Assembly (NCBI GenBank): GCA_002171515.1
Contig: NHEP01000132.1
Span: 1-42,996 of the forward strand
DNA from: a bacterium TMED88
GTDB lineage: Bacteria; Myxococcota_A; UBA9160; UBA4427
Reading direction: 5' to 3'
Length of the DNA stretch: 42,996 nucleotides
Shown here: positions 1 through 42,996 of the stretch, piece after piece
Layout: each line of letters begins with the position of its first letter
Numbering within the stretch: position 1 is the stretch's first letter
Position numbers and translations under genes: made by a program
The notes under the pieces: generated by a model
What the model saw: only the letters and a program-made list of their open reading frames with translations
Told to the model about the DNA's origin: nothing
The model's database searches: none

Positions 1-477
1 CAAGGGGCCCAAGTCGGCCGACGATGCAACGTGGGTGGCGGTAGCTTTATCGAGTCAAAAGCCGTTATCGGAGACGACTGTACGATCAAGAACGGAGTCC
101 AAGTTTGGGATGGCGTTCGTCTGGGCAATCATGTTTTTGTCGGTCCCAATGCAACCTTTACCAATGATTTGCGACCTCGTGCGGGTCAGGGTCCGAGCAC
201 CTTTGACTTGATTGAAACTGAGGTTCAGAGTGGTGTGACGATTGGAGCCAACGCCACGATCTTGTGCGGTATTAAATTGGGCGCGAATTCCTTTGTTGCG
301 GCTGGGGCGGTCGTGACTCGGGATGTGCCGGCCCATGCCATGGTCGTCGGCTCTCCGGCACGAACTCGAGGCTGGGTCTGTCGATGCGGAGCTTCTTTGC
401 CCGAAAACCTCGCTTGCGAGTGTGGTCGCCGTTACCGTCTTCATGATGCGCAATCTGGTCTTTTGGCTGAGGAATGA
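1..477 (+). CDS. Sugar N-acetyltransferase, left-handed beta-helix (5' truncated)
   Basis: The frame is open at base 1, and the residues before the first in-frame start codon (GTG at 31) already fit the family (GAQVGRRCN), so the true start lies left of the window. The visible 158 residues are hexapeptide repeats (AVIGDD, GVRLGN, GVTIGA, GIKLGA) followed by AGAVVTRDVP and VGSPAR, the usual end of nucleotide-sugar acetyltransferases of the WbpD/WlbB/FdtC kind. These acetylate an amino-sugar nucleotide from acetyl-CoA in the cytoplasm. The last 35 residues carry two CxC pairs (VCRCG and CECGRRY) that look like a small zinc knuckle; similar tails occur in this family. It sits 27 nt before the STT3-like gene on the same strand, so a role in making a sugar for glycan assembly is likely. 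The exact substrate cannot be told. Confidence 0.88.
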   Translation, partial: QGAQVGRRCNVGGGSFIESKAVIGDDCTIKNGVQVWDGVRLGNHVFVGPNATFTNDLRPRAGQGPSTFDLIETEVQSGVTIGANATILCGIKLGANSFVAAGAVVTRDVPAHAMVVGSPARTRGWVCRCGASLPENLACECGRRYRLHDAQSGLLAEE

Positions 478-488
478 GTCCACGCCTT

Positions 489-495
489 GGGAGGA
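489..495 (+). promoter_or_regulatory. Ribosome binding site deciding the start of the STT3-like gene
   Basis: GGGAGGA lies 9 nt before the GTG at 505. The longer in-frame option, TTG at 487, precedes this site and has no Shine-Dalgarno sequence of its own, so GTG 505 is preferred. Confidence 0.65.
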
Positions 496-504
496 TTTCT
501 CCTC

Positions 505-2781
505 GTGAGCGGCTTTGACCTACGGAGTCGTCTGCCCGCAGTAGCTGGTCTGATCGTGCTGACGACCGGGGCGTTTCTCATTCGTGCGCTTGGCTTTGAG
601 TATGTCTTCGTGGGTGATGAAGTCGTTTTTCCGCCGGCAGACCCTCAGTATCACCTGCGCCGCGCTTTTTTCACAATGACGCAGTTCCCCGACGTGTTGC
701 TCTTCGATCCGTACGTCAACTTCCCGGGAGGGGCGCCCGTGCCTTGGCCTCCTCTATTCGATTGGCTGCTCGGGGCCGGAGGCTGGTTGGCCGGGGGAAA
801 AACGGCGGATCTAGAAAAGGTGGCGGCTTGGGCCTCGCCGATCTGCGCTGCCCTTGCGATATGGCCCCTTTATTTCGCCGGACGTCTGCTTTCATCGCGC
901 CGTGTTGGCCTTGTGGCCGGCTTATTCTTTGCCTTTTTGCCCATCAGCGTCGTGTACACCCGGGTGGGCAATGCCGACCACCATGGTGCGGTCGCTCTGA
1001 TTGGGGCTTGGTTGCTCTACTGTCTTTTGGCGTTGGTCGACCCGGCGGCTTCGCGGGCCAGAATGATCGGATTGGCAGTTCTTCTTACGCTGCTGTCCTT
1101 CATGATGCTGCTGACTTGGCACGGAAGTCTCCTTTACCTCGCTCCCGCCGAAGGCCTATTGCTGATGGGTGGTCTTCTCTCGGGCCGATCGCGGCTGCTG
1201 GCCGTGCAGGCCAGCAGCGCGTTCGTCGCGGGCTGCGGAGTCGGAGTCTGGCTTCTGCTGTCTCCGGTACCGCTCGGTGGCCTGTATTCGTCGATCGCTC
1301 TATCGAGGTTACATGTCCTCGCTCTGGTCGCGGTCTTTGTAACGGCTGGCTGCCTTTGGTGCTTGATGAAGGTTGGCTGGGCCAACACGATTCCAAGACG
1401 CATCTTTTGGGCATTGACCTTGGTCAGCGGACTGGGTCTGACGATTTTTCTCTTGCCTGGGCCTCGCGAAGGACTGGAGTTCGCCTACCAGTTCTTGACC
1501 CTTTCTGATCAAGTGGGCGCAAGCACCGGCGAACAGACTCCGCTTTTTTCGATGGGCGATCGCTTGCAGGGCCCTCCGGCTTGGCGGAGTTGGGGACTTT
1601 TCGCATACGCCTTGCCGGGGATTCCGCTCACGGCATGGTTCGTGGCGCGGAGGCCCGCCGCTCATCCGGGGGCTCGCGCGGCAGGCTGGCTTCTTTTTGC
1701 CTGGGGAGGGTTCTTTTGCCTTTTGGCCATTTTGCAACGTCGCTACGGCAATGACGCTGCGCCCGCCGCTGCACTGCTGTTTGCCCTTTTGCTGTCCGCT
1801 CTCTCGGATCGGCTGGTTCCAGTCTCTGTGCGCCGTCCTCCCCACCGCTTCGTTCCTTGGGTGGCGCTGGGTGCGCCAGCCCTGATCGTTGTGATCGGCT
1901 TCTGGCCGGCCTGGCGTTCGATCTATGTGCCGCGGGCGATTGCATCTTGGTCCGCTTGGCAGCATCCGGCTCAACAGGGGGGTGCCGCTTCCCAAAGCAT
2001 TGCCGCAACGCTGCACCACTTTGCGGGCCAAGTGAGAGCGTGGACGCCTGAAACTTCGGGTTACGCGGAGTCCGGCCGCGGTCCAGAGTATGGAATCATC
2101 GCGCATCCGAATCTCGGTCATGCGTTGCAGTATCGAGCGCGGCGAGCGACAGCGACGGATCCATTCTGGTGGTATATCGGTCGTGAGAATTGGGACCGCA
2201 CCGACGCTTTTTTTCAGGCCCAGACTGAACCCGAAGCCTTGGCGCTCGCACGTGTGCTGAAGGCTCGGTATCTGATCACGATGCCCGATCTGGCGCCTGG
2301 CAGCATCGCGGCCAGGCTGCATGCTCGGGACGGGCAGGCAGAAGGGAACGCGCCCTCTCTTCATCACTTCCGGTTGGTGGGAGAAGCGCCTCGCGGGGGT
2401 CTCTCAATCGGAGCCCTTTTTGAACGTCGCAGCGAGATAACGATTCCGTATAAGCTTTTTGAGATTGTGCCGGGGGCCGTGATCGAGGTTGCTGCGCCTG
2501 CCGGCACGCCCGTTTCCGCCGAGGCCCAAATTGAAGCGCCGGAGGGGCGTCGCTTTATATATCGAGTCTTCCGTCAAGCGGGTGAAGATGGATGGGCTCG
2601 GCTCCGGGTTCCGTACCCGACCCGATCAGGAGATGGAGAGGCGCAGCTTCCCGGTGCGCAGGCGATGGGTGGCTATCGGATCCGTGCAGGTCAGCGCAAT
2701 CTTCCCCCGGTTGAGGTATCGGAAAATGCTGTCCGTGAGGGCCGGGCCCTGCAAGGCGCTTCAGTGCTTGGGCCGAGCTAA
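505..2781 (+). CDS. STT3/AglB-like oligosaccharyltransferase (GT-C, GT66-like)
   Basis: A 758-residue multi-spanning membrane protein with a C-terminal soluble domain, as in STT3/PglB/AglB. These enzymes transfer a glycan from a polyprenyl carrier to a protein on the periplasmic side. Visible motifs: the first loop DPQYHLRR (about residue 46) followed by FDPYVNFPGGAP, the archaeal-AglB style signature; the metal-binding GNADHH (about 157-160); and an external-loop TGEQTPL (about 342-347) matching the SxE-x-P loop. Where WWDYG is expected I see EYGIIAHPNLGH (about 528-539), so the Trp-Trp-Asp that reads the sequon Ser/Thr in known enzymes is not conserved. GTG 505 is chosen for its ribosome binding site. 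The stop overlaps the convergent gene's stop (2778-2781). Fold assignment is secure; acceptor is unknown and might not be an N-X-S/T sequon. Confidence 0.87.
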   Translation: MSGFDLRSRLPAVAGLIVLTTGAFLIRALGFEYVFVGDEVVFPPADPQYHLRRAFFTMTQFPDVLLFDPYVNFPGGAPVPWPPLFDWLLGAGGWLAGGKTADLEKVAAWASPICAALAIWPLYFAGRLLSSRRVGLVAGLFFAFLPISVVYTRVGNADHHGAVALIGAWLLYCLLALVDPAASRARMIGLAVLLTLLSFMMLLTWHGSLLYLAPAEGLLLMGGLLSGRSRLLAVQASSAFVAGCGVGVWLLLSPVPLGGLYSSIALSRLHVLALVAVFVTAGCLWCLMKVGWANTIPRRIFWALTLVSGLGLTIFLLPGPREGLEFAYQFLTLSDQVGASTGEQTPLFSMGDRLQGPPAWRSWGLFAYALPGIPLTAWFVARRPAAHPGARAAGWLLFAWGGFFCLLAILQRRYGNDAAPAAALLFALLLSALSDRLVPVSVRRPPHRFVPWVALGAPALIVVIGFWPAWRSIYVPRAIASWSAWQHPAQQGGAASQSIAATLHHFAGQVRAWTPETSGYAESGRGPEYGIIAHPNLGHALQYRARRATATDPFWWYIGRENWDRTDAFFQAQTEPEALALARVLKARYLITMPDLAPGSIAARLHARDGQAEGNAPSLHHFRLVGEAPRGGLSIGALFERRSEITIPYKLFEIVPGAVIEVAAPAGTPVSAEAQIEAPEGRRFIYRVFRQAGEDGWARLRVPYPTRSGDGEAQLPGAQAMGGYRIRAGQRNLPPVEVSENAVREGRALQGASVLGPS

Positions 2782-4472
2782 GAGCCTTCGCGGTCATCGA
2801 GCCGAAAACGGCCAGAGCCCACGTAAGAGAGACGATGCGGTTGGCGGAAGCGGATCGAGTAGAAGTCGACCTGTCCGTCGGGACTCGACCAAGCACGAAC
2901 CGCCACCTGGTCCGGAGGACGTTGTCTGGCAAAGCGCAGCAGTGGGTCGCTCAAGCCAAAGGCATCATAGGGTGCGGCGTGGATGAGATAGTGAGTTTGT
3001 CCGTTGCCGTCGTGCGTCCAAGGGCGTCCGGCTGCAAACGCTCGCGGAATCGACCAGATGGCCTCTTGAAGGGGCAGGTCATGGGTGAGAAAGAGCAAGG
3101 GCTCGTGGAACCCCCAATCTAAGCTGATGACTTCGGAGCCCGGGGTCGCCTCAAGCTCGTCGGCGAGGACGGCGAGTGTCGGGTTCCAGCGTCCGAATCC
3201 CGAGGTCCGTAAGATTTCCTTTTCGGTCCCGACGACGATCAGGAGCTGGCTTGCGATCACCCCGGCCAGCACGATAACCGTCGCGAATCGTGGCCACACC
3301 TGATTGCTTTGCTTGCCATATCTCCATAGAACTTCGAAGGCACAGGCGATGAGGATTTGGACGAAGGGTAAGGCGTTAAGGTGGTGATGAGCTCGCACCG
3401 CGCCCGGCAGAGCGAGCGTGGTCAGGAGAATGGTGACGGTTGTGATCCAGAGCCAACGTCGAGGGTCATCTGCGGCGGTTTCAGGTGAGGAGCGTCGCTC
3501 CTGTATGAGTTGGAAGCCAACGATGAGGAGAGATCCAATGAGGGCAAGGCCGAGCAGGCCTCCTTGGAGGTCAAGAGAGCGCGATTGATCGAAAAGGCCA
3601 CCGCTTTGCATGACGCGAAGGAACTGGGTCCCGTCGAGCACATTCCAGAGGACCGCAAGACGATCGATGAAATCGCCCCGATCCGCGATGGAACCACTGA
3701 CCGTGATCAAAGAAAGGGCAGAGGACCACATGGGTAAAGACGCGACGGCCAGCGCCCCGAAGGCCAAGGCGGCCTCCGTTTTGCGGGTGCGGATGATTTT
3801 ACCCACTAGGGCCGGGTGACCCACGAGGATCCCGAGGCCGGCGGCCGCGACAATGAGGGTGAAGTCGGCACGACTGTAAATTCCCAGTCCCAATGCGAGG
3901 CCTCCGCCCACGGCTGCGATTCGTCGACGAATCGGGCTGGAGGATTGCCAAGCCCAGGTCAAAAAGAGCAATCCGGCAGCCCGGCAAAGGAAGTTGGTGG
4001 TGAATGGACCCCATTCGAAACGTCCGAAAAAAAGGAACGAAGGATCGGTTGCAACCAAAGCACCGCCCAACAGGGCGATCGGGAGCGAGAAGACGCGACG
4101 GCTCCAGAACAGCGTGAGCACCAGTGCGAGGGCCGCGATGCCGAAGGTGGCGATTCTGAGCGTTTTGACGGTTGCTCCACCGATCCAGAACGCTGGAATC
4201 AAAAGCTGACTTTTTAACGATCCCAGATAGGCGGCGTTTCGGATGGGGAAAGGCCGCCCAAACCACTCGATCGAACGGACACTTGCCGGATGCAGATTCT
4301 CTCGGCCGGGCTCTAGGAAGTCCCTGGCTTGCTGAGCGATGAACGCCTCATCGTAGTAAAGCCCCAGGCGCTCGATGTTCGGGAGCAAGAACATCGCAGA
4401 TGAAACGAGGAAGACGATCGAGGTCGCCCAGAGAAGGGTCGTTTCTCGAGCCGTCAGGTGTTTTTCATTCAT
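2778..4472 (-). CDS. GT-C membrane glycosyltransferase (GT39/ArnT-like)
   Basis: A 564-residue membrane protein with about 10-12 hydrophobic segments. The first periplasmic loop carries LYYDEAFIAQQARDF, the Asp-Glu signature of PMT/ArnT-type GT-C enzymes, which use polyprenyl-phosphate sugars as donors. A further FFGRFEWGPF segment lies in the region where this group has its second conserved loop. The C-terminal part is soluble and ends in charged residues. Its ATG overlaps the stop of the upstream methyltransferase by 4 nt (ATGA, 4469-4472), indicating translational coupling. It is the last gene of a three-gene minus-strand operon headed by a GT2 enzyme that could supply the lipid-linked donor. 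The sugar and the acceptor cannot be deduced. Confidence 0.83.
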   Translation of the reverse strand: MNEKHLTARETTLLWATSIVFLVSSAMFLLPNIERLGLYYDEAFIAQQARDFLEPGRENLHPASVRSIEWFGRPFPIRNAAYLGSLKSQLLIPAFWIGGATVKTLRIATFGIAALALVLTLFWSRRVFSLPIALLGGALVATDPSFLFFGRFEWGPFTTNFLCRAAGLLFLTWAWQSSSPIRRRIAAVGGGLALGLGIYSRADFTLIVAAAGLGILVGHPALVGKIIRTRKTEAALAFGALAVASLPMWSSALSLITVSGSIADRGDFIDRLAVLWNVLDGTQFLRVMQSGGLFDQSRSLDLQGGLLGLALIGSLLIVGFQLIQERRSSPETAADDPRRWLWITTVTILLTTLALPGAVRAHHHLNALPFVQILIACAFEVLWRYGKQSNQVWPRFATVIVLAGVIASQLLIVVGTEKEILRTSGFGRWNPTLAVLADELEATPGSEVISLDWGFHEPLLFLTHDLPLQEAIWSIPRAFAAGRPWTHDGNGQTHYLIHAAPYDAFGLSDPLLRFARQRPPDQVAVRAWSSPDGQVDFYSIRFRQPHRLSYVGSGRFRLDDREGS

Positions 4473-5077
4473 GAACGATCGAGACCAAGCCGCGCAATGA
4501 AGTGCAGGTTGCGGTCAAAGAACCAGCTCAGAGGGGCTGGGTAAAGGCCGACGGATTCCGTCATCGATTCGATTCGGAGACGGCGCTGTTGGAAAGCGAC
4601 CCGCCACTGATCCTCGGTCCAGTAATGATGCGGTAGGGCGACATCAAAACGCGCATTGCCAATTCGGTCCATGAACCGCAGCGTTTGAGAAGCAAAGAGC
4701 CCTTTGAGCCGATGATCTTTGATGACGAGATGATGGCGTGCCACACGGGCCGCTTCGGCCAAGAGAGCAGCTGGATCTTCTGCGTGATGGAGGACATCAA
4801 CGAGCAGAACGGTGTCGAAGCTTTGATCCGCTTCGGGCAGGGTCACGCCATCAAAGGGTGTGACCTCGATGGCGGCTTTAGGCCGAACCAACACATCGGT
4901 GCCGCGAACCTCTAAGTCGGGTCGCATTTGAGCCAAGCGGGCGGTCAGCATCCCGTCCCCACAACCGACATCGAGAATGGATGCTTGGGTCGGGATGATT
5001 CGGGAAAAATGCTCCGAGAGAACACGCACCCGTCGACTGGCCGTGTAGTTCGAGTGCGCGTACTCGATCGGGTTCAA
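4469..5077 (-). CDS. Class I SAM-dependent methyltransferase
   Basis: The product (202 aa from the chosen start) has the Rossmann SAM motif I ILDVGCGDG near residue 40, an acidic strand-2 end (RGTDV), and the motif LLVDVLHHAEDP near residue 95, typical of Methyltransf_11/25 enzymes in glycan and lipid pathways. An open frame extends to 5215, but the extra 46 residues overlap the upstream GT2 gene and look like shadow sequence. TTG at 5077 overlaps the GT2 stop (TTGA) and begins NPIEYAHSNYTASRR, a natural N-terminus. Its position between a GT2 and a GT-C gene suggests it methylates a sugar or lipid of the same glycan; this is inferred from context. The start codon is less certain than the function class. 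Confidence 0.8.
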   Translation of the reverse strand: MNPIEYAHSNYTASRRVRVLSEHFSRIIPTQASILDVGCGDGMLTARLAQMRPDLEVRGTDVLVRPKAAIEVTPFDGVTLPEADQSFDTVLLVDVLHHAEDPAALLAEAARVARHHLVIKDHRLKGLFASQTLRFMDRIGNARFDVALPHHYWTEDQWRVAFQQRRLRIESMTESVGLYPAPLSWFFDRNLHFIARLGLDRS

Positions 5078-6273
5078 CGCCGGCTCATTCCGAGAATGCT
5101 GACAAAAAAACCAGAGAGGATGGTCTGGAAGCCAAGGGCGGCGAGTGTGACCCCTGGGATGACCCATCGAAGCGTGAGTGGGTAGTCGAGGGCTCCATAG
5201 TCGACGGATCGCCATTGGAAGAAAGTTGATCCGATGAGGAGCAGACCCGAAAGCAGAGCGGCCGAACCCACGAGCAGGCCGCGTTCAAGAGTGGCCCATT
5301 GGTAAAACCTGTCGAGCCGAGGGTCCGCGGGGGCCAATCCTTCTGAGATGGCGAAGGTCTTGCTCAGGAGGGCAAATAGAACCGATTGGAAACCCATCAA
5401 AAGAGCCAAGCTAGACGCGAGCAGAGTGTGGGCGTCGAGCCGGGCCCCCAAGACTTCCGCCCCAGGGAGGGCGAGGGCGAACCCCAAGCCTCCGAGGGCC
5501 ATGAGGAGGAGGCCCGGGATTAAGAACAGCCAGCGGGGGCTGTTGAGGAGAAAGAACCGGAGGGTCCGCCATCCATCTCGAAAGGTGCGCAAGTGGGGTC
5601 CATGCGCGATTCGGCCGTCGGGATGTAGCGTGATGGGAACTTCCGCGATTCGAGCGCCATGAAGGCTCGACTTGATGATCATCTCAGTGGCAAACTCCAT
5701 GCCAGTACATCGCTGGTCGAGTTTTTTATAAAGGGTTTGAGTGAATCCGCGCATTCCGCAATAGGCATCTGTCACCGGCGCATTGAACATGCCGCGGGCC
5801 AGTGCGGAGAGGAGAGGATTCCCGAACCATCGGTGCAAAAAGGGCATGGCCCCGGGGAGAACGCGGCCGCCTCCTGAGGGAAGCCGGCATCCCTGTACGA
5901 GCTCGTAGCCCTCCCGTAATTTTTCGACAAAACGAGGGATCTCAAGAAAGTCGTAGCTGTCATCGGCATCGCCCATGAGGACGAAGGGCCCCCGCGCAGC
6001 TGCAATTCCGCCCATCAGCGCGCTGCCGTACCCCCGCCGCGCGACGTGAATCACGCGGGCGCCCGCCTTTTCGGCGATTTCTACCGAGCCATCCTGGCTG
6101 CCGTTGTCGGCCACGATCACCTCTCCTTGGACGCCGGCTTCCCGCATGGCGGAGAAAGCCTTTTTGAGGCAGATCGGAAGCGTCTCGGCTTCGTCTAGGC
6201 AAGGCATGACCACGCTCAGCTCGATGGAGCTCGGGCTCATTTCTTCGTTTTCGGGCCTGTTTCCTTCAGGCAT
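5074..6273 (-). CDS. Polyprenyl-phosphate glycosyltransferase, GT2 (DPM1/DPG-synthase-like) with membrane tail
   Basis: A 399-residue protein. Residues about 18-250 form a GT-A domain: SVVMPCLDEAETL, VIVADNGSQDGS and the metal-binding MGDADDSYDF (about 100-109), all close to dolichyl-phosphate mannose/glucose synthases. The C-terminal 150 residues hold about four hydrophobic segments, as in bacterial GT2 enzymes that anchor next to their lipid acceptor. The expected reaction is sugar transfer from a nucleotide sugar to undecaprenyl or polyprenyl phosphate on the cytoplasmic face. An AGGAG site (6285-6289) lies 11 nt before ATG 6273; an internal ATG at 6240 is the alternative. It heads the minus-strand operon with the methyltransferase and the GT-C protein, a natural donor-and-user pairing. 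Confidence 0.88.
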   Translation of the reverse strand: MPEGNRPENEEMSPSSIELSVVMPCLDEAETLPICLKKAFSAMREAGVQGEVIVADNGSQDGSVEIAEKAGARVIHVARRGYGSALMGGIAAARGPFVLMGDADDSYDFLEIPRFVEKLREGYELVQGCRLPSGGGRVLPGAMPFLHRWFGNPLLSALARGMFNAPVTDAYCGMRGFTQTLYKKLDQRCTGMEFATEMIIKSSLHGARIAEVPITLHPDGRIAHGPHLRTFRDGWRTLRFFLLNSPRWLFLIPGLLLMALGGLGFALALPGAEVLGARLDAHTLLASSLALLMGFQSVLFALLSKTFAISEGLAPADPRLDRFYQWATLERGLLVGSAALLSGLLLIGSTFFQWRSVDYGALDYPLTLRWVIPGVTLAALGFQTILSGFFVSILGMSRR

Positions 6274-6559
6274 TTTGGGCCGGACTCCTCATGGTCATGA
6301 ACCGCGCAGGCTAGCAATCCCCTCGCGACTTGCTGTCGATTCGCATTGGAGATGATTCCGCAGACGTCGGGATTGTGCAGCGCGCGTCCGGGGCTGGTGT
6401 ATTCTTACGGCCGTTTTATGAGGCTCGAATCGCATACCGATTGTCGGGGCCGCAGGGAGCGACCCGCTGGCTAGGCGCGTCCGAGATGGGAAAAGACGAA
6501 GCCAGGGGGGGGCGAGGCCGCAGAAGGCAACGACCCCCTCAGAACCGCCGCGAGCCTGG
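6274..6559. other. Divergent intergenic region between the GT2 operon and the TMTC-like gene
   Basis: A 286-nt stretch that must hold promoters for both directions. I could not pick a convincing -35/-10 pair. It contains ATG 6486 and a run of eight G residues (6505-6512). Read through with one more G, that run would extend the downstream gene by 25 residues. No tRNA or conserved small ORF is seen. Confidence 0.5.
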
Positions 6560-8218
6560 GTGTCCTGGGGGGCCTTCCTGCTGGTGGGCCTCATCTTATA
6601 CGGGCCGGTTCTGGACGGGGCCTTCATCTCGGATGACTCGCATTACGTCTTAAAGAATCAGTATGTCCACGACCTGACCCTGGACAATGTTGTCGCGATT
6701 TGGGACCCCACCAGCGAAGTGGCTGTGCTGGTGGAGAACTACGCGCCGGTTCATCTGATGCTGCATTCTTTCGAATGGCAGATCTTTGGCCCAGAGGTGA
6801 CGGGCTATCACGTCGTGAACCTGGCCCTCCACGCTTGGGCGGCCGCTCTTTTGATTTTGCTGTACCGCCGGAGCGGCTTGGGGCCATGGGTGGCTTGGGC
6901 CGGGGCCACTTGGTTTTTCCTCCATCCGGGCAACGTCGAGTCAGTGGCTTGGATCTCTCAGCTCAAGAGCTCGGCGGCTCTTGTGCTCTCCTTGTTGGCG
7001 ATCCTCGCGCACCCCTCTCGGCCGCTCTGGGCCCTGCTGTTTTTCACCTTGGCCCTTTTCGCTAAACCCTTCTCGGCCTTTGCTTTGCCGGTTGTGGTGC
7101 TCTTTAGCTGGTGCCGATGGCGCGCGGCTCGAGAGTCAGGCGAGGTCGGAATGTCATTTGGCTGGGGGTGGCTTTCGGGTTGGGCCGTGGTGGTCGGTTT
7201 GTTCGCCTGGGTCGAGTCCGCAGCATTTGGCCAGTCAGCCGGCCTCGCCCCCCCGCTCTATGCTGAGCTGTCGGTTCGATATATGACGATTTTTTCGGTT
7301 TTCATCCGGTATGCCTGGATGACCCTGAGTGGGATGGGGCTTTCAACCTTCCACGAGCCCCCACCGGTGCTCGGCCCCGGCGACCTCTACTTCCTCGCCG
7401 GAGTAGTTCTTATGGTGCTCCTCGGTTGGAGAACCCTCCTGACCTTGCGTCGAGGAAGCGAGGAGTCGGTTTGGTGGCTATGGGCGGCGATTGCCCTGGC
7501 CCCGCTTTCAGGGGTTCTGCCACTGCCCTATCCCATGGCGGATCGATATCTCTATTTTGTACTCCCGGGCCTCATTGGCGGCAGTTGTTTTGCGTGGCGA
7601 GACAGCATCGCTCCGTGGCTCGGCCGCTTTTTCGACCCAGTGGCTCGCGAACGCTTGAAGCACGGGCTTGTCGGGGCCTTTGTTCTGTGGCTGCTCTGGT
7701 TCTGTTGGCAGACCTATCAACAAGCGCCGGTCTACCGTTCCGCGGAAGCCTTGATGGCGGAGGCAGAGCGGAACTACCCCGACGGTGCGGCGGCCCAGAT
7801 ACGTCGAGCGGGTCGGGAAGCCGCCACCGGAAATGTGGTGGCGGCGATTCAGCATCTCCGCGCGGCGCGTGCGCGAGGCTACAACCGTGTTGACCACTTA
7901 ATGGGCGACCGGCGGTACGACTCCCTGCGCTCCGAACCGGAGTTTATCGAGCTGAGAGATGAGATGGCAGAGGATTGGATTGCCCGTTTGGAATCAGACC
8001 CGGAACCCTCCCATTACAAAGCCCGTGCCTTAGCCCAGGCGTATGTCGCGAAAGGGGACCTCAGTGGTGCGTTGGCCGTGATTGAGCACGCTGCCGAGCG
8101 ACCGGGCCCGATTGGGGAGGGGCTTCGAGCCGATGCAGAACAATTGCGCAGCCAGATCGCCCTTGAAGGTCGGCTCAGTGCGGAAAGAGAGCGGCTGCGA
8201 ACGCGAAGGCGGGAGTGA
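6560..8218 (+). CDS. TMTC/PMT-like GT-C glycosyltransferase with C-terminal TPR-like domain
   Basis: A 552-residue protein in two parts. Residues 1-395 are a GT-C membrane domain with the signatures of the TMTC/PMT_2 group: FISDDSHYVLKNQYV (23-36, the DD-x3-V/I loop), YHVVNLALHAWAA, FFLHPGNVESVAWIS, and PMADRYLYF before the last membrane segments. Residues 395-552 are soluble helical repeats of TPR type, including a KARALAQAYVAKGDLSGAL unit. Eukaryotic TMTC proteins with this layout are O-mannosyltransferases using dolichyl-phosphate mannose; a polyprenyl-phosphate sugar donor is the parallel expectation here. GTG 6560 has no clear ribosome binding site and starts right at the first membrane helix. 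An ATG at 6486 would be the start if the G8 tract had nine residues. It ends 10 nt before the convergent TPR lipoprotein gene. Confidence 0.8.
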   Translation: MSWGAFLLVGLILYGPVLDGAFISDDSHYVLKNQYVHDLTLDNVVAIWDPTSEVAVLVENYAPVHLMLHSFEWQIFGPEVTGYHVVNLALHAWAAALLILLYRRSGLGPWVAWAGATWFFLHPGNVESVAWISQLKSSAALVLSLLAILAHPSRPLWALLFFTLALFAKPFSAFALPVVVLFSWCRWRAARESGEVGMSFGWGWLSGWAVVVGLFAWVESAAFGQSAGLAPPLYAELSVRYMTIFSVFIRYAWMTLSGMGLSTFHEPPPVLGPGDLYFLAGVVLMVLLGWRTLLTLRRGSEESVWWLWAAIALAPLSGVLPLPYPMADRYLYFVLPGLIGGSCFAWRDSIAPWLGRFFDPVARERLKHGLVGAFVLWLLWFCWQTYQQAPVYRSAEALMAEAERNYPDGAAAQIRRAGREAATGNVVAAIQHLRAARARGYNRVDHLMGDRRYDSLRSEPEFIELRDEMAEDWIARLESDPEPSHYKARALAQAYVAKGDLSGALAVIEHAAERPGPIGEGLRADAEQLRSQIALEGRLSAERERLRTRRRE

Positions 8219-8228
8219 GTGCCGCCAC

Positions 8229-10736
8229 TTAGGAGGTCGAAGCGGATTTTTCGATCGCCGGGTTTGTCCGTTCGAGACGATCGAGGGATTGCGTGGCAGG
8301 CGTAAAGTTGGGGGTGATTTTGAGTGCTTCGGCCAGGGCCTGTCGAGCCTCATCGGTTCGGTCGAGTTCAATGAGCGCCAATCCCAGATGATACCAGTAC
8401 TCGGCTCGGGGTGGGTCGGCCTCCCCGGTAACGAATCTGAATTGCCAGTACGCCGCTTCGTAAGCCCCCGACCGGAGGTAGACGTAGCCCAGGGTATCGG
8501 CCGTAGTCAGACTTTTGTCCGAAGTGTCAACGGCCAAGCGGGCGAGCTTGAGCGCGCGATCGAAATCCTCACCCTCGAGGGCGAGGAGATAGGCTAGATC
8601 ATTCTTGAGAATGATTAACTCGCTCCCTTCGATCAGAGCGCGCTCATAGAGGGGCCGGGCCGTTTGAAGCTGCCCGTTGCGCAGGTAAAGGTGGGCGAGC
8701 AAAGCCAGATCGTCGGGACTAATTTCGCCCCGCACTTTTTGTGCTTCCAGCGTTTGAATAGTTGCGTTGCGTTGCCGAGGCGTGGCATTGAGCTCGATGA
8801 TGAGCGAGTAGGCCTCGTCCCGCCGTTGCGGGTCCAGAGAAGCAGCTTTCTGGGCGTCCTTCAGGGCGTCATCGCTTCGCCCGAGTGCTTTCCAGATCGA
8901 CGCTCTGACCAGATACAGCCCCACGTTGCGCGGTCTGCGCTGAATCGCTCGGGTGACTCGGGCCACCGCGGCCGCGTTACGCCCGCGGCTGAGGTCATCC
9001 CGGCTTAAGAGTTCGACGATTTCAAGGTTTTCGGGGTGAAGGCGATGCGTCGAGGCGAGAAGCGCTCGGACTCTTTCTTGTCGATTCGGGTTTTGTAGCT
9101 CCCAGCCTGCGAGGGCCAGCGCCGCCCGGGGCTCAGGGTTCGGTCCTTCCAAGAGGCCTTCGAGAATTCGGCGCCCGTGAAATTCTCCCTTGGACTCGTA
9201 GTATCCCCTGGCCATCAAGAGCCTTTCGTCGATGGACAAACTCTCTTTTTCGCCAACTTCACCAAAGGCCAGGGCAGCCTCCCGTCCCCGGCCAAGCTCC
9301 AGCAGGATCGGAGCTTTGATTCGCAGGTTGAGGGTTGTGCGGCCCTCCAACTCGATGGCCCTATCAATGGCCGTGAGTGCTTGGGTGTAGGCATCGCGCT
9401 CATGCTGGATGTGGGCCATCAAGCGCCAGAAGGGTCCCGTAGCCTCCTCGCCGTTGAGGATCGGCTGGAGCGTCTTGAGGGCCTCGTCGAGCTGGCTTTC
9501 TGCGATTTGTTGTTTGGCAATCAGTAGAGTGGTGGTCGCATGCTTCGGGTAGGCCTGGCGGAGTTTCGACAAGGTGCGCGCCGAATCTCGGTACCGTCCT
9601 TGTCCGATTTGAAGGTGGAAGATGGCAGTCCAGAGTGGCTCGCTTTCGCCGTCTTCGGCCACTTTTTCACTCAAGTAGGCAATCGCCGCCGCTGGGTTTT
9701 TGCTTTGGGCCAGATGCCCCGAGTAGGCGATTTGAGCATCGGGACGGTTTCCAATCTCTGCAAACATTTTTTCGAAGAGCTTCTCCGTCCCAGCGGTATC
9801 GCCGTGGAGGCTGAGAACGATTGCGAGCCGCTTCCAAACTTCGACTTGCCTCGGATCGGCTTCGACCAACTCTTGGAGCGCAGCGCGCTCGAGATCCAAG
9901 TCCGCGATGGCCTTTGCGTAATTTGCGGTTTCCTTGAGGGCGCGCTTCTTCTCCTCGTATGCGCCCTCGACCACGGCCATTGACATCAAGTCTTCATAGG
10001 CCCGCCGGGCCTCGACTGTTCCGGGCGCCCAGCTCTTGTAGGCGCGTGCGCTGCCCAATGCGGCCTCGACCCGACGCGTTCCACCTTTTTCAAGATAACG
10101 TTTATACGCCCCAAGAATTGCGTTCAAAGGTTCTGTACGTTGCAAAGAACTCGCTGACAGAAGTCTCAAGTTCCGAGACTGGATAAGCAGAATCTCGGCG
10201 AGGGCCCATTCGATCTCCGGGTTATCGGGTTGCAGGCGTCTGGCCTGCTCGACGATTTGGCGCGCTTCGCGAGTCTTACCATTCAAGGTCAATATTCGGG
10301 CCTGGACAAGGAGGGCGCCGGTCTGTCGTGGGTCGGCCTGGAGGACTTCCTTGATGAGCTCAGCCGCTCGCGCAGGGTCCGAGTCTACGAGGGCGTTTGC
10401 GTAATCGACGGCTACTTCTAAGTCAGCGGGATCCAACGCATGGGCTTCTTGGAAGTACTCACTGGCGCTTTGTGGGTCGCCCGCCTTCGCGAAGACTCTT
10501 GCGATTTGAAGGGTCAGGCTTTGATCATCCGGCCGGAGTTGAGCGGCCGCTCTCAGTTCGAGTATGGCTTGGGCGTAGTCGCCTTCCTGAATCAGGCCAT
10601 TTGCTCGGTTGAGGTGCTGCTCGGCTCGATCTCCACCGGGCCCGCAGCCCAACGCAAGGGTGAAGAGGAGCAGGGGCAGGGCCGCCAGAACTCGCATGAG
10701 CGAAGGGCTGCGATTTCTCGTGAGAGTCGATGTCAC
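8229..10736 (-). CDS. TPR-repeat lipoprotein, PEP-CTERM-system PrsT-like (second of tandem pair)
   Basis: About 835 residues: a hydrophobic signal ending in the lipobox LALGC, then TPR units almost to the end (for example DYAQAILELRAAAQLRPDD and AYEAAYWQFRF). The C-terminal block NDLAYLLALEGEDFDRALKLA followed by TADTLGYVYLRSGAY is the pattern seen in the TPR lipoproteins (PrsT) that accompany exosortase/PEP-CTERM systems. GTG 10736 has a GGGAA site 7 nt upstream; TTG 10739 and ATG 10697 (giving a shorter signal peptide) are alternatives. It lies 20 nt after its paralogue's stop, so the two form an operon. Expected to be a lipid-anchored scaffold in the envelope; its partners are unknown. The PrsT assignment is from architecture and context. 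Confidence 0.83.
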   Translation of the reverse strand: MTSTLTRNRSPSLMRVLAALPLLLFTLALGCGPGGDRAEQHLNRANGLIQEGDYAQAILELRAAAQLRPDDQSLTLQIARVFAKAGDPQSASEYFQEAHALDPADLEVAVDYANALVDSDPARAAELIKEVLQADPRQTGALLVQARILTLNGKTREARQIVEQARRLQPDNPEIEWALAEILLIQSRNLRLLSASSLQRTEPLNAILGAYKRYLEKGGTRRVEAALGSARAYKSWAPGTVEARRAYEDLMSMAVVEGAYEEKKRALKETANYAKAIADLDLERAALQELVEADPRQVEVWKRLAIVLSLHGDTAGTEKLFEKMFAEIGNRPDAQIAYSGHLAQSKNPAAAIAYLSEKVAEDGESEPLWTAIFHLQIGQGRYRDSARTLSKLRQAYPKHATTTLLIAKQQIAESQLDEALKTLQPILNGEEATGPFWRLMAHIQHERDAYTQALTAIDRAIELEGRTTLNLRIKAPILLELGRGREAALAFGEVGEKESLSIDERLLMARGYYESKGEFHGRRILEGLLEGPNPEPRAALALAGWELQNPNRQERVRALLASTHRLHPENLEIVELLSRDDLSRGRNAAAVARVTRAIQRRPRNVGLYLVRASIWKALGRSDDALKDAQKAASLDPQRRDEAYSLIIELNATPRQRNATIQTLEAQKVRGEISPDDLALLAHLYLRNGQLQTARPLYERALIEGSELIILKNDLAYLLALEGEDFDRALKLARLAVDTSDKSLTTADTLGYVYLRSGAYEAAYWQFRFVTGEADPPRAEYWYHLGLALIELDRTDEARQALAEALKITPNFTPATQSLDRLERTNPAIEKSASTS

Positions 10737-10756
10737 CAATTGGTTCCCGTCGGCGG

Positions 10757-13189
10757 TTAGGACCCTTGGAGGCTGGCCAGTTGCGCTCGTGCCGCATCCG
10801 CTTCCGGAAAGTCGGATTGGTTCAGCGCTCGGGTGAGGGCGGCTTGAGCTCCCTCAGAATCCCCCGATGCAACGCGGGCGAGGCCCAGGCGGTAGGCGAG
10901 GGAGGGAGACTCGGGATACGACGCAAGAGCTTTCTCTAAGGTGTTGGTGGCTTCTGCGATTTGACCCCGTTGAAGATAAACGTAGCCGAGCGTGTCAAGG
11001 GTTTCCGGGCTGGTTTCAAAGCGGACTGCCTGCTTGGCCATCTCCAAGGCATCATCGAGTCGTTGGTTCGAGCTGGCGAGGATCCAGGCCAGATCATTGT
11101 TGGCCGCGGCATGGGTCGGATCTCTTCCGAGAGCCGCGTCAAGGAGCACGGTGGCGGCTTCTTGGTTGCCCTGCATCAAGCGTGTTTGCGCGGCCAAATA
11201 AAGCGGTTCTGCACTGCTTTCGTCCGCCGCAGCGGCGCGTTCAAAGATCCCAATCGCCCCTTCGAGATCGCCATCGTTTCTTCTCATCGTGCCGATCGCC
11301 TCAAGGGAAGGCGCAAATTCAGCATCAAGCGCCAGAGCTTGCTCGAATGCCTGGGCGGCTCTGGCGCGTTGCCCGCTCCGAAGAAGAACCCGTCCCTTGA
11401 GGTCCATGAGCGTCGAGGAATTGGGATTCGACCGGATGGCCTGATCGACAAGCGAGATGGCCCGATCAGGTTTTCCCAGCAACAGGTAATCGGTGGCCGC
11501 AGACCGGATCGCATCCAGATTCGCCGGGTCATTTAAGTCGAGCCCACTCTCGGTAATGATAACAAGCGCCGCCTCGGAACCCACACTGTCTCTTCTGATC
11601 TTGGCGAATTCGACGTAGGCTGCGGGATTGTTTGAGTCCTTGACCCGTAGATTGTTGAGGAGGGATTCAGCCTTCTCGTTGTCGCCCAGAATTCGGGATG
11701 AACGGGCCGCGATGATGTGAGCTGTGGGCTCAACATAGGGCCGTTTGCGAATGTGGCGCTCGGCGAACTGTTGCGCGAGAACGAGGTCGCCCTGCGAAAA
11801 GTGAATCACGGCTAGACGAAGAGCTGCATCCGTTTCCTCTTCCCCGACGCGCACCGCTTCTCGGTATTCTGAGAGGGCCCGTTTTCGATCTCCGAGCTCT
11901 TCGGCAGCCATGCCTGCGAGATAGCGCCCACCCGGATTGTTGGGCCAGAGCCGGAGCCCGGCGTCAAAGCTTTCCAATGCACTTTGCGCTTGGCCTTGCT
12001 TGAGAAGGATCGCGCCGCGAAGCAGGTGTTTGTAGGCGGGCTCGTCGAGGCTATCTGCGATTTGTTCCGCCCGTTCAAAATTGCCTTCCTCAATGAGCAT
12101 GTCGGCAAGGGCGAAACGCATGGGGGCTGAGACGTTTCGGGTTCTTCCCATCGCCTCTTCAAGTGCTTGGCGGGCTGAGCCGGCGTCGCCGCTTTTTCGG
12201 TTGAAGCTTGCCAACATGCGCCATGCCTCAGGCGTGTCGAAGAGTTCGACACTCTCCGTCAATACGGCGCGTGCTTCGCGTACGCGCCCCTGTCCGTAGA
12301 GGAGGTCGGCGTGCTTGGCGCGAAGGCCGAGGTCTTCAGGCGTGCTTTCCACCGCTTTCGCCCAGACCGCGATGGCGAGGTTAGGTTGACCGCTCTCGAC
12401 GTAGTAGTCCGAGGCCCATTGTTGGAGGAACGGGTGGGTGGGGTAGTCCTTGAGGCAGTCTTGAAAAGTCTGTTGTGCCAGTTCTTGCTTATCACGACCA
12501 CTGTAGAAGTTGGCGAGGGCTGCACATTTTCGAGCCGCATCGTCCGTATTGTCTGCGAGTGCGGCCTGTTCAGACATGACTCGAAAAACTGCCTCGGCTT
12601 CGTCGAGTCGATCTAAATCGATCAGCGAGCTGCCCTTGAGGACCGTGGCGTGATGGCTTGCTGGATCAATCTCCAAAATAGTTTCCGCGTCGACCAACGC
12701 CAGCTCAGGCTTGCCGGCGACGAGGTAGGACTTTCCCCGGGTGAACAGGGCGAGAGTGTTCTCGGGTTCGACGCTCAGAACCTTCGTGGCCGCTCGGACC
12801 GCTTCCTCGTTGGACCCACTGTTTGACAGGGTGGTAGCGAGCATCAGTCCGGCGGGGACCGCGTACCCATCGTTCTCGGCCGCTTTCTGAAGCGGCCAAA
12901 CCGCCAAGCTGGGTCGGCCAGTCTGTTTCAGGGCGATCCCCAGCAAGTAGTTTGCTTCGGGGTTTGCGGGTTCATCGGCGAGCAACTGCCGGAGAGGGGC
13001 GATGGAAGGATCAAACTGGCCCGCTTGATGGAGCGACCGAATTTCCTCGAGTTGCGCCTCGGTGTTGCCGCTGCAACCGAGCGCGCTCAGAAGCCCCAAC
13101 CCCACGAGGGTGACCACTAAAGTCTTGAGTTGAAAACCGAGTCTCCCCTTGGGAAGATCGCCGCGGTCAAAAAGGTCTTTCAGATTCAT
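10757..13189 (-). CDS. TPR-repeat lipoprotein, PEP-CTERM-system PrsT-like (first of tandem pair)
   Basis: An 810-residue protein beginning with a basic N-region, a membrane segment (LVVTLVGLGLL) and the lipobox SALGC, followed by some twenty TPR-like helical hairpins. The end repeats the sister gene's pattern: NNDLAWILASSNQRLDDALEMA, then LDTLGYVYLQRGQIAEATNTL. ATG 13189 has GGAGG at 13201-13205, 11 nt upstream. It is the promoter-proximal gene of the TPR pair and is divergent from the PEP-CTERM gene across a 646-nt spacer. TPR lipoproteins of this size next to PEP-CTERM genes are typical of exopolysaccharide-linked exosortase loci, though no exosortase is present here. The pair most likely arose by duplication followed by strong divergence. 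Confidence 0.85.
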   Translation of the reverse strand: MNLKDLFDRGDLPKGRLGFQLKTLVVTLVGLGLLSALGCSGNTEAQLEEIRSLHQAGQFDPSIAPLRQLLADEPANPEANYLLGIALKQTGRPSLAVWPLQKAAENDGYAVPAGLMLATTLSNSGSNEEAVRAATKVLSVEPENTLALFTRGKSYLVAGKPELALVDAETILEIDPASHHATVLKGSSLIDLDRLDEAEAVFRVMSEQAALADNTDDAARKCAALANFYSGRDKQELAQQTFQDCLKDYPTHPFLQQWASDYYVESGQPNLAIAVWAKAVESTPEDLGLRAKHADLLYGQGRVREARAVLTESVELFDTPEAWRMLASFNRKSGDAGSARQALEEAMGRTRNVSAPMRFALADMLIEEGNFERAEQIADSLDEPAYKHLLRGAILLKQGQAQSALESFDAGLRLWPNNPGGRYLAGMAAEELGDRKRALSEYREAVRVGEEETDAALRLAVIHFSQGDLVLAQQFAERHIRKRPYVEPTAHIIAARSSRILGDNEKAESLLNNLRVKDSNNPAAYVEFAKIRRDSVGSEAALVIITESGLDLNDPANLDAIRSAATDYLLLGKPDRAISLVDQAIRSNPNSSTLMDLKGRVLLRSGQRARAAQAFEQALALDAEFAPSLEAIGTMRRNDGDLEGAIGIFERAAAADESSAEPLYLAAQTRLMQGNQEAATVLLDAALGRDPTHAAANNDLAWILASSNQRLDDALEMAKQAVRFETSPETLDTLGYVYLQRGQIAEATNTLEKALASYPESPSLAYRLGLARVASGDSEGAQAALTRALNQSDFPEADAARAQLASLQGS

Positions 13190-13416
13190 CGGGCTGGGTG
13201 CCTCCGGGGAAAACCGATTTTTTTTTCACGAACGCCAAGCGCAGAAGATAAAGTGGATTGGCTTGATGTTTCAAACCGTTTCTGCCGGTTGCCTGCGCGC
13301 CTCGGACTTTTCGGACAAAGCGGCGCGTGACATGACCAGAAGATCGAATAATCCAGTGAGGGAGGCCACGGGCCCGTCGGGGGTTCCCATTCTCAGACCA
13401 ACCCAGCGAAAAGGCC

Positions 13417-13489
13417 AGGCCCCCGCCTTCTGCACCGCGCACCGAATATCCCCTGGGGGCATAGGGGTAAGTCCTGGCAGGCGGGGCCA
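13417..13489. repeat. Nested GC-rich inverted repeat in the divergent spacer
   Basis: GGCCCCCGCCT (from 13418) pairs with AGGCGGGGCC (13479-13488) with one extra C. Inside this, CCCCT (13450-13454) pairs with AGGGG (13463-13467) over an 8-nt loop. It could fold in RNA of either strand or be a protein-binding site. No U-tract follows, so it is not a simple terminator. Confidence 0.4.
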
Positions 13490-13726
13490 TCCAATGGGCC
13501 CCGTGGGAATGCCAAATGAAAGTTTCCAGAACCCTCGCGAAAACGCTGGACAAAGAAGTGCTTCGCGATGCAAGATGCAAAGGTTCCAACGCGTGGGTCC
13601 TGGGCTTGCTCAGGCTCCGTGAAGGGGCAGGGTTGAAACGCGATGCACCTCGCAGATCGAAGAAAGATCGGAGCAGAGTGGAATCGAGGGCCAGTTCAAA
13701 ATCTTTCGACACACTTCAGCTTGTGA

Positions 13727-13742
13727 GGGCACTCACGTTGTA
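13727..13742 (+). promoter_or_regulatory. Possible sigma-54 promoter of the PEP-CTERM gene
   Basis: The sequence GGGCACTCACGTTGTA has GG and GT exactly 10 nt apart and matches TGGCAC-N5-TTGC except at the first T and the last C. It lies about 95 nt before ATG 13836. Sigma-54 promoters under PrsK/PrsR control are known for PEP-CTERM genes in other bacteria, which makes the match worth noting. The non-consensus -12 base lowers confidence. Confidence 0.3.
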
Positions 13743-13835
13743 CCCAGACGGAAAAAGGCTCTGAGGTTCAGAGTTATCAGGTAAATCGGGCTCGGTTGAG
13801 CCCAATCAAAGAAGCACAGGAAAGGGAACCCAGTG

Positions 13836-14831
13836 ATGTTACGAAAATTACTCGGTCTCGTTGCTGCCGCTGCGATGGTGAGTGCGTTCGCTTCGAACGC
13901 CTGGGCCGGGGTCTTCCTCCCGCTCAGCAGTGATCTCAGCGTCAACCTCGGTGGCAACCCGACCATTAGCCTCAGCGGTAACTATACCGAGGGTGGCTGG
14001 GCCACATTATCGGACAACGGCTCAGAGCATGACCTGGCTGTTTCTGCAGGGGTTTGGAAGGGCGCAGGCATCGCTGCCGGGAACGGCACGGGCACCGCAC
14101 TTCTGACGGGTGTTGCGTTGCTCGACAACTTGACGCTCTCAGTGACCAACAACTCCGGCACCTTCACCCCCGCCTTCTCGACCACGAATCCGGTCGGTGG
14201 TGGCTTGACGGGGACCGGGGCTTCGCCCAATTCGGGCACGCTCTGCCCCACGGGCTGCTTGGGTGGCCAGCAAGGCCTCAACGGTAACGTTTACCTCTAC
14301 GCTCTGGGCACCAGCCTGCCCTTCCCGCTGCAGCCCGCCACCACGCGCGGCGTGGGCATCGGTGGGACCGCGACCGTCATGCTCGGTACGGTGCCGATCG
14401 TTGTGACCAACGCGCCCTGGATCACCGGTAAGGTGCGAATCACCTCCTTGACCACCAACGTGATCGAGGTTGTTCGCGGCGGCAACGTGCTGACGGGTGT
14501 CGGCGTTACGCTGGCTCCGGCTGGCACGGAAGACGTTCGAACGTTCACCACGGCTCTGGGCTGGCGCTCCACGATGAGCACTGCCTCGATTGAGACGCGC
14601 GGTACGGTGACCGTGGGTGGGACGAACATCCTTGCCTCGGCCTCGGCCGGTGGTGCGGTCACTTTGATCTCGCCGCAGCGCATCAACACCGGTCCGATCG
14701 GGCTGGGCAACATTCCCGCCGTCTGGCGCGAGACCTTCGTCTTCGTGCCGGAGCCGGGAACTGTCCTGCTGCTCGTTTCGGGTGCCGCTGGCCTCGTGGT
14801 CATCGGCCGGAATCGGATGAAGCGCAAGTAG
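13836..14831 (+). CDS. PEP-CTERM sorting-domain surface protein
   Basis: A 331-residue secreted protein. The N-terminus MLRKLLGLVAAAAMVSAF...AWA is a classic Sec signal peptide with cleavage expected before GVFLP. The middle is rich in Gly, Thr, Ser, Val and Asn with many short beta-like stretches, one CPTGC pair, and no domain I recognise. The end is diagnostic: VPEPGT, a hydrophobic helix (VLLLVSGAAGLVVIG) and a basic tail RNRMKRK, the PEP-CTERM signal cut by exosortase. Such proteins are usually exported, glycosylated and linked to exopolysaccharide. ATG 13836 is preferred over the GTG at 13833 because AGGAAAGGGA ends 8 nt before it. The gene is monocistronic: a strong terminator follows. 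It is divergent from two PrsT-like genes and lies among several glycosyltransferases, which fits a glycosylated client. Confidence 0.92.
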   Translation: MLRKLLGLVAAAAMVSAFASNAWAGVFLPLSSDLSVNLGGNPTISLSGNYTEGGWATLSDNGSEHDLAVSAGVWKGAGIAAGNGTGTALLTGVALLDNLTLSVTNNSGTFTPAFSTTNPVGGGLTGTGASPNSGTLCPTGCLGGQQGLNGNVYLYALGTSLPFPLQPATTRGVGIGGTATVMLGTVPIVVTNAPWITGKVRITSLTTNVIEVVRGGNVLTGVGVTLAPAGTEDVRTFTTALGWRSTMSTASIETRGTVTVGGTNILASASAGGAVTLISPQRINTGPIGLGNIPAVWRETFVFVPEPGTVLLLVSGAAGLVVIGRNRMKRK

Positions 14832-14861
14832 GATTGCGATAGCTCCTCTGGGAGCTGAGCG

Positions 14862-14900
14862 AGGCGGCCATCCCGATTCGGGGTGGCCGCCTTTTTTTTT
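14862..14900 (+). terminator. Rho-independent terminator of the PEP-CTERM gene
   Basis: A 13-bp stem (AGGCGGCCATCCC pairing with GGGGTGGCCGCCT, one G-T pair) with a 5-nt loop GATTC, followed by a run of nine T (14892-14900). It starts 30 nt after the stop codon. This is the clearest intrinsic terminator in the window. Confidence 0.93.
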
Positions 14901-15098
14901 GCAGGCCGAGCGCGGAGTGGGCAAGGTCTCCCGGGCAGCTCCTGAAGCGGGCCGTCTCTCGGGATAAGAGCGCCTCGATCGGGGAGTGGCCACGCCGTGG
15001 GGTTCGTCGGCCTGATTGTCTAGAGTCTGCCGAGAATCTGTTCTTATTTAGCGGTCGTGTATGGATGTCCGCGATAGTTTGGGAAGGAGGCATGAAGG
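14901..15098. other. Spacer holding the promoter and ribosome binding site of the sulfatase-fold gene
   Basis: 198 nt after the terminator. GGAAGGAGG (15082-15090) lies 8 nt before GTG 15099 and fixes that start; the ATG at 15092 is in another frame. I found no convincing -35/-10 pair and no gene. Confidence 0.5.
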
Positions 15099-16583
15099 GT
15101 GTTCAGTCGGCTGTTCAATTCGCCCTGGTTCTTCTTTGGGCTAGCCGCTCTGTTGATTGGCGTGGCCGTTGTCTCGCAATTTCAGAGGGCGGATGTGGAG
15201 GCCCCAAAGGGTGATATCGAAGAGGTTCTCGCCCTCAAAGAGGGTAAGCCCTACAACGTCGTCTTCATCCTCATTGATACGCTGCGCGCAGATCGCCTTT
15301 CGGCCTACGGATACAATCGAGAGACAAGCCCCAATATCGATGCTTTGGCCGAGCGAGGGGTTCGCTTTGCTCGCGTCGAGAGTCAGAGCAGTTGGACGAA
15401 GGCCTCGATGGCTTCGTTGTGGACCGGCCTTTACCCACAGCGCACAGGGGTGATTCGGTTCCCGCATGCTTTGCCGGGAGATGCCGTGATGCCCGCTGAG
15501 GTTTTCCAAGAGGCCGGTTATCGGACGGGTGGTGTGTGGCGCAATGGTTGGGTGGCCAACAATTTTGGCTTCAGCCAGGGTTTTGATCTGTATATTCGCC
15601 CTACCCAGAGCAGGTCCAGAGAGGATATTCGCCGGTTTGCACCCTCTTCATTTGCTCTGTCCGGAACAGATCTAGATGTGACTGTATCCGCATCTGAATT
15701 CGTGATGGGAACAAGTGGCAACCCATTTCTTTTGTACTTGCATTATATGGATGTCCACCAATACGTGTATTCCGACGTGTCTCCGGATTACGGGACTGAC
15801 ATCTCCGACATCTATGACAGTTCGATTCACTGGACCGATCAAAATGTGGGTCTTGTGGTTGAAATGCTTCGCGCTCGCGGATTGCTCGATGACACATGGA
15901 TTATCATCGCTTCAGATCACGGCGAGGCTTTCTTTGAGCACGGAGGCGAAGGTCATGCCCGAAATCTCTACACCGAAGTGCAGCAGGTCCCTCTCATTAT
16001 TGCGCCTCCGGTGTCACTGAGCCCGGGGCTGGTTGTTGAGCAACGAGTCGCGAACGTCGATATTTGGCCGACTGTCCTCGACCTCTTGGGGCTGCCGCCG
16101 CTGCCCGATGCACAGGGGGAATCTTTAGTCCCCTTGATCGAGGCTGCAGCCGGCTTGAGGGAAGTCCCCCAAGATCTGGTCGAGCGTCCCCTCTTTGCTC
16201 AGCTCGATCGCTCTTGGGGACGGGCCACGAGCGACCCGGACCCCATGGTTTCGGTGATGAAGAACGACTTTAAAATGCTTCACCGGTTCAGCGAGCCCGA
16301 CCATGACGAGCTTTATGACCGATCGATCGACCCTCGCGAGCAGGAGAATTTGGCTGGTTCGGAAGAGGCGATTCGAGCGGACCTCGCACAGGAAATCGAC
16401 GAGTTCAGTAAGCAGGGCGTCGTCTGGAATGAATCTTTCGAAGTCGAAATCGATGAAATGAATGCCGCCCAGTTGCGGGCGCTTGGCTACGTCCTGCCGG
16501 CTGCCCAAAAAGACGCAGAAGGCGCCAAGCCCGTGGCTCCGGCTCCGGCTCCAGCTCCCCGGAAAGTTTGGGGAGAAGACTAA
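15099..16583 (+). CDS. Membrane-anchored sulfatase-fold (alkaline phosphatase superfamily) enzyme with Thr nucleophile position
   Basis: A 494-residue protein with one N-terminal membrane segment (residues 9-26) and a periplasmic sulfatase-like domain. Metal-site motifs are present: VVFILIDTLRADRLSAYGY (about 54-72) and SDHGEAFFEHGGEGH (272-286). The catalytic loop reads SSWTKASMASLWTG; aligned on the closing LTG-like triplet, the position of the formylglycine Cys/Ser is Thr 100. Thr nucleophiles are typical of phosphoethanolamine and phosphoglycerol transferases (EptA, LtaS) in this superfamily. A phosphotransferase or phosphodiesterase of surface glycans is therefore as likely as a sulfatase. 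The C-terminus is an Ala-Pro-rich tail. It lies downstream of the PEP-CTERM gene but beyond its terminator. Confidence 0.8.
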   Translation: MFSRLFNSPWFFFGLAALLIGVAVVSQFQRADVEAPKGDIEEVLALKEGKPYNVVFILIDTLRADRLSAYGYNRETSPNIDALAERGVRFARVESQSSWTKASMASLWTGLYPQRTGVIRFPHALPGDAVMPAEVFQEAGYRTGGVWRNGWVANNFGFSQGFDLYIRPTQSRSREDIRRFAPSSFALSGTDLDVTVSASEFVMGTSGNPFLLYLHYMDVHQYVYSDVSPDYGTDISDIYDSSIHWTDQNVGLVVEMLRARGLLDDTWIIIASDHGEAFFEHGGEGHARNLYTEVQQVPLIIAPPVSLSPGLVVEQRVANVDIWPTVLDLLGLPPLPDAQGESLVPLIEAAAGLREVPQDLVERPLFAQLDRSWGRATSDPDPMVSVMKNDFKMLHRFSEPDHDELYDRSIDPREQENLAGSEEAIRADLAQEIDEFSKQGVVWNESFEVEIDEMNAAQLRALGYVLPAAQKDAEGAKPVAPAPAPAPRKVWGED

Positions 16584-16593
16584 TCTGATCGCT

Positions 16594-17706
16594 CTAGAGT
16601 GATGCGGGCGGCGCAGCGGTCTGGAGGCGGATGCGCTGGTCGTGTCGTTCGAGTGCAAGTTCGATCAGCCGGTCGAGCAGGGCACTGAATGAGGTCCCCG
16701 TAGCGGCCCACAGTCGGGGGTACATGGATCCTGACGTGAAGCCCGGCAGGCTGTTGAGTTCGTTGATCCAGACGTTCTGATTATCGGCCTCGATCAGAAA
16801 ATCGACCCGAGTCATGCCGCGAGCCTCCAAGGCTTTGGCGGCCCGAATGGCGAGCTCTTGGAGCTTCTCCGTGACCGAAGGGGGGATTTCAGCAGGAATC
16901 ACGAGTTCGGTCGATTCGTCTTGGTATTTTGCTTGGTAGTCGTAAAAGTCATGCCTCGGGATGATCTCGCCGGGTACGGAGGCTTTGCAAGACGCGTTTC
17001 CGAGGATGGCAATTTCGATTTCCCGGGCTTCGACTGCGCGTTCAACAATCACCTTGTCGTCGAACCGGGAAGCCTCCTCGAGGCTTTTGGTCAAAGAAGT
17101 CACATCTTCTGCCTTAGAAATCCCGATGGATGAACCCGAGTTGGCTGGCTTCACGAAAACGGGCAGCGCCAGCTGTTCGATGATGTCCTCTGCCCACTTT
17201 CTGGCGCCTCGCTCAGAAAGTTCATCCGAGCGGATCGTGACCCAAGGCAGGACGGGCAGTCCGGACAACTTCAAAACTTGCTTCGCGAAGTCTTTGTCCA
17301 TCTGGAGCGCTGAACTCAGAACCCCTGAGCCCACATATGGGACAGAGGCTAATTCGAGTAATCCTTGGACGGAACCGTCCTCACCTCCCCGGCCGTGGGC
17401 GATGGGAAAGATCACATCGAGGGGCCGATTCTCGGATGCAGTCCGACTTTTCGGGTTGAGGGACTGGAGATGGCCTCCACTGGCGTCCGGACGCAGAATC
17501 ACCTCGTCCTCCCGCGAAACGCGCTCGAGAGCGCCTTTGTAATCGCTCGGGGCCAGGTGCCAGCGTCCCTCCGGGTCGATCAGGATCGGAGAAACCTCAT
17601 ATTTGTCGCGGTCCAGGGCATTAAAAATGGCGGTTGCCGAAACAATCGAAACCCTATGCTCGACCGATCGCCCTCCAAAGAGCAAGCCTACGTGCAGCTT
17701 GGCCAT
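16594..17706 (-). CDS. ddl: D-alanine--D-alanine ligase
   Basis: A 370-residue ATP-grasp ligase joining two D-alanines for peptidoglycan in the cytoplasm. The N-terminal GLLFGGRSVEHRVS matches the Ddl signature and keeps the catalytic Glu; the Arg two residues later replaces the more usual Glu or Asp. Further signatures are FPIAHGRGGEDGSVQGLLE, PYVGSG...MDKDFAK, PVFVKPANSGSSIGISK, GEIIP, and the C-terminal INELNSLPGFTSGSMYPRLW with the Mg-binding Glu/Asn. ATG 17706 is chosen because GGGAGGGG lies 6-7 nt upstream; an open frame runs to 17745. The length is normal. It is alone, not in a division/cell-wall operon, and convergent with the sulfatase-fold gene 10 nt away. Confidence 0.95.
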   Translation of the reverse strand: MAKLHVGLLFGGRSVEHRVSIVSATAIFNALDRDKYEVSPILIDPEGRWHLAPSDYKGALERVSREDEVILRPDASGGHLQSLNPKSRTASENRPLDVIFPIAHGRGGEDGSVQGLLELASVPYVGSGVLSSALQMDKDFAKQVLKLSGLPVLPWVTIRSDELSERGARKWAEDIIEQLALPVFVKPANSGSSIGISKAEDVTSLTKSLEEASRFDDKVIVERAVEAREIEIAILGNASCKASVPGEIIPRHDFYDYQAKYQDESTELVIPAEIPPSVTEKLQELAIRAAKALEARGMTRVDFLIEADNQNVWINELNSLPGFTSGSMYPRLWAATGTSFSALLDRLIELALERHDQRIRLQTAAPPASL

Positions 17707-17777
17707 GCGTCGCCCCTCCCCGCAGATCACGATAGCGGAACCCAAGCCACTTGCCGGTCGACCGCCGGCTCCTCGTG

Positions 17778-17806
17778 TTGACCCGGATCCGGGGGCTTCG
17801 TACCTT
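17778..17806 (+). promoter_or_regulatory. Possible sigma-70 promoter of larE
   Basis: TTGACC (17778-17783) is followed after 17 nt by TACCTT (17801-17806). The -10 box is weak. If real, transcription would begin at or next to the GTG at 17813, giving a leaderless or nearly leaderless message; no Shine-Dalgarno sequence precedes that GTG. Confidence 0.3.
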
Positions 17807-17812
17807 GCGGGC

Positions 17813-18679
17813 GTGGAAGATGGAATCTCAACGAGCCTGCTCGACCAGCAAGAGGCGCTGCTGTCCTATTTGTCCGGGGCGGGTCGTCTTCTCGTTGCCT
17901 TTTCGGGCGGGGTGGACTCAAGCTATCTCGCATGGGCAGCCCGACGTGCTCTGGGTCGAGATGCTCTAGCGGTGACCGCGGTTTCCCCATCGTATCCCAA
18001 GGCTCATCGGGAAATGGCCGAGCAAATCGCTCGTGAATTCGATATCGCCCATCAATTTGTTGAGACCCATGAGATGGATCAGGTGAGTTACCGGCGCAAC
18101 GCACCGGACCGCTGTTACCACTGCAAGACCGAACTCTTCGTTCGCATGGAACAACTTCTCGGAGAGCTGGAGTTCGATGCTCTGGCTTACGGAATTAATC
18201 TCGACGACCGATCGGATCACAGGCCAGGTCATCGGGCGGCTGCGGAGCATCGCGTTTTGTCGCCGCTTATGGAGGTGGGATTAGACAAGGCGGGTATTCG
18301 TCTCCTCTCCCGTGAGGCGGGTTTGCCGTGTTGGGATCTACCGGCCTCGGCGTGCTTGGCCTCTCGCCTTCCATATGGCACAGAGGTGACTTCCCAGAGG
18401 CTGAAGCAGGTTGAAGAAGGAGAAGATCGCCTGCGAGGGCTGGGGTTCCGCCAAGTGCGTCTGCGTCACCACGGGGAAGTGGCTCGTGTAGAGATTGATC
18501 CCGAGGAAATCCGGGAGGGTTTGAGTGCGGAAAAAATGGAGGCAATTTCCGCGGCCATCAAGCCCCTTGGTTTTCGTTGGGTTTGCATTGATGTCGATGG
18601 ATATCGGACGGGTTCTTTGAATGACGCTTTGTTGAGTCCAATGACTCCGGCTTCTCTCCTTACGATTGAGCCCTCCTGA
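17813..18679 (+). CDS. larE: LarE-type ATP-dependent sulfur transferase (nickel-pincer cofactor synthesis)
   Basis: A 288-residue PP-loop protein: LLVAFSGGVDSSYLAWAA (ATP pyrophosphatase loop, about residues 24-41), then DRCYHCKTELF, YGINLDDRSDHRPGHRAA, SPLMEVGLDKAGIR and LPASACLASRLPYGTEVT. All of these are LarE signatures, and the C-terminal helical domain is intact. LarE adds sulfur to the pyridine dinucleotide precursor of the nickel-pincer nucleotide used by lactate racemase-like enzymes. A Cys in the ACLASR stretch is a candidate sulfur donor; this is inferred. GTG 17813 gives the normal family N-terminus, although the frame is open from 17603. No larA, larB or larC is in the window. 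The next gene's ATG follows the stop directly, so the two are cotranscribed. Confidence 0.88.
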   Translation: MEDGISTSLLDQQEALLSYLSGAGRLLVAFSGGVDSSYLAWAARRALGRDALAVTAVSPSYPKAHREMAEQIAREFDIAHQFVETHEMDQVSYRRNAPDRCYHCKTELFVRMEQLLGELEFDALAYGINLDDRSDHRPGHRAAAEHRVLSPLMEVGLDKAGIRLLSREAGLPCWDLPASACLASRLPYGTEVTSQRLKQVEEGEDRLRGLGFRQVRLRHHGEVARVEIDPEEIREGLSAEKMEAISAAIKPLGFRWVCIDVDGYRTGSLNDALLSPMTPASLLTIEPS

Positions 18680-19621
18680 ATGTGGACCGTCTTCGATGTA
18701 GTGGGACACCCGCGTGATCTGGGCGAGGCTCAGGGGCAACGCCTCGCGCTCCAGATCCAAGAGCAGGCCTGCGCACTGGACGGACCCCGTCGTCCTTGGT
18801 TTCCCTCGCTCCGGGGTTTAACCTCGGGAGTCCAACGCGGGACGGGCGTCGGCCGGGAAGTGATCCGGCACTACACTCATCTTGCGGAGAGGATGGACGG
18901 TCTGGCGCGTGGCGCTGGTGTGTCCATCGATTCAATCTTGGCTCTTCATGCCAAAGTTGAGGCCACTGTTGAAGAATCCGATGCCCTGCTCCATCCGGAA
19001 ATGGCCTTGTCGGCCGTTGATCTCAATGACCAGGGCGGTGTGATTTTGGCCCGAAGCTTGTCGGAGGCGTCCACGGCCGAGGCCAACTTTTGTATTCGAA
19101 AGAGCCGTCCGGCGGTGGGGTTTGCCTCGGTCGAAATCGTTCTGCCCTGGATGTGCACTTCGTTGGCGGGCGTCAATCAGGCTGGGTTAGCGGCTTGCAT
19201 AGTGCCGTCGCCTGGTGGGTCTTCGAGGGACCAGGTCGACCCCTCTCCGCTTCTCTTAGTTCAAGAATGTCTTCAGCGATTTGAGTCGGTCGAAACTGCG
19301 CAGGATTGGGCAATGAATCGACCCGCCTGGGGGTGGGCGACGCTGCTTTTGGCCGATGCATCCGGGGATCGGGTGCAGGTGGACTATGCAGGCGACCAAA
19401 GACGTGACCAGAGAGCGTTAGATGAACCCGTTTGGGCCGGCGCCTCCCTCGGTGATCAAAGCCCTTTGGAGGATCGTCTGCTTTCAGGTGAAGCTGATAT
19501 CAATCAAACGCTCGAGAGTGTGTCCAGCGAATCGCAGGTTGAAGACTGGGTTCTTTTACGTCCAGCCTGTCGGGTGCTGGAATGCCGAGGCCAAAGTTCA
19601 CATTTGAAGATCGAAATCTGA
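18680..19621 (+). CDS. C45 peptidase / acyl-CoA:6-APA acyltransferase-like protein lacking the nucleophile Cys
   Basis: A 313-residue protein resembling the AAT/C45 Ntn-hydrolase family. It shows an N-terminal GHPRDLGEAQGQRLA, the helix ERMDGLARGAGVSIDSILALHAKVE (70-94), the strand pair AVDLNDQGGVILAR, and the later TSLAGVNQAGLAACIV. In active members the self-processing Gly-Cys lies just before the ADG-like strand, near residues 105-110. Here that stretch reads HPEMAL, and there is no Cys between residues 31 and 137. It therefore probably cannot self-cleave or hydrolyse amides in the usual way. ATG 18680 follows the larE stop with no gap, implying coupled translation. A link to LarE function is possible but unproven. 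Family assignment is moderate. Confidence 0.65.
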   Translation: MWTVFDVVGHPRDLGEAQGQRLALQIQEQACALDGPRRPWFPSLRGLTSGVQRGTGVGREVIRHYTHLAERMDGLARGAGVSIDSILALHAKVEATVEESDALLHPEMALSAVDLNDQGGVILARSLSEASTAEANFCIRKSRPAVGFASVEIVLPWMCTSLAGVNQAGLAACIVPSPGGSSRDQVDPSPLLLVQECLQRFESVETAQDWAMNRPAWGWATLLLADASGDRVQVDYAGDQRRDQRALDEPVWAGASLGDQSPLEDRLLSGEADINQTLESVSSESQVEDWVLLRPACRVLECRGQSSHLKIEI

Positions 19622-19714
19622 TCGATCGAAATAGAATCAGAAAAGACGCCTCTCGCAGTGGGTAGTCGGCGACCGCCTCGCCTGGTCCGATGTCTCTTTC
19701 GAGGCCAGACGCGA

Positions 19715-20143
19715 TCAGCGTAGATTGATCTCTACGGATTGTGGCTCTGATTCGACCTCGAAGGATATGGCTGTGAAGCTGGGCGGTCCGAACTTGCCTC
19801 GTGCATTTTGGCTGAACCCGTAGGGTTCTTTCGGCAGGCCGACGAATGAAGTGTCCAGCTTCTCGTTGCTATTGACGTCATGGAATGCGGAGATTCCGTA
19901 ACGGCCAGGGGCCACATCCTCAAAAGTGACCCAGACATCGTTCACATGAGCTGGGGTTTTGGCCCTGTTTGTCGGCTGGCTTGACTCGAACGTCTGCTCG
20001 TCGGCAAACAAGGCAACCTGAACTTGGCCCTGAGTTGTTTCGATGCCCAATAAATGGACGCGCAAATCGCCAGCTTCTGCGGATAAGGCGGTGAGGAGGG
20101 CGGTCAATGCCGCTACGCCGAGGGGCTTTTTTGAATTAAACAT
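19715..20143 (-). CDS. DUF2141 secreted protein
   Basis: A 142-residue protein with a clean Sec signal peptide (MFNSKKPLGVAALTALLTALSAEA, cleavage before GDL). The mature part shows the DUF2141 pattern: GQVQVALFADEQTFESSQ, FEDVAPGRYGISAFHDVNSNEKLDTSF, and VGLPKEPYGFSQNARGKFGPPSF. The family is periplasmic or secreted with a beta-sandwich fold; its function is unknown. ATG 20143 has AGGGG 9 nt upstream (20153-20157). An earlier in-frame ATG at 20227 overlaps the upstream stop (ATGA) but would put 28 extra residues before the signal peptide, so I reject it. It is the last gene of the helicase/GT-C/MBOAT/AlgJ run. Confidence 0.88.
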   Translation of the reverse strand: MFNSKKPLGVAALTALLTALSAEAGDLRVHLLGIETTQGQVQVALFADEQTFESSQPTNRAKTPAHVNDVWVTFEDVAPGRYGISAFHDVNSNEKLDTSFVGLPKEPYGFSQNARGKFGPPSFTAISFEVESEPQSVEINLR

Positions 20144-20223
20144 TTTTATGTACCCCTGTGCCGGCAGTCTGGGTCGATTTCGCGGATGACCAAGCCACAG
20201 CCTAGAGTAAAAAGATACGATGG

Positions 20224-21414
20224 TCATTTCTCCTGGCGTCGTCTGTTGCGGGCTCGAATTTCGTCAAGGGTCCTAGGGCGGCGACCGAGGAATCTTCCCG
20301 CGATTTCCTGAATGACGATATCCGGTTTTTCCATTAAAACTGCTTCCGGGTCAACATCACGATCCCAAATGAAGACACTCCGGGAAAAATCTTCTGCCAG
20401 ATACGGGATGAGTGCGTTGGCAAACGAGTCGCGAAAGACGATTGCGCGCGGCTGCAAAGGGTCGGAGGTTTCGAAGATCCTTGACTTAAGGACTCTGCGA
20501 GGATTTCGCGGTTGCTCTTCGTCCGCTATTCGTTCTCTCGCGTGGGGTGCAATCGGGGGCAAAGCCACGATTGATTCCTGATATTGGTCTTCCATCGAAA
20601 CAGTGACGGCAAGCCCGAGTCCTGGTCGGACGTATTCCTCCGACCTGACGCGAATCGGCGGATTCCGATTCAGGGATGGAAGGGTGTCTCCAAGGCGCTT
20701 GTGAATTTCCTGATAAGCCAGGTAGGCCCCTGCTTCATTCCAATGTGAATCCGTTTTATGGTACAGGCGTGTAGCCTCCTTGTTTTTCAGCATAATTTCT
20801 TGGAGGTCGAGCCAGGGCAAATCGGAGTGAGTCTCGAGATAAGTTGAAAGCTGTTCGAGCGGATGGTTCTGACCGACTCGAGGAAGCGAGTCCGGCATGT
20901 ACTCACCGTAAATGAGGTTCTTATCGGGGACCAAGACCACGAGGTACTCGATTCCTTGGTTGGATAGCCAATCACGCCGCTCAGTCAGCACCTTCCCCCA
21001 CCTTTCCAGCTCAAAGGGGGTCAGCGGGGCCAGCCCCCGATAGTTCGAAACGACATCGGGATCGCCTAGAAAGAGCCAGCCCTCTTTTCCGATGATCGTT
21101 AAAGGGGACGGCGAAATGCCGAAACCTTGCACGTTGAATCGGGCCCAAGACCCGATGAGCCAATCGCGGAAGCCCAAGTGATCGTCGTACCAGGCTTCGA
21201 AGCTGGCCGGCCATGTGCGCAGCCCATCAATGGACCAAGTGAGGGAGGGCCAGGGCGCTAGAAATCGCTTTTCGGTGAGGGATTGGGAAGGTGCGGGGAG
21301 CACAATTTGGCCCAATGTGGGGAGCCAGATCGCGGTCATTAGGAGAGTAACCGTCAGAAACTGAAAGCGCCGGCGTATTCGACTGAGCTTGTCGGGTTCG
21401 CGATGGCCCGGCAT
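20224..21414 (-). CDS. AlgJ/AlgX-like SGNH-fold O-acetyltransferase
   Basis: A 396-residue protein with a single N-terminal membrane anchor (about residues 18-40) and a periplasmic SGNH-like domain. Key features are WYDDHLGFRD (76-84, the conserved dHfgfR block), KEGWLFLGD, the DxHW motif in YHKTDSHWNEAG (218-229), and FRDSFANAL (327-335) with the probable catalytic Ser 330. In alginate and similar systems AlgJ/AlgX receive acetyl groups from the AlgI membrane protein and act on polysaccharide in the periplasm. The gene starts 16 nt after the stop of the MBOAT gene, exactly the AlgI-AlgJ pairing. The polymer it modifies is not shown by the sequence. Confidence 0.88.
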   Translation of the reverse strand: MPGHREPDKLSRIRRRFQFLTVTLLMTAIWLPTLGQIVLPAPSQSLTEKRFLAPWPSLTWSIDGLRTWPASFEAWYDDHLGFRDWLIGSWARFNVQGFGISPSPLTIIGKEGWLFLGDPDVVSNYRGLAPLTPFELERWGKVLTERRDWLSNQGIEYLVVLVPDKNLIYGEYMPDSLPRVGQNHPLEQLSTYLETHSDLPWLDLQEIMLKNKEATRLYHKTDSHWNEAGAYLAYQEIHKRLGDTLPSLNRNPPIRVRSEEYVRPGLGLAVTVSMEDQYQESIVALPPIAPHARERIADEEQPRNPRRVLKSRIFETSDPLQPRAIVFRDSFANALIPYLAEDFSRSVFIWDRDVDPEAVLMEKPDIVIQEIAGRFLGRRPRTLDEIRARNRRRQEK

Positions 21415-21430
21415 CGGTCCTCTCCTCTCT

Positions 21431-22861
21431 TCAGAATCGAAAATAGATAAATGGGTTGTGAGTACCCGCCGCCAAGGACATGGCGCAGAGCAACCCTAGA
21501 CTGCAAACCGCAATCAGGCGTACGGCCTCGAGGCCCATTGAGGAGCTTTCCAGTCGCTCGGTCAGTCGCGAGGCGATTCGCGGCGAGAAAGGCCAAATCG
21601 AGACGGCCGCGAAGCCGAGAACGGCGAGGACTTTCGCATCCAAAATAGTCACGAGAGGCCAGGGCCCCACGGCGCTGTGGGTCCAACCGCTGAGAATCCC
21701 CGCATACTGAAGGGCTTGCTCCACATTGTCCGCTCTGAAAAAGATCCACGCTCCGAGCACCACAAGCAAGGTGTAGGCCTGCTGGACGGGGGCGGGGAAG
21801 CGGTCGAGCCATTTCCCAAAGGCTGTTCTTTCTAAGGCGAGAAAGAATCCGTGAACCAGCCCCCAAATGACGAAGGTCCAGGCCGCACCGTGCCAGAGCC
21901 CGCAAAGGAGAAAGACCGCGAAAAGATTAAAGGCAGTGCGTGATGAACCGAGGCGATTTCCTCCGAGAGGGATATAGACGTAATCTCGAAAAAAGGCCGA
22001 GAGCGTCATGTGCCAGCGTCGCCAGAACTCCCTGAGTGAACGTGAGGTATATGGCCAATTGAAGTTTTCGGGGAAGGTGAATCCGAAACACCGGCCGAGG
22101 CCGATGGCCATGTCGCTGTAGCCAGAAAAATCGAAATAGATCTGAAAGGCAAAGCACGTGAGGCCGAGCCAAGCTACGGACGTTTCTAATTGATCTATCG
22201 GGATATCGAAAATTTGATCGACGGGGACCGCGAGCGTGTTGGCGATTAATACCTTTTTAGAAAGCCCGATGACAAACCGACGCAAACCCTCGGCGACGTC
22301 TTCCAGTCTAGCCTTTCGCTCCCCGAGCTGTTCCGCGATTTGGCGATATCGGACAATGGGCCCGGCGATCAATTGGGGAAAGAGTGCGATGTAAAGCGCG
22401 ACGCGAGAAGGCGCCCTCTGGACCTCTGCTTCTCGGCGATGGATGTCGACTACGTAAGTGATGGCTTGAAAAGTGAAGAATGAAATTCCGATCGGGAGGT
22501 GGATCGGGGCCAGTGAGAGCCCTCCGAAGCCGAGGGGTTCCAGGAGGTCGTCGAGATTATTGATTGTGAAATTCGCATACTTGAAAATTCCGAGCAGAAC
22601 GAGGTTGGCCGACACTGCAATCGATAGAGCGATTCGGTCGTTTTGGCGGCTCTGGCGATTCGCAATCCAGAGCCCGAATAAGTAATTCGCCAGGATTGAA
22701 GCGAGCAGGACAGAGACATAGAGCTGCTCGCCCCACGCGTAGAAGATAAGGCTCGCGCCCAGGAGTAAAGCGTTTTGCTTTTTTGTGCCGCGAATCAGAA
22801 AAGAGGCAGTGAGAATAACGGGGAGGAAGGCGAAGAGAAATAGAGTTGAGCTGAACAACAT
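21431..22861 (-). CDS. MBOAT-family O-acyltransferase (AlgI/PatA-like)
   Basis: A 476-residue polytopic protein matching AlgI along its length: the N-terminal LFSSTLFLFAFLP, LPIGISFFTFQAITYVVDIHR, FPQLIAGPIVRY, IYFDFSGYSDMAIGLGR, NWPYTSRSLREFWRRWHMTLS (His 284) and CGLWHGAAWTFVIWG (His 324, the catalytic histidine). It is expected to pass acetyl groups from a cytoplasmic donor across the inner membrane to a periplasmic partner such as the AlgJ-like protein encoded next. Length and motifs are complete, so it should be active. No alginate polymerase genes are in the window, so the target is another exopolysaccharide or glycan. Confidence 0.93.
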   Translation of the reverse strand: MLFSSTLFLFAFLPVILTASFLIRGTKKQNALLLGASLIFYAWGEQLYVSVLLASILANYLFGLWIANRQSRQNDRIALSIAVSANLVLLGIFKYANFTINNLDDLLEPLGFGGLSLAPIHLPIGISFFTFQAITYVVDIHRREAEVQRAPSRVALYIALFPQLIAGPIVRYRQIAEQLGERKARLEDVAEGLRRFVIGLSKKVLIANTLAVPVDQIFDIPIDQLETSVAWLGLTCFAFQIYFDFSGYSDMAIGLGRCFGFTFPENFNWPYTSRSLREFWRRWHMTLSAFFRDYVYIPLGGNRLGSSRTAFNLFAVFLLCGLWHGAAWTFVIWGLVHGFFLALERTAFGKWLDRFPAPVQQAYTLLVVLGAWIFFRADNVEQALQYAGILSGWTHSAVGPWPLVTILDAKVLAVLGFAAVSIWPFSPRIASRLTERLESSSMGLEAVRLIAVCSLGLLCAMSLAAGTHNPFIYFRF

Positions 22862-22906
22862 GATTTCAAAACGATCCTGTTTTCAGAAGCTGGCCGCTCG
22901 ATGAGA

Positions 22907-24193
22907 TTACTTTGAGGCCGGGCTGCTCTTCCACCGTCTCCGCTCTTCGTTCAAGGCGATTCCGATTTGCCAGAAGGCTGTCCCCGCGAAGAATAAGATG
23001 CAGGCATCCCGGGCAGCCCGGAGGCTAAGAGGCCAATCGGGTTGCGTTGCAAAATTCCACGGACCGATAAGAAGCCAACTGTCGCACAGCCAAGCATACA
23101 GCCCGTACACGTAGGCCGTGGTTAAAAGGGTGGCGATGACACCCCACCGAGCGCCCAAAGCCAACCAGAAGGGCGCGGACCAGGCCAAGTACTGAAAACC
23201 CCATAGGTTTGAAAAACCGTAGAGAATCGCATAAGTGGCCGCGATCCCTGAGGCGAGCTTAAGCGCATCATCTTGCCCTCTTCGGACTAAAGCGAGCAGG
23301 CCGATTGGGATGAGGCAGATCAGCCGGTTGTTCCGCAGCCAGCCGATCATCCATGCACGGTACTCGGGTCGCCATTCGACTGGGATTTGACGCCAATCTG
23401 GAACAAAGCGCTCAAGCCCCCAGATAGGCATTCCCTGCGTGGTTTGGATCCGCAGTCCGGGATAGAAGAAAACAGACTCAATCACTGCCCGTGCATCCAC
23501 GGCAAGCCAAGGGAGGTAGCCGAGGAGTGCGGTGATTGTTGCTGAAAGGGCCATCTTGAGCCGACCCGTGGAGTGAGGGATGGCCATCCAAAGAAGAGGG
23601 GCGGCGAGGACTCCCGGAATCTTGATCCACAGGCCGAGGCCTACCATCAATCCAGCCAGGATGTAGCGTTGATGGGCTACAGCGCCGGCGGACAGTACCA
23701 ATCCGAGGGCGACCATCGAGTCCGTGTTGCCGTGAAAGGAGGAGAAAATCATGGCCAACGGGGAAAGCCACCAGAAGCAGGCAATCGCCCAACGCGCCCG
23801 TTGCCAAACTTCATTGCTTGCTGCCTTGAAGAGCCAAAGGATCGCGGCAAAAGTCGCGAGATCGACGGCCAGCAGAGGGGCTCTAAAGCTCACCGAAAAC
23901 GGAATTCCAAGTCGCTGGCCGGCAAAATCCAGTTGGCTAGCAAACCAAACAGCCATCGGGGGGTGGTTCAGGATGTGGTCGCCCCCGCGATAGGCCGCGA
24001 TCATTCCCCGTTCCCGCACATCTTGCACAAGCGCCTCCCAGACGATTGCATCGGCTGTGCCCTCAGAAAAGAGGATCCAGAAGACGCGGGGGAGGGCCCC
24101 GACCGCGAGAGCAAGGAAGACCCAAGGCCCCGGCTCGCTTAGCCGGACCGCCCAGCGTTCCCAGGGCTTTCCCGCCTCCAAGGAGAAGCTCAA
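22907..24193 (-). CDS. GT-C membrane glycosyltransferase (ALG6/PIG-M-like)
   Basis: About 428 residues from TTG 24193, with roughly ten membrane segments. An ILNHPPMAVWFASQLDF motif in the first half resembles the conserved HPPL-type loop of ALG6/ALG8-like GT-C enzymes. FSSFHGNTDSMVALGLVL and GLMVGLGLWIKIPGVLAAP follow in the same order as in that group. Polyprenyl-phosphate sugar donors are usual. The frame is open up to 24511, overlapping the helicase gene. ATG 24367 would overlap the helicase's Gly/Arg-rich end by 104 nt and has no ribosome binding site, whereas TTG 24193 has GGAG 11 nt upstream, so the shorter form is given with low certainty about the start. It sits between the helicase and the MBOAT/AlgJ pair, suggesting work on the acetylated glycan. 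Confidence 0.75.
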   Translation of the reverse strand: MSFSLEAGKPWERWAVRLSEPGPWVFLALAVGALPRVFWILFSEGTADAIVWEALVQDVRERGMIAAYRGGDHILNHPPMAVWFASQLDFAGQRLGIPFSVSFRAPLLAVDLATFAAILWLFKAASNEVWQRARWAIACFWWLSPLAMIFSSFHGNTDSMVALGLVLSAGAVAHQRYILAGLMVGLGLWIKIPGVLAAPLLWMAIPHSTGRLKMALSATITALLGYLPWLAVDARAVIESVFFYPGLRIQTTQGMPIWGLERFVPDWRQIPVEWRPEYRAWMIGWLRNNRLICLIPIGLLALVRRGQDDALKLASGIAATYAILYGFSNLWGFQYLAWSAPFWLALGARWGVIATLLTTAYVYGLYAWLCDSWLLIGPWNFATQPDWPLSLRAARDACILFFAGTAFWQIGIALNEERRRWKSSPASK

Positions 24194-24263
24194 GGCTGGC
24201 TTAACTCCGTGCAGATCGTCAAGATGCTTCCGCGTTGAGGCGTCGATCGCAACGCGGTTGGGT

Positions 24264-25742
24264 TCACCGATTCCGATTGCGGCCTCCGCCGGAGTTGCGA
24301 CCGCCTCGGTTGCCTCCACCGGCTCCGCGTCGTCTCTTTCCGCGGGGGCGCCCGCGGTTTTCTTCATCAGGGCTTTTGGGGCCCTGGGAAGAAGAAGCCG
24401 GGGTTTCAGCCTCTGTCGTGATGGTCGTCTCGGGCTGATCTTCGGCGAGATAGGCAGCGCAGATCCCGGCGAGATCTTTGCGCCCCTCATGGCTTTTGGC
24501 CATTTCCTCAATCACCGGGATCAGCCTTTCAACGGCGTATCGCATTTCTTCGGGTGGTCGACGGCGCATGTCCTGCTCAACTTTGACTTGCAGCCGTTCT
24601 CGAACTCGCCCGAGCATGTCTTTTTCGGTGGGCGGCTTGCGCTCTGCGATTTGGATTTTGTTGACGTTCTGCATGTGCTTAAAATTGCCGATGTCCAAGC
24701 CGGACACGAGTGAAATGGCTACGCCCGACCGGCCCGCTCGGCCTGTTCGGCCTGTTCGGTGCAGATAGACTTCGGGTTGATCGGTTGCCGCATAGCTGAC
24801 GACATGGGACAAGTCGCTGATATCGATCCCGCGTGCAGCGACATCGGTCGCAACGAGGTATTTGAGGTCGCCCGCCTTGATCTTTTGAATGGCACGTTCG
24901 CGAGCGGCTTGGGGCAGATCTCCCGAGATTTGATCCGCATTGAATCCACGTTTCTTCAAGTAGCCAGTCACATACCGGACATCTGCCTTGGTGTTGCAAA
25001 AGATGATTGCGCTCTCGGGATCTTCGTGTTCAAGGAGGCGTGCGAGAAGCGGGTCTTTCTCGGTTGCTGTGCATACGTAGTAATAGTGCTCGATCTGCTG
25101 AGGAGCGCTCAAGCCGTCGTCGATCGCAACAAACTCTGGTTCGTTGAGAAAGAAGCGAGAAAGGGAGCGAACTTTTTCGGGGATTGTGGCTGAGAAGAGA
25201 TGGGATTGACGTTCCTTCGGGAGATAAGTCGCGACTTCTCGCATGTCGGGCCAGAAGCCCAATGAGAGCATTTCGTCAGCCTCGTCCAGAACCAACACGC
25301 GGGTGTCATCAAGGGACATCCGGCCATTGCTAAGGTGGTCGAGGATTCGGCCTGGAGTGCCGACGATGATGTGGACACCTCTTTCAAGGCTTTCGACTTG
25401 CTCGTTGTAGCCGACCCCGCCATACACTGGCAGCACGCGAACGCCGCGATGTTTTCCGAGGGTCGTGACTTCGACGGCGACCTGATTCGCAAGTTCCCGG
25501 GTGGGAAGCATCACCAGAGCCTGGATGACGTCGCGTGTTGTATCGACGGCTTCAACCAGCGGGATCCCGAAAGCGCCTGTCTTGCCGCTTCCGGTCTGGG
25601 CTTGGACGATGAGATCGCCGCCGCCCTGCATCAGGGGGATGGCCTTCTCCTGGACCGGCGTGGGGGCATTCCAGCCGAGATCGTTGAGGGCGGTTTGAAC
25701 ATCTTCGGAAAGCTGGGAAAAAAGTTCAGAAAGTTCAGTCAT
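24264..25742 (-). CDS. DEAD-box ATP-dependent RNA helicase (DeaD/CshA-like) with RGG tail
   Basis: A 492-residue helicase with all core motifs: Q-motif around TPVQEKAIP, AQTGSGKT (48-55), PTREL (80-84), TPGR (129-132), DEAD (153-156), SAT (184-186), ATDVAARGID and HRTGRTGRAG. After the RecA-like domains comes a linker like that of DeaD/CshA. It ends in a Gly/Arg/Asn-rich low-complexity tail (GGGNRGGRNSGGGRNRNR) in place of an RRM-type RNA-binding domain. It unwinds structured RNA in the cytoplasm, for example in ribosome assembly or mRNA turnover in the cold. ATG 25742 begins MTELSELF, the normal family start; the open frame reaches 26090 across the gatC start and is not used. It is divergent from gatC. 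Confidence 0.93.
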   Translation of the reverse strand: MTELSELFSQLSEDVQTALNDLGWNAPTPVQEKAIPLMQGGGDLIVQAQTGSGKTGAFGIPLVEAVDTTRDVIQALVMLPTRELANQVAVEVTTLGKHRGVRVLPVYGGVGYNEQVESLERGVHIIVGTPGRILDHLSNGRMSLDDTRVLVLDEADEMLSLGFWPDMREVATYLPKERQSHLFSATIPEKVRSLSRFFLNEPEFVAIDDGLSAPQQIEHYYYVCTATEKDPLLARLLEHEDPESAIIFCNTKADVRYVTGYLKKRGFNADQISGDLPQAARERAIQKIKAGDLKYLVATDVAARGIDISDLSHVVSYAATDQPEVYLHRTGRTGRAGRSGVAISLVSGLDIGNFKHMQNVNKIQIAERKPPTEKDMLGRVRERLQVKVEQDMRRRPPEEMRYAVERLIPVIEEMAKSHEGRKDLAGICAAYLAEDQPETTITTEAETPASSSQGPKSPDEENRGRPRGKRRRGAGGGNRGGRNSGGGRNRNR

Positions 25743-25776
25743 ATAGGGGTGGCAGGCTATCGGCAGGGGGCCAGCT

Positions 25777-25787
25777 TGGCAATGCCA
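25777..25787. promoter_or_regulatory. Perfect palindrome between helicase and gatC
   Basis: TGGCAATGCCA is an 11-bp perfect inverted repeat in the 96-nt divergent spacer. It could be an operator half-site pair, but a single short palindrome may occur by chance. Confidence 0.2.
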
Positions 25788-25838
25788 GTTACTTCCTTGT
25801 CCCGCGGGAGAGGCTCTCTGCTCTGCTAGCCTGATCGG

Positions 25839-26141
25839 ATGGGAAGAATCAGTCGTCAAGATGTTGAGCGCACCGCTGCGCTGGCCCGCATCGATCTGTC
25901 TGAAGATGAGGTCGAGGGTCTCACCCGCGACCTCGACCAAATTTTGGAACATGCTCAGCAACTCGCCGCGTTGGAGACTGAAGGCATTGAGCCCACCGCC
26001 CATGCTCTTCCCCTGCCTACGCCAACCCGGCCCGACGAGCCTGCTCCACCCATGGATCCGGAGCGAGCGCTCCGCAACGCCCCGCTTCATGAGGGTTCGG
26101 CTTTCGTTGTGCCCAAGGTCCTCGATGGGGAGGAGGGCTGA
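25839..26141 (+). CDS. gatC: Asp-tRNA(Asn)/Glu-tRNA(Gln) amidotransferase subunit C
   Basis: A 100-residue subunit of the GatCAB complex that stabilises GatA and wraps around GatB. The sequence MGRISRQDVERTAALARIDLSEDE is the standard GatC N-terminus. It is followed by the helix LTRDLDQILEHAQQLAALETEGIEPTAHALPLPTPTRPD, the proline-rich loop, and the end AFVVPKVLDGEE. The length is typical. Its stop (TGATG) overlaps or abuts the gatA start, so translation is coupled. Presence of GatCAB implies that Asn-tRNA and/or Gln-tRNA is made by the indirect transamidation route. Confidence 0.95.
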   Translation: MGRISRQDVERTAALARIDLSEDEVEGLTRDLDQILEHAQQLAALETEGIEPTAHALPLPTPTRPDEPAPPMDPERALRNAPLHEGSAFVVPKVLDGEEG

Positions 26142-26143
26142 TG

Positions 26144-27607
26144 ATGGACACCCTCGAGGAGCAGCGCGCGGGACTCGATCTCGGTGAAGTCTCCGCGCGG
26201 GAGCTGGTCGAAAGAGCCTTGGGCCGCGCGGAAGGAATCGGTGCCGAGCTCAATGCGGTGGTCGGTGTCAGGGCGGAGGCCGCCTTGGTCGAAGCGGAGG
26301 CCTCCGATGCCCGTCGAAGAGAAGGATCCGTGCTTTCGCCCTTGGACGGCACGCCGGTTTTACTCAAAGACAACATCGTGATGGAGGGAGAGCCGACGAC
26401 CTGTGCCTCAAAGATTCTTGACGGGTATCACTCGCCCTACGATGCGACCGCCGTCGAGCGACTGCGTGAGGCGGGAGCCATCGTGGTTGGCCGGACCAAT
26501 ATGGACGAATTTGCAATGGGTTCTTCCACCGAGCACTCGGTCTTTGGTCCCTCCCGCAATCCGTGGGACCGGTCCAGGTCGTGTGGTGGCTCATCGGGCG
26601 GCTCAGCCGCGGCGGTCTCGGCGGGTGTGACCGGCTACGCCCTCGGCAGTGACACGGGTGGCTCAGTCCGTCAGCCGGGGTCCTTTTGTGGGGTTGTTGG
26701 GATGAAGCCGACCTATGGCCGAATTTCACGCTTTGGACTCGTGGCATTCGCATCTTCTTTGGATCAAATCGGACCCTTTACCCGAAGCGCTCGCGAATGT
26801 GCTTGGGTGCTTGAGGCGCTTTCAGGGCATGATCCTCGGGATTCAACCTCTCTCCCTGAACCGGCTTGGTCCGGCGGGGCCGAACTCGATGAGAGCATTT
26901 CGGGGATTAGAATTGGCGTGCCGAGGGAGTATTTCCAAGGAGAGGGACTATCGGCTGATGTATCCGAGCCAGTTCACGAAAGTCTGGCGGACCTAGAATC
27001 GGCGGGTGCGGAACTGGTTGAGATCGACCTACCTCACACCGAGCACGTCGTTTCGACTTACTACCTGATTGCCACGGCGGAGGCCTCAAGCAATTTAGCG
27101 CGCTATGACGGCGCCCGATTCGGGCGGCGGGCGGCGGGTGTCGACAACGTTGACGAAATGTATCGGCGTTCGCGATCCGAGGGTTTTGGCCCAGAGGTGA
27201 AGCGGAGAATTCTGCTGGGGACCTACGTTCTGTCCGCTGGGTATTACGATGCCTACTACAAGAAAGCTCAGCAGGTTCGGACCCTTGTGCGACAAGATTT
27301 CGATCGGGCATTTGAGCGTTGTGATGTGGTTGCGGGCCCGACTTACCCCCAAGTCGCTTTTCCAATCGGCGAAAAAGTGGACGATCCAATGCGCCTTTAC
27401 CTGGGAGACGTTTATACCGTCTCTGCGAACCTCGCCGGCCTGCCCGGTATCTCGCTTCCCTGCGGAGAAGCGTCAGGGTTGCCGGTTGGTTTGCAATTGA
27501 TGGCTCCGGCCCTTGATGAAAAGACGCTGCTCAATGTCGCCAGCGGCTTTCAGGGCAGAACCGATCATCATCTTCGTCGACCAGGAGGCGTCGGTGAGTC
27601 AGAGTGA
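26144..27607 (+). CDS. gatA: Asp-tRNA(Asn)/Glu-tRNA(Gln) amidotransferase subunit A
   Basis: A 487-residue amidase that hydrolyses glutamine and channels ammonia to GatB. The Ser-cisSer-Lys triad is visible: Lys in TPVLLKDNI, the serine pair in CGGSSGGSAAAVSAG and SDTGGSVRQPGSFCG. FCGVVGMKPTYGRISRFGLVAFASSLDQIGP follows as in all GatA proteins. The second of two adjacent ATGs (26144) is preferred because GGAGGG then lies 6 nt upstream; the first (26141) overlaps the gatC stop. The length is full. The 3' end overlaps the gatB start by 14 nt. Confidence 0.96.
   Translation: MDTLEEQRAGLDLGEVSARELVERALGRAEGIGAELNAVVGVRAEAALVEAEASDARRREGSVLSPLDGTPVLLKDNIVMEGEPTTCASKILDGYHSPYDATAVERLREAGAIVVGRTNMDEFAMGSSTEHSVFGPSRNPWDRSRSCGGSSGGSAAAVSAGVTGYALGSDTGGSVRQPGSFCGVVGMKPTYGRISRFGLVAFASSLDQIGPFTRSARECAWVLEALSGHDPRDSTSLPEPAWSGGAELDESISGIRIGVPREYFQGEGLSADVSEPVHESLADLESAGAELVEIDLPHTEHVVSTYYLIATAEASSNLARYDGARFGRRAAGVDNVDEMYRRSRSEGFGPEVKRRILLGTYVLSAGYYDAYYKKAQQVRTLVRQDFDRAFERCDVVAGPTYPQVAFPIGEKVDDPMRLYLGDVYTVSANLAGLPGISLPCGEASGLPVGLQLMAPALDEKTLLNVASGFQGRTDHHLRRPGGVGESE
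27583..27588 (+). promoter_or_regulatory. Ribosome binding site deciding the gatB start inside gatA
   Basis: AGGAGG lies 5 nt before GTG 27594, within the last codons of gatA. It favours GTG 27594 over the longer open frame from 27513 and over ATG 27618. Confidence 0.7.
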
Positions 27608-29111
27608 GCAGTCAGCCATGTTCGAGCGGATACTTCAGCGCTACGAGCCCGTGATCGGTCTTGAGGTGCATACTCATCTGAAGACTGCTTCGAAACTCTT
27701 CAGCCCGGCACCAGTGGAGTACGGCCGAGACCCGAATCATGACGTCCATCCGATCGACATCGGTTTGCCTGGCGTTTTGCCGGTCCTCAACGAGCGGGTC
27801 GTTGATCTTGCGATTCGTCTAGGCTTGGCGACCCACAGTACAGTCAATCTCCGTTCTGTTTTTTCCCGCAAAAACTATTTTTATCCAGATCTCCCGAAGG
27901 GCTATCAGATCTCCCAATACGAGGAACCCATCGTCAGTGATGGCTGGCTGGAGATCGATCACTCAGGGGGGGCGACATCCGCCGATGCCGAGGGTGCGCG
28001 GGCGCGCCAGCGAGTTGGCATTACGCGTGCGCACCTTGAAGAAGACGCGGGCAAATCCGTTCACGACTCAGCCGTTGCCGGGAGCGATGATACCCGTATC
28101 GATCTGAATCGAGCCGGCGTGCCTCTGCTGGAAATTGTTTCCGAACCCGACCTTCGATCGGCAGAGGCGGCCTCCGCTTATCTGAAGACTTTGAGGCAGC
28201 TCTTGAGGTCGATCGAAGTTTCCGATGCCGATATGGAAAAGGGGCAGTTTCGCTGTGACGCCAATGTTTCTCTGCGGAAGCGAGGCCAGACTGAATTTGG
28301 CGTCAGGACTGAGATCAAGAATCTGAATTCCTTCGCGAACGTTGAAGGCGCGATCCGCGCTGAGATTATTCGCCAATCCGAATTGCTCGACGATGGGATT
28401 GAAGTCGTCCAGGCGACGATGCATTTTGATGCAGATCGAGGGCGGACGAGCGTGATGCGACTCAAGGAAAACGCCGACGATTACCGGTATTTTGATGATC
28501 CGGACCTGATTCCGCTTCTGATTTCGAAGGATAGGATCGAGGTCATTCGCTCGGAAATGCCCGAGCTGCCTGACGAAAAGAGAGCTCGTTTCGAGTCACA
28601 ATACGCACTGTCTTCTAAAGATGCCGGATTGTTGGTGGCCCAGGGGGGAGTGGCCGACTTCTTTGAAGCGACCGCGCAGAATTGCGCTTCGTCGAAGACG
28701 GCATTCAATTGGATTGCGCGCGATCTCACCAAGGAATTGAACGAGCAGTCAATCGAAGTTGAAGCGAGTTTATGCAAGCCGGAAGATCTGGCGGCTTTGA
28801 TCGGGCTCGTCGAGTCTGGCCGGCTGACGGCGCGCAATGCACGTGACTTGCTAACCGATCTTGTCAGTGGAGGCGGCGACCCCGAGGCTCTGATGGCGGA
28901 GAGGGGGCTAGAAGCTGTTTCCGATTCGTCATTGATTGAGGGCTTTGTCGATGAAGTCATCGCGTCCAATGAGGCCGCCGTCGAGAGCGTCAAGGGAGGG
29001 GACGACAAGCCGCTTAATTTCTTGATGGGCAAAGTCATGCAGGCGACACAGGGGAAGGCCAGCCCTGGGGAAGTGCGCACGAGATTGATTGAGAAGATTA
29101 GAGGCGAGTAG
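27594..29111 (+). CDS. gatB: Asp-tRNA(Asn)/Glu-tRNA(Gln) amidotransferase subunit B
   Basis: A 505-residue kinase/transamidase subunit. Signatures in order: YEPVIGLEVHTHL, FSRKNYFYPDLPKGYQISQYE, HLEEDAGKS, DLNRAGVPLLEIVSEPD, MEKGQFRCDANVSLR, FGVRTEIKNLNSF, and MRLKENADDYRYFDDPDLIP. It ends with the C-terminal YqeY/tail domain, KPLNFLMGKVMQATQGKASPG. It phosphorylates and then amidates Glu or Asp on misacylated tRNA. Start GTG 27594 has AGGAGG 5 nt upstream and overlaps gatA. In the first motif, CysHis-type zinc ligands common in some GatB proteins are absent, as in many orthologues. It closes the gatCAB operon; the next gene begins 33 nt later. Confidence 0.96.
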   Translation: MSQSEQSAMFERILQRYEPVIGLEVHTHLKTASKLFSPAPVEYGRDPNHDVHPIDIGLPGVLPVLNERVVDLAIRLGLATHSTVNLRSVFSRKNYFYPDLPKGYQISQYEEPIVSDGWLEIDHSGGATSADAEGARARQRVGITRAHLEEDAGKSVHDSAVAGSDDTRIDLNRAGVPLLEIVSEPDLRSAEAASAYLKTLRQLLRSIEVSDADMEKGQFRCDANVSLRKRGQTEFGVRTEIKNLNSFANVEGAIRAEIIRQSELLDDGIEVVQATMHFDADRGRTSVMRLKENADDYRYFDDPDLIPLLISKDRIEVIRSEMPELPDEKRARFESQYALSSKDAGLLVAQGGVADFFEATAQNCASSKTAFNWIARDLTKELNEQSIEVEASLCKPEDLAALIGLVESGRLTARNARDLLTDLVSGGGDPEALMAERGLEAVSDSSLIEGFVDEVIASNEAAVESVKGGDDKPLNFLMGKVMQATQGKASPGEVRTRLIEKIRGE

Positions 29112-29144
29112 AGCGATTGTTCTCAATCGCGTGGGGCCTAAGCG

Positions 29145-30440
29145 ATGAAAGTTCATGAGCGGCTTCAGCCCAACTGGCCGGCTCTCGTTGTTTTTGGCCT
29201 TCTATTCAGCACGAGCATAATTTTTTCTGCCCAGCATGAGCGGCCCAGCATTTCTTTGGTTGAGACCACCCGCGTGGCGCAGTCATTGGCAAGATCCGGT
29301 GAATTTGCCGATCCCTTTTTCATTGCCAAGACGGGGCCCACCGCGCATGTTGCTCCGGTCTTTCCCGCGATGGCTTCGCTGGTCATTGAGTGGTTTGGTT
29401 CAGTTCAAGGGGCCCACCCAGTGCTGTACTGGACTGCGGCGATGGCGCTTGCGGTTCAGGTGGCGCTTTTGCCTTATTTAGCGCGGGCCTTGGGTGTAGG
29501 TTGGTGGGCTGGGCTTTGGGCGAGTCTTCTTGCACTGCTCGCCAATCGGCGCCCCGTGCCCCAGTGGGAGGGCGAGTATGTTGCGCTGCTCATGATAATT
29601 CTGACTTGGTTGGTCGCGACTCGTACATCCCATGGGGGTTCAGTTCGTTGGGGCAGAGAAGTTCTGATCGGTCTGCTCTTCGGCTTATTGATTTTGTCCT
29701 ATCCGATTGCAGTGATCGTTTGGATGGCATTCTTGTGCTGGGATATTTGGGTGGCTCGTCGTTCCCACGCTTGGGCCCGGACTGCCGTCGTCATGGCGAT
29801 ATCTGTTTCGGTTTTGACTCCATGGATTGTTCGCAACGCCTATTTGTTTGGGGAGCCGGTTTTCGTGCGGGATAATCTTGGAATCGAAATGGCGGTCAGC
29901 TTCAATCCGTGTGCGGGCGTTTCACTTTTCGAGAATATGCTCAGCGGTTGTTTTCGTGAATGGCACCCCAATCGTTCCTCCGAGCAGGCCAGCCTTCTGG
30001 TCGAACAAGGCGAGGTTGAGTACAACGCTGGACAAATGGGCCAGGCGCTCGACTTTATTGCGGAGCAGCCCCGTCATTCCGCAAACTTGGTCCTGCGCCG
30101 AACCCTCTTGTTCTGGTGGCCCTCTGCAACCGGTGACCCCATTTACGAGCTGACTGCCGGCCCACTGCGGCTTCAATCTTGGGTGGTGTACCTGGCTACT
30201 CTTTTGTCATTCGTGGGGCTCGCCCTAACTTTCATCCGGCAGGTCCCAGTGGCTCCTCTCCTTTTGGCTTGGATGCTCCTTTTGCCAACGCCCTATTTTT
30301 TTCTCCAGTTTTCGGTTCGCTATCGGACCCCCATGCTTTGGGTCACTTTTCTCCTGGCCGGTGTCACTCTGCATGCTCTCTTTAGGGCAGTCATTAATCA
30401 GCGTCGGCGTCCCTGCGCACAATCCAATCAGGCGGTGTAA
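29145..30440 (+). CDS. GT-C (GT39-like) membrane glycosyltransferase-like protein
   Basis: A 431-residue polytopic protein. The first loop, VETTRVAQSLARSGEFADPFF...TGPTAHVAPVFPAM, is a recognisable GT39-like pattern with Glu where PMT/ArnT enzymes often have Asp. The later TPWIVRNAYLFGEPVFVRDNLGIEMAVSFNP is the conserved periplasmic segment of the same group. The end is basic and cytoplasmic. A donor of polyprenyl-phosphate-sugar type is expected; acceptor unknown. It lies 33 nt after gatB and 129 nt before the AsmA-like gene; whether it shares the gatCAB transcript is unclear. No strong ribosome binding site precedes ATG 29145. Confidence 0.75.
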   Translation: MKVHERLQPNWPALVVFGLLFSTSIIFSAQHERPSISLVETTRVAQSLARSGEFADPFFIAKTGPTAHVAPVFPAMASLVIEWFGSVQGAHPVLYWTAAMALAVQVALLPYLARALGVGWWAGLWASLLALLANRRPVPQWEGEYVALLMIILTWLVATRTSHGGSVRWGREVLIGLLFGLLILSYPIAVIVWMAFLCWDIWVARRSHAWARTAVVMAISVSVLTPWIVRNAYLFGEPVFVRDNLGIEMAVSFNPCAGVSLFENMLSGCFREWHPNRSSEQASLLVEQGEVEYNAGQMGQALDFIAEQPRHSANLVLRRTLLFWWPSATGDPIYELTAGPLRLQSWVVYLATLLSFVGLALTFIRQVPVAPLLLAWMLLLPTPYFFLQFSVRYRTPMLWVTFLLAGVTLHALFRAVINQRRRPCAQSNQAV

Positions 30441-30569
30441 ACTCTGGCGCCCGCCAGTCAGACTTTGCGCCCCGTGTGATCGTCTTGTTTGATCGGCCGC
30501 GAGACGCTGATCCCTTCACGGACACAGGGGTAAGCGAAAGACACTGCTCTGTCCGAGAGAGTTAACCGC

Positions 30570-32801
30570 TTGCGTCGCATCACCTTTATATTGTTGTTTA
30601 CGATTTTCACCCTGCTTGTGCTTCTGGCTGCGGGCACTGTGGCCTTGGAGCGTTACAGCCAGACGCCGGAAATGAGGGCGCAGGTGGAGAAGATCTCGGC
30701 GTCTTGGCTCGGGCGATCTCTCTCCTATGAATCACTTCGGATCGGGATATGGCCACCCCGCCTTGTGATCCAATCGGCAAGTCTGCCGGGCTCTGACCCG
30801 AGCGGGCCAAAACTCTTGACCGTGAGTCGTCTTGACTTGCAGATTTCGATTGGAGCTCTGATCCGCAGGGAGGTCCTTTTTGAATCGCTCGAGATTAAAG
30901 GTCTCGATCTTAAAATGATTCGAAATTCTTCGGGTTTCGATATTCCGTGGATAGATTCCGCTTCATCGTCGGACTCAGAAGACGCCTCGCCCAGCTCAGG
31001 GCAGAGCGAAATTTCGTCATGGCGAATCGGCTTTCGCCGGGTCCAGGTGCACGACACGCGCCTCGCTTTGATCGATCAGACCCGAGGCTCGCCTGTGACT
31101 TACGGATTCGAATCCGTGAGCTTGACCGCCAAGAGCGACGGCGACGCTTCCTCCATGAAGGTGGGTTTGAGCGCAAAGTCCATCGGCGGAGGTGAGCTTC
31201 GCGCGTCCGGGACTTCGAGCGTAAGCGGGAATGTCGCGCTTCGAGTCGATCTAAACGATTTGAATTTCGCAGGGCTCGGGTCGTACCTCGCCCCGGAATT
31301 TCTCACTGAAGTCGGCCTTTCGGGGCAAGTCGATGTGAAAGGACCGATCACCGATCCCGAAGAGCTGAACTTCGATCTTCGGCTGGCAGCGGATCGATTG
31401 CAGTGGGAATCCGACTCGCTCAAGGGCCAGGTTGATTTGAAGGGGCAGTTTAAGGCCTTAGGACCCACGCCTAAGGGAAAGATGAGCCTCGACGCGAAAG
31501 AGGCGGCTGTGCTGATTGGCGAGGTGATCGCCAAGCCGGTTGGAACCCCCTTCTATCTTGTTTCGAGTTGGGGTGGGGATGCAAGCGCCGGTTGGGGAGT
31601 GAGCCTCGAGACAATTGAAATTGCCACGATCAAAGGCACGGGCCGGCTGGGTTGGGAACCATCCTTCAGTTTGCAATTGGATAGCGAGGCTTTTCCGGTG
31701 ACAGCCGTGGCTCTTCTCGTCCCCGAGTTGTCCGATTCCGGGGCTCACGGCCAGCTTCAAATCAAGAACTTGATCTATCAGGCGCAGCCGCCCTCCCTTC
31801 AAGGGACAGTCAGCGCGGAGGATCTTCACGTTGTGTTTGAAAACGGAGGCGCAATGAGCCTCTCGGTCGATTTGACAGGGCAAGGCGATGCTGTGGCGAT
31901 TGAGAAAGGAGATTTCTCAGCGGGCGACCAACATTTTTCAGTTTCAGGAAAAGTCACCGAACTGGATGGAAACCTTCCTTTTGATCTCAAGATTGAAACC
32001 CCCCAGCCTATTCGAGCCGATGCATTTTTGACGGGTCTCTCGGCGAATCTCTCCGACGTCGTTTATGGCCCAGTGACTCTGACTGCAAATCTTTCAGGAA
32101 GTGGATCGAGCCTTGGCGTTGAGGCGGATTTCTTAGATTCTCTGAATGGCGATTTTAAGCTCGAAATGGGAAAAGCCATTCCAGGCATGGAGGAGGGGGG
32201 CCGGATTGTCGGCTTCTCGCTTCTTTCCTCATTGTTTGATGCCCTGGGAAAATACAGTCAGCTCACCCGTGTGACGCGTTTACTCCTTGGAGGCAAATCT
32301 CTTGATCTGAGCGGCATGAGCGATGATTCTTTCGAGAAAGCTCGGGTGATTTCAAAAGTACAGGATGGAGTTTGCGTGATTGAGAGGGCCCGTATCGTAG
32401 AGTCGAGTTATGCGGCCAATCTCGTTGGGGATATCCGGTTGGCCGATTTGTCTCTTGATCTTCGAGGCAAGGTTGAGCTCGGGCAGGCTGCTGCAGCGGC
32501 CCTCGGCGCCCACGCGAAAGATGGAGAAATGGTTGTCCCTGTGGCGCATATCCGCGGAACGCTCGACGATCCTAAAGTTGATGTGTCCGAGTCAGCGGTT
32601 CTTTCGCTTACCTCGCAGATGGTCTCCAACAATGTGGCGATCAAAACGGTTCTCGGCGGAACGGATAAGGTTTTGCCCGGGGCCGGCACTCTGCTGGGAA
32701 GCGGCCTTGATGCGCTCCTGGGAGGAAAAAAATCGAACACCTCGGAGGACTCAGATAGTGAGCCTGCGAAGCCGCCCGAATCGGAAAAACGAGAGCCTTG
32801 A
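30570..32801 (+). CDS. AsmA-family envelope protein
   Basis: A 743-residue protein with a single N-terminal membrane helix (about residues 5-26) and a long periplasmic beta-rich region. The N-terminal SWLGRSLSYESLRIGIWPPRLVIQSASL is the AsmA opening. The C-terminal LTANLSGSGSSLGVEADFLDSLNGDFKLEMG, SDDSFEKARVISKVQDGVCVIERARI and ANLVGDIRLADLSLDLRGKVEL are the AsmA_2 signature. Proteins of this family bridge inner and outer membranes and move phospholipids, or assist outer-membrane assembly. TTG 30570 is used, with GAGAGAG 8 nt upstream. The C-terminus is a Ser/Asp/Glu/Pro-rich tail. mtnA follows 19 nt later, so they may be cotranscribed. Confidence 0.88.
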   Translation: MRRITFILLFTIFTLLVLLAAGTVALERYSQTPEMRAQVEKISASWLGRSLSYESLRIGIWPPRLVIQSASLPGSDPSGPKLLTVSRLDLQISIGALIRREVLFESLEIKGLDLKMIRNSSGFDIPWIDSASSSDSEDASPSSGQSEISSWRIGFRRVQVHDTRLALIDQTRGSPVTYGFESVSLTAKSDGDASSMKVGLSAKSIGGGELRASGTSSVSGNVALRVDLNDLNFAGLGSYLAPEFLTEVGLSGQVDVKGPITDPEELNFDLRLAADRLQWESDSLKGQVDLKGQFKALGPTPKGKMSLDAKEAAVLIGEVIAKPVGTPFYLVSSWGGDASAGWGVSLETIEIATIKGTGRLGWEPSFSLQLDSEAFPVTAVALLVPELSDSGAHGQLQIKNLIYQAQPPSLQGTVSAEDLHVVFENGGAMSLSVDLTGQGDAVAIEKGDFSAGDQHFSVSGKVTELDGNLPFDLKIETPQPIRADAFLTGLSANLSDVVYGPVTLTANLSGSGSSLGVEADFLDSLNGDFKLEMGKAIPGMEEGGRIVGFSLLSSLFDALGKYSQLTRVTRLLLGGKSLDLSGMSDDSFEKARVISKVQDGVCVIERARIVESSYAANLVGDIRLADLSLDLRGKVELGQAAAAALGAHAKDGEMVVPVAHIRGTLDDPKVDVSESAVLSLTSQMVSNNVAIKTVLGGTDKVLPGAGTLLGSGLDALLGGKKSNTSEDSDSEPAKPPESEKREP

Positions 32802-32820
32802 TGAGAAGGAGTGAATGCGT

Positions 32821-33882
32821 ATGACGGATTCAAACTGGTTCACTTTGAGGTGGAACGATGGTGCAGTGGAGTTGCTGGATCAGACTCTTCTCCCTGAAAA
32901 AGAGCATTATTTGAGGCTGGATCAAGTAGAGGACTTAGCCTGTGCGATTGAGCGCCTTTCGGTTCGGGGGGCGCCGGCGATCGGTGTGGCTGCGGCACTC
33001 GGCGTCGCGCTGGGCGCCTTTAATTCTGAGGCCGATCGAGTCGACGACTTGCGTAGAGAGCTGGATGAAGAAGTCATCCCTCGACTCCGAGCGACCCGAC
33101 CAACGGCGGTCAACCTTTTCTGGGCGCTCGACCGGATGCAGCGCCGATTGCACGCGGGGACTGATTCGGAGGGGTTCACCGCGGAGGCGCTGCGGGCCAA
33201 CTTGCTGGAAGAAGCGCAAGGAATCCTCGCTGAAGATATTCGAACCTGTCGCCAAATTGGCGTCGCTGGGCTCGAGGTGGTGGAGACTGGGGCCCGGATT
33301 CTCACTCACTGCAACGCGGGCGCTCTCGCGACCGGCGGGTATGGCACAGCGCTTGGCGTTGTCCGTGCGGCAAGTGAGGCGGGCCGAAAGGTGACGGTTC
33401 TCGCCGACGAGACCCGCCCGCTTCTGCAAGGTGCAAGGCTGACGGCCTGGGAACTTCAACGGGATCAAATCCCGGTTCGAGTCTGTACCGACAACATGGC
33501 GGGCGCAATGATGCAGGCTGGAAAACTTGATCTGGTTGTGGTGGGGGCAGACCGAATTGCAGCCAACGGAGATGTCGCCAACAAGATTGGAACCTATGCG
33601 GTCGCCGTTTTGGCCAAAGCCCATGAAATCCCTTTCTATGTAGCGGCCCCACTTTCGACGATCGATCGATCCATCGCGACCGGGGCTGATATCCCGATTG
33701 AAATCCGAGATCGTGAGGAGGTGGCGCGAATCGGGGATCGAGTGGTTCTGCCGGAAGGGGTCGAAGTCGAGCAACCAGCGTTTGACGTAACGCCGGCAAA
33801 ATTTGTGACGGGAATCATCACCGAGAAAGGTGTGCTTAGATCCCCCTATGGTTCTGCGATCGATCGAGCCTTCTCTCAGTAA
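32821..33882 (+). CDS. mtnA: S-methyl-5-thioribose-1-phosphate isomerase
   Basis: A 353-residue eIF2B-like isomerase converting methylthioribose-1-phosphate to methylthioribulose-1-phosphate in methionine salvage. Seen: IERLSVRGAPAIGVAAALG, RPTAVNLFWALDRM, the catalytic Cys in THCNAGALATGGYGTALGV (Cys 164), the catalytic Asp in VVVGADRIAANGDVANKIGTY (Asp 244), and PFYVAAPLSTID. The length is usual. Two ATGs (32815 and 32821) are in frame; AAGGAG at 32806-32811 is 9 nt before the second and only 3 nt before the first, so the second is chosen. No other methionine-salvage gene is nearby. Some MtnA homologues act on 5-deoxyribose- or ribose-1-phosphate instead. Confidence 0.95.
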   Translation: MTDSNWFTLRWNDGAVELLDQTLLPEKEHYLRLDQVEDLACAIERLSVRGAPAIGVAAALGVALGAFNSEADRVDDLRRELDEEVIPRLRATRPTAVNLFWALDRMQRRLHAGTDSEGFTAEALRANLLEEAQGILAEDIRTCRQIGVAGLEVVETGARILTHCNAGALATGGYGTALGVVRAASEAGRKVTVLADETRPLLQGARLTAWELQRDQIPVRVCTDNMAGAMMQAGKLDLVVVGADRIAANGDVANKIGTYAVAVLAKAHEIPFYVAAPLSTIDRSIATGADIPIEIRDREEVARIGDRVVLPEGVEVEQPAFDVTPAKFVTGIITEKGVLRSPYGSAIDRAFSQ

Positions 33883-33926
33883 GCGAGGCTCAACGTTCCT
33901 TTACTTCTGGGCTGATGGGTGATTTT

Positions 33927-33951
33927 GTGTGATCTGTGCCGCAGGTCACAC
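33927..33951. repeat. 10-bp hairpin / inverted repeat between mtnA and the PATAN gene
   Basis: GTGTGATCTG and CAGGTCACAC pair over a 5-nt loop (TGCCG) with one G-T pair. No U-tract follows on either strand, so it is a weak terminator candidate; the TGTGA/TCACA arms look more like a regulator site, but the spacing (13 nt) is not that of CRP/FNR sites. Confidence 0.45.
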
Positions 33952-34130
33952 CCTGAAACCGGGCTTGGGCTCCGCGGGATGGTTTATTTGAGGATTCGCT
34001 AAAGGCTGGTCCGCCGGTTGTCCGATCTGGATTTGAATCGAGTCCGCCCCTCGTCCCATTTCTGCATTACACCGCACCGCTGATTTCTGAGCGGTCGAGG
34101 CATTGGACGACTCCGAGAAAAGGAGCCCGA

Positions 34131-36035
34131 ATGCCCCAGAAGCTCGTGTGTGTCCATGGTTCATTGGGATTCCCCTTGGACTTATGGCGTGCCTTGAAGG
34201 CGACCGGCTTGCACCTCATTTCGTTGGATGATCTTGGGCGAGGCGTGATCGCGGTCGAGGCAGAATCAGCCGATGCTCTTCTTGTGTCTGCCGAATACAG
34301 TCAGTCGGGTCGAATTGCAGAGTTGGAAAAGGCGTTGATGGGCATGGACCGTTCGGTCCCGATAGTCTGCTGTCAGGTCAGTGAATCGGAGAACCTTCAA
34401 TCGAGTTCATTTCTTGAGCAAATTGGTGTGATCGTGGTCGGTGCTTCACTTCCCTCAGAACAAGTTGTTAGGAAAATTAGTGACGCGCTTACAGCGGTTG
34501 CGGAAGGCGGTGAAGTGAGGGCGGGCGGGAAGGCGAGTCCAGGCTCGGGGGATCTTCGTGAGAGGCCGTTCGGCCGCATATTGGCGGAGTGTTTCCGCCT
34601 GAGGGCGCAAGGTGTGGCTTTTTTTGACTCGGGAAAGAAGAAAAAGGCGGTCGAATTTCGTGATGGCTGTCCCGTGGCGGTGCAGTCCAACCTTTTGAGT
34701 GAATGCTTGGGGCATCGCTTGATGGAGTCTGGTCATTTATCTCGGGAGGACTGGGAGGAGTCCGTGCGTCGACTCCGAAAAGGTCAAGGCCCGCAGGGGA
34801 AAATCCTGATTGAAATGGGCGTGATCGAGCCGTCAGACCTTGCGAGGGAGCTCGATCTTCAAGCAGAAGCCAAAATGCTGACGATCTTTGAATGGCGAAG
34901 GGGTCACTATCGTTTCGAGGTGGGTAAAAAACTTGGATCTCGCGCGAGCCGGCTGAACCCTAAACCGCCGAGTCGCCTGATTCGCCGGGCGGCTCACCAG
35001 CTGATCTCTCAGAAAGAAATCGATCTCTTTCTCACCCGGCATGAAAAGAGCAATTGGTATTTTGGTGTCGAGGGGGGGTGGCGTGAAGGAAGTGAGTGTG
35101 GGCAAGATGATTGGGTCCAACTCGAGAAAGATCTCGATCAGAGTTGCTGCCTGGGTGAATACCTTCAAGCCCCGAAATCGATTCGTCGTGCACTTTACGC
35201 TGCCGCCATGATGGGATCCTATGAGGATCCGGAATGGCGGTGCCCCTCCGTTTCTGAGCCCGCTCCTTCTCGGGAGCCGAAGGCCGAACCTTTGACGAAT
35301 CAGGAGCAGTCAGAGCAGCGTGCTGAGCTTTTGGAGTGGGCTCGGAAGTTGAGAGGCCAAAATGCATATTCGATCCTCGGCCTTACGAATTCTTTGGATG
35401 ATCACACTGTTCAAGCGGCCTACAGCACGCTTGTGAATTCTGTTCGGCCAGAGCGATTCCGAGGTCGCTCGCCGGCTCTCCGTCAATTAGCCGACGAGAT
35501 TTTCCGTCTTTTGACGACGGCCTATTCCAAGTTGAGAGATGCCCCCTCGCGAGCGGAATACTCGGCGGCACTCAGGAAAGATCTCGAATCGGAAGAGGAT
35601 AAAATGCAGTGGGCCCGATCTCAGAGGGCTGAGCGCGATTTTCGAGAGGGGGAGCAATTCTTGAAGCAGAGAGCTTATCTCTCAGGGCTCGAATCCTTTG
35701 GCCGGGCTCTCGAAGCGGCGCCCGATCGGGGTCTTTACCGGGCCTTCTACGGGTGGACCCTTCATCTCTGTCACCCTCATGAAATGATGATGACCGAGGA
35801 GGCTATCGAGCACGTCCGAGAGGGTGCTCGACTCGATCAGGATCATCCGAAGCCCCTGATTTTCCTGGCCCGTCTCTACATGGTCCAGGAGCGCTGGGTT
35901 GCGGCTCGAAGAATCATGGCGCGTGCGGTGGAATTGTCGCCCGATTCGGTGGAGGCGCGGCGGGAGCTGCGGCTGCTGGCCAAGCGTCGCCAGAAGGGGC
36001 AGGGGTGGCTGCGCCGGGCCTTCAAGCGGAAGTGA
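34131..36035 (+). CDS. PATAN (DUF4388) - J-domain-like - TPR protein
   Basis: A 634-residue cytoplasmic protein. Residues 1-125 are a receiver-like alpha/beta region without a clear phosphoacceptor Asp. Residues 145-265 match a PATAN/DUF4388 domain (FGRILAECFRLRAQGVAFFDSGKKKKAVEFRDGCPVAV...LLSECLG...LLIEMG-like, ending FEWRRGHYRFE). Residues 408-480 resemble a J-domain (NAYSILGL...VQAAYSTL...AYSKLRD) in which the essential HPD is replaced by RPERF. Residues 500-634 are TPR units with a basic end. AAGGAG lies 6 nt before ATG 34131. PATAN and TPR proteins in myxobacteria act in motility and signalling scaffolds; the pilT genes 4 kb downstream fit that, but the link is inference. It cannot be a normal DnaK co-chaperone without HPD. 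Confidence 0.75.
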   Translation: MPQKLVCVHGSLGFPLDLWRALKATGLHLISLDDLGRGVIAVEAESADALLVSAEYSQSGRIAELEKALMGMDRSVPIVCCQVSESENLQSSSFLEQIGVIVVGASLPSEQVVRKISDALTAVAEGGEVRAGGKASPGSGDLRERPFGRILAECFRLRAQGVAFFDSGKKKKAVEFRDGCPVAVQSNLLSECLGHRLMESGHLSREDWEESVRRLRKGQGPQGKILIEMGVIEPSDLARELDLQAEAKMLTIFEWRRGHYRFEVGKKLGSRASRLNPKPPSRLIRRAAHQLISQKEIDLFLTRHEKSNWYFGVEGGWREGSECGQDDWVQLEKDLDQSCCLGEYLQAPKSIRRALYAAAMMGSYEDPEWRCPSVSEPAPSREPKAEPLTNQEQSEQRAELLEWARKLRGQNAYSILGLTNSLDDHTVQAAYSTLVNSVRPERFRGRSPALRQLADEIFRLLTTAYSKLRDAPSRAEYSAALRKDLESEEDKMQWARSQRAERDFREGEQFLKQRAYLSGLESFGRALEAAPDRGLYRAFYGWTLHLCHPHEMMMTEEAIEHVREGARLDQDHPKPLIFLARLYMVQERWVAARRIMARAVELSPDSVEARRELRLLAKRRQKGQGWLRRAFKRK

Positions 36036-36051
36036 TCTTCCCCAAACGCCA

Positions 36052-36075
36052 AGGCCCGATTGCAGTCGGGGGCCT
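36052..36075 (+). repeat. GC-rich hairpin after the PATAN gene
   Basis: AGGCCCGA pairs with TCGGGGGCCT around a 6-nt loop with a two-base bulge. It lies 17 nt after the stop codon, where a terminator would be expected, but no T-run follows. A weak or Rho-assisted terminator is possible. Confidence 0.3.
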
Positions 36076-36153
36076 CAACCGCGAGACTCTCTGACCTCCG
36101 GTTCGTTGCGGCCCGCTGCCGCATCAACCGGGGCAGAGAGAGAGGCGGTTGGA

Positions 36154-37089
36154 ATGGGCGACGACGCAAGCAAAGGCGTGACGGGGAAGGCGATTTGGCT
36201 AGACGGGGACTTCATCCCCTGGGATGAGGCCAACGTTCATATCTTGACGCACAGCCTCCACTATGGGTTAGGGGTTTTTGAAGGGATTCGGTGCTACCGG
36301 CTTCAAGGCGGAGGTTCGGCGGTATTCCGTCTGCCAGAACACGTGCGTCGACTCTATGAATCCGCTCACATTAACTTGCTCGAAGTGCCCTATGAGCGCG
36401 CTGTCATTCAAGAAGCCATTTTGGAGAGCCTGCGTCGCAACGATCTCTCGGAAGGCTATGTGAGGCCCCTGGTTTTTCTGGGCGACGGGGCCATGGGGCT
36501 GAACCCCGGAGATAACCCCATTCGTGTGGCCATTATCTCCTGGGCCTGGGGGAAATATTTGGGCGAAGAAGGTATGGCGAGAGGGATTCGAGCCAAGGTT
36601 TCCACCTTCGCGCGCCATCACGTGAATGCAAAGATGACCAATGGCAAAACCTGCGGGGACTACGTGAACTCGATCCTCGCAAAAAGAGAGGCTCTGCTGG
36701 ATGGTTACGATGAAGCCATCATGCTGGACACCCAGGGCTTAGTTTCGGAGTGTACGGGGGAGAACATCTTCGTGGTCCGCAACGGCCTGATTCGCACCCC
36801 GCCTTTGGCGACGGTTCTCGATGGGATCACCCGGGATACGCTGATGCAGTTGGCGCGCGATCACGGGTACACCGTCGTCGAAGCGCCGATCACCCGCGAT
36901 GATCTTTATGTCGCAGATGAAATCTTTTTGACCGGGACGGCGGCGGAGGTCACGCCGATTCGCGAGGTGGACCATCGGCAGATCGGCGCCGGCCACCGAG
37001 GCCCGGTGGCTGAGGCGTTGCAGGCGGCATATTTTGAGGCGGTGACCGGACAAAATGCGACGCACAACGACTGGCTGACGCCCCTCTAG
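36154..37089 (+). CDS. ilvE: Branched-chain amino acid aminotransferase
   Basis: A 311-residue class IV (fold-type IV) PLP aminotransferase that interconverts Val, Leu, Ile and their keto acids. Signatures: IWLDGDFIPWDEANVHILTHSLHYGLGVFEGIRCY, RLPEHVRRLYESA, the PLP-lysine region NGKTCGDYVNSILAK (equivalent to KAGGNY in the E. coli enzyme, here with Cys-Gly-Asp), DEAIMLDTQGLVSECTGENIFVVRNG, LDGITRDTLMQLA, and LTGTAAEVTPIREVDHRQIG. The length is normal. The frame is open from 35899, but ATG 36154 gives the family start. A purine-rich stretch (GAGAGAGGCGG) lies upstream. It is followed 56 nt later by an amidase gene. Confidence 0.93.
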   Translation: MGDDASKGVTGKAIWLDGDFIPWDEANVHILTHSLHYGLGVFEGIRCYRLQGGGSAVFRLPEHVRRLYESAHINLLEVPYERAVIQEAILESLRRNDLSEGYVRPLVFLGDGAMGLNPGDNPIRVAIISWAWGKYLGEEGMARGIRAKVSTFARHHVNAKMTNGKTCGDYVNSILAKREALLDGYDEAIMLDTQGLVSECTGENIFVVRNGLIRTPPLATVLDGITRDTLMQLARDHGYTVVEAPITRDDLYVADEIFLTGTAAEVTPIREVDHRQIGAGHRGPVAEALQAAYFEAVTGQNATHNDWLTPL

Positions 37090-37145
37090 GCGGAGCATCT
37101 CGGCCGTTCGGTCCGAAAGGATACTCTTTATCCGGGAGACGAAGA

Positions 37146-38549
37146 ATGCAGGAGTGGTTGACGCGGGATCTCGTTGAAATCCTTTCGGGATTCAACGCTT
37201 CGGAGTTTTCTGCGGTCGAGTTGATGCAGGCCACCCTGGGCCGAATCGATGAAACCCGAGACACCCTCAATGCCTTCACGGCGGTGAGAAGCGATTCTGC
37301 GCTTCTCGAAGAAGCAGAGGCTGCCGATGTTCGCCGCCGCCGGGGTGATTCCAGGCCGCTGGAGGGGATCCCACTGGGCGTAAAGGATCTCGAAGATGTC
37401 GCAGGCCTCGTGACCAGCCAGGGATCCGTACCTTTCAAAGACGCCTTGGCGGATCGAGACTCAATCCAGGTGGAGCGTCTGCGGGCAGCCGGCGCAATTG
37501 TCGTTGGTAAGACGAACACCCCAGAATTTGGCTACACGGCCCTGACTAAAAATCTGCTCTTTGGCACATCGCGAAATCCCTGGGGCCTTGACCGCACGCC
37601 CGGTGGCTCAAGCGGAGGATCTTCGGCAGCGATTGCGGGAGGGGTGATCCCGATGGTAACGGCCAGTGATGGGGGAGGATCGATCCGTATCCCCGCTTCG
37701 GTGACAGGCTGTTTTGGCTTGAAGACATCCTGGGGGCGGATCCCCAATGGTCCGAAGTCTTTGTGGACGATGGACGATACCGGGGTTTGGGGACCCTTAA
37801 CGCGTTCGGTTGCGGACGCCGCCCTTCACCTGGACGTGGCGTCCGGCGTGCATCCGCTTGATCCGAACTCCTTGCCCCAGGTCAGTTTTTCCTTCCAGGA
37901 AATTCTCGAAGACCTTCCCTCCGGCTTGCGGGCCGCCTTCTCTCCGGACCTAGGCTACGCGCGCGTGCAATCCGACGTGGCCGAGGCCGTCGAGCACGCT
38001 GTGGGTTTATTTCCAGATTGCGGGATCGCGGTCGAGGCGCTCGACGCGGGGCCGCCGGAGCCCGGTGGAGATTGGGGTTTCGCAGGGGCTTGGGAGCTGC
38101 TCTCGCAGCTCCAGCCGTTGTTGCCCGAACATGAAGAGGAGTTCGGCCGATCTTTCATCCGAGGCATTCAAGCGGCTGCACGCATGACACCCGAACATTG
38201 GCGGCAGATGAGACAGCGTCGAGCGGAGCTGAATGCATGGGCCGCGGGCGTTTTCGATCGCTTCGACATTCTTTTGACACCGACGGTTCCCTACGACCCC
38301 CCGGCGGCAGGGGGGCCATTCCTGAATGAAATTGAAGGACACCGCCAACCCACGGCGAACTTTGGAAGCTTTACGATGCCCTTCAACCTATCCTGGCATC
38401 CTGCCGCCACGGTTCGGGCGGGTTTGTCCAAGGCGGGGCTTCCGATTGGATTGCAGATTGTTGGCCCGCGGCACCGGGATGACCTCGTCCTGCAGGTTGC
38501 GCGGGCCTTCGAACGGGCGACGGATTGTTTTAAGGCTTGGCCGGTCTAG
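37146..38549 (+). CDS. Amidase (amidase signature family), GatA paralogue
   Basis: A 467-residue amidase-signature enzyme. The triad is intact: Lys in GIPLGVKDLEDVAG, and the serines in GGSSGGSSAAIAGG and DGGGSIRIPAS. GCFGLKTSWGRIP follows where GatA has GVVGMKPTYGRIS. It differs from the window's gatA throughout the C-terminal half and has no gatB/gatC beside it, so it is probably a stand-alone amide hydrolase rather than a tRNA amidotransferase subunit. GGGAGA precedes ATG 37146 by about 6 nt. It lies between ilvE and a D-threonine-aldolase-like gene (14 nt gap downstream), suggesting amino-acid amide or D-amino-acid turnover. The substrate is unknown. Confidence 0.9.
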   Translation: MQEWLTRDLVEILSGFNASEFSAVELMQATLGRIDETRDTLNAFTAVRSDSALLEEAEAADVRRRRGDSRPLEGIPLGVKDLEDVAGLVTSQGSVPFKDALADRDSIQVERLRAAGAIVVGKTNTPEFGYTALTKNLLFGTSRNPWGLDRTPGGSSGGSSAAIAGGVIPMVTASDGGGSIRIPASVTGCFGLKTSWGRIPNGPKSLWTMDDTGVWGPLTRSVADAALHLDVASGVHPLDPNSLPQVSFSFQEILEDLPSGLRAAFSPDLGYARVQSDVAEAVEHAVGLFPDCGIAVEALDAGPPEPGGDWGFAGAWELLSQLQPLLPEHEEEFGRSFIRGIQAAARMTPEHWRQMRQRRAELNAWAAGVFDRFDILLTPTVPYDPPAAGGPFLNEIEGHRQPTANFGSFTMPFNLSWHPAATVRAGLSKAGLPIGLQIVGPRHRDDLVLQVARAFERATDCFKAWPV

Positions 38550-38563
38550 CGGGGGGCGGGGGG

Positions 38564-39553
38564 GTGCGATTGAGAGTTTCCGATTTACCGACGCCCTCCC
38601 TTGTGCTCGATACTGCGGCCTTGGATCGAAATTTGAGCCGAATGGCCGAAGTGCTGCCCGGCCCCCGGCTGCGCCCGCATGTGAAAGCCCATAAGTGCAC
38701 GGCCTTGGCGGCTCGACAAAAGGACTACGGCCATTCCCATTTTTGTTGCGCCACGATTCGTGAGGTCGAAGGAATGGCCGCAGCGGGCCTCGGCGAGGAC
38801 CTCCTGCTCGCCAACGAGGTGCTGGATGCTCGACGTTTGGGTGTGCTGGATGCCCGCGTCACCGTCGCAGTGGATTCGCCCGAGACCGTCGCTGCGGCTG
38901 TGCGAGGAGGAGTCCGAGAGTGCCTAATTGATGTGAATGTCGGGCTTCCGCGATGTGGCTGCGCTCCGGAAGAGGCCGGTCGCCTCGCTGATCAAGCGCG
39001 ATCCGCTGGTTTGTCGGTTCGGGGTGTCATGGGTTACGAAGGTCACGTCGTTGGACTTCTCGAAGCAGGGCAACGTAGGCAAGGTTGCGAAGCCAGCATG
39101 TTGTTGCTCAAGGCGGCTCACGCCGATGTGGGGGGTGAGGTCATCTCGGCTGGCGGGACGGGTACTTTCGATTGCAATGAAGTCGCCACGGAAATTCAGG
39201 CGGGCAGTTATGCCCTGATGGACACCGCTTACGGGAAAATCGGGCTGCCCTTTGAACAAGCATTTTGCGTATTGTCCACGGTGATCTCCGTAGCCGATCG
39301 CTATGTGGTCGCGGATTGCGGTTTAAAGGCCCTGGGGATGGACCATGGGAACCCGGACGTGCCGGACGCGAAAGTGTGGTTCTGCTCCGACGAGCACCTG
39401 ACTCTGGCTCCGAATCAGGCACTCAAACCAGGGGATCGAATCCGGGTGCTGCCGGCCCATGTGGATCCCACCTTGGCGTATCACGACCGCCTCCATGTGG
39501 TGGACGGAGACGATGTCCTCGAAGAGTGGCCGATCGATCTTCGGGGTTGGTAG
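38564..39553 (+). CDS. D-threonine aldolase / D-serine dehydratase-like PLP enzyme
   Basis: A 329-residue fold-type III enzyme: an alanine-racemase-like barrel with the PLP lysine in RPHVKAHKC (about residue 42), GVMGYEGHVV, SAGGTGTFD, TEIQAGSYALMDTAY, then a beta domain ending LPAHVDPTLAYHDRLHVVDGD. The metal pair in this last segment is H-x-D. The D-threonine aldolase studied from Alcaligenes xylosoxidans uses His and Asp here, while animal-type D-serine dehydratases use His and Cys. The Asp favours aldolase-type (divalent-metal) chemistry on D-beta-hydroxy amino acids. GTG 38564 follows a G-rich stretch and gives the natural N-terminus; TTG 38537 overlaps the amidase stop. It probably shares a transcript with the amidase. 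Confidence 0.85.
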   Translation: MRLRVSDLPTPSLVLDTAALDRNLSRMAEVLPGPRLRPHVKAHKCTALAARQKDYGHSHFCCATIREVEGMAAAGLGEDLLLANEVLDARRLGVLDARVTVAVDSPETVAAAVRGGVRECLIDVNVGLPRCGCAPEEAGRLADQARSAGLSVRGVMGYEGHVVGLLEAGQRRQGCEASMLLLKAAHADVGGEVISAGGTGTFDCNEVATEIQAGSYALMDTAYGKIGLPFEQAFCVLSTVISVADRYVVADCGLKALGMDHGNPDVPDAKVWFCSDEHLTLAPNQALKPGDRIRVLPAHVDPTLAYHDRLHVVDGDDVLEEWPIDLRGW

Positions 39554-39579
39554 CGTGGGGAGGGAGTCGCTCCGAGAGT

Positions 39580-39888
39580 TTATTCCCCAGGGATGTCGAG
39601 CTTAGGAGTTTCTGGATGGGCTCGGTAGAGAATGACCGTATGTCCAACGAGGCCGCATAGGACTGCGCTGCTTTGATCTGCGATTTCCTGAGCCGTTCCG
39701 CGTTTATCGGAGGGCTGCTGGAGTCTCACCTTGATCAGCTCATGGCGGTCGAGCGCTGCCTGGACCGCCGAGATCACCGACGGGCTCAGTCCGGCCTCGC
39801 CGACCTGGACGATGGGTTTAAGTGGATGAGCCTGACCGCGTAACCACTTGCGTTGCTGTCCAGTCAGGGCGGGTGAATCCGGCGGCAT
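39580..39888 (-). CDS. yhbY: YhbY-type CRM-domain RNA-binding protein
   Basis: A 102-residue protein of the CRS1/YhbY family: LTGQQRKWLRGQAHPLKPIVQVGEAGLSPSVISAVQAALDRHELIKVRL, then the GxxG-like turn and VGHTVILYRAHPETPKLDIP. It binds pre-50S ribosomal particles in E. coli. ATG 39888 has GGGAGA 7 nt upstream; the open frame reaches 39990, but the added residues do not fit the family. It is alone on the minus strand, 26 nt convergent with the aldolase-like gene and divergent from the PilT paralogue. Confidence 0.93.
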   Translation of the reverse strand: MPPDSPALTGQQRKWLRGQAHPLKPIVQVGEAGLSPSVISAVQAALDRHELIKVRLQQPSDKRGTAQEIADQSSAVLCGLVGHTVILYRAHPETPKLDIPGE

Positions 39889-40025
39889 GGCATTTTCTCC
39901 CTCAACGGCCATCGGCTGACCGAGGACGGCGAGTCTGAACCGCCGCCCCAAGGCCGGCAAGGGTAACCGCCCCGGGGGCTCAGCGCTCAACGCGAGGGAC
40001 CGTTTGGCCGATACCCCACGGCAGT

Positions 40026-41600
40026 ATGGATGAGAAAAAAATTCCTCTCGTTGCGCGCCTCGCCCTCAAACTCAAATGGATGACGTCAGAGCAACTTGCG
40101 TCTGTGGCGGACAAAATTGACCCCCAGCAGCCGATTGGCGATTTGCTGGTGGCCGAGGGGTTCGTCGATGACCGACAGAGGCAGCGTCTTGAGTCTCTCA
40201 AGCTCGAACTTCTCGCCAAACATCGAGATCGGCGAGCGAGCCAAAAGGCCGAAGCCGATCGGGAATCTTCGGCTCAGACTCTGGACCCTGAGCCGAAGAA
40301 GTCCAGTCAGCCAGATGTCATCCATGCTGTGGCGGCTCAGAGTGCCGAAGAGGTCAGTCCGGTCGCGACAGAAAGCTTCGGCGGTGAGGCGGTCGAATCC
40401 ACAAAGGCCCCAGAGTCGGCTCCTCCGCTCACCGAGGTCCGCACGCCGGTCACGGCGCCGGCAGAAAGTCATATCGAGGCGCCGACCGAGCTTGATCCCG
40501 AATCGCTTGGACTCGGCCTGTCATTTCAATCCGCCTCATCGGCAACATGCGATTCGCTCGACGAAATTCTCCGTCAAGCGGTCGAATCCGGTGCCAGTGA
40601 TATTCATATTCACTCAGAGGGCCGCTTGGCTTTCCGGATCGGCGGTAAGCTGATCGCCGAGGATCACCGCCATCTCGATGCAGAAGCGGCAGAGCGTTTG
40701 GTCGGATCGGCCTTAAGCGAAAAGCAGTGCCAAGAGCTTCGCCGCTTTGGAGAACTTGATTTCTGCCTAGAGCGAGAAAATGTTGGCCGTTTTAGAGCGA
40801 ACGCATATCGCCAGCAGCGAGGATTCGATTTGGTCCTTCGCTCGATCCCTGCGGTGCCGCCTACGCTGGAAGAGCTGGGATTACCCGCAGAGTTGGAGCG
40901 CCTGACAGATTTCCATCAAGGGATGGTGTTGCTGACGGGCCCAGCGGGTTGCGGGAAGTCAGCGACCTTGGCGGCCCTCGTCAATCTGATTAACGAAAAT
41001 CGCGAGGAGCACATTCTCAGCGTCGAAGACCCCATTGAGGTGGTTCATCCCTCGAAAGGTTGCTTGGTCAATCAACGACATGCAGGCCGTCATACCCAGA
41101 GTTTTGGACGCGCCTTGAGGGGTGCTCTCCGTGAAGATCCCGACGTAATCGTGATCGGTGAACTGCGAGACTTGGAAACCATTTCTTTGGCCATGACGGC
41201 TGCGGAGACGGGGCACTTTGTGCTCGCGACGCTTCATACAAACAATGCAGTCCGGACCATCAATCGCCTCATCGGCGCTTTTCCCTCCGGTGAACAGGCC
41301 CAGGTGCGAGCGATGCTTTCGGTTTCGTTGCGGGCTGTGGTTTCTCAGAGGCTTGTTCCCCGAGTCGATGGCTCGGGTCGCTTGCCTGTTCTTGAGGTGC
41401 TCCGGATCAATAAAGCGATTGGGAATCTCATTCGAGATGAGAAGACCATTCAGATTCGCTCGGCCATGCAAACTGGGCGGAATCACGGGATGTATCTCCT
41501 TGAGCAGTCGCTCAACGAATGCGTCGAGTCGGGTCAAATCAGTCGTGACTCTGCGCTCCAATTGGCTGAGGAAAAAAAGCTCATCACGGCCGGGCTGTAG
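40026..41600 (+). CDS. PilT-like type IV pilus ATPase with long N-terminal extension
   Basis: A 524-residue protein. Residues 175-524 are a PilT/PilU-type ATPase: ASDIHIHSEGRLAFRIGGKL, Walker A GPAGCGKS (305-312), the Asp box LSVEDPIE (331-338), Walker B DVIVIGELRD (373-382), the His box ETGHFVLATLHTNNA, and IQIRSAMQTGRNHGMYLLEQSL. Residues 1-60 resemble the short N-terminal domain found before secretion ATPases (IGDLLVAEGFVDDRQRQRL). They are joined by about 110 residues rich in Glu, Ser, Pro and Ala. Standard PilT lacks this extension, and the Walker A GCGKS replaces the usual GSGKS. It likely powers or tunes pilus retraction with the pilT encoded 51 nt downstream. Confidence 0.88.
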   Translation: MDEKKIPLVARLALKLKWMTSEQLASVADKIDPQQPIGDLLVAEGFVDDRQRQRLESLKLELLAKHRDRRASQKAEADRESSAQTLDPEPKKSSQPDVIHAVAAQSAEEVSPVATESFGGEAVESTKAPESAPPLTEVRTPVTAPAESHIEAPTELDPESLGLGLSFQSASSATCDSLDEILRQAVESGASDIHIHSEGRLAFRIGGKLIAEDHRHLDAEAAERLVGSALSEKQCQELRRFGELDFCLERENVGRFRANAYRQQRGFDLVLRSIPAVPPTLEELGLPAELERLTDFHQGMVLLTGPAGCGKSATLAALVNLINENREEHILSVEDPIEVVHPSKGCLVNQRHAGRHTQSFGRALRGALREDPDVIVIGELRDLETISLAMTAAETGHFVLATLHTNNAVRTINRLIGAFPSGEQAQVRAMLSVSLRAVVSQRLVPRVDGSGRLPVLEVLRINKAIGNLIRDEKTIQIRSAMQTGRNHGMYLLEQSLNECVESGQISRDSALQLAEEKKLITAGL

Positions 41601-41651
41601 GCAACTCATTTCCGCTGCTGCTCAATCTTGTGCAACAGCAAAAGGATCAGA

Positions 41652-42728
41652 ATGCCGGAACTCGATCAACTTTTGAGGCACCTCAGCGAAGCCGGAGGCT
41701 CGGACTTACATCTTGCGGCGGGTCTTGAGCCGAGAGTCCGCCAGAAAGGGCGGGTGCGGCCCATCGAGGGTGAGCCGGTTCTCGAAGACGCCAGGCTGCG
41801 GCTTTGGATGCAGGAAATCGCCCCTCCGCGCGCATGGGACGAGTTCGTCGAAACGAACGATTTAGATTTTGCTTACGGGATTGAGGGCGTGGCTCGGTTT
41901 CGGGCCAACTATTTCGTTCAGAATCAGGGCGCGGCCGCGGTCTTCCGAATCATTCCCGAAGAAATTGTGGCGGCTGAAGACCTTGGGATGCCCTCGTCGG
42001 TTACGGATCTAGCAGACCTCACCGAGGGTTTGGTCTTGGTCACCGGCCCTACGGGCTCAGGGAAGTCGACCACACTGGCGGCCATCATCGATCGCCTGAA
42101 TAAGCGCTACGCACGCCACGTCGTCACGATTGAAGATCCTGTCGAATTCGTCCACCAGAATCGAAAGAGCCTCTTCTCTCACCGAGAAGTCGGGTTGCAC
42201 ACAGAGGGATTTGGTCCCGCCTTGCGATCGGCGATTCGCCAGGATGCTGACGTCATCTTGGTGGGGGAGATGCGTGAGCGAGAAACTATTTCGCTTGCGA
42301 TTACCGCCGCCGAGATGGGCATGCTGGTCTTCGGAACCCTTCATACCAATAGTGCGGCCAAAACAATCGACCGCATCATCGACGCCTTTCCGGCCGAAGA
42401 GCAAAACATGGTTCGCCTCTCGCTTTCGGAGTCGCTGGCCGCTGTGGTCTCGCAGCTCCTGCTGCCCACGGCAGACGGACAGGGCCGAATTGCGGCGCAT
42501 GAGGTTCTTCTGCGAGTCTCGGGACTGGCCAATGTTATTCGCGAGGGGAACATGCAGATGCTGTCTTCTCTGATTCAGTCGGGGAAACAGATCGGCATGC
42601 AGGCGATGGACGACGTGCTCTATCAGTATGTCGAGGAGGGCAAAGTCTCTGCGCGCGAGGGCTATATGAAGGCGACCGAAAAGGCCCGTTTCGAAGCGCT
42701 GTTAGAAGCCTCCCCTCTAGCCGAGTAG
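41652..42728 (+). CDS. pilT: Twitching motility ATPase PilT
   Basis: A 358-residue hexameric retraction ATPase of type IV pili at the inner membrane. Seen: MPELDQLLRHLSEAGGSDLHLAAGLEPRVRQKG, the arginine-finger region VARFRANYFVQ, Walker A GPTGSGKST, the Asp box TIEDPVEFVH, Walker B DVILVGEMRE, the His box EMGMLVFGTLHTNSAAKTIDRIIDAFP, and the C-terminal IQSGKQIGMQAMDD. The AIRNLIRE-type motif reads GLANVIREGN, slightly degenerate, so PilU is an alternative. The usual PilT/PilU length is matched. ATG 41652 has AGGA 7 nt upstream; an in-frame upstream ATG at 41628 is less likely. It is cotranscribed with the extended paralogue before it. Confidence 0.92.
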   Translation: MPELDQLLRHLSEAGGSDLHLAAGLEPRVRQKGRVRPIEGEPVLEDARLRLWMQEIAPPRAWDEFVETNDLDFAYGIEGVARFRANYFVQNQGAAAVFRIIPEEIVAAEDLGMPSSVTDLADLTEGLVLVTGPTGSGKSTTLAAIIDRLNKRYARHVVTIEDPVEFVHQNRKSLFSHREVGLHTEGFGPALRSAIRQDADVILVGEMRERETISLAITAAEMGMLVFGTLHTNSAAKTIDRIIDAFPAEEQNMVRLSLSESLAAVVSQLLLPTADGQGRIAAHEVLLRVSGLANVIREGNMQMLSSLIQSGKQIGMQAMDDVLYQYVEEGKVSAREGYMKATEKARFEALLEASPLAE

Positions 42729-42914
42729 CCTCATTCCGCCCGCCCGCCTCTCCTGGCTTTTCTCCCTTCCAAGTCCGCTGGGATGAACCGTCCGTTTTGC
42801 CCTTAGAATGGGCTCGATGAGCGGGCGAGGCTGCTATTTTAAGGGGCCGGCTTCGGCCGTTTCACCCTCTGCCTCCGGTGACCCCGGGGCGGGATTTTCA
42901 GGGAGCCCCAGCAC
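42729..42914. other. Spacer after pilT with small hairpin
   Basis: 186 nt. GGCCG (42845-42849) and CGGCC (42854-42858) form a 5-bp hairpin with a GCTT loop followed by only three T, a weak terminator candidate. GGGAG at 42901-42905 belongs to the next gene. No clear promoter was picked. Confidence 0.35.
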
Positions 42915-42996
42915 ATGTCGGATTCGCTGGCCCAGGACGCGGATTCGGGTCGAGAAATTGAACCGGAAGGCCCGACGCTTTGGACCTTTCGGTGGG
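42915..42996 (+). CDS. Start of an unidentified gene (cut by the right edge)
   Basis: ATG 42915 is preceded at 9 nt by GGGAG and opens a frame that runs without stop to the window end (27 codons: MSDSLAQDADSGREIEPEG and on). It is acidic and hydrophilic with no recognisable domain. The ribosome binding site, the strand and its place after pilT make a real gene likely, but too little is visible for a function. Confidence 0.5.
   Translation, partial: MSDSLAQDADSGREIEPEGPTLWTFRW

Follow-up and report, generated by a model that had tools for sequence, protein, structure and literature searches.

Gene content of the locus

The window, the whole stretch of 42,996 nucleotides that was analysed, belongs to a Myxococcota MAG and carries near its start a group of genes whose products are of the glycosylation type (Table 1). 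Every gene that the earlier note had named in this set was recovered by profile searches, structural models or inspection. The genes lie on both strands in several transcription units, and 10 bp separate the N-acetyltransferase gene from that of the oligosaccharyltransferase-like protein, hereafter the STT3-like protein. The methyltransferase reading frame (4469, minus strand) is open to 5215, and its true start is probably a TTG near 5077.

Table 1 Features of the glycosylation-type locus and the evidence for their assignment
Feature	Position	Strand	Evidence
Sugar N-acetyltransferase (left-handed beta-helix; hexapeptide)	31..477	+	PF00132, 64.9 bits; 5' part missing at contig start
AglB/STT3-class GT-C oligosaccharyltransferase-like protein	487..2781 (GTG start at 505 possible)	+	Profiles, model, alignment
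Membrane protein of GT-C fold, structurally ArnT-like	2778..4472	-	AF2 model and Foldseek; acidic YYDEAF motif in first loop
SAM-dependent methyltransferase	4469..~5077	-	PF08241, 1.5e-12
Polyprenyl-phosphate GT2 (AglJ/DPMS type III-like; hydrophobic segments at the C-terminus)	5074..6273	-	TIGR04182
TMTC-like GT-C protein, weak C-terminal TPR	6560..8218	+	Motifs by inspection
PrsT-like TPR lipoprotein 1 (lipobox LALGC)	8229..10739	-	TIGR02917, 169.1 bits
PrsT-like TPR lipoprotein 2 (lipobox SALGC)	10757..13189	-	TIGR02917, 239.9 bits
Locus-specific PEP-CTERM protein, tail VPEPGTVLLLVSGAAGLVVIGRNRMKRK	13833..14831	+	TIGR02595, over cut-off

Two more GT-C genes had been assigned to the unit. 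One of them (22907-24193) just reaches the GT87 family (25.1 bits, cut-off 25), and the other (29145-30440) gave no convincing family in the profile search. Both are surrounded by unrelated genes (DEAD helicase, gatAB) and their membership of the unit is at present unsupported, the GT87 gene being kept with a DEAD/MBOAT/AlgX region and the other following gatB. Candidate sulfatases were also dismissed as glycan desulfation enzymes because the sulfatase signature C/S-x-P-x-R is missing.

Synteny among relatives

Conservation of the neighbourhood in relatives had been proposed earlier as a check of the locus. The block acylT-STT3-GTC-MT-GT2-TMTC-TPR-TPR-PEP-CTERM was found to be syntenic over five genera; besides the genus of the window, at least four of the family share it. 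Full-length homologues are present in 43 of 61 relatives. In relatives the block continues upstream as a 3-amino-sugar module, with the N-acetyltransferase as its last gene; here the module is truncated by the contig edge. The upstream genes of one relative (L040) encode an AglJ-like GT2, a UDP-GlcNAc 3-dehydrogenase-like protein and a DegT/WbpE-like aminotransferase, and its full-length N-acetyltransferase orthologue matches the WxcM-like 4mzu (E 4e-45) and the LPS acetyltransferase 3mqg (E 9e-38). The adjoining housekeeping genes ddl, larE and gatAB are likewise syntenic in the f1 family. The synteny of the locus is therefore partly general gene order, and the adjacency of its genes may in part be an order inherited within this family.

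The STT3-like protein has the fold of archaeal AglB

In profile searches the STT3-like protein scored 253.3 bits against the archaeal oligosaccharyltransferase (OST) family TIGR04154, under its curated cut-off of 450, 52.7 bits against PF18079 (AglB_L1; cut-off 23.6) and 41 bits against PF02516 (STT3; cut-off 24.5). A profile made from 20 homologues matched the membrane core and the P1 domain of Archaeoglobus fulgidus AglB (6e-62). The AF2 model (pLDDT 90.7, pTM 0.91) includes both the GT-C membrane core and the periplasmic C-terminal core domain, and Foldseek aligned it to A. fulgidus AglB (7e9s) with an E-value of 5e-29 and a TMq of 0.77.

The protein shares with archaeal AglB (A. fulgidus AglB-L, TIGR04154/GT66) the whole-length fold, both metal-binding motifs, the EL5 glutamate and the P1 peripheral domain, as well as an AglJ-like GT2 as companion; TIGR04154 is named also for its association with archaeosortase A. 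It differs from AglB in its bacterial host, in its score (253 vs 450 bits), in having HPNLG in place of WWDYG and no aligned counterpart of the DK-motif lysine, and in its TMTC-like, ArnT-like and PrsT-like neighbours. Bacterial PglB (Campylobacter, Desulfovibrio) belongs to the same GT-C OST class and also works in Gram-negative hosts, but is a weaker match (profile E 7e-4, Foldseek E 1e-8) and retains WWDYG, whereas the locus studied here is devoid of a pgl-type cluster. The C-mannosyltransferase DPY19 (Foldseek E 4e-10) has an STT3-like GT-C scaffold and acts without an N-glycosylation sequon; however, it is eukaryotic, does not include an AglB-type C-terminal domain and is not the closest match.

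The catalytic site is kept and the sequon pocket is lost

The metal and catalytic residues of A. fulgidus AglB, D47, D161, H163 and E360 (PMC8342417), correspond to D52, D164, H166 and E349 of the STT3-like protein, each of which is conserved in 42/42 class homologues in the alignment. Two DXD-type metal motifs are present (D52; D164 with H166), and E349 is the glutamate of the TIXE/SVSE motif in EL5. The WWDYG motif, on the other hand, is replaced by HPNLG. WWD is found in none of the 42 aligned class homologues, and neither is an aspartate in that column; W, W, D and Y are substituted throughout the STT3-like clade. More distant homologues retain the second tryptophan in 25 of 28 cases and the aspartate in 10 of 28. 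The motif runs from SWWDYGH in AglB to APWDxGH, xWGxGH and AHANLGH in Myxococcota. The DK motif of A. fulgidus AglB includes K618 (PMC3703281), and residues 617-675 of that protein, K618 among them, are unmatched in the profile alignment with the STT3-like homologues.

The donor/metal site of the STT3-like protein is intact and its Ser/Thr pocket is lost, a feature that the earlier note overlooked. To our knowledge, the WWD Ser/Thr pocket is regarded as universal in oligosaccharyltransferases. Since the pocket that reads the sequon is lost, ordinary glycosylation of Asn-X-Ser/Thr is unlikely. N-X-S/T sequons were not enriched in 29 PEP-CTERM proteins of the genome (55, compared to 52.7 ± 6.4 in shuffled sequences), and classical N-glycosylation is disfavoured on both grounds.

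Candidate partner enzymes

The GT2 has AglJ (TIGR04182) as its best family (104.5 bits, 6.7e-30), below the equivalog cut-off of 325, and its orthologues are 70-92% identical over the five genera. Its relatives in the PDB are ArnC, Pyrococcus furiosus DPMS (5mlz) and GtrB, structures that suggest an enzyme of the lipid-P-sugar synthase type.

The protein encoded at 2778-4472 matched no family in Pfam or NCBIfam. Its AF2 model (pLDDT 82) has ArnT (5ezm) as best Foldseek match (E 2.6e-9), and the alignment of orthologues places the acidic YYDEAF motif in its first loop. The protein encoded at 6560-8218, which had no Pfam GT-C match, is called TMTC-like by inspection only, based on the motifs ISDDSHYVLKN (DD) and FFLHPGNVESVAW; its orthologues in the block are 45-84% identical. 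On this inspection it resembles the human TMTC O-mannosyltransferases in a double-acid motif in the first loop, a His-Pro..Glu motif and a tendency to C-terminal TPRs. TMTC proteins (GT105) are characterized by a DD motif in EL1, DUF1736 and about 10 TPRs, whereas here the TPR part is short and weak and DUF1736 was undetected at E 10. Full-length bacterial TMTC homologues are on record in Deltaproteobacteria (PMC7801869).

A possible link to PEP-CTERM and exosortase

The PEP-CTERM protein of the locus includes the PEP motif, the hydrophobic helix and the basic end, and scored 17.9 bits against TIGR02595 (cut-off 16), and 20.9 bits in the genome search. Its gene is conserved next to the TPR pair; an orthologue with a near-invariant tail occupies the same position in the relatives g1, g4, g2 and g11. 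Two exosortase genes over the TIGR02602 cut-off are found in this genome, on other contigs, one of them with EpsI and wecB as neighbours. The known PEP-CTERM/exosortase/PrsT systems likewise combine a PEP-CTERM protein with TPR lipoproteins and exosortase in one genome. In contrast to these, both TPR proteins are below the PrsT cut-off (312.2), the locus includes neither exosortase nor EPS polymerase, and it encodes an OST-class enzyme, which is described for no such system in the literature searched; a search for PEP-CTERM together with STT3 found no paper.

Co-occurrence with exosortase genes was a further check proposed earlier, and the outcome of this check, like that of synteny, favoured the earlier note. 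Among 91 genomes of the class the STT3-like gene was never found without exosortase (57/81 exosortase-positive vs 0/10 exosortase-negative genomes). Exosortase is near-universal in the class, and the control GT-C family PMT_2 was also rarer in genomes lacking it (4/10 vs 78/81), which weakens the presence-absence pattern as proof of a link. When only PMT_2-positive genomes were considered, the figures were 57/78 and 0/4 (p 0.007, without phylogenetic correction). Outside the syntenic clade, PEP-CTERM genes identified by a strict tail pattern were not clearly enriched near STT3 paralogues. The proposal that the system serves PEP-CTERM proteins is partly supported: the conserved gene beside the TPR pair and the exosortase co-occurrence speak for it, while the near-universal exosortase, the depletion of PMT_2, the conserved gene order in general and the unenriched sequons limit it.

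A putative periplasmic glycosylation pathway

Gene identities, the AglB fold and synteny support the view of the earlier note that the locus serves glycosylation in the periplasm and depends on polyprenyl phosphate, and relatives have kept it. We consider such a locus, acting on a non-canonical acceptor, to be the best explanation, with a probability of about one half. The sugars, lipid, order of reactions and acceptor are those that we infer from the genes. Cytoplasmic 3-dehydrogenase, aminotransferase and N-acetyltransferase, encoded upstream, would produce an N-acetylated 3-amino sugar. Sugars would then be loaded on undecaprenyl phosphate by the AglJ/DPMS-like GT2 enzymes, and the glycan may be modified by the methyltransferase. 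Once flipping has taken place, single sugars would be added from lipid-P-sugar by the two GT-C enzymes, the ArnT-like and the TMTC-like one. With an AglB relative that is devoid of the Asn-X-Ser/Thr pocket encoded beside a PEP-CTERM protein, glycosylation of surface proteins by unusual rules is possible.

A wider reading, which we put forward tentatively, is that a bacterial AglB/STT3 branch, spread over one class of Myxococcota and tied to exosortase/PEP-CTERM surface proteins, dropped sequon recognition, is predicted to keep catalysis and chooses its acceptor otherwise; a TPR-lipoprotein adaptor, the sorting region itself, or sites of O- or C-linkage are examples. If true, a large natural family with the donor/metal site retained and the pocket lost stepwise would separate catalysis from sequon choice, which would be of use in glycoengineering, and the unexplained exosortase/PEP-CTERM sorting chemistry would gain a concrete, testable glycosylation partner. 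The class-wide dataset makes both the question of sequon choice and that of the PEP-CTERM partner directly testable.

Alternative explanations

Extracellular polysaccharide or LPS, and not protein, might instead be what the STT3-like protein and the GT-C enzymes modify, the PEP-CTERM gene being present since exosortase accompanies polysaccharide. We regard this as doubtful. In its favour, the product of the 2778 gene is structurally closest to ArnT, a lipid A modifying enzyme, sugar-nucleotide genes lie upstream in relatives, EPS loci and exosortase systems are correlated (PMC1569441), and a non-peptide acceptor would suit the loss of the sequon pocket. However, the AglB-type C-terminal periplasmic core and the P1 domain are retained and well modelled, and no polymerase, flippase, ligase or initiating transferase was found among the scanned reading frames (31-16583, and upstream in L040). 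Moreover, this genome has a classical EPS/exosortase locus elsewhere, on contig C146, where wecB and epsI accompany exosortase and a WcaI-type GT. This weakens membership of the present locus in an O-antigen or EPS pathway, and we rejected such a pathway as the sole explanation; the earlier note had named an O-antigen/LPS pathway as the counter-reading for its GT-C genes.

Ordinary N-glycosylation through an AglB-like enzyme with a Ser/Thr pocket rebuilt from other residues would agree with the AglB fold, with the invariant glutamate of the TIXE loop and with an N-[LM]-T aligned across the locus PEP-CTERM protein's orthologues in the family (7/7); the clade-wide replacement of W, W, D and Y, the DK lysine without counterpart in the alignment and the shuffled-sequence comparison of sequons make it unlikely. 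Least probable, in our view, is that the genes form no single pathway and stay together by inherited family gene order only. The syntenic housekeeping genes downstream and the division of the locus between both strands and several transcription units are consistent with it. Against it, STT3-TPR-TPR is also found in other families of the order (L055, L057, L072), there without ddl and larE, and in the tree these STT3 copies occupy three separate positions.

Gene content and conservation of the locus

The MAG (5.16 Mb in 266 contigs, 81% complete; the window is all of contig C190) has named relatives among Myxococcota and Deltaproteobacteria MAGs. The gene inventory of the earlier note was correct in substance, and its two further GT-C genes, at 22.9 kb and 29.1 kb and flanked by DEAD helicase, gatA and gatB, are excluded from the unit.

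Genes of the STT3-like block, with coordinates in the window
Product	Position	Strand	Remark
Sugar N-acetyltransferase	31-477	+	truncated
STT3-like	487-2781	+	
GT-C	2778-4472	-	
Methyltransferase	4469-~5077	-	
GT2	5074-6273	-	
TMTC-like	6560-8218	+	motifs by inspection
Two TPR lipoproteins	8229-13189	-	
PEP-CTERM protein	13833-14831	+	

The proposed neighbourhood conservation was borne out: the eight-gene order is shared by five genera (g1, g12, g4, g2 and g11) and partially by g5, though ddl, larE, gatAB and other downstream genes are syntenic too, which calls for caution in reading it as linkage of the block. The ten syntenic STT3 copies form a single clade (SH-aLRT 100). Better evidence for linkage is that STT3-TPR-TPR turns up again in families f4 and f8, where its STT3 copies branch at different points of the tree and in some cases (stretches L055, L057 and L072) lack ddl/larE/gatAB neighbours. 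In g1, g4, g2 and three g11 genomes the TPR pair is followed by the PEP-CTERM gene; these orthologues share the near-invariant tail VPEPGTVLLLVSGAAGLVxxGRKRMK, and outside the genus their bodies are 43-57% identical to that in the window.

An AglB-like transferase without the WWDYG motif

In a single-sequence search the STT3-like protein matched PF18079 and PF02516 above cut-off and scored 253 bits against the TIGR04154 cut-off of 450. A profile of 20 homologues matched A. fulgidus AglB (AfAglB) at 6e-62 across the membrane core, periplasmic core and P1 domain, and Foldseek ranked four AfAglB structures closest to the model (pLDDT 90.7), followed by eukaryotic STT3 and then DPY19 and PglB. AfAglB residues D47, D161, H163 and E360, which bind metal and act on the acceptor (PMC8342417), correspond to D52, D164, H166 and E349, invariant in all 42 homologues from the class.

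HPNLG stands at the WWDYG position. WWD was found in 0/42 class homologues; its aspartate column is mostly Asn, Gly, Ser or Ala and never Asp, and is always followed by Gly. Of 28 additional homologues, most of which lie outside the class, 25 retain the second Trp and 10 the Asp, and therefore the Ser/Thr pocket looks to have been eroded step by step. The other half of the pocket is the DK-motif lysine K618 of AfAglB (PMC3703281); sequence alignment, as distinct from superposition, gave no counterpart of AfAglB 617-675, K618 included, in the STT3-like homologues. Because a defining motif was tested for and is absent, the protein is better kept apart from ordinary oligosaccharyltransferases. 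Several class genomes encode three to five STT3-like paralogues (matches L100, L104, L114 and L115), and WWDYG is absent from all of those read.

We give a probability of about 0.5 to a periplasmic polyprenyl-phosphate-dependent glycosylation locus that would work similarly to the AglB system, with a sequon-blind AglB-like transferase, probably for surface proteins.

Companion enzymes and the predicted sugar

The profile relative of the GT2 is AglJ, and its relatives among PDB sequences are ArnC, PfDPMS and GtrB; it resembles lipid-P-sugar synthases. The gene at 2778 was assigned to no family by sequence, and its model (pLDDT 82) is a GT-C with ArnT as top structural match. The gene at 6560 carries TMTC-type motifs and had no supporting profile match; full-length bacterial TMTC homologues have been reported in Deltaproteobacteria (PMC7801869).

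In L040, a stretch from a same-genus genome that includes the part missing beyond the contig edge, the genes before the acetyltransferase encode an AglJ-like GT2, a Gfo/Idh protein nearest to archaeal UDP-GlcNAc 3-dehydrogenase (159 bits, short of the 450-bit cut-off) and a DegT aminotransferase akin to QdtB and WbpE. The acetyltransferase is akin to WxcM-like and LPS acetyltransferases, and together these enzymes predict a 3-amino sugar carrying an N-acetyl group. In P. gingivalis, cargo is joined through its C terminus to LPS by the Wbp/Vim linking sugar, a 2,3-diamino sugar; the study's authors speculated that something comparable might happen in PEP-CTERM systems (PMC7468200). For this locus the parallel is a lead only.

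Three "sulfatase" Pfam matches in or beside the block (15099-16583, L040:2036-3703 and L040:3703-5151) all miss the C/S-x-P-x-R signature, with a Thr seemingly close to the nucleophile position, and instead of sulfatases they may be enzymes that transfer or hydrolyse phosphate esters.

PEP-CTERM proteins as acceptors

That PEP-CTERM proteins are the acceptors, as the earlier note proposed, is a tentative reading that we consider somewhat doubtful. The genome has 39 PEP-CTERM matches, 31 above cut-off, and N-X-S/T is as frequent in 29 extracted proteins as in shuffled sequences (55 vs 52.7). An N-[LM]-T (N109 of the locus protein in the numbering used here) is aligned in 7/7 family orthologues while other sequons shift, which is only suggestive given about five sequons per protein. 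Across 91 class genomes, the STT3-like gene occurs in 57/81 with exosortase and 0/10 without (Fisher 2e-5; by genus 2e-4; kinship ignored), but exosortase is near-universal here and the control PMT_2 is likewise rarer without it (4/10 vs 78/81; kinship ignored), so the expected co-occurrence was borne out but is weakened as proof. Within PMT_2-positive genomes the counts are 57/78 and 0/4 (p 0.007; kinship ignored). A literature search found no paper linking PEP-CTERM to STT3.

The exosortase on contig C146 lies in its own EPS locus alongside wecB and epsI; the STT3 block is therefore not that EPS locus. The locus PEP-CTERM tail, VSGAAGLVVIGRNRMKRK (14745-14816), is unlike TALLLGLGLxGLxxRRR, the tail common in this genome (L172-L201), as though another exosortase were responsible for its sorting.

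Other features of the window

Adjoining AlgX-like, MBOAT and GT87 genes (20224-24193), an arrangement kept in some relatives, likely form a module for glycan O-acetylation, some 12 kb away from the STT3-like block. In genome G007 the corresponding interval, between C45 and DEAD helicase, holds two divergent STT3-like genes in opposite orientation (L059:3604-8254). The product of 34131-36035 combines DUF4388, a DnaJ-like domain and TPR, and a tandem pair of PilT/PilU-family ATPase genes lies at 40026-42728.
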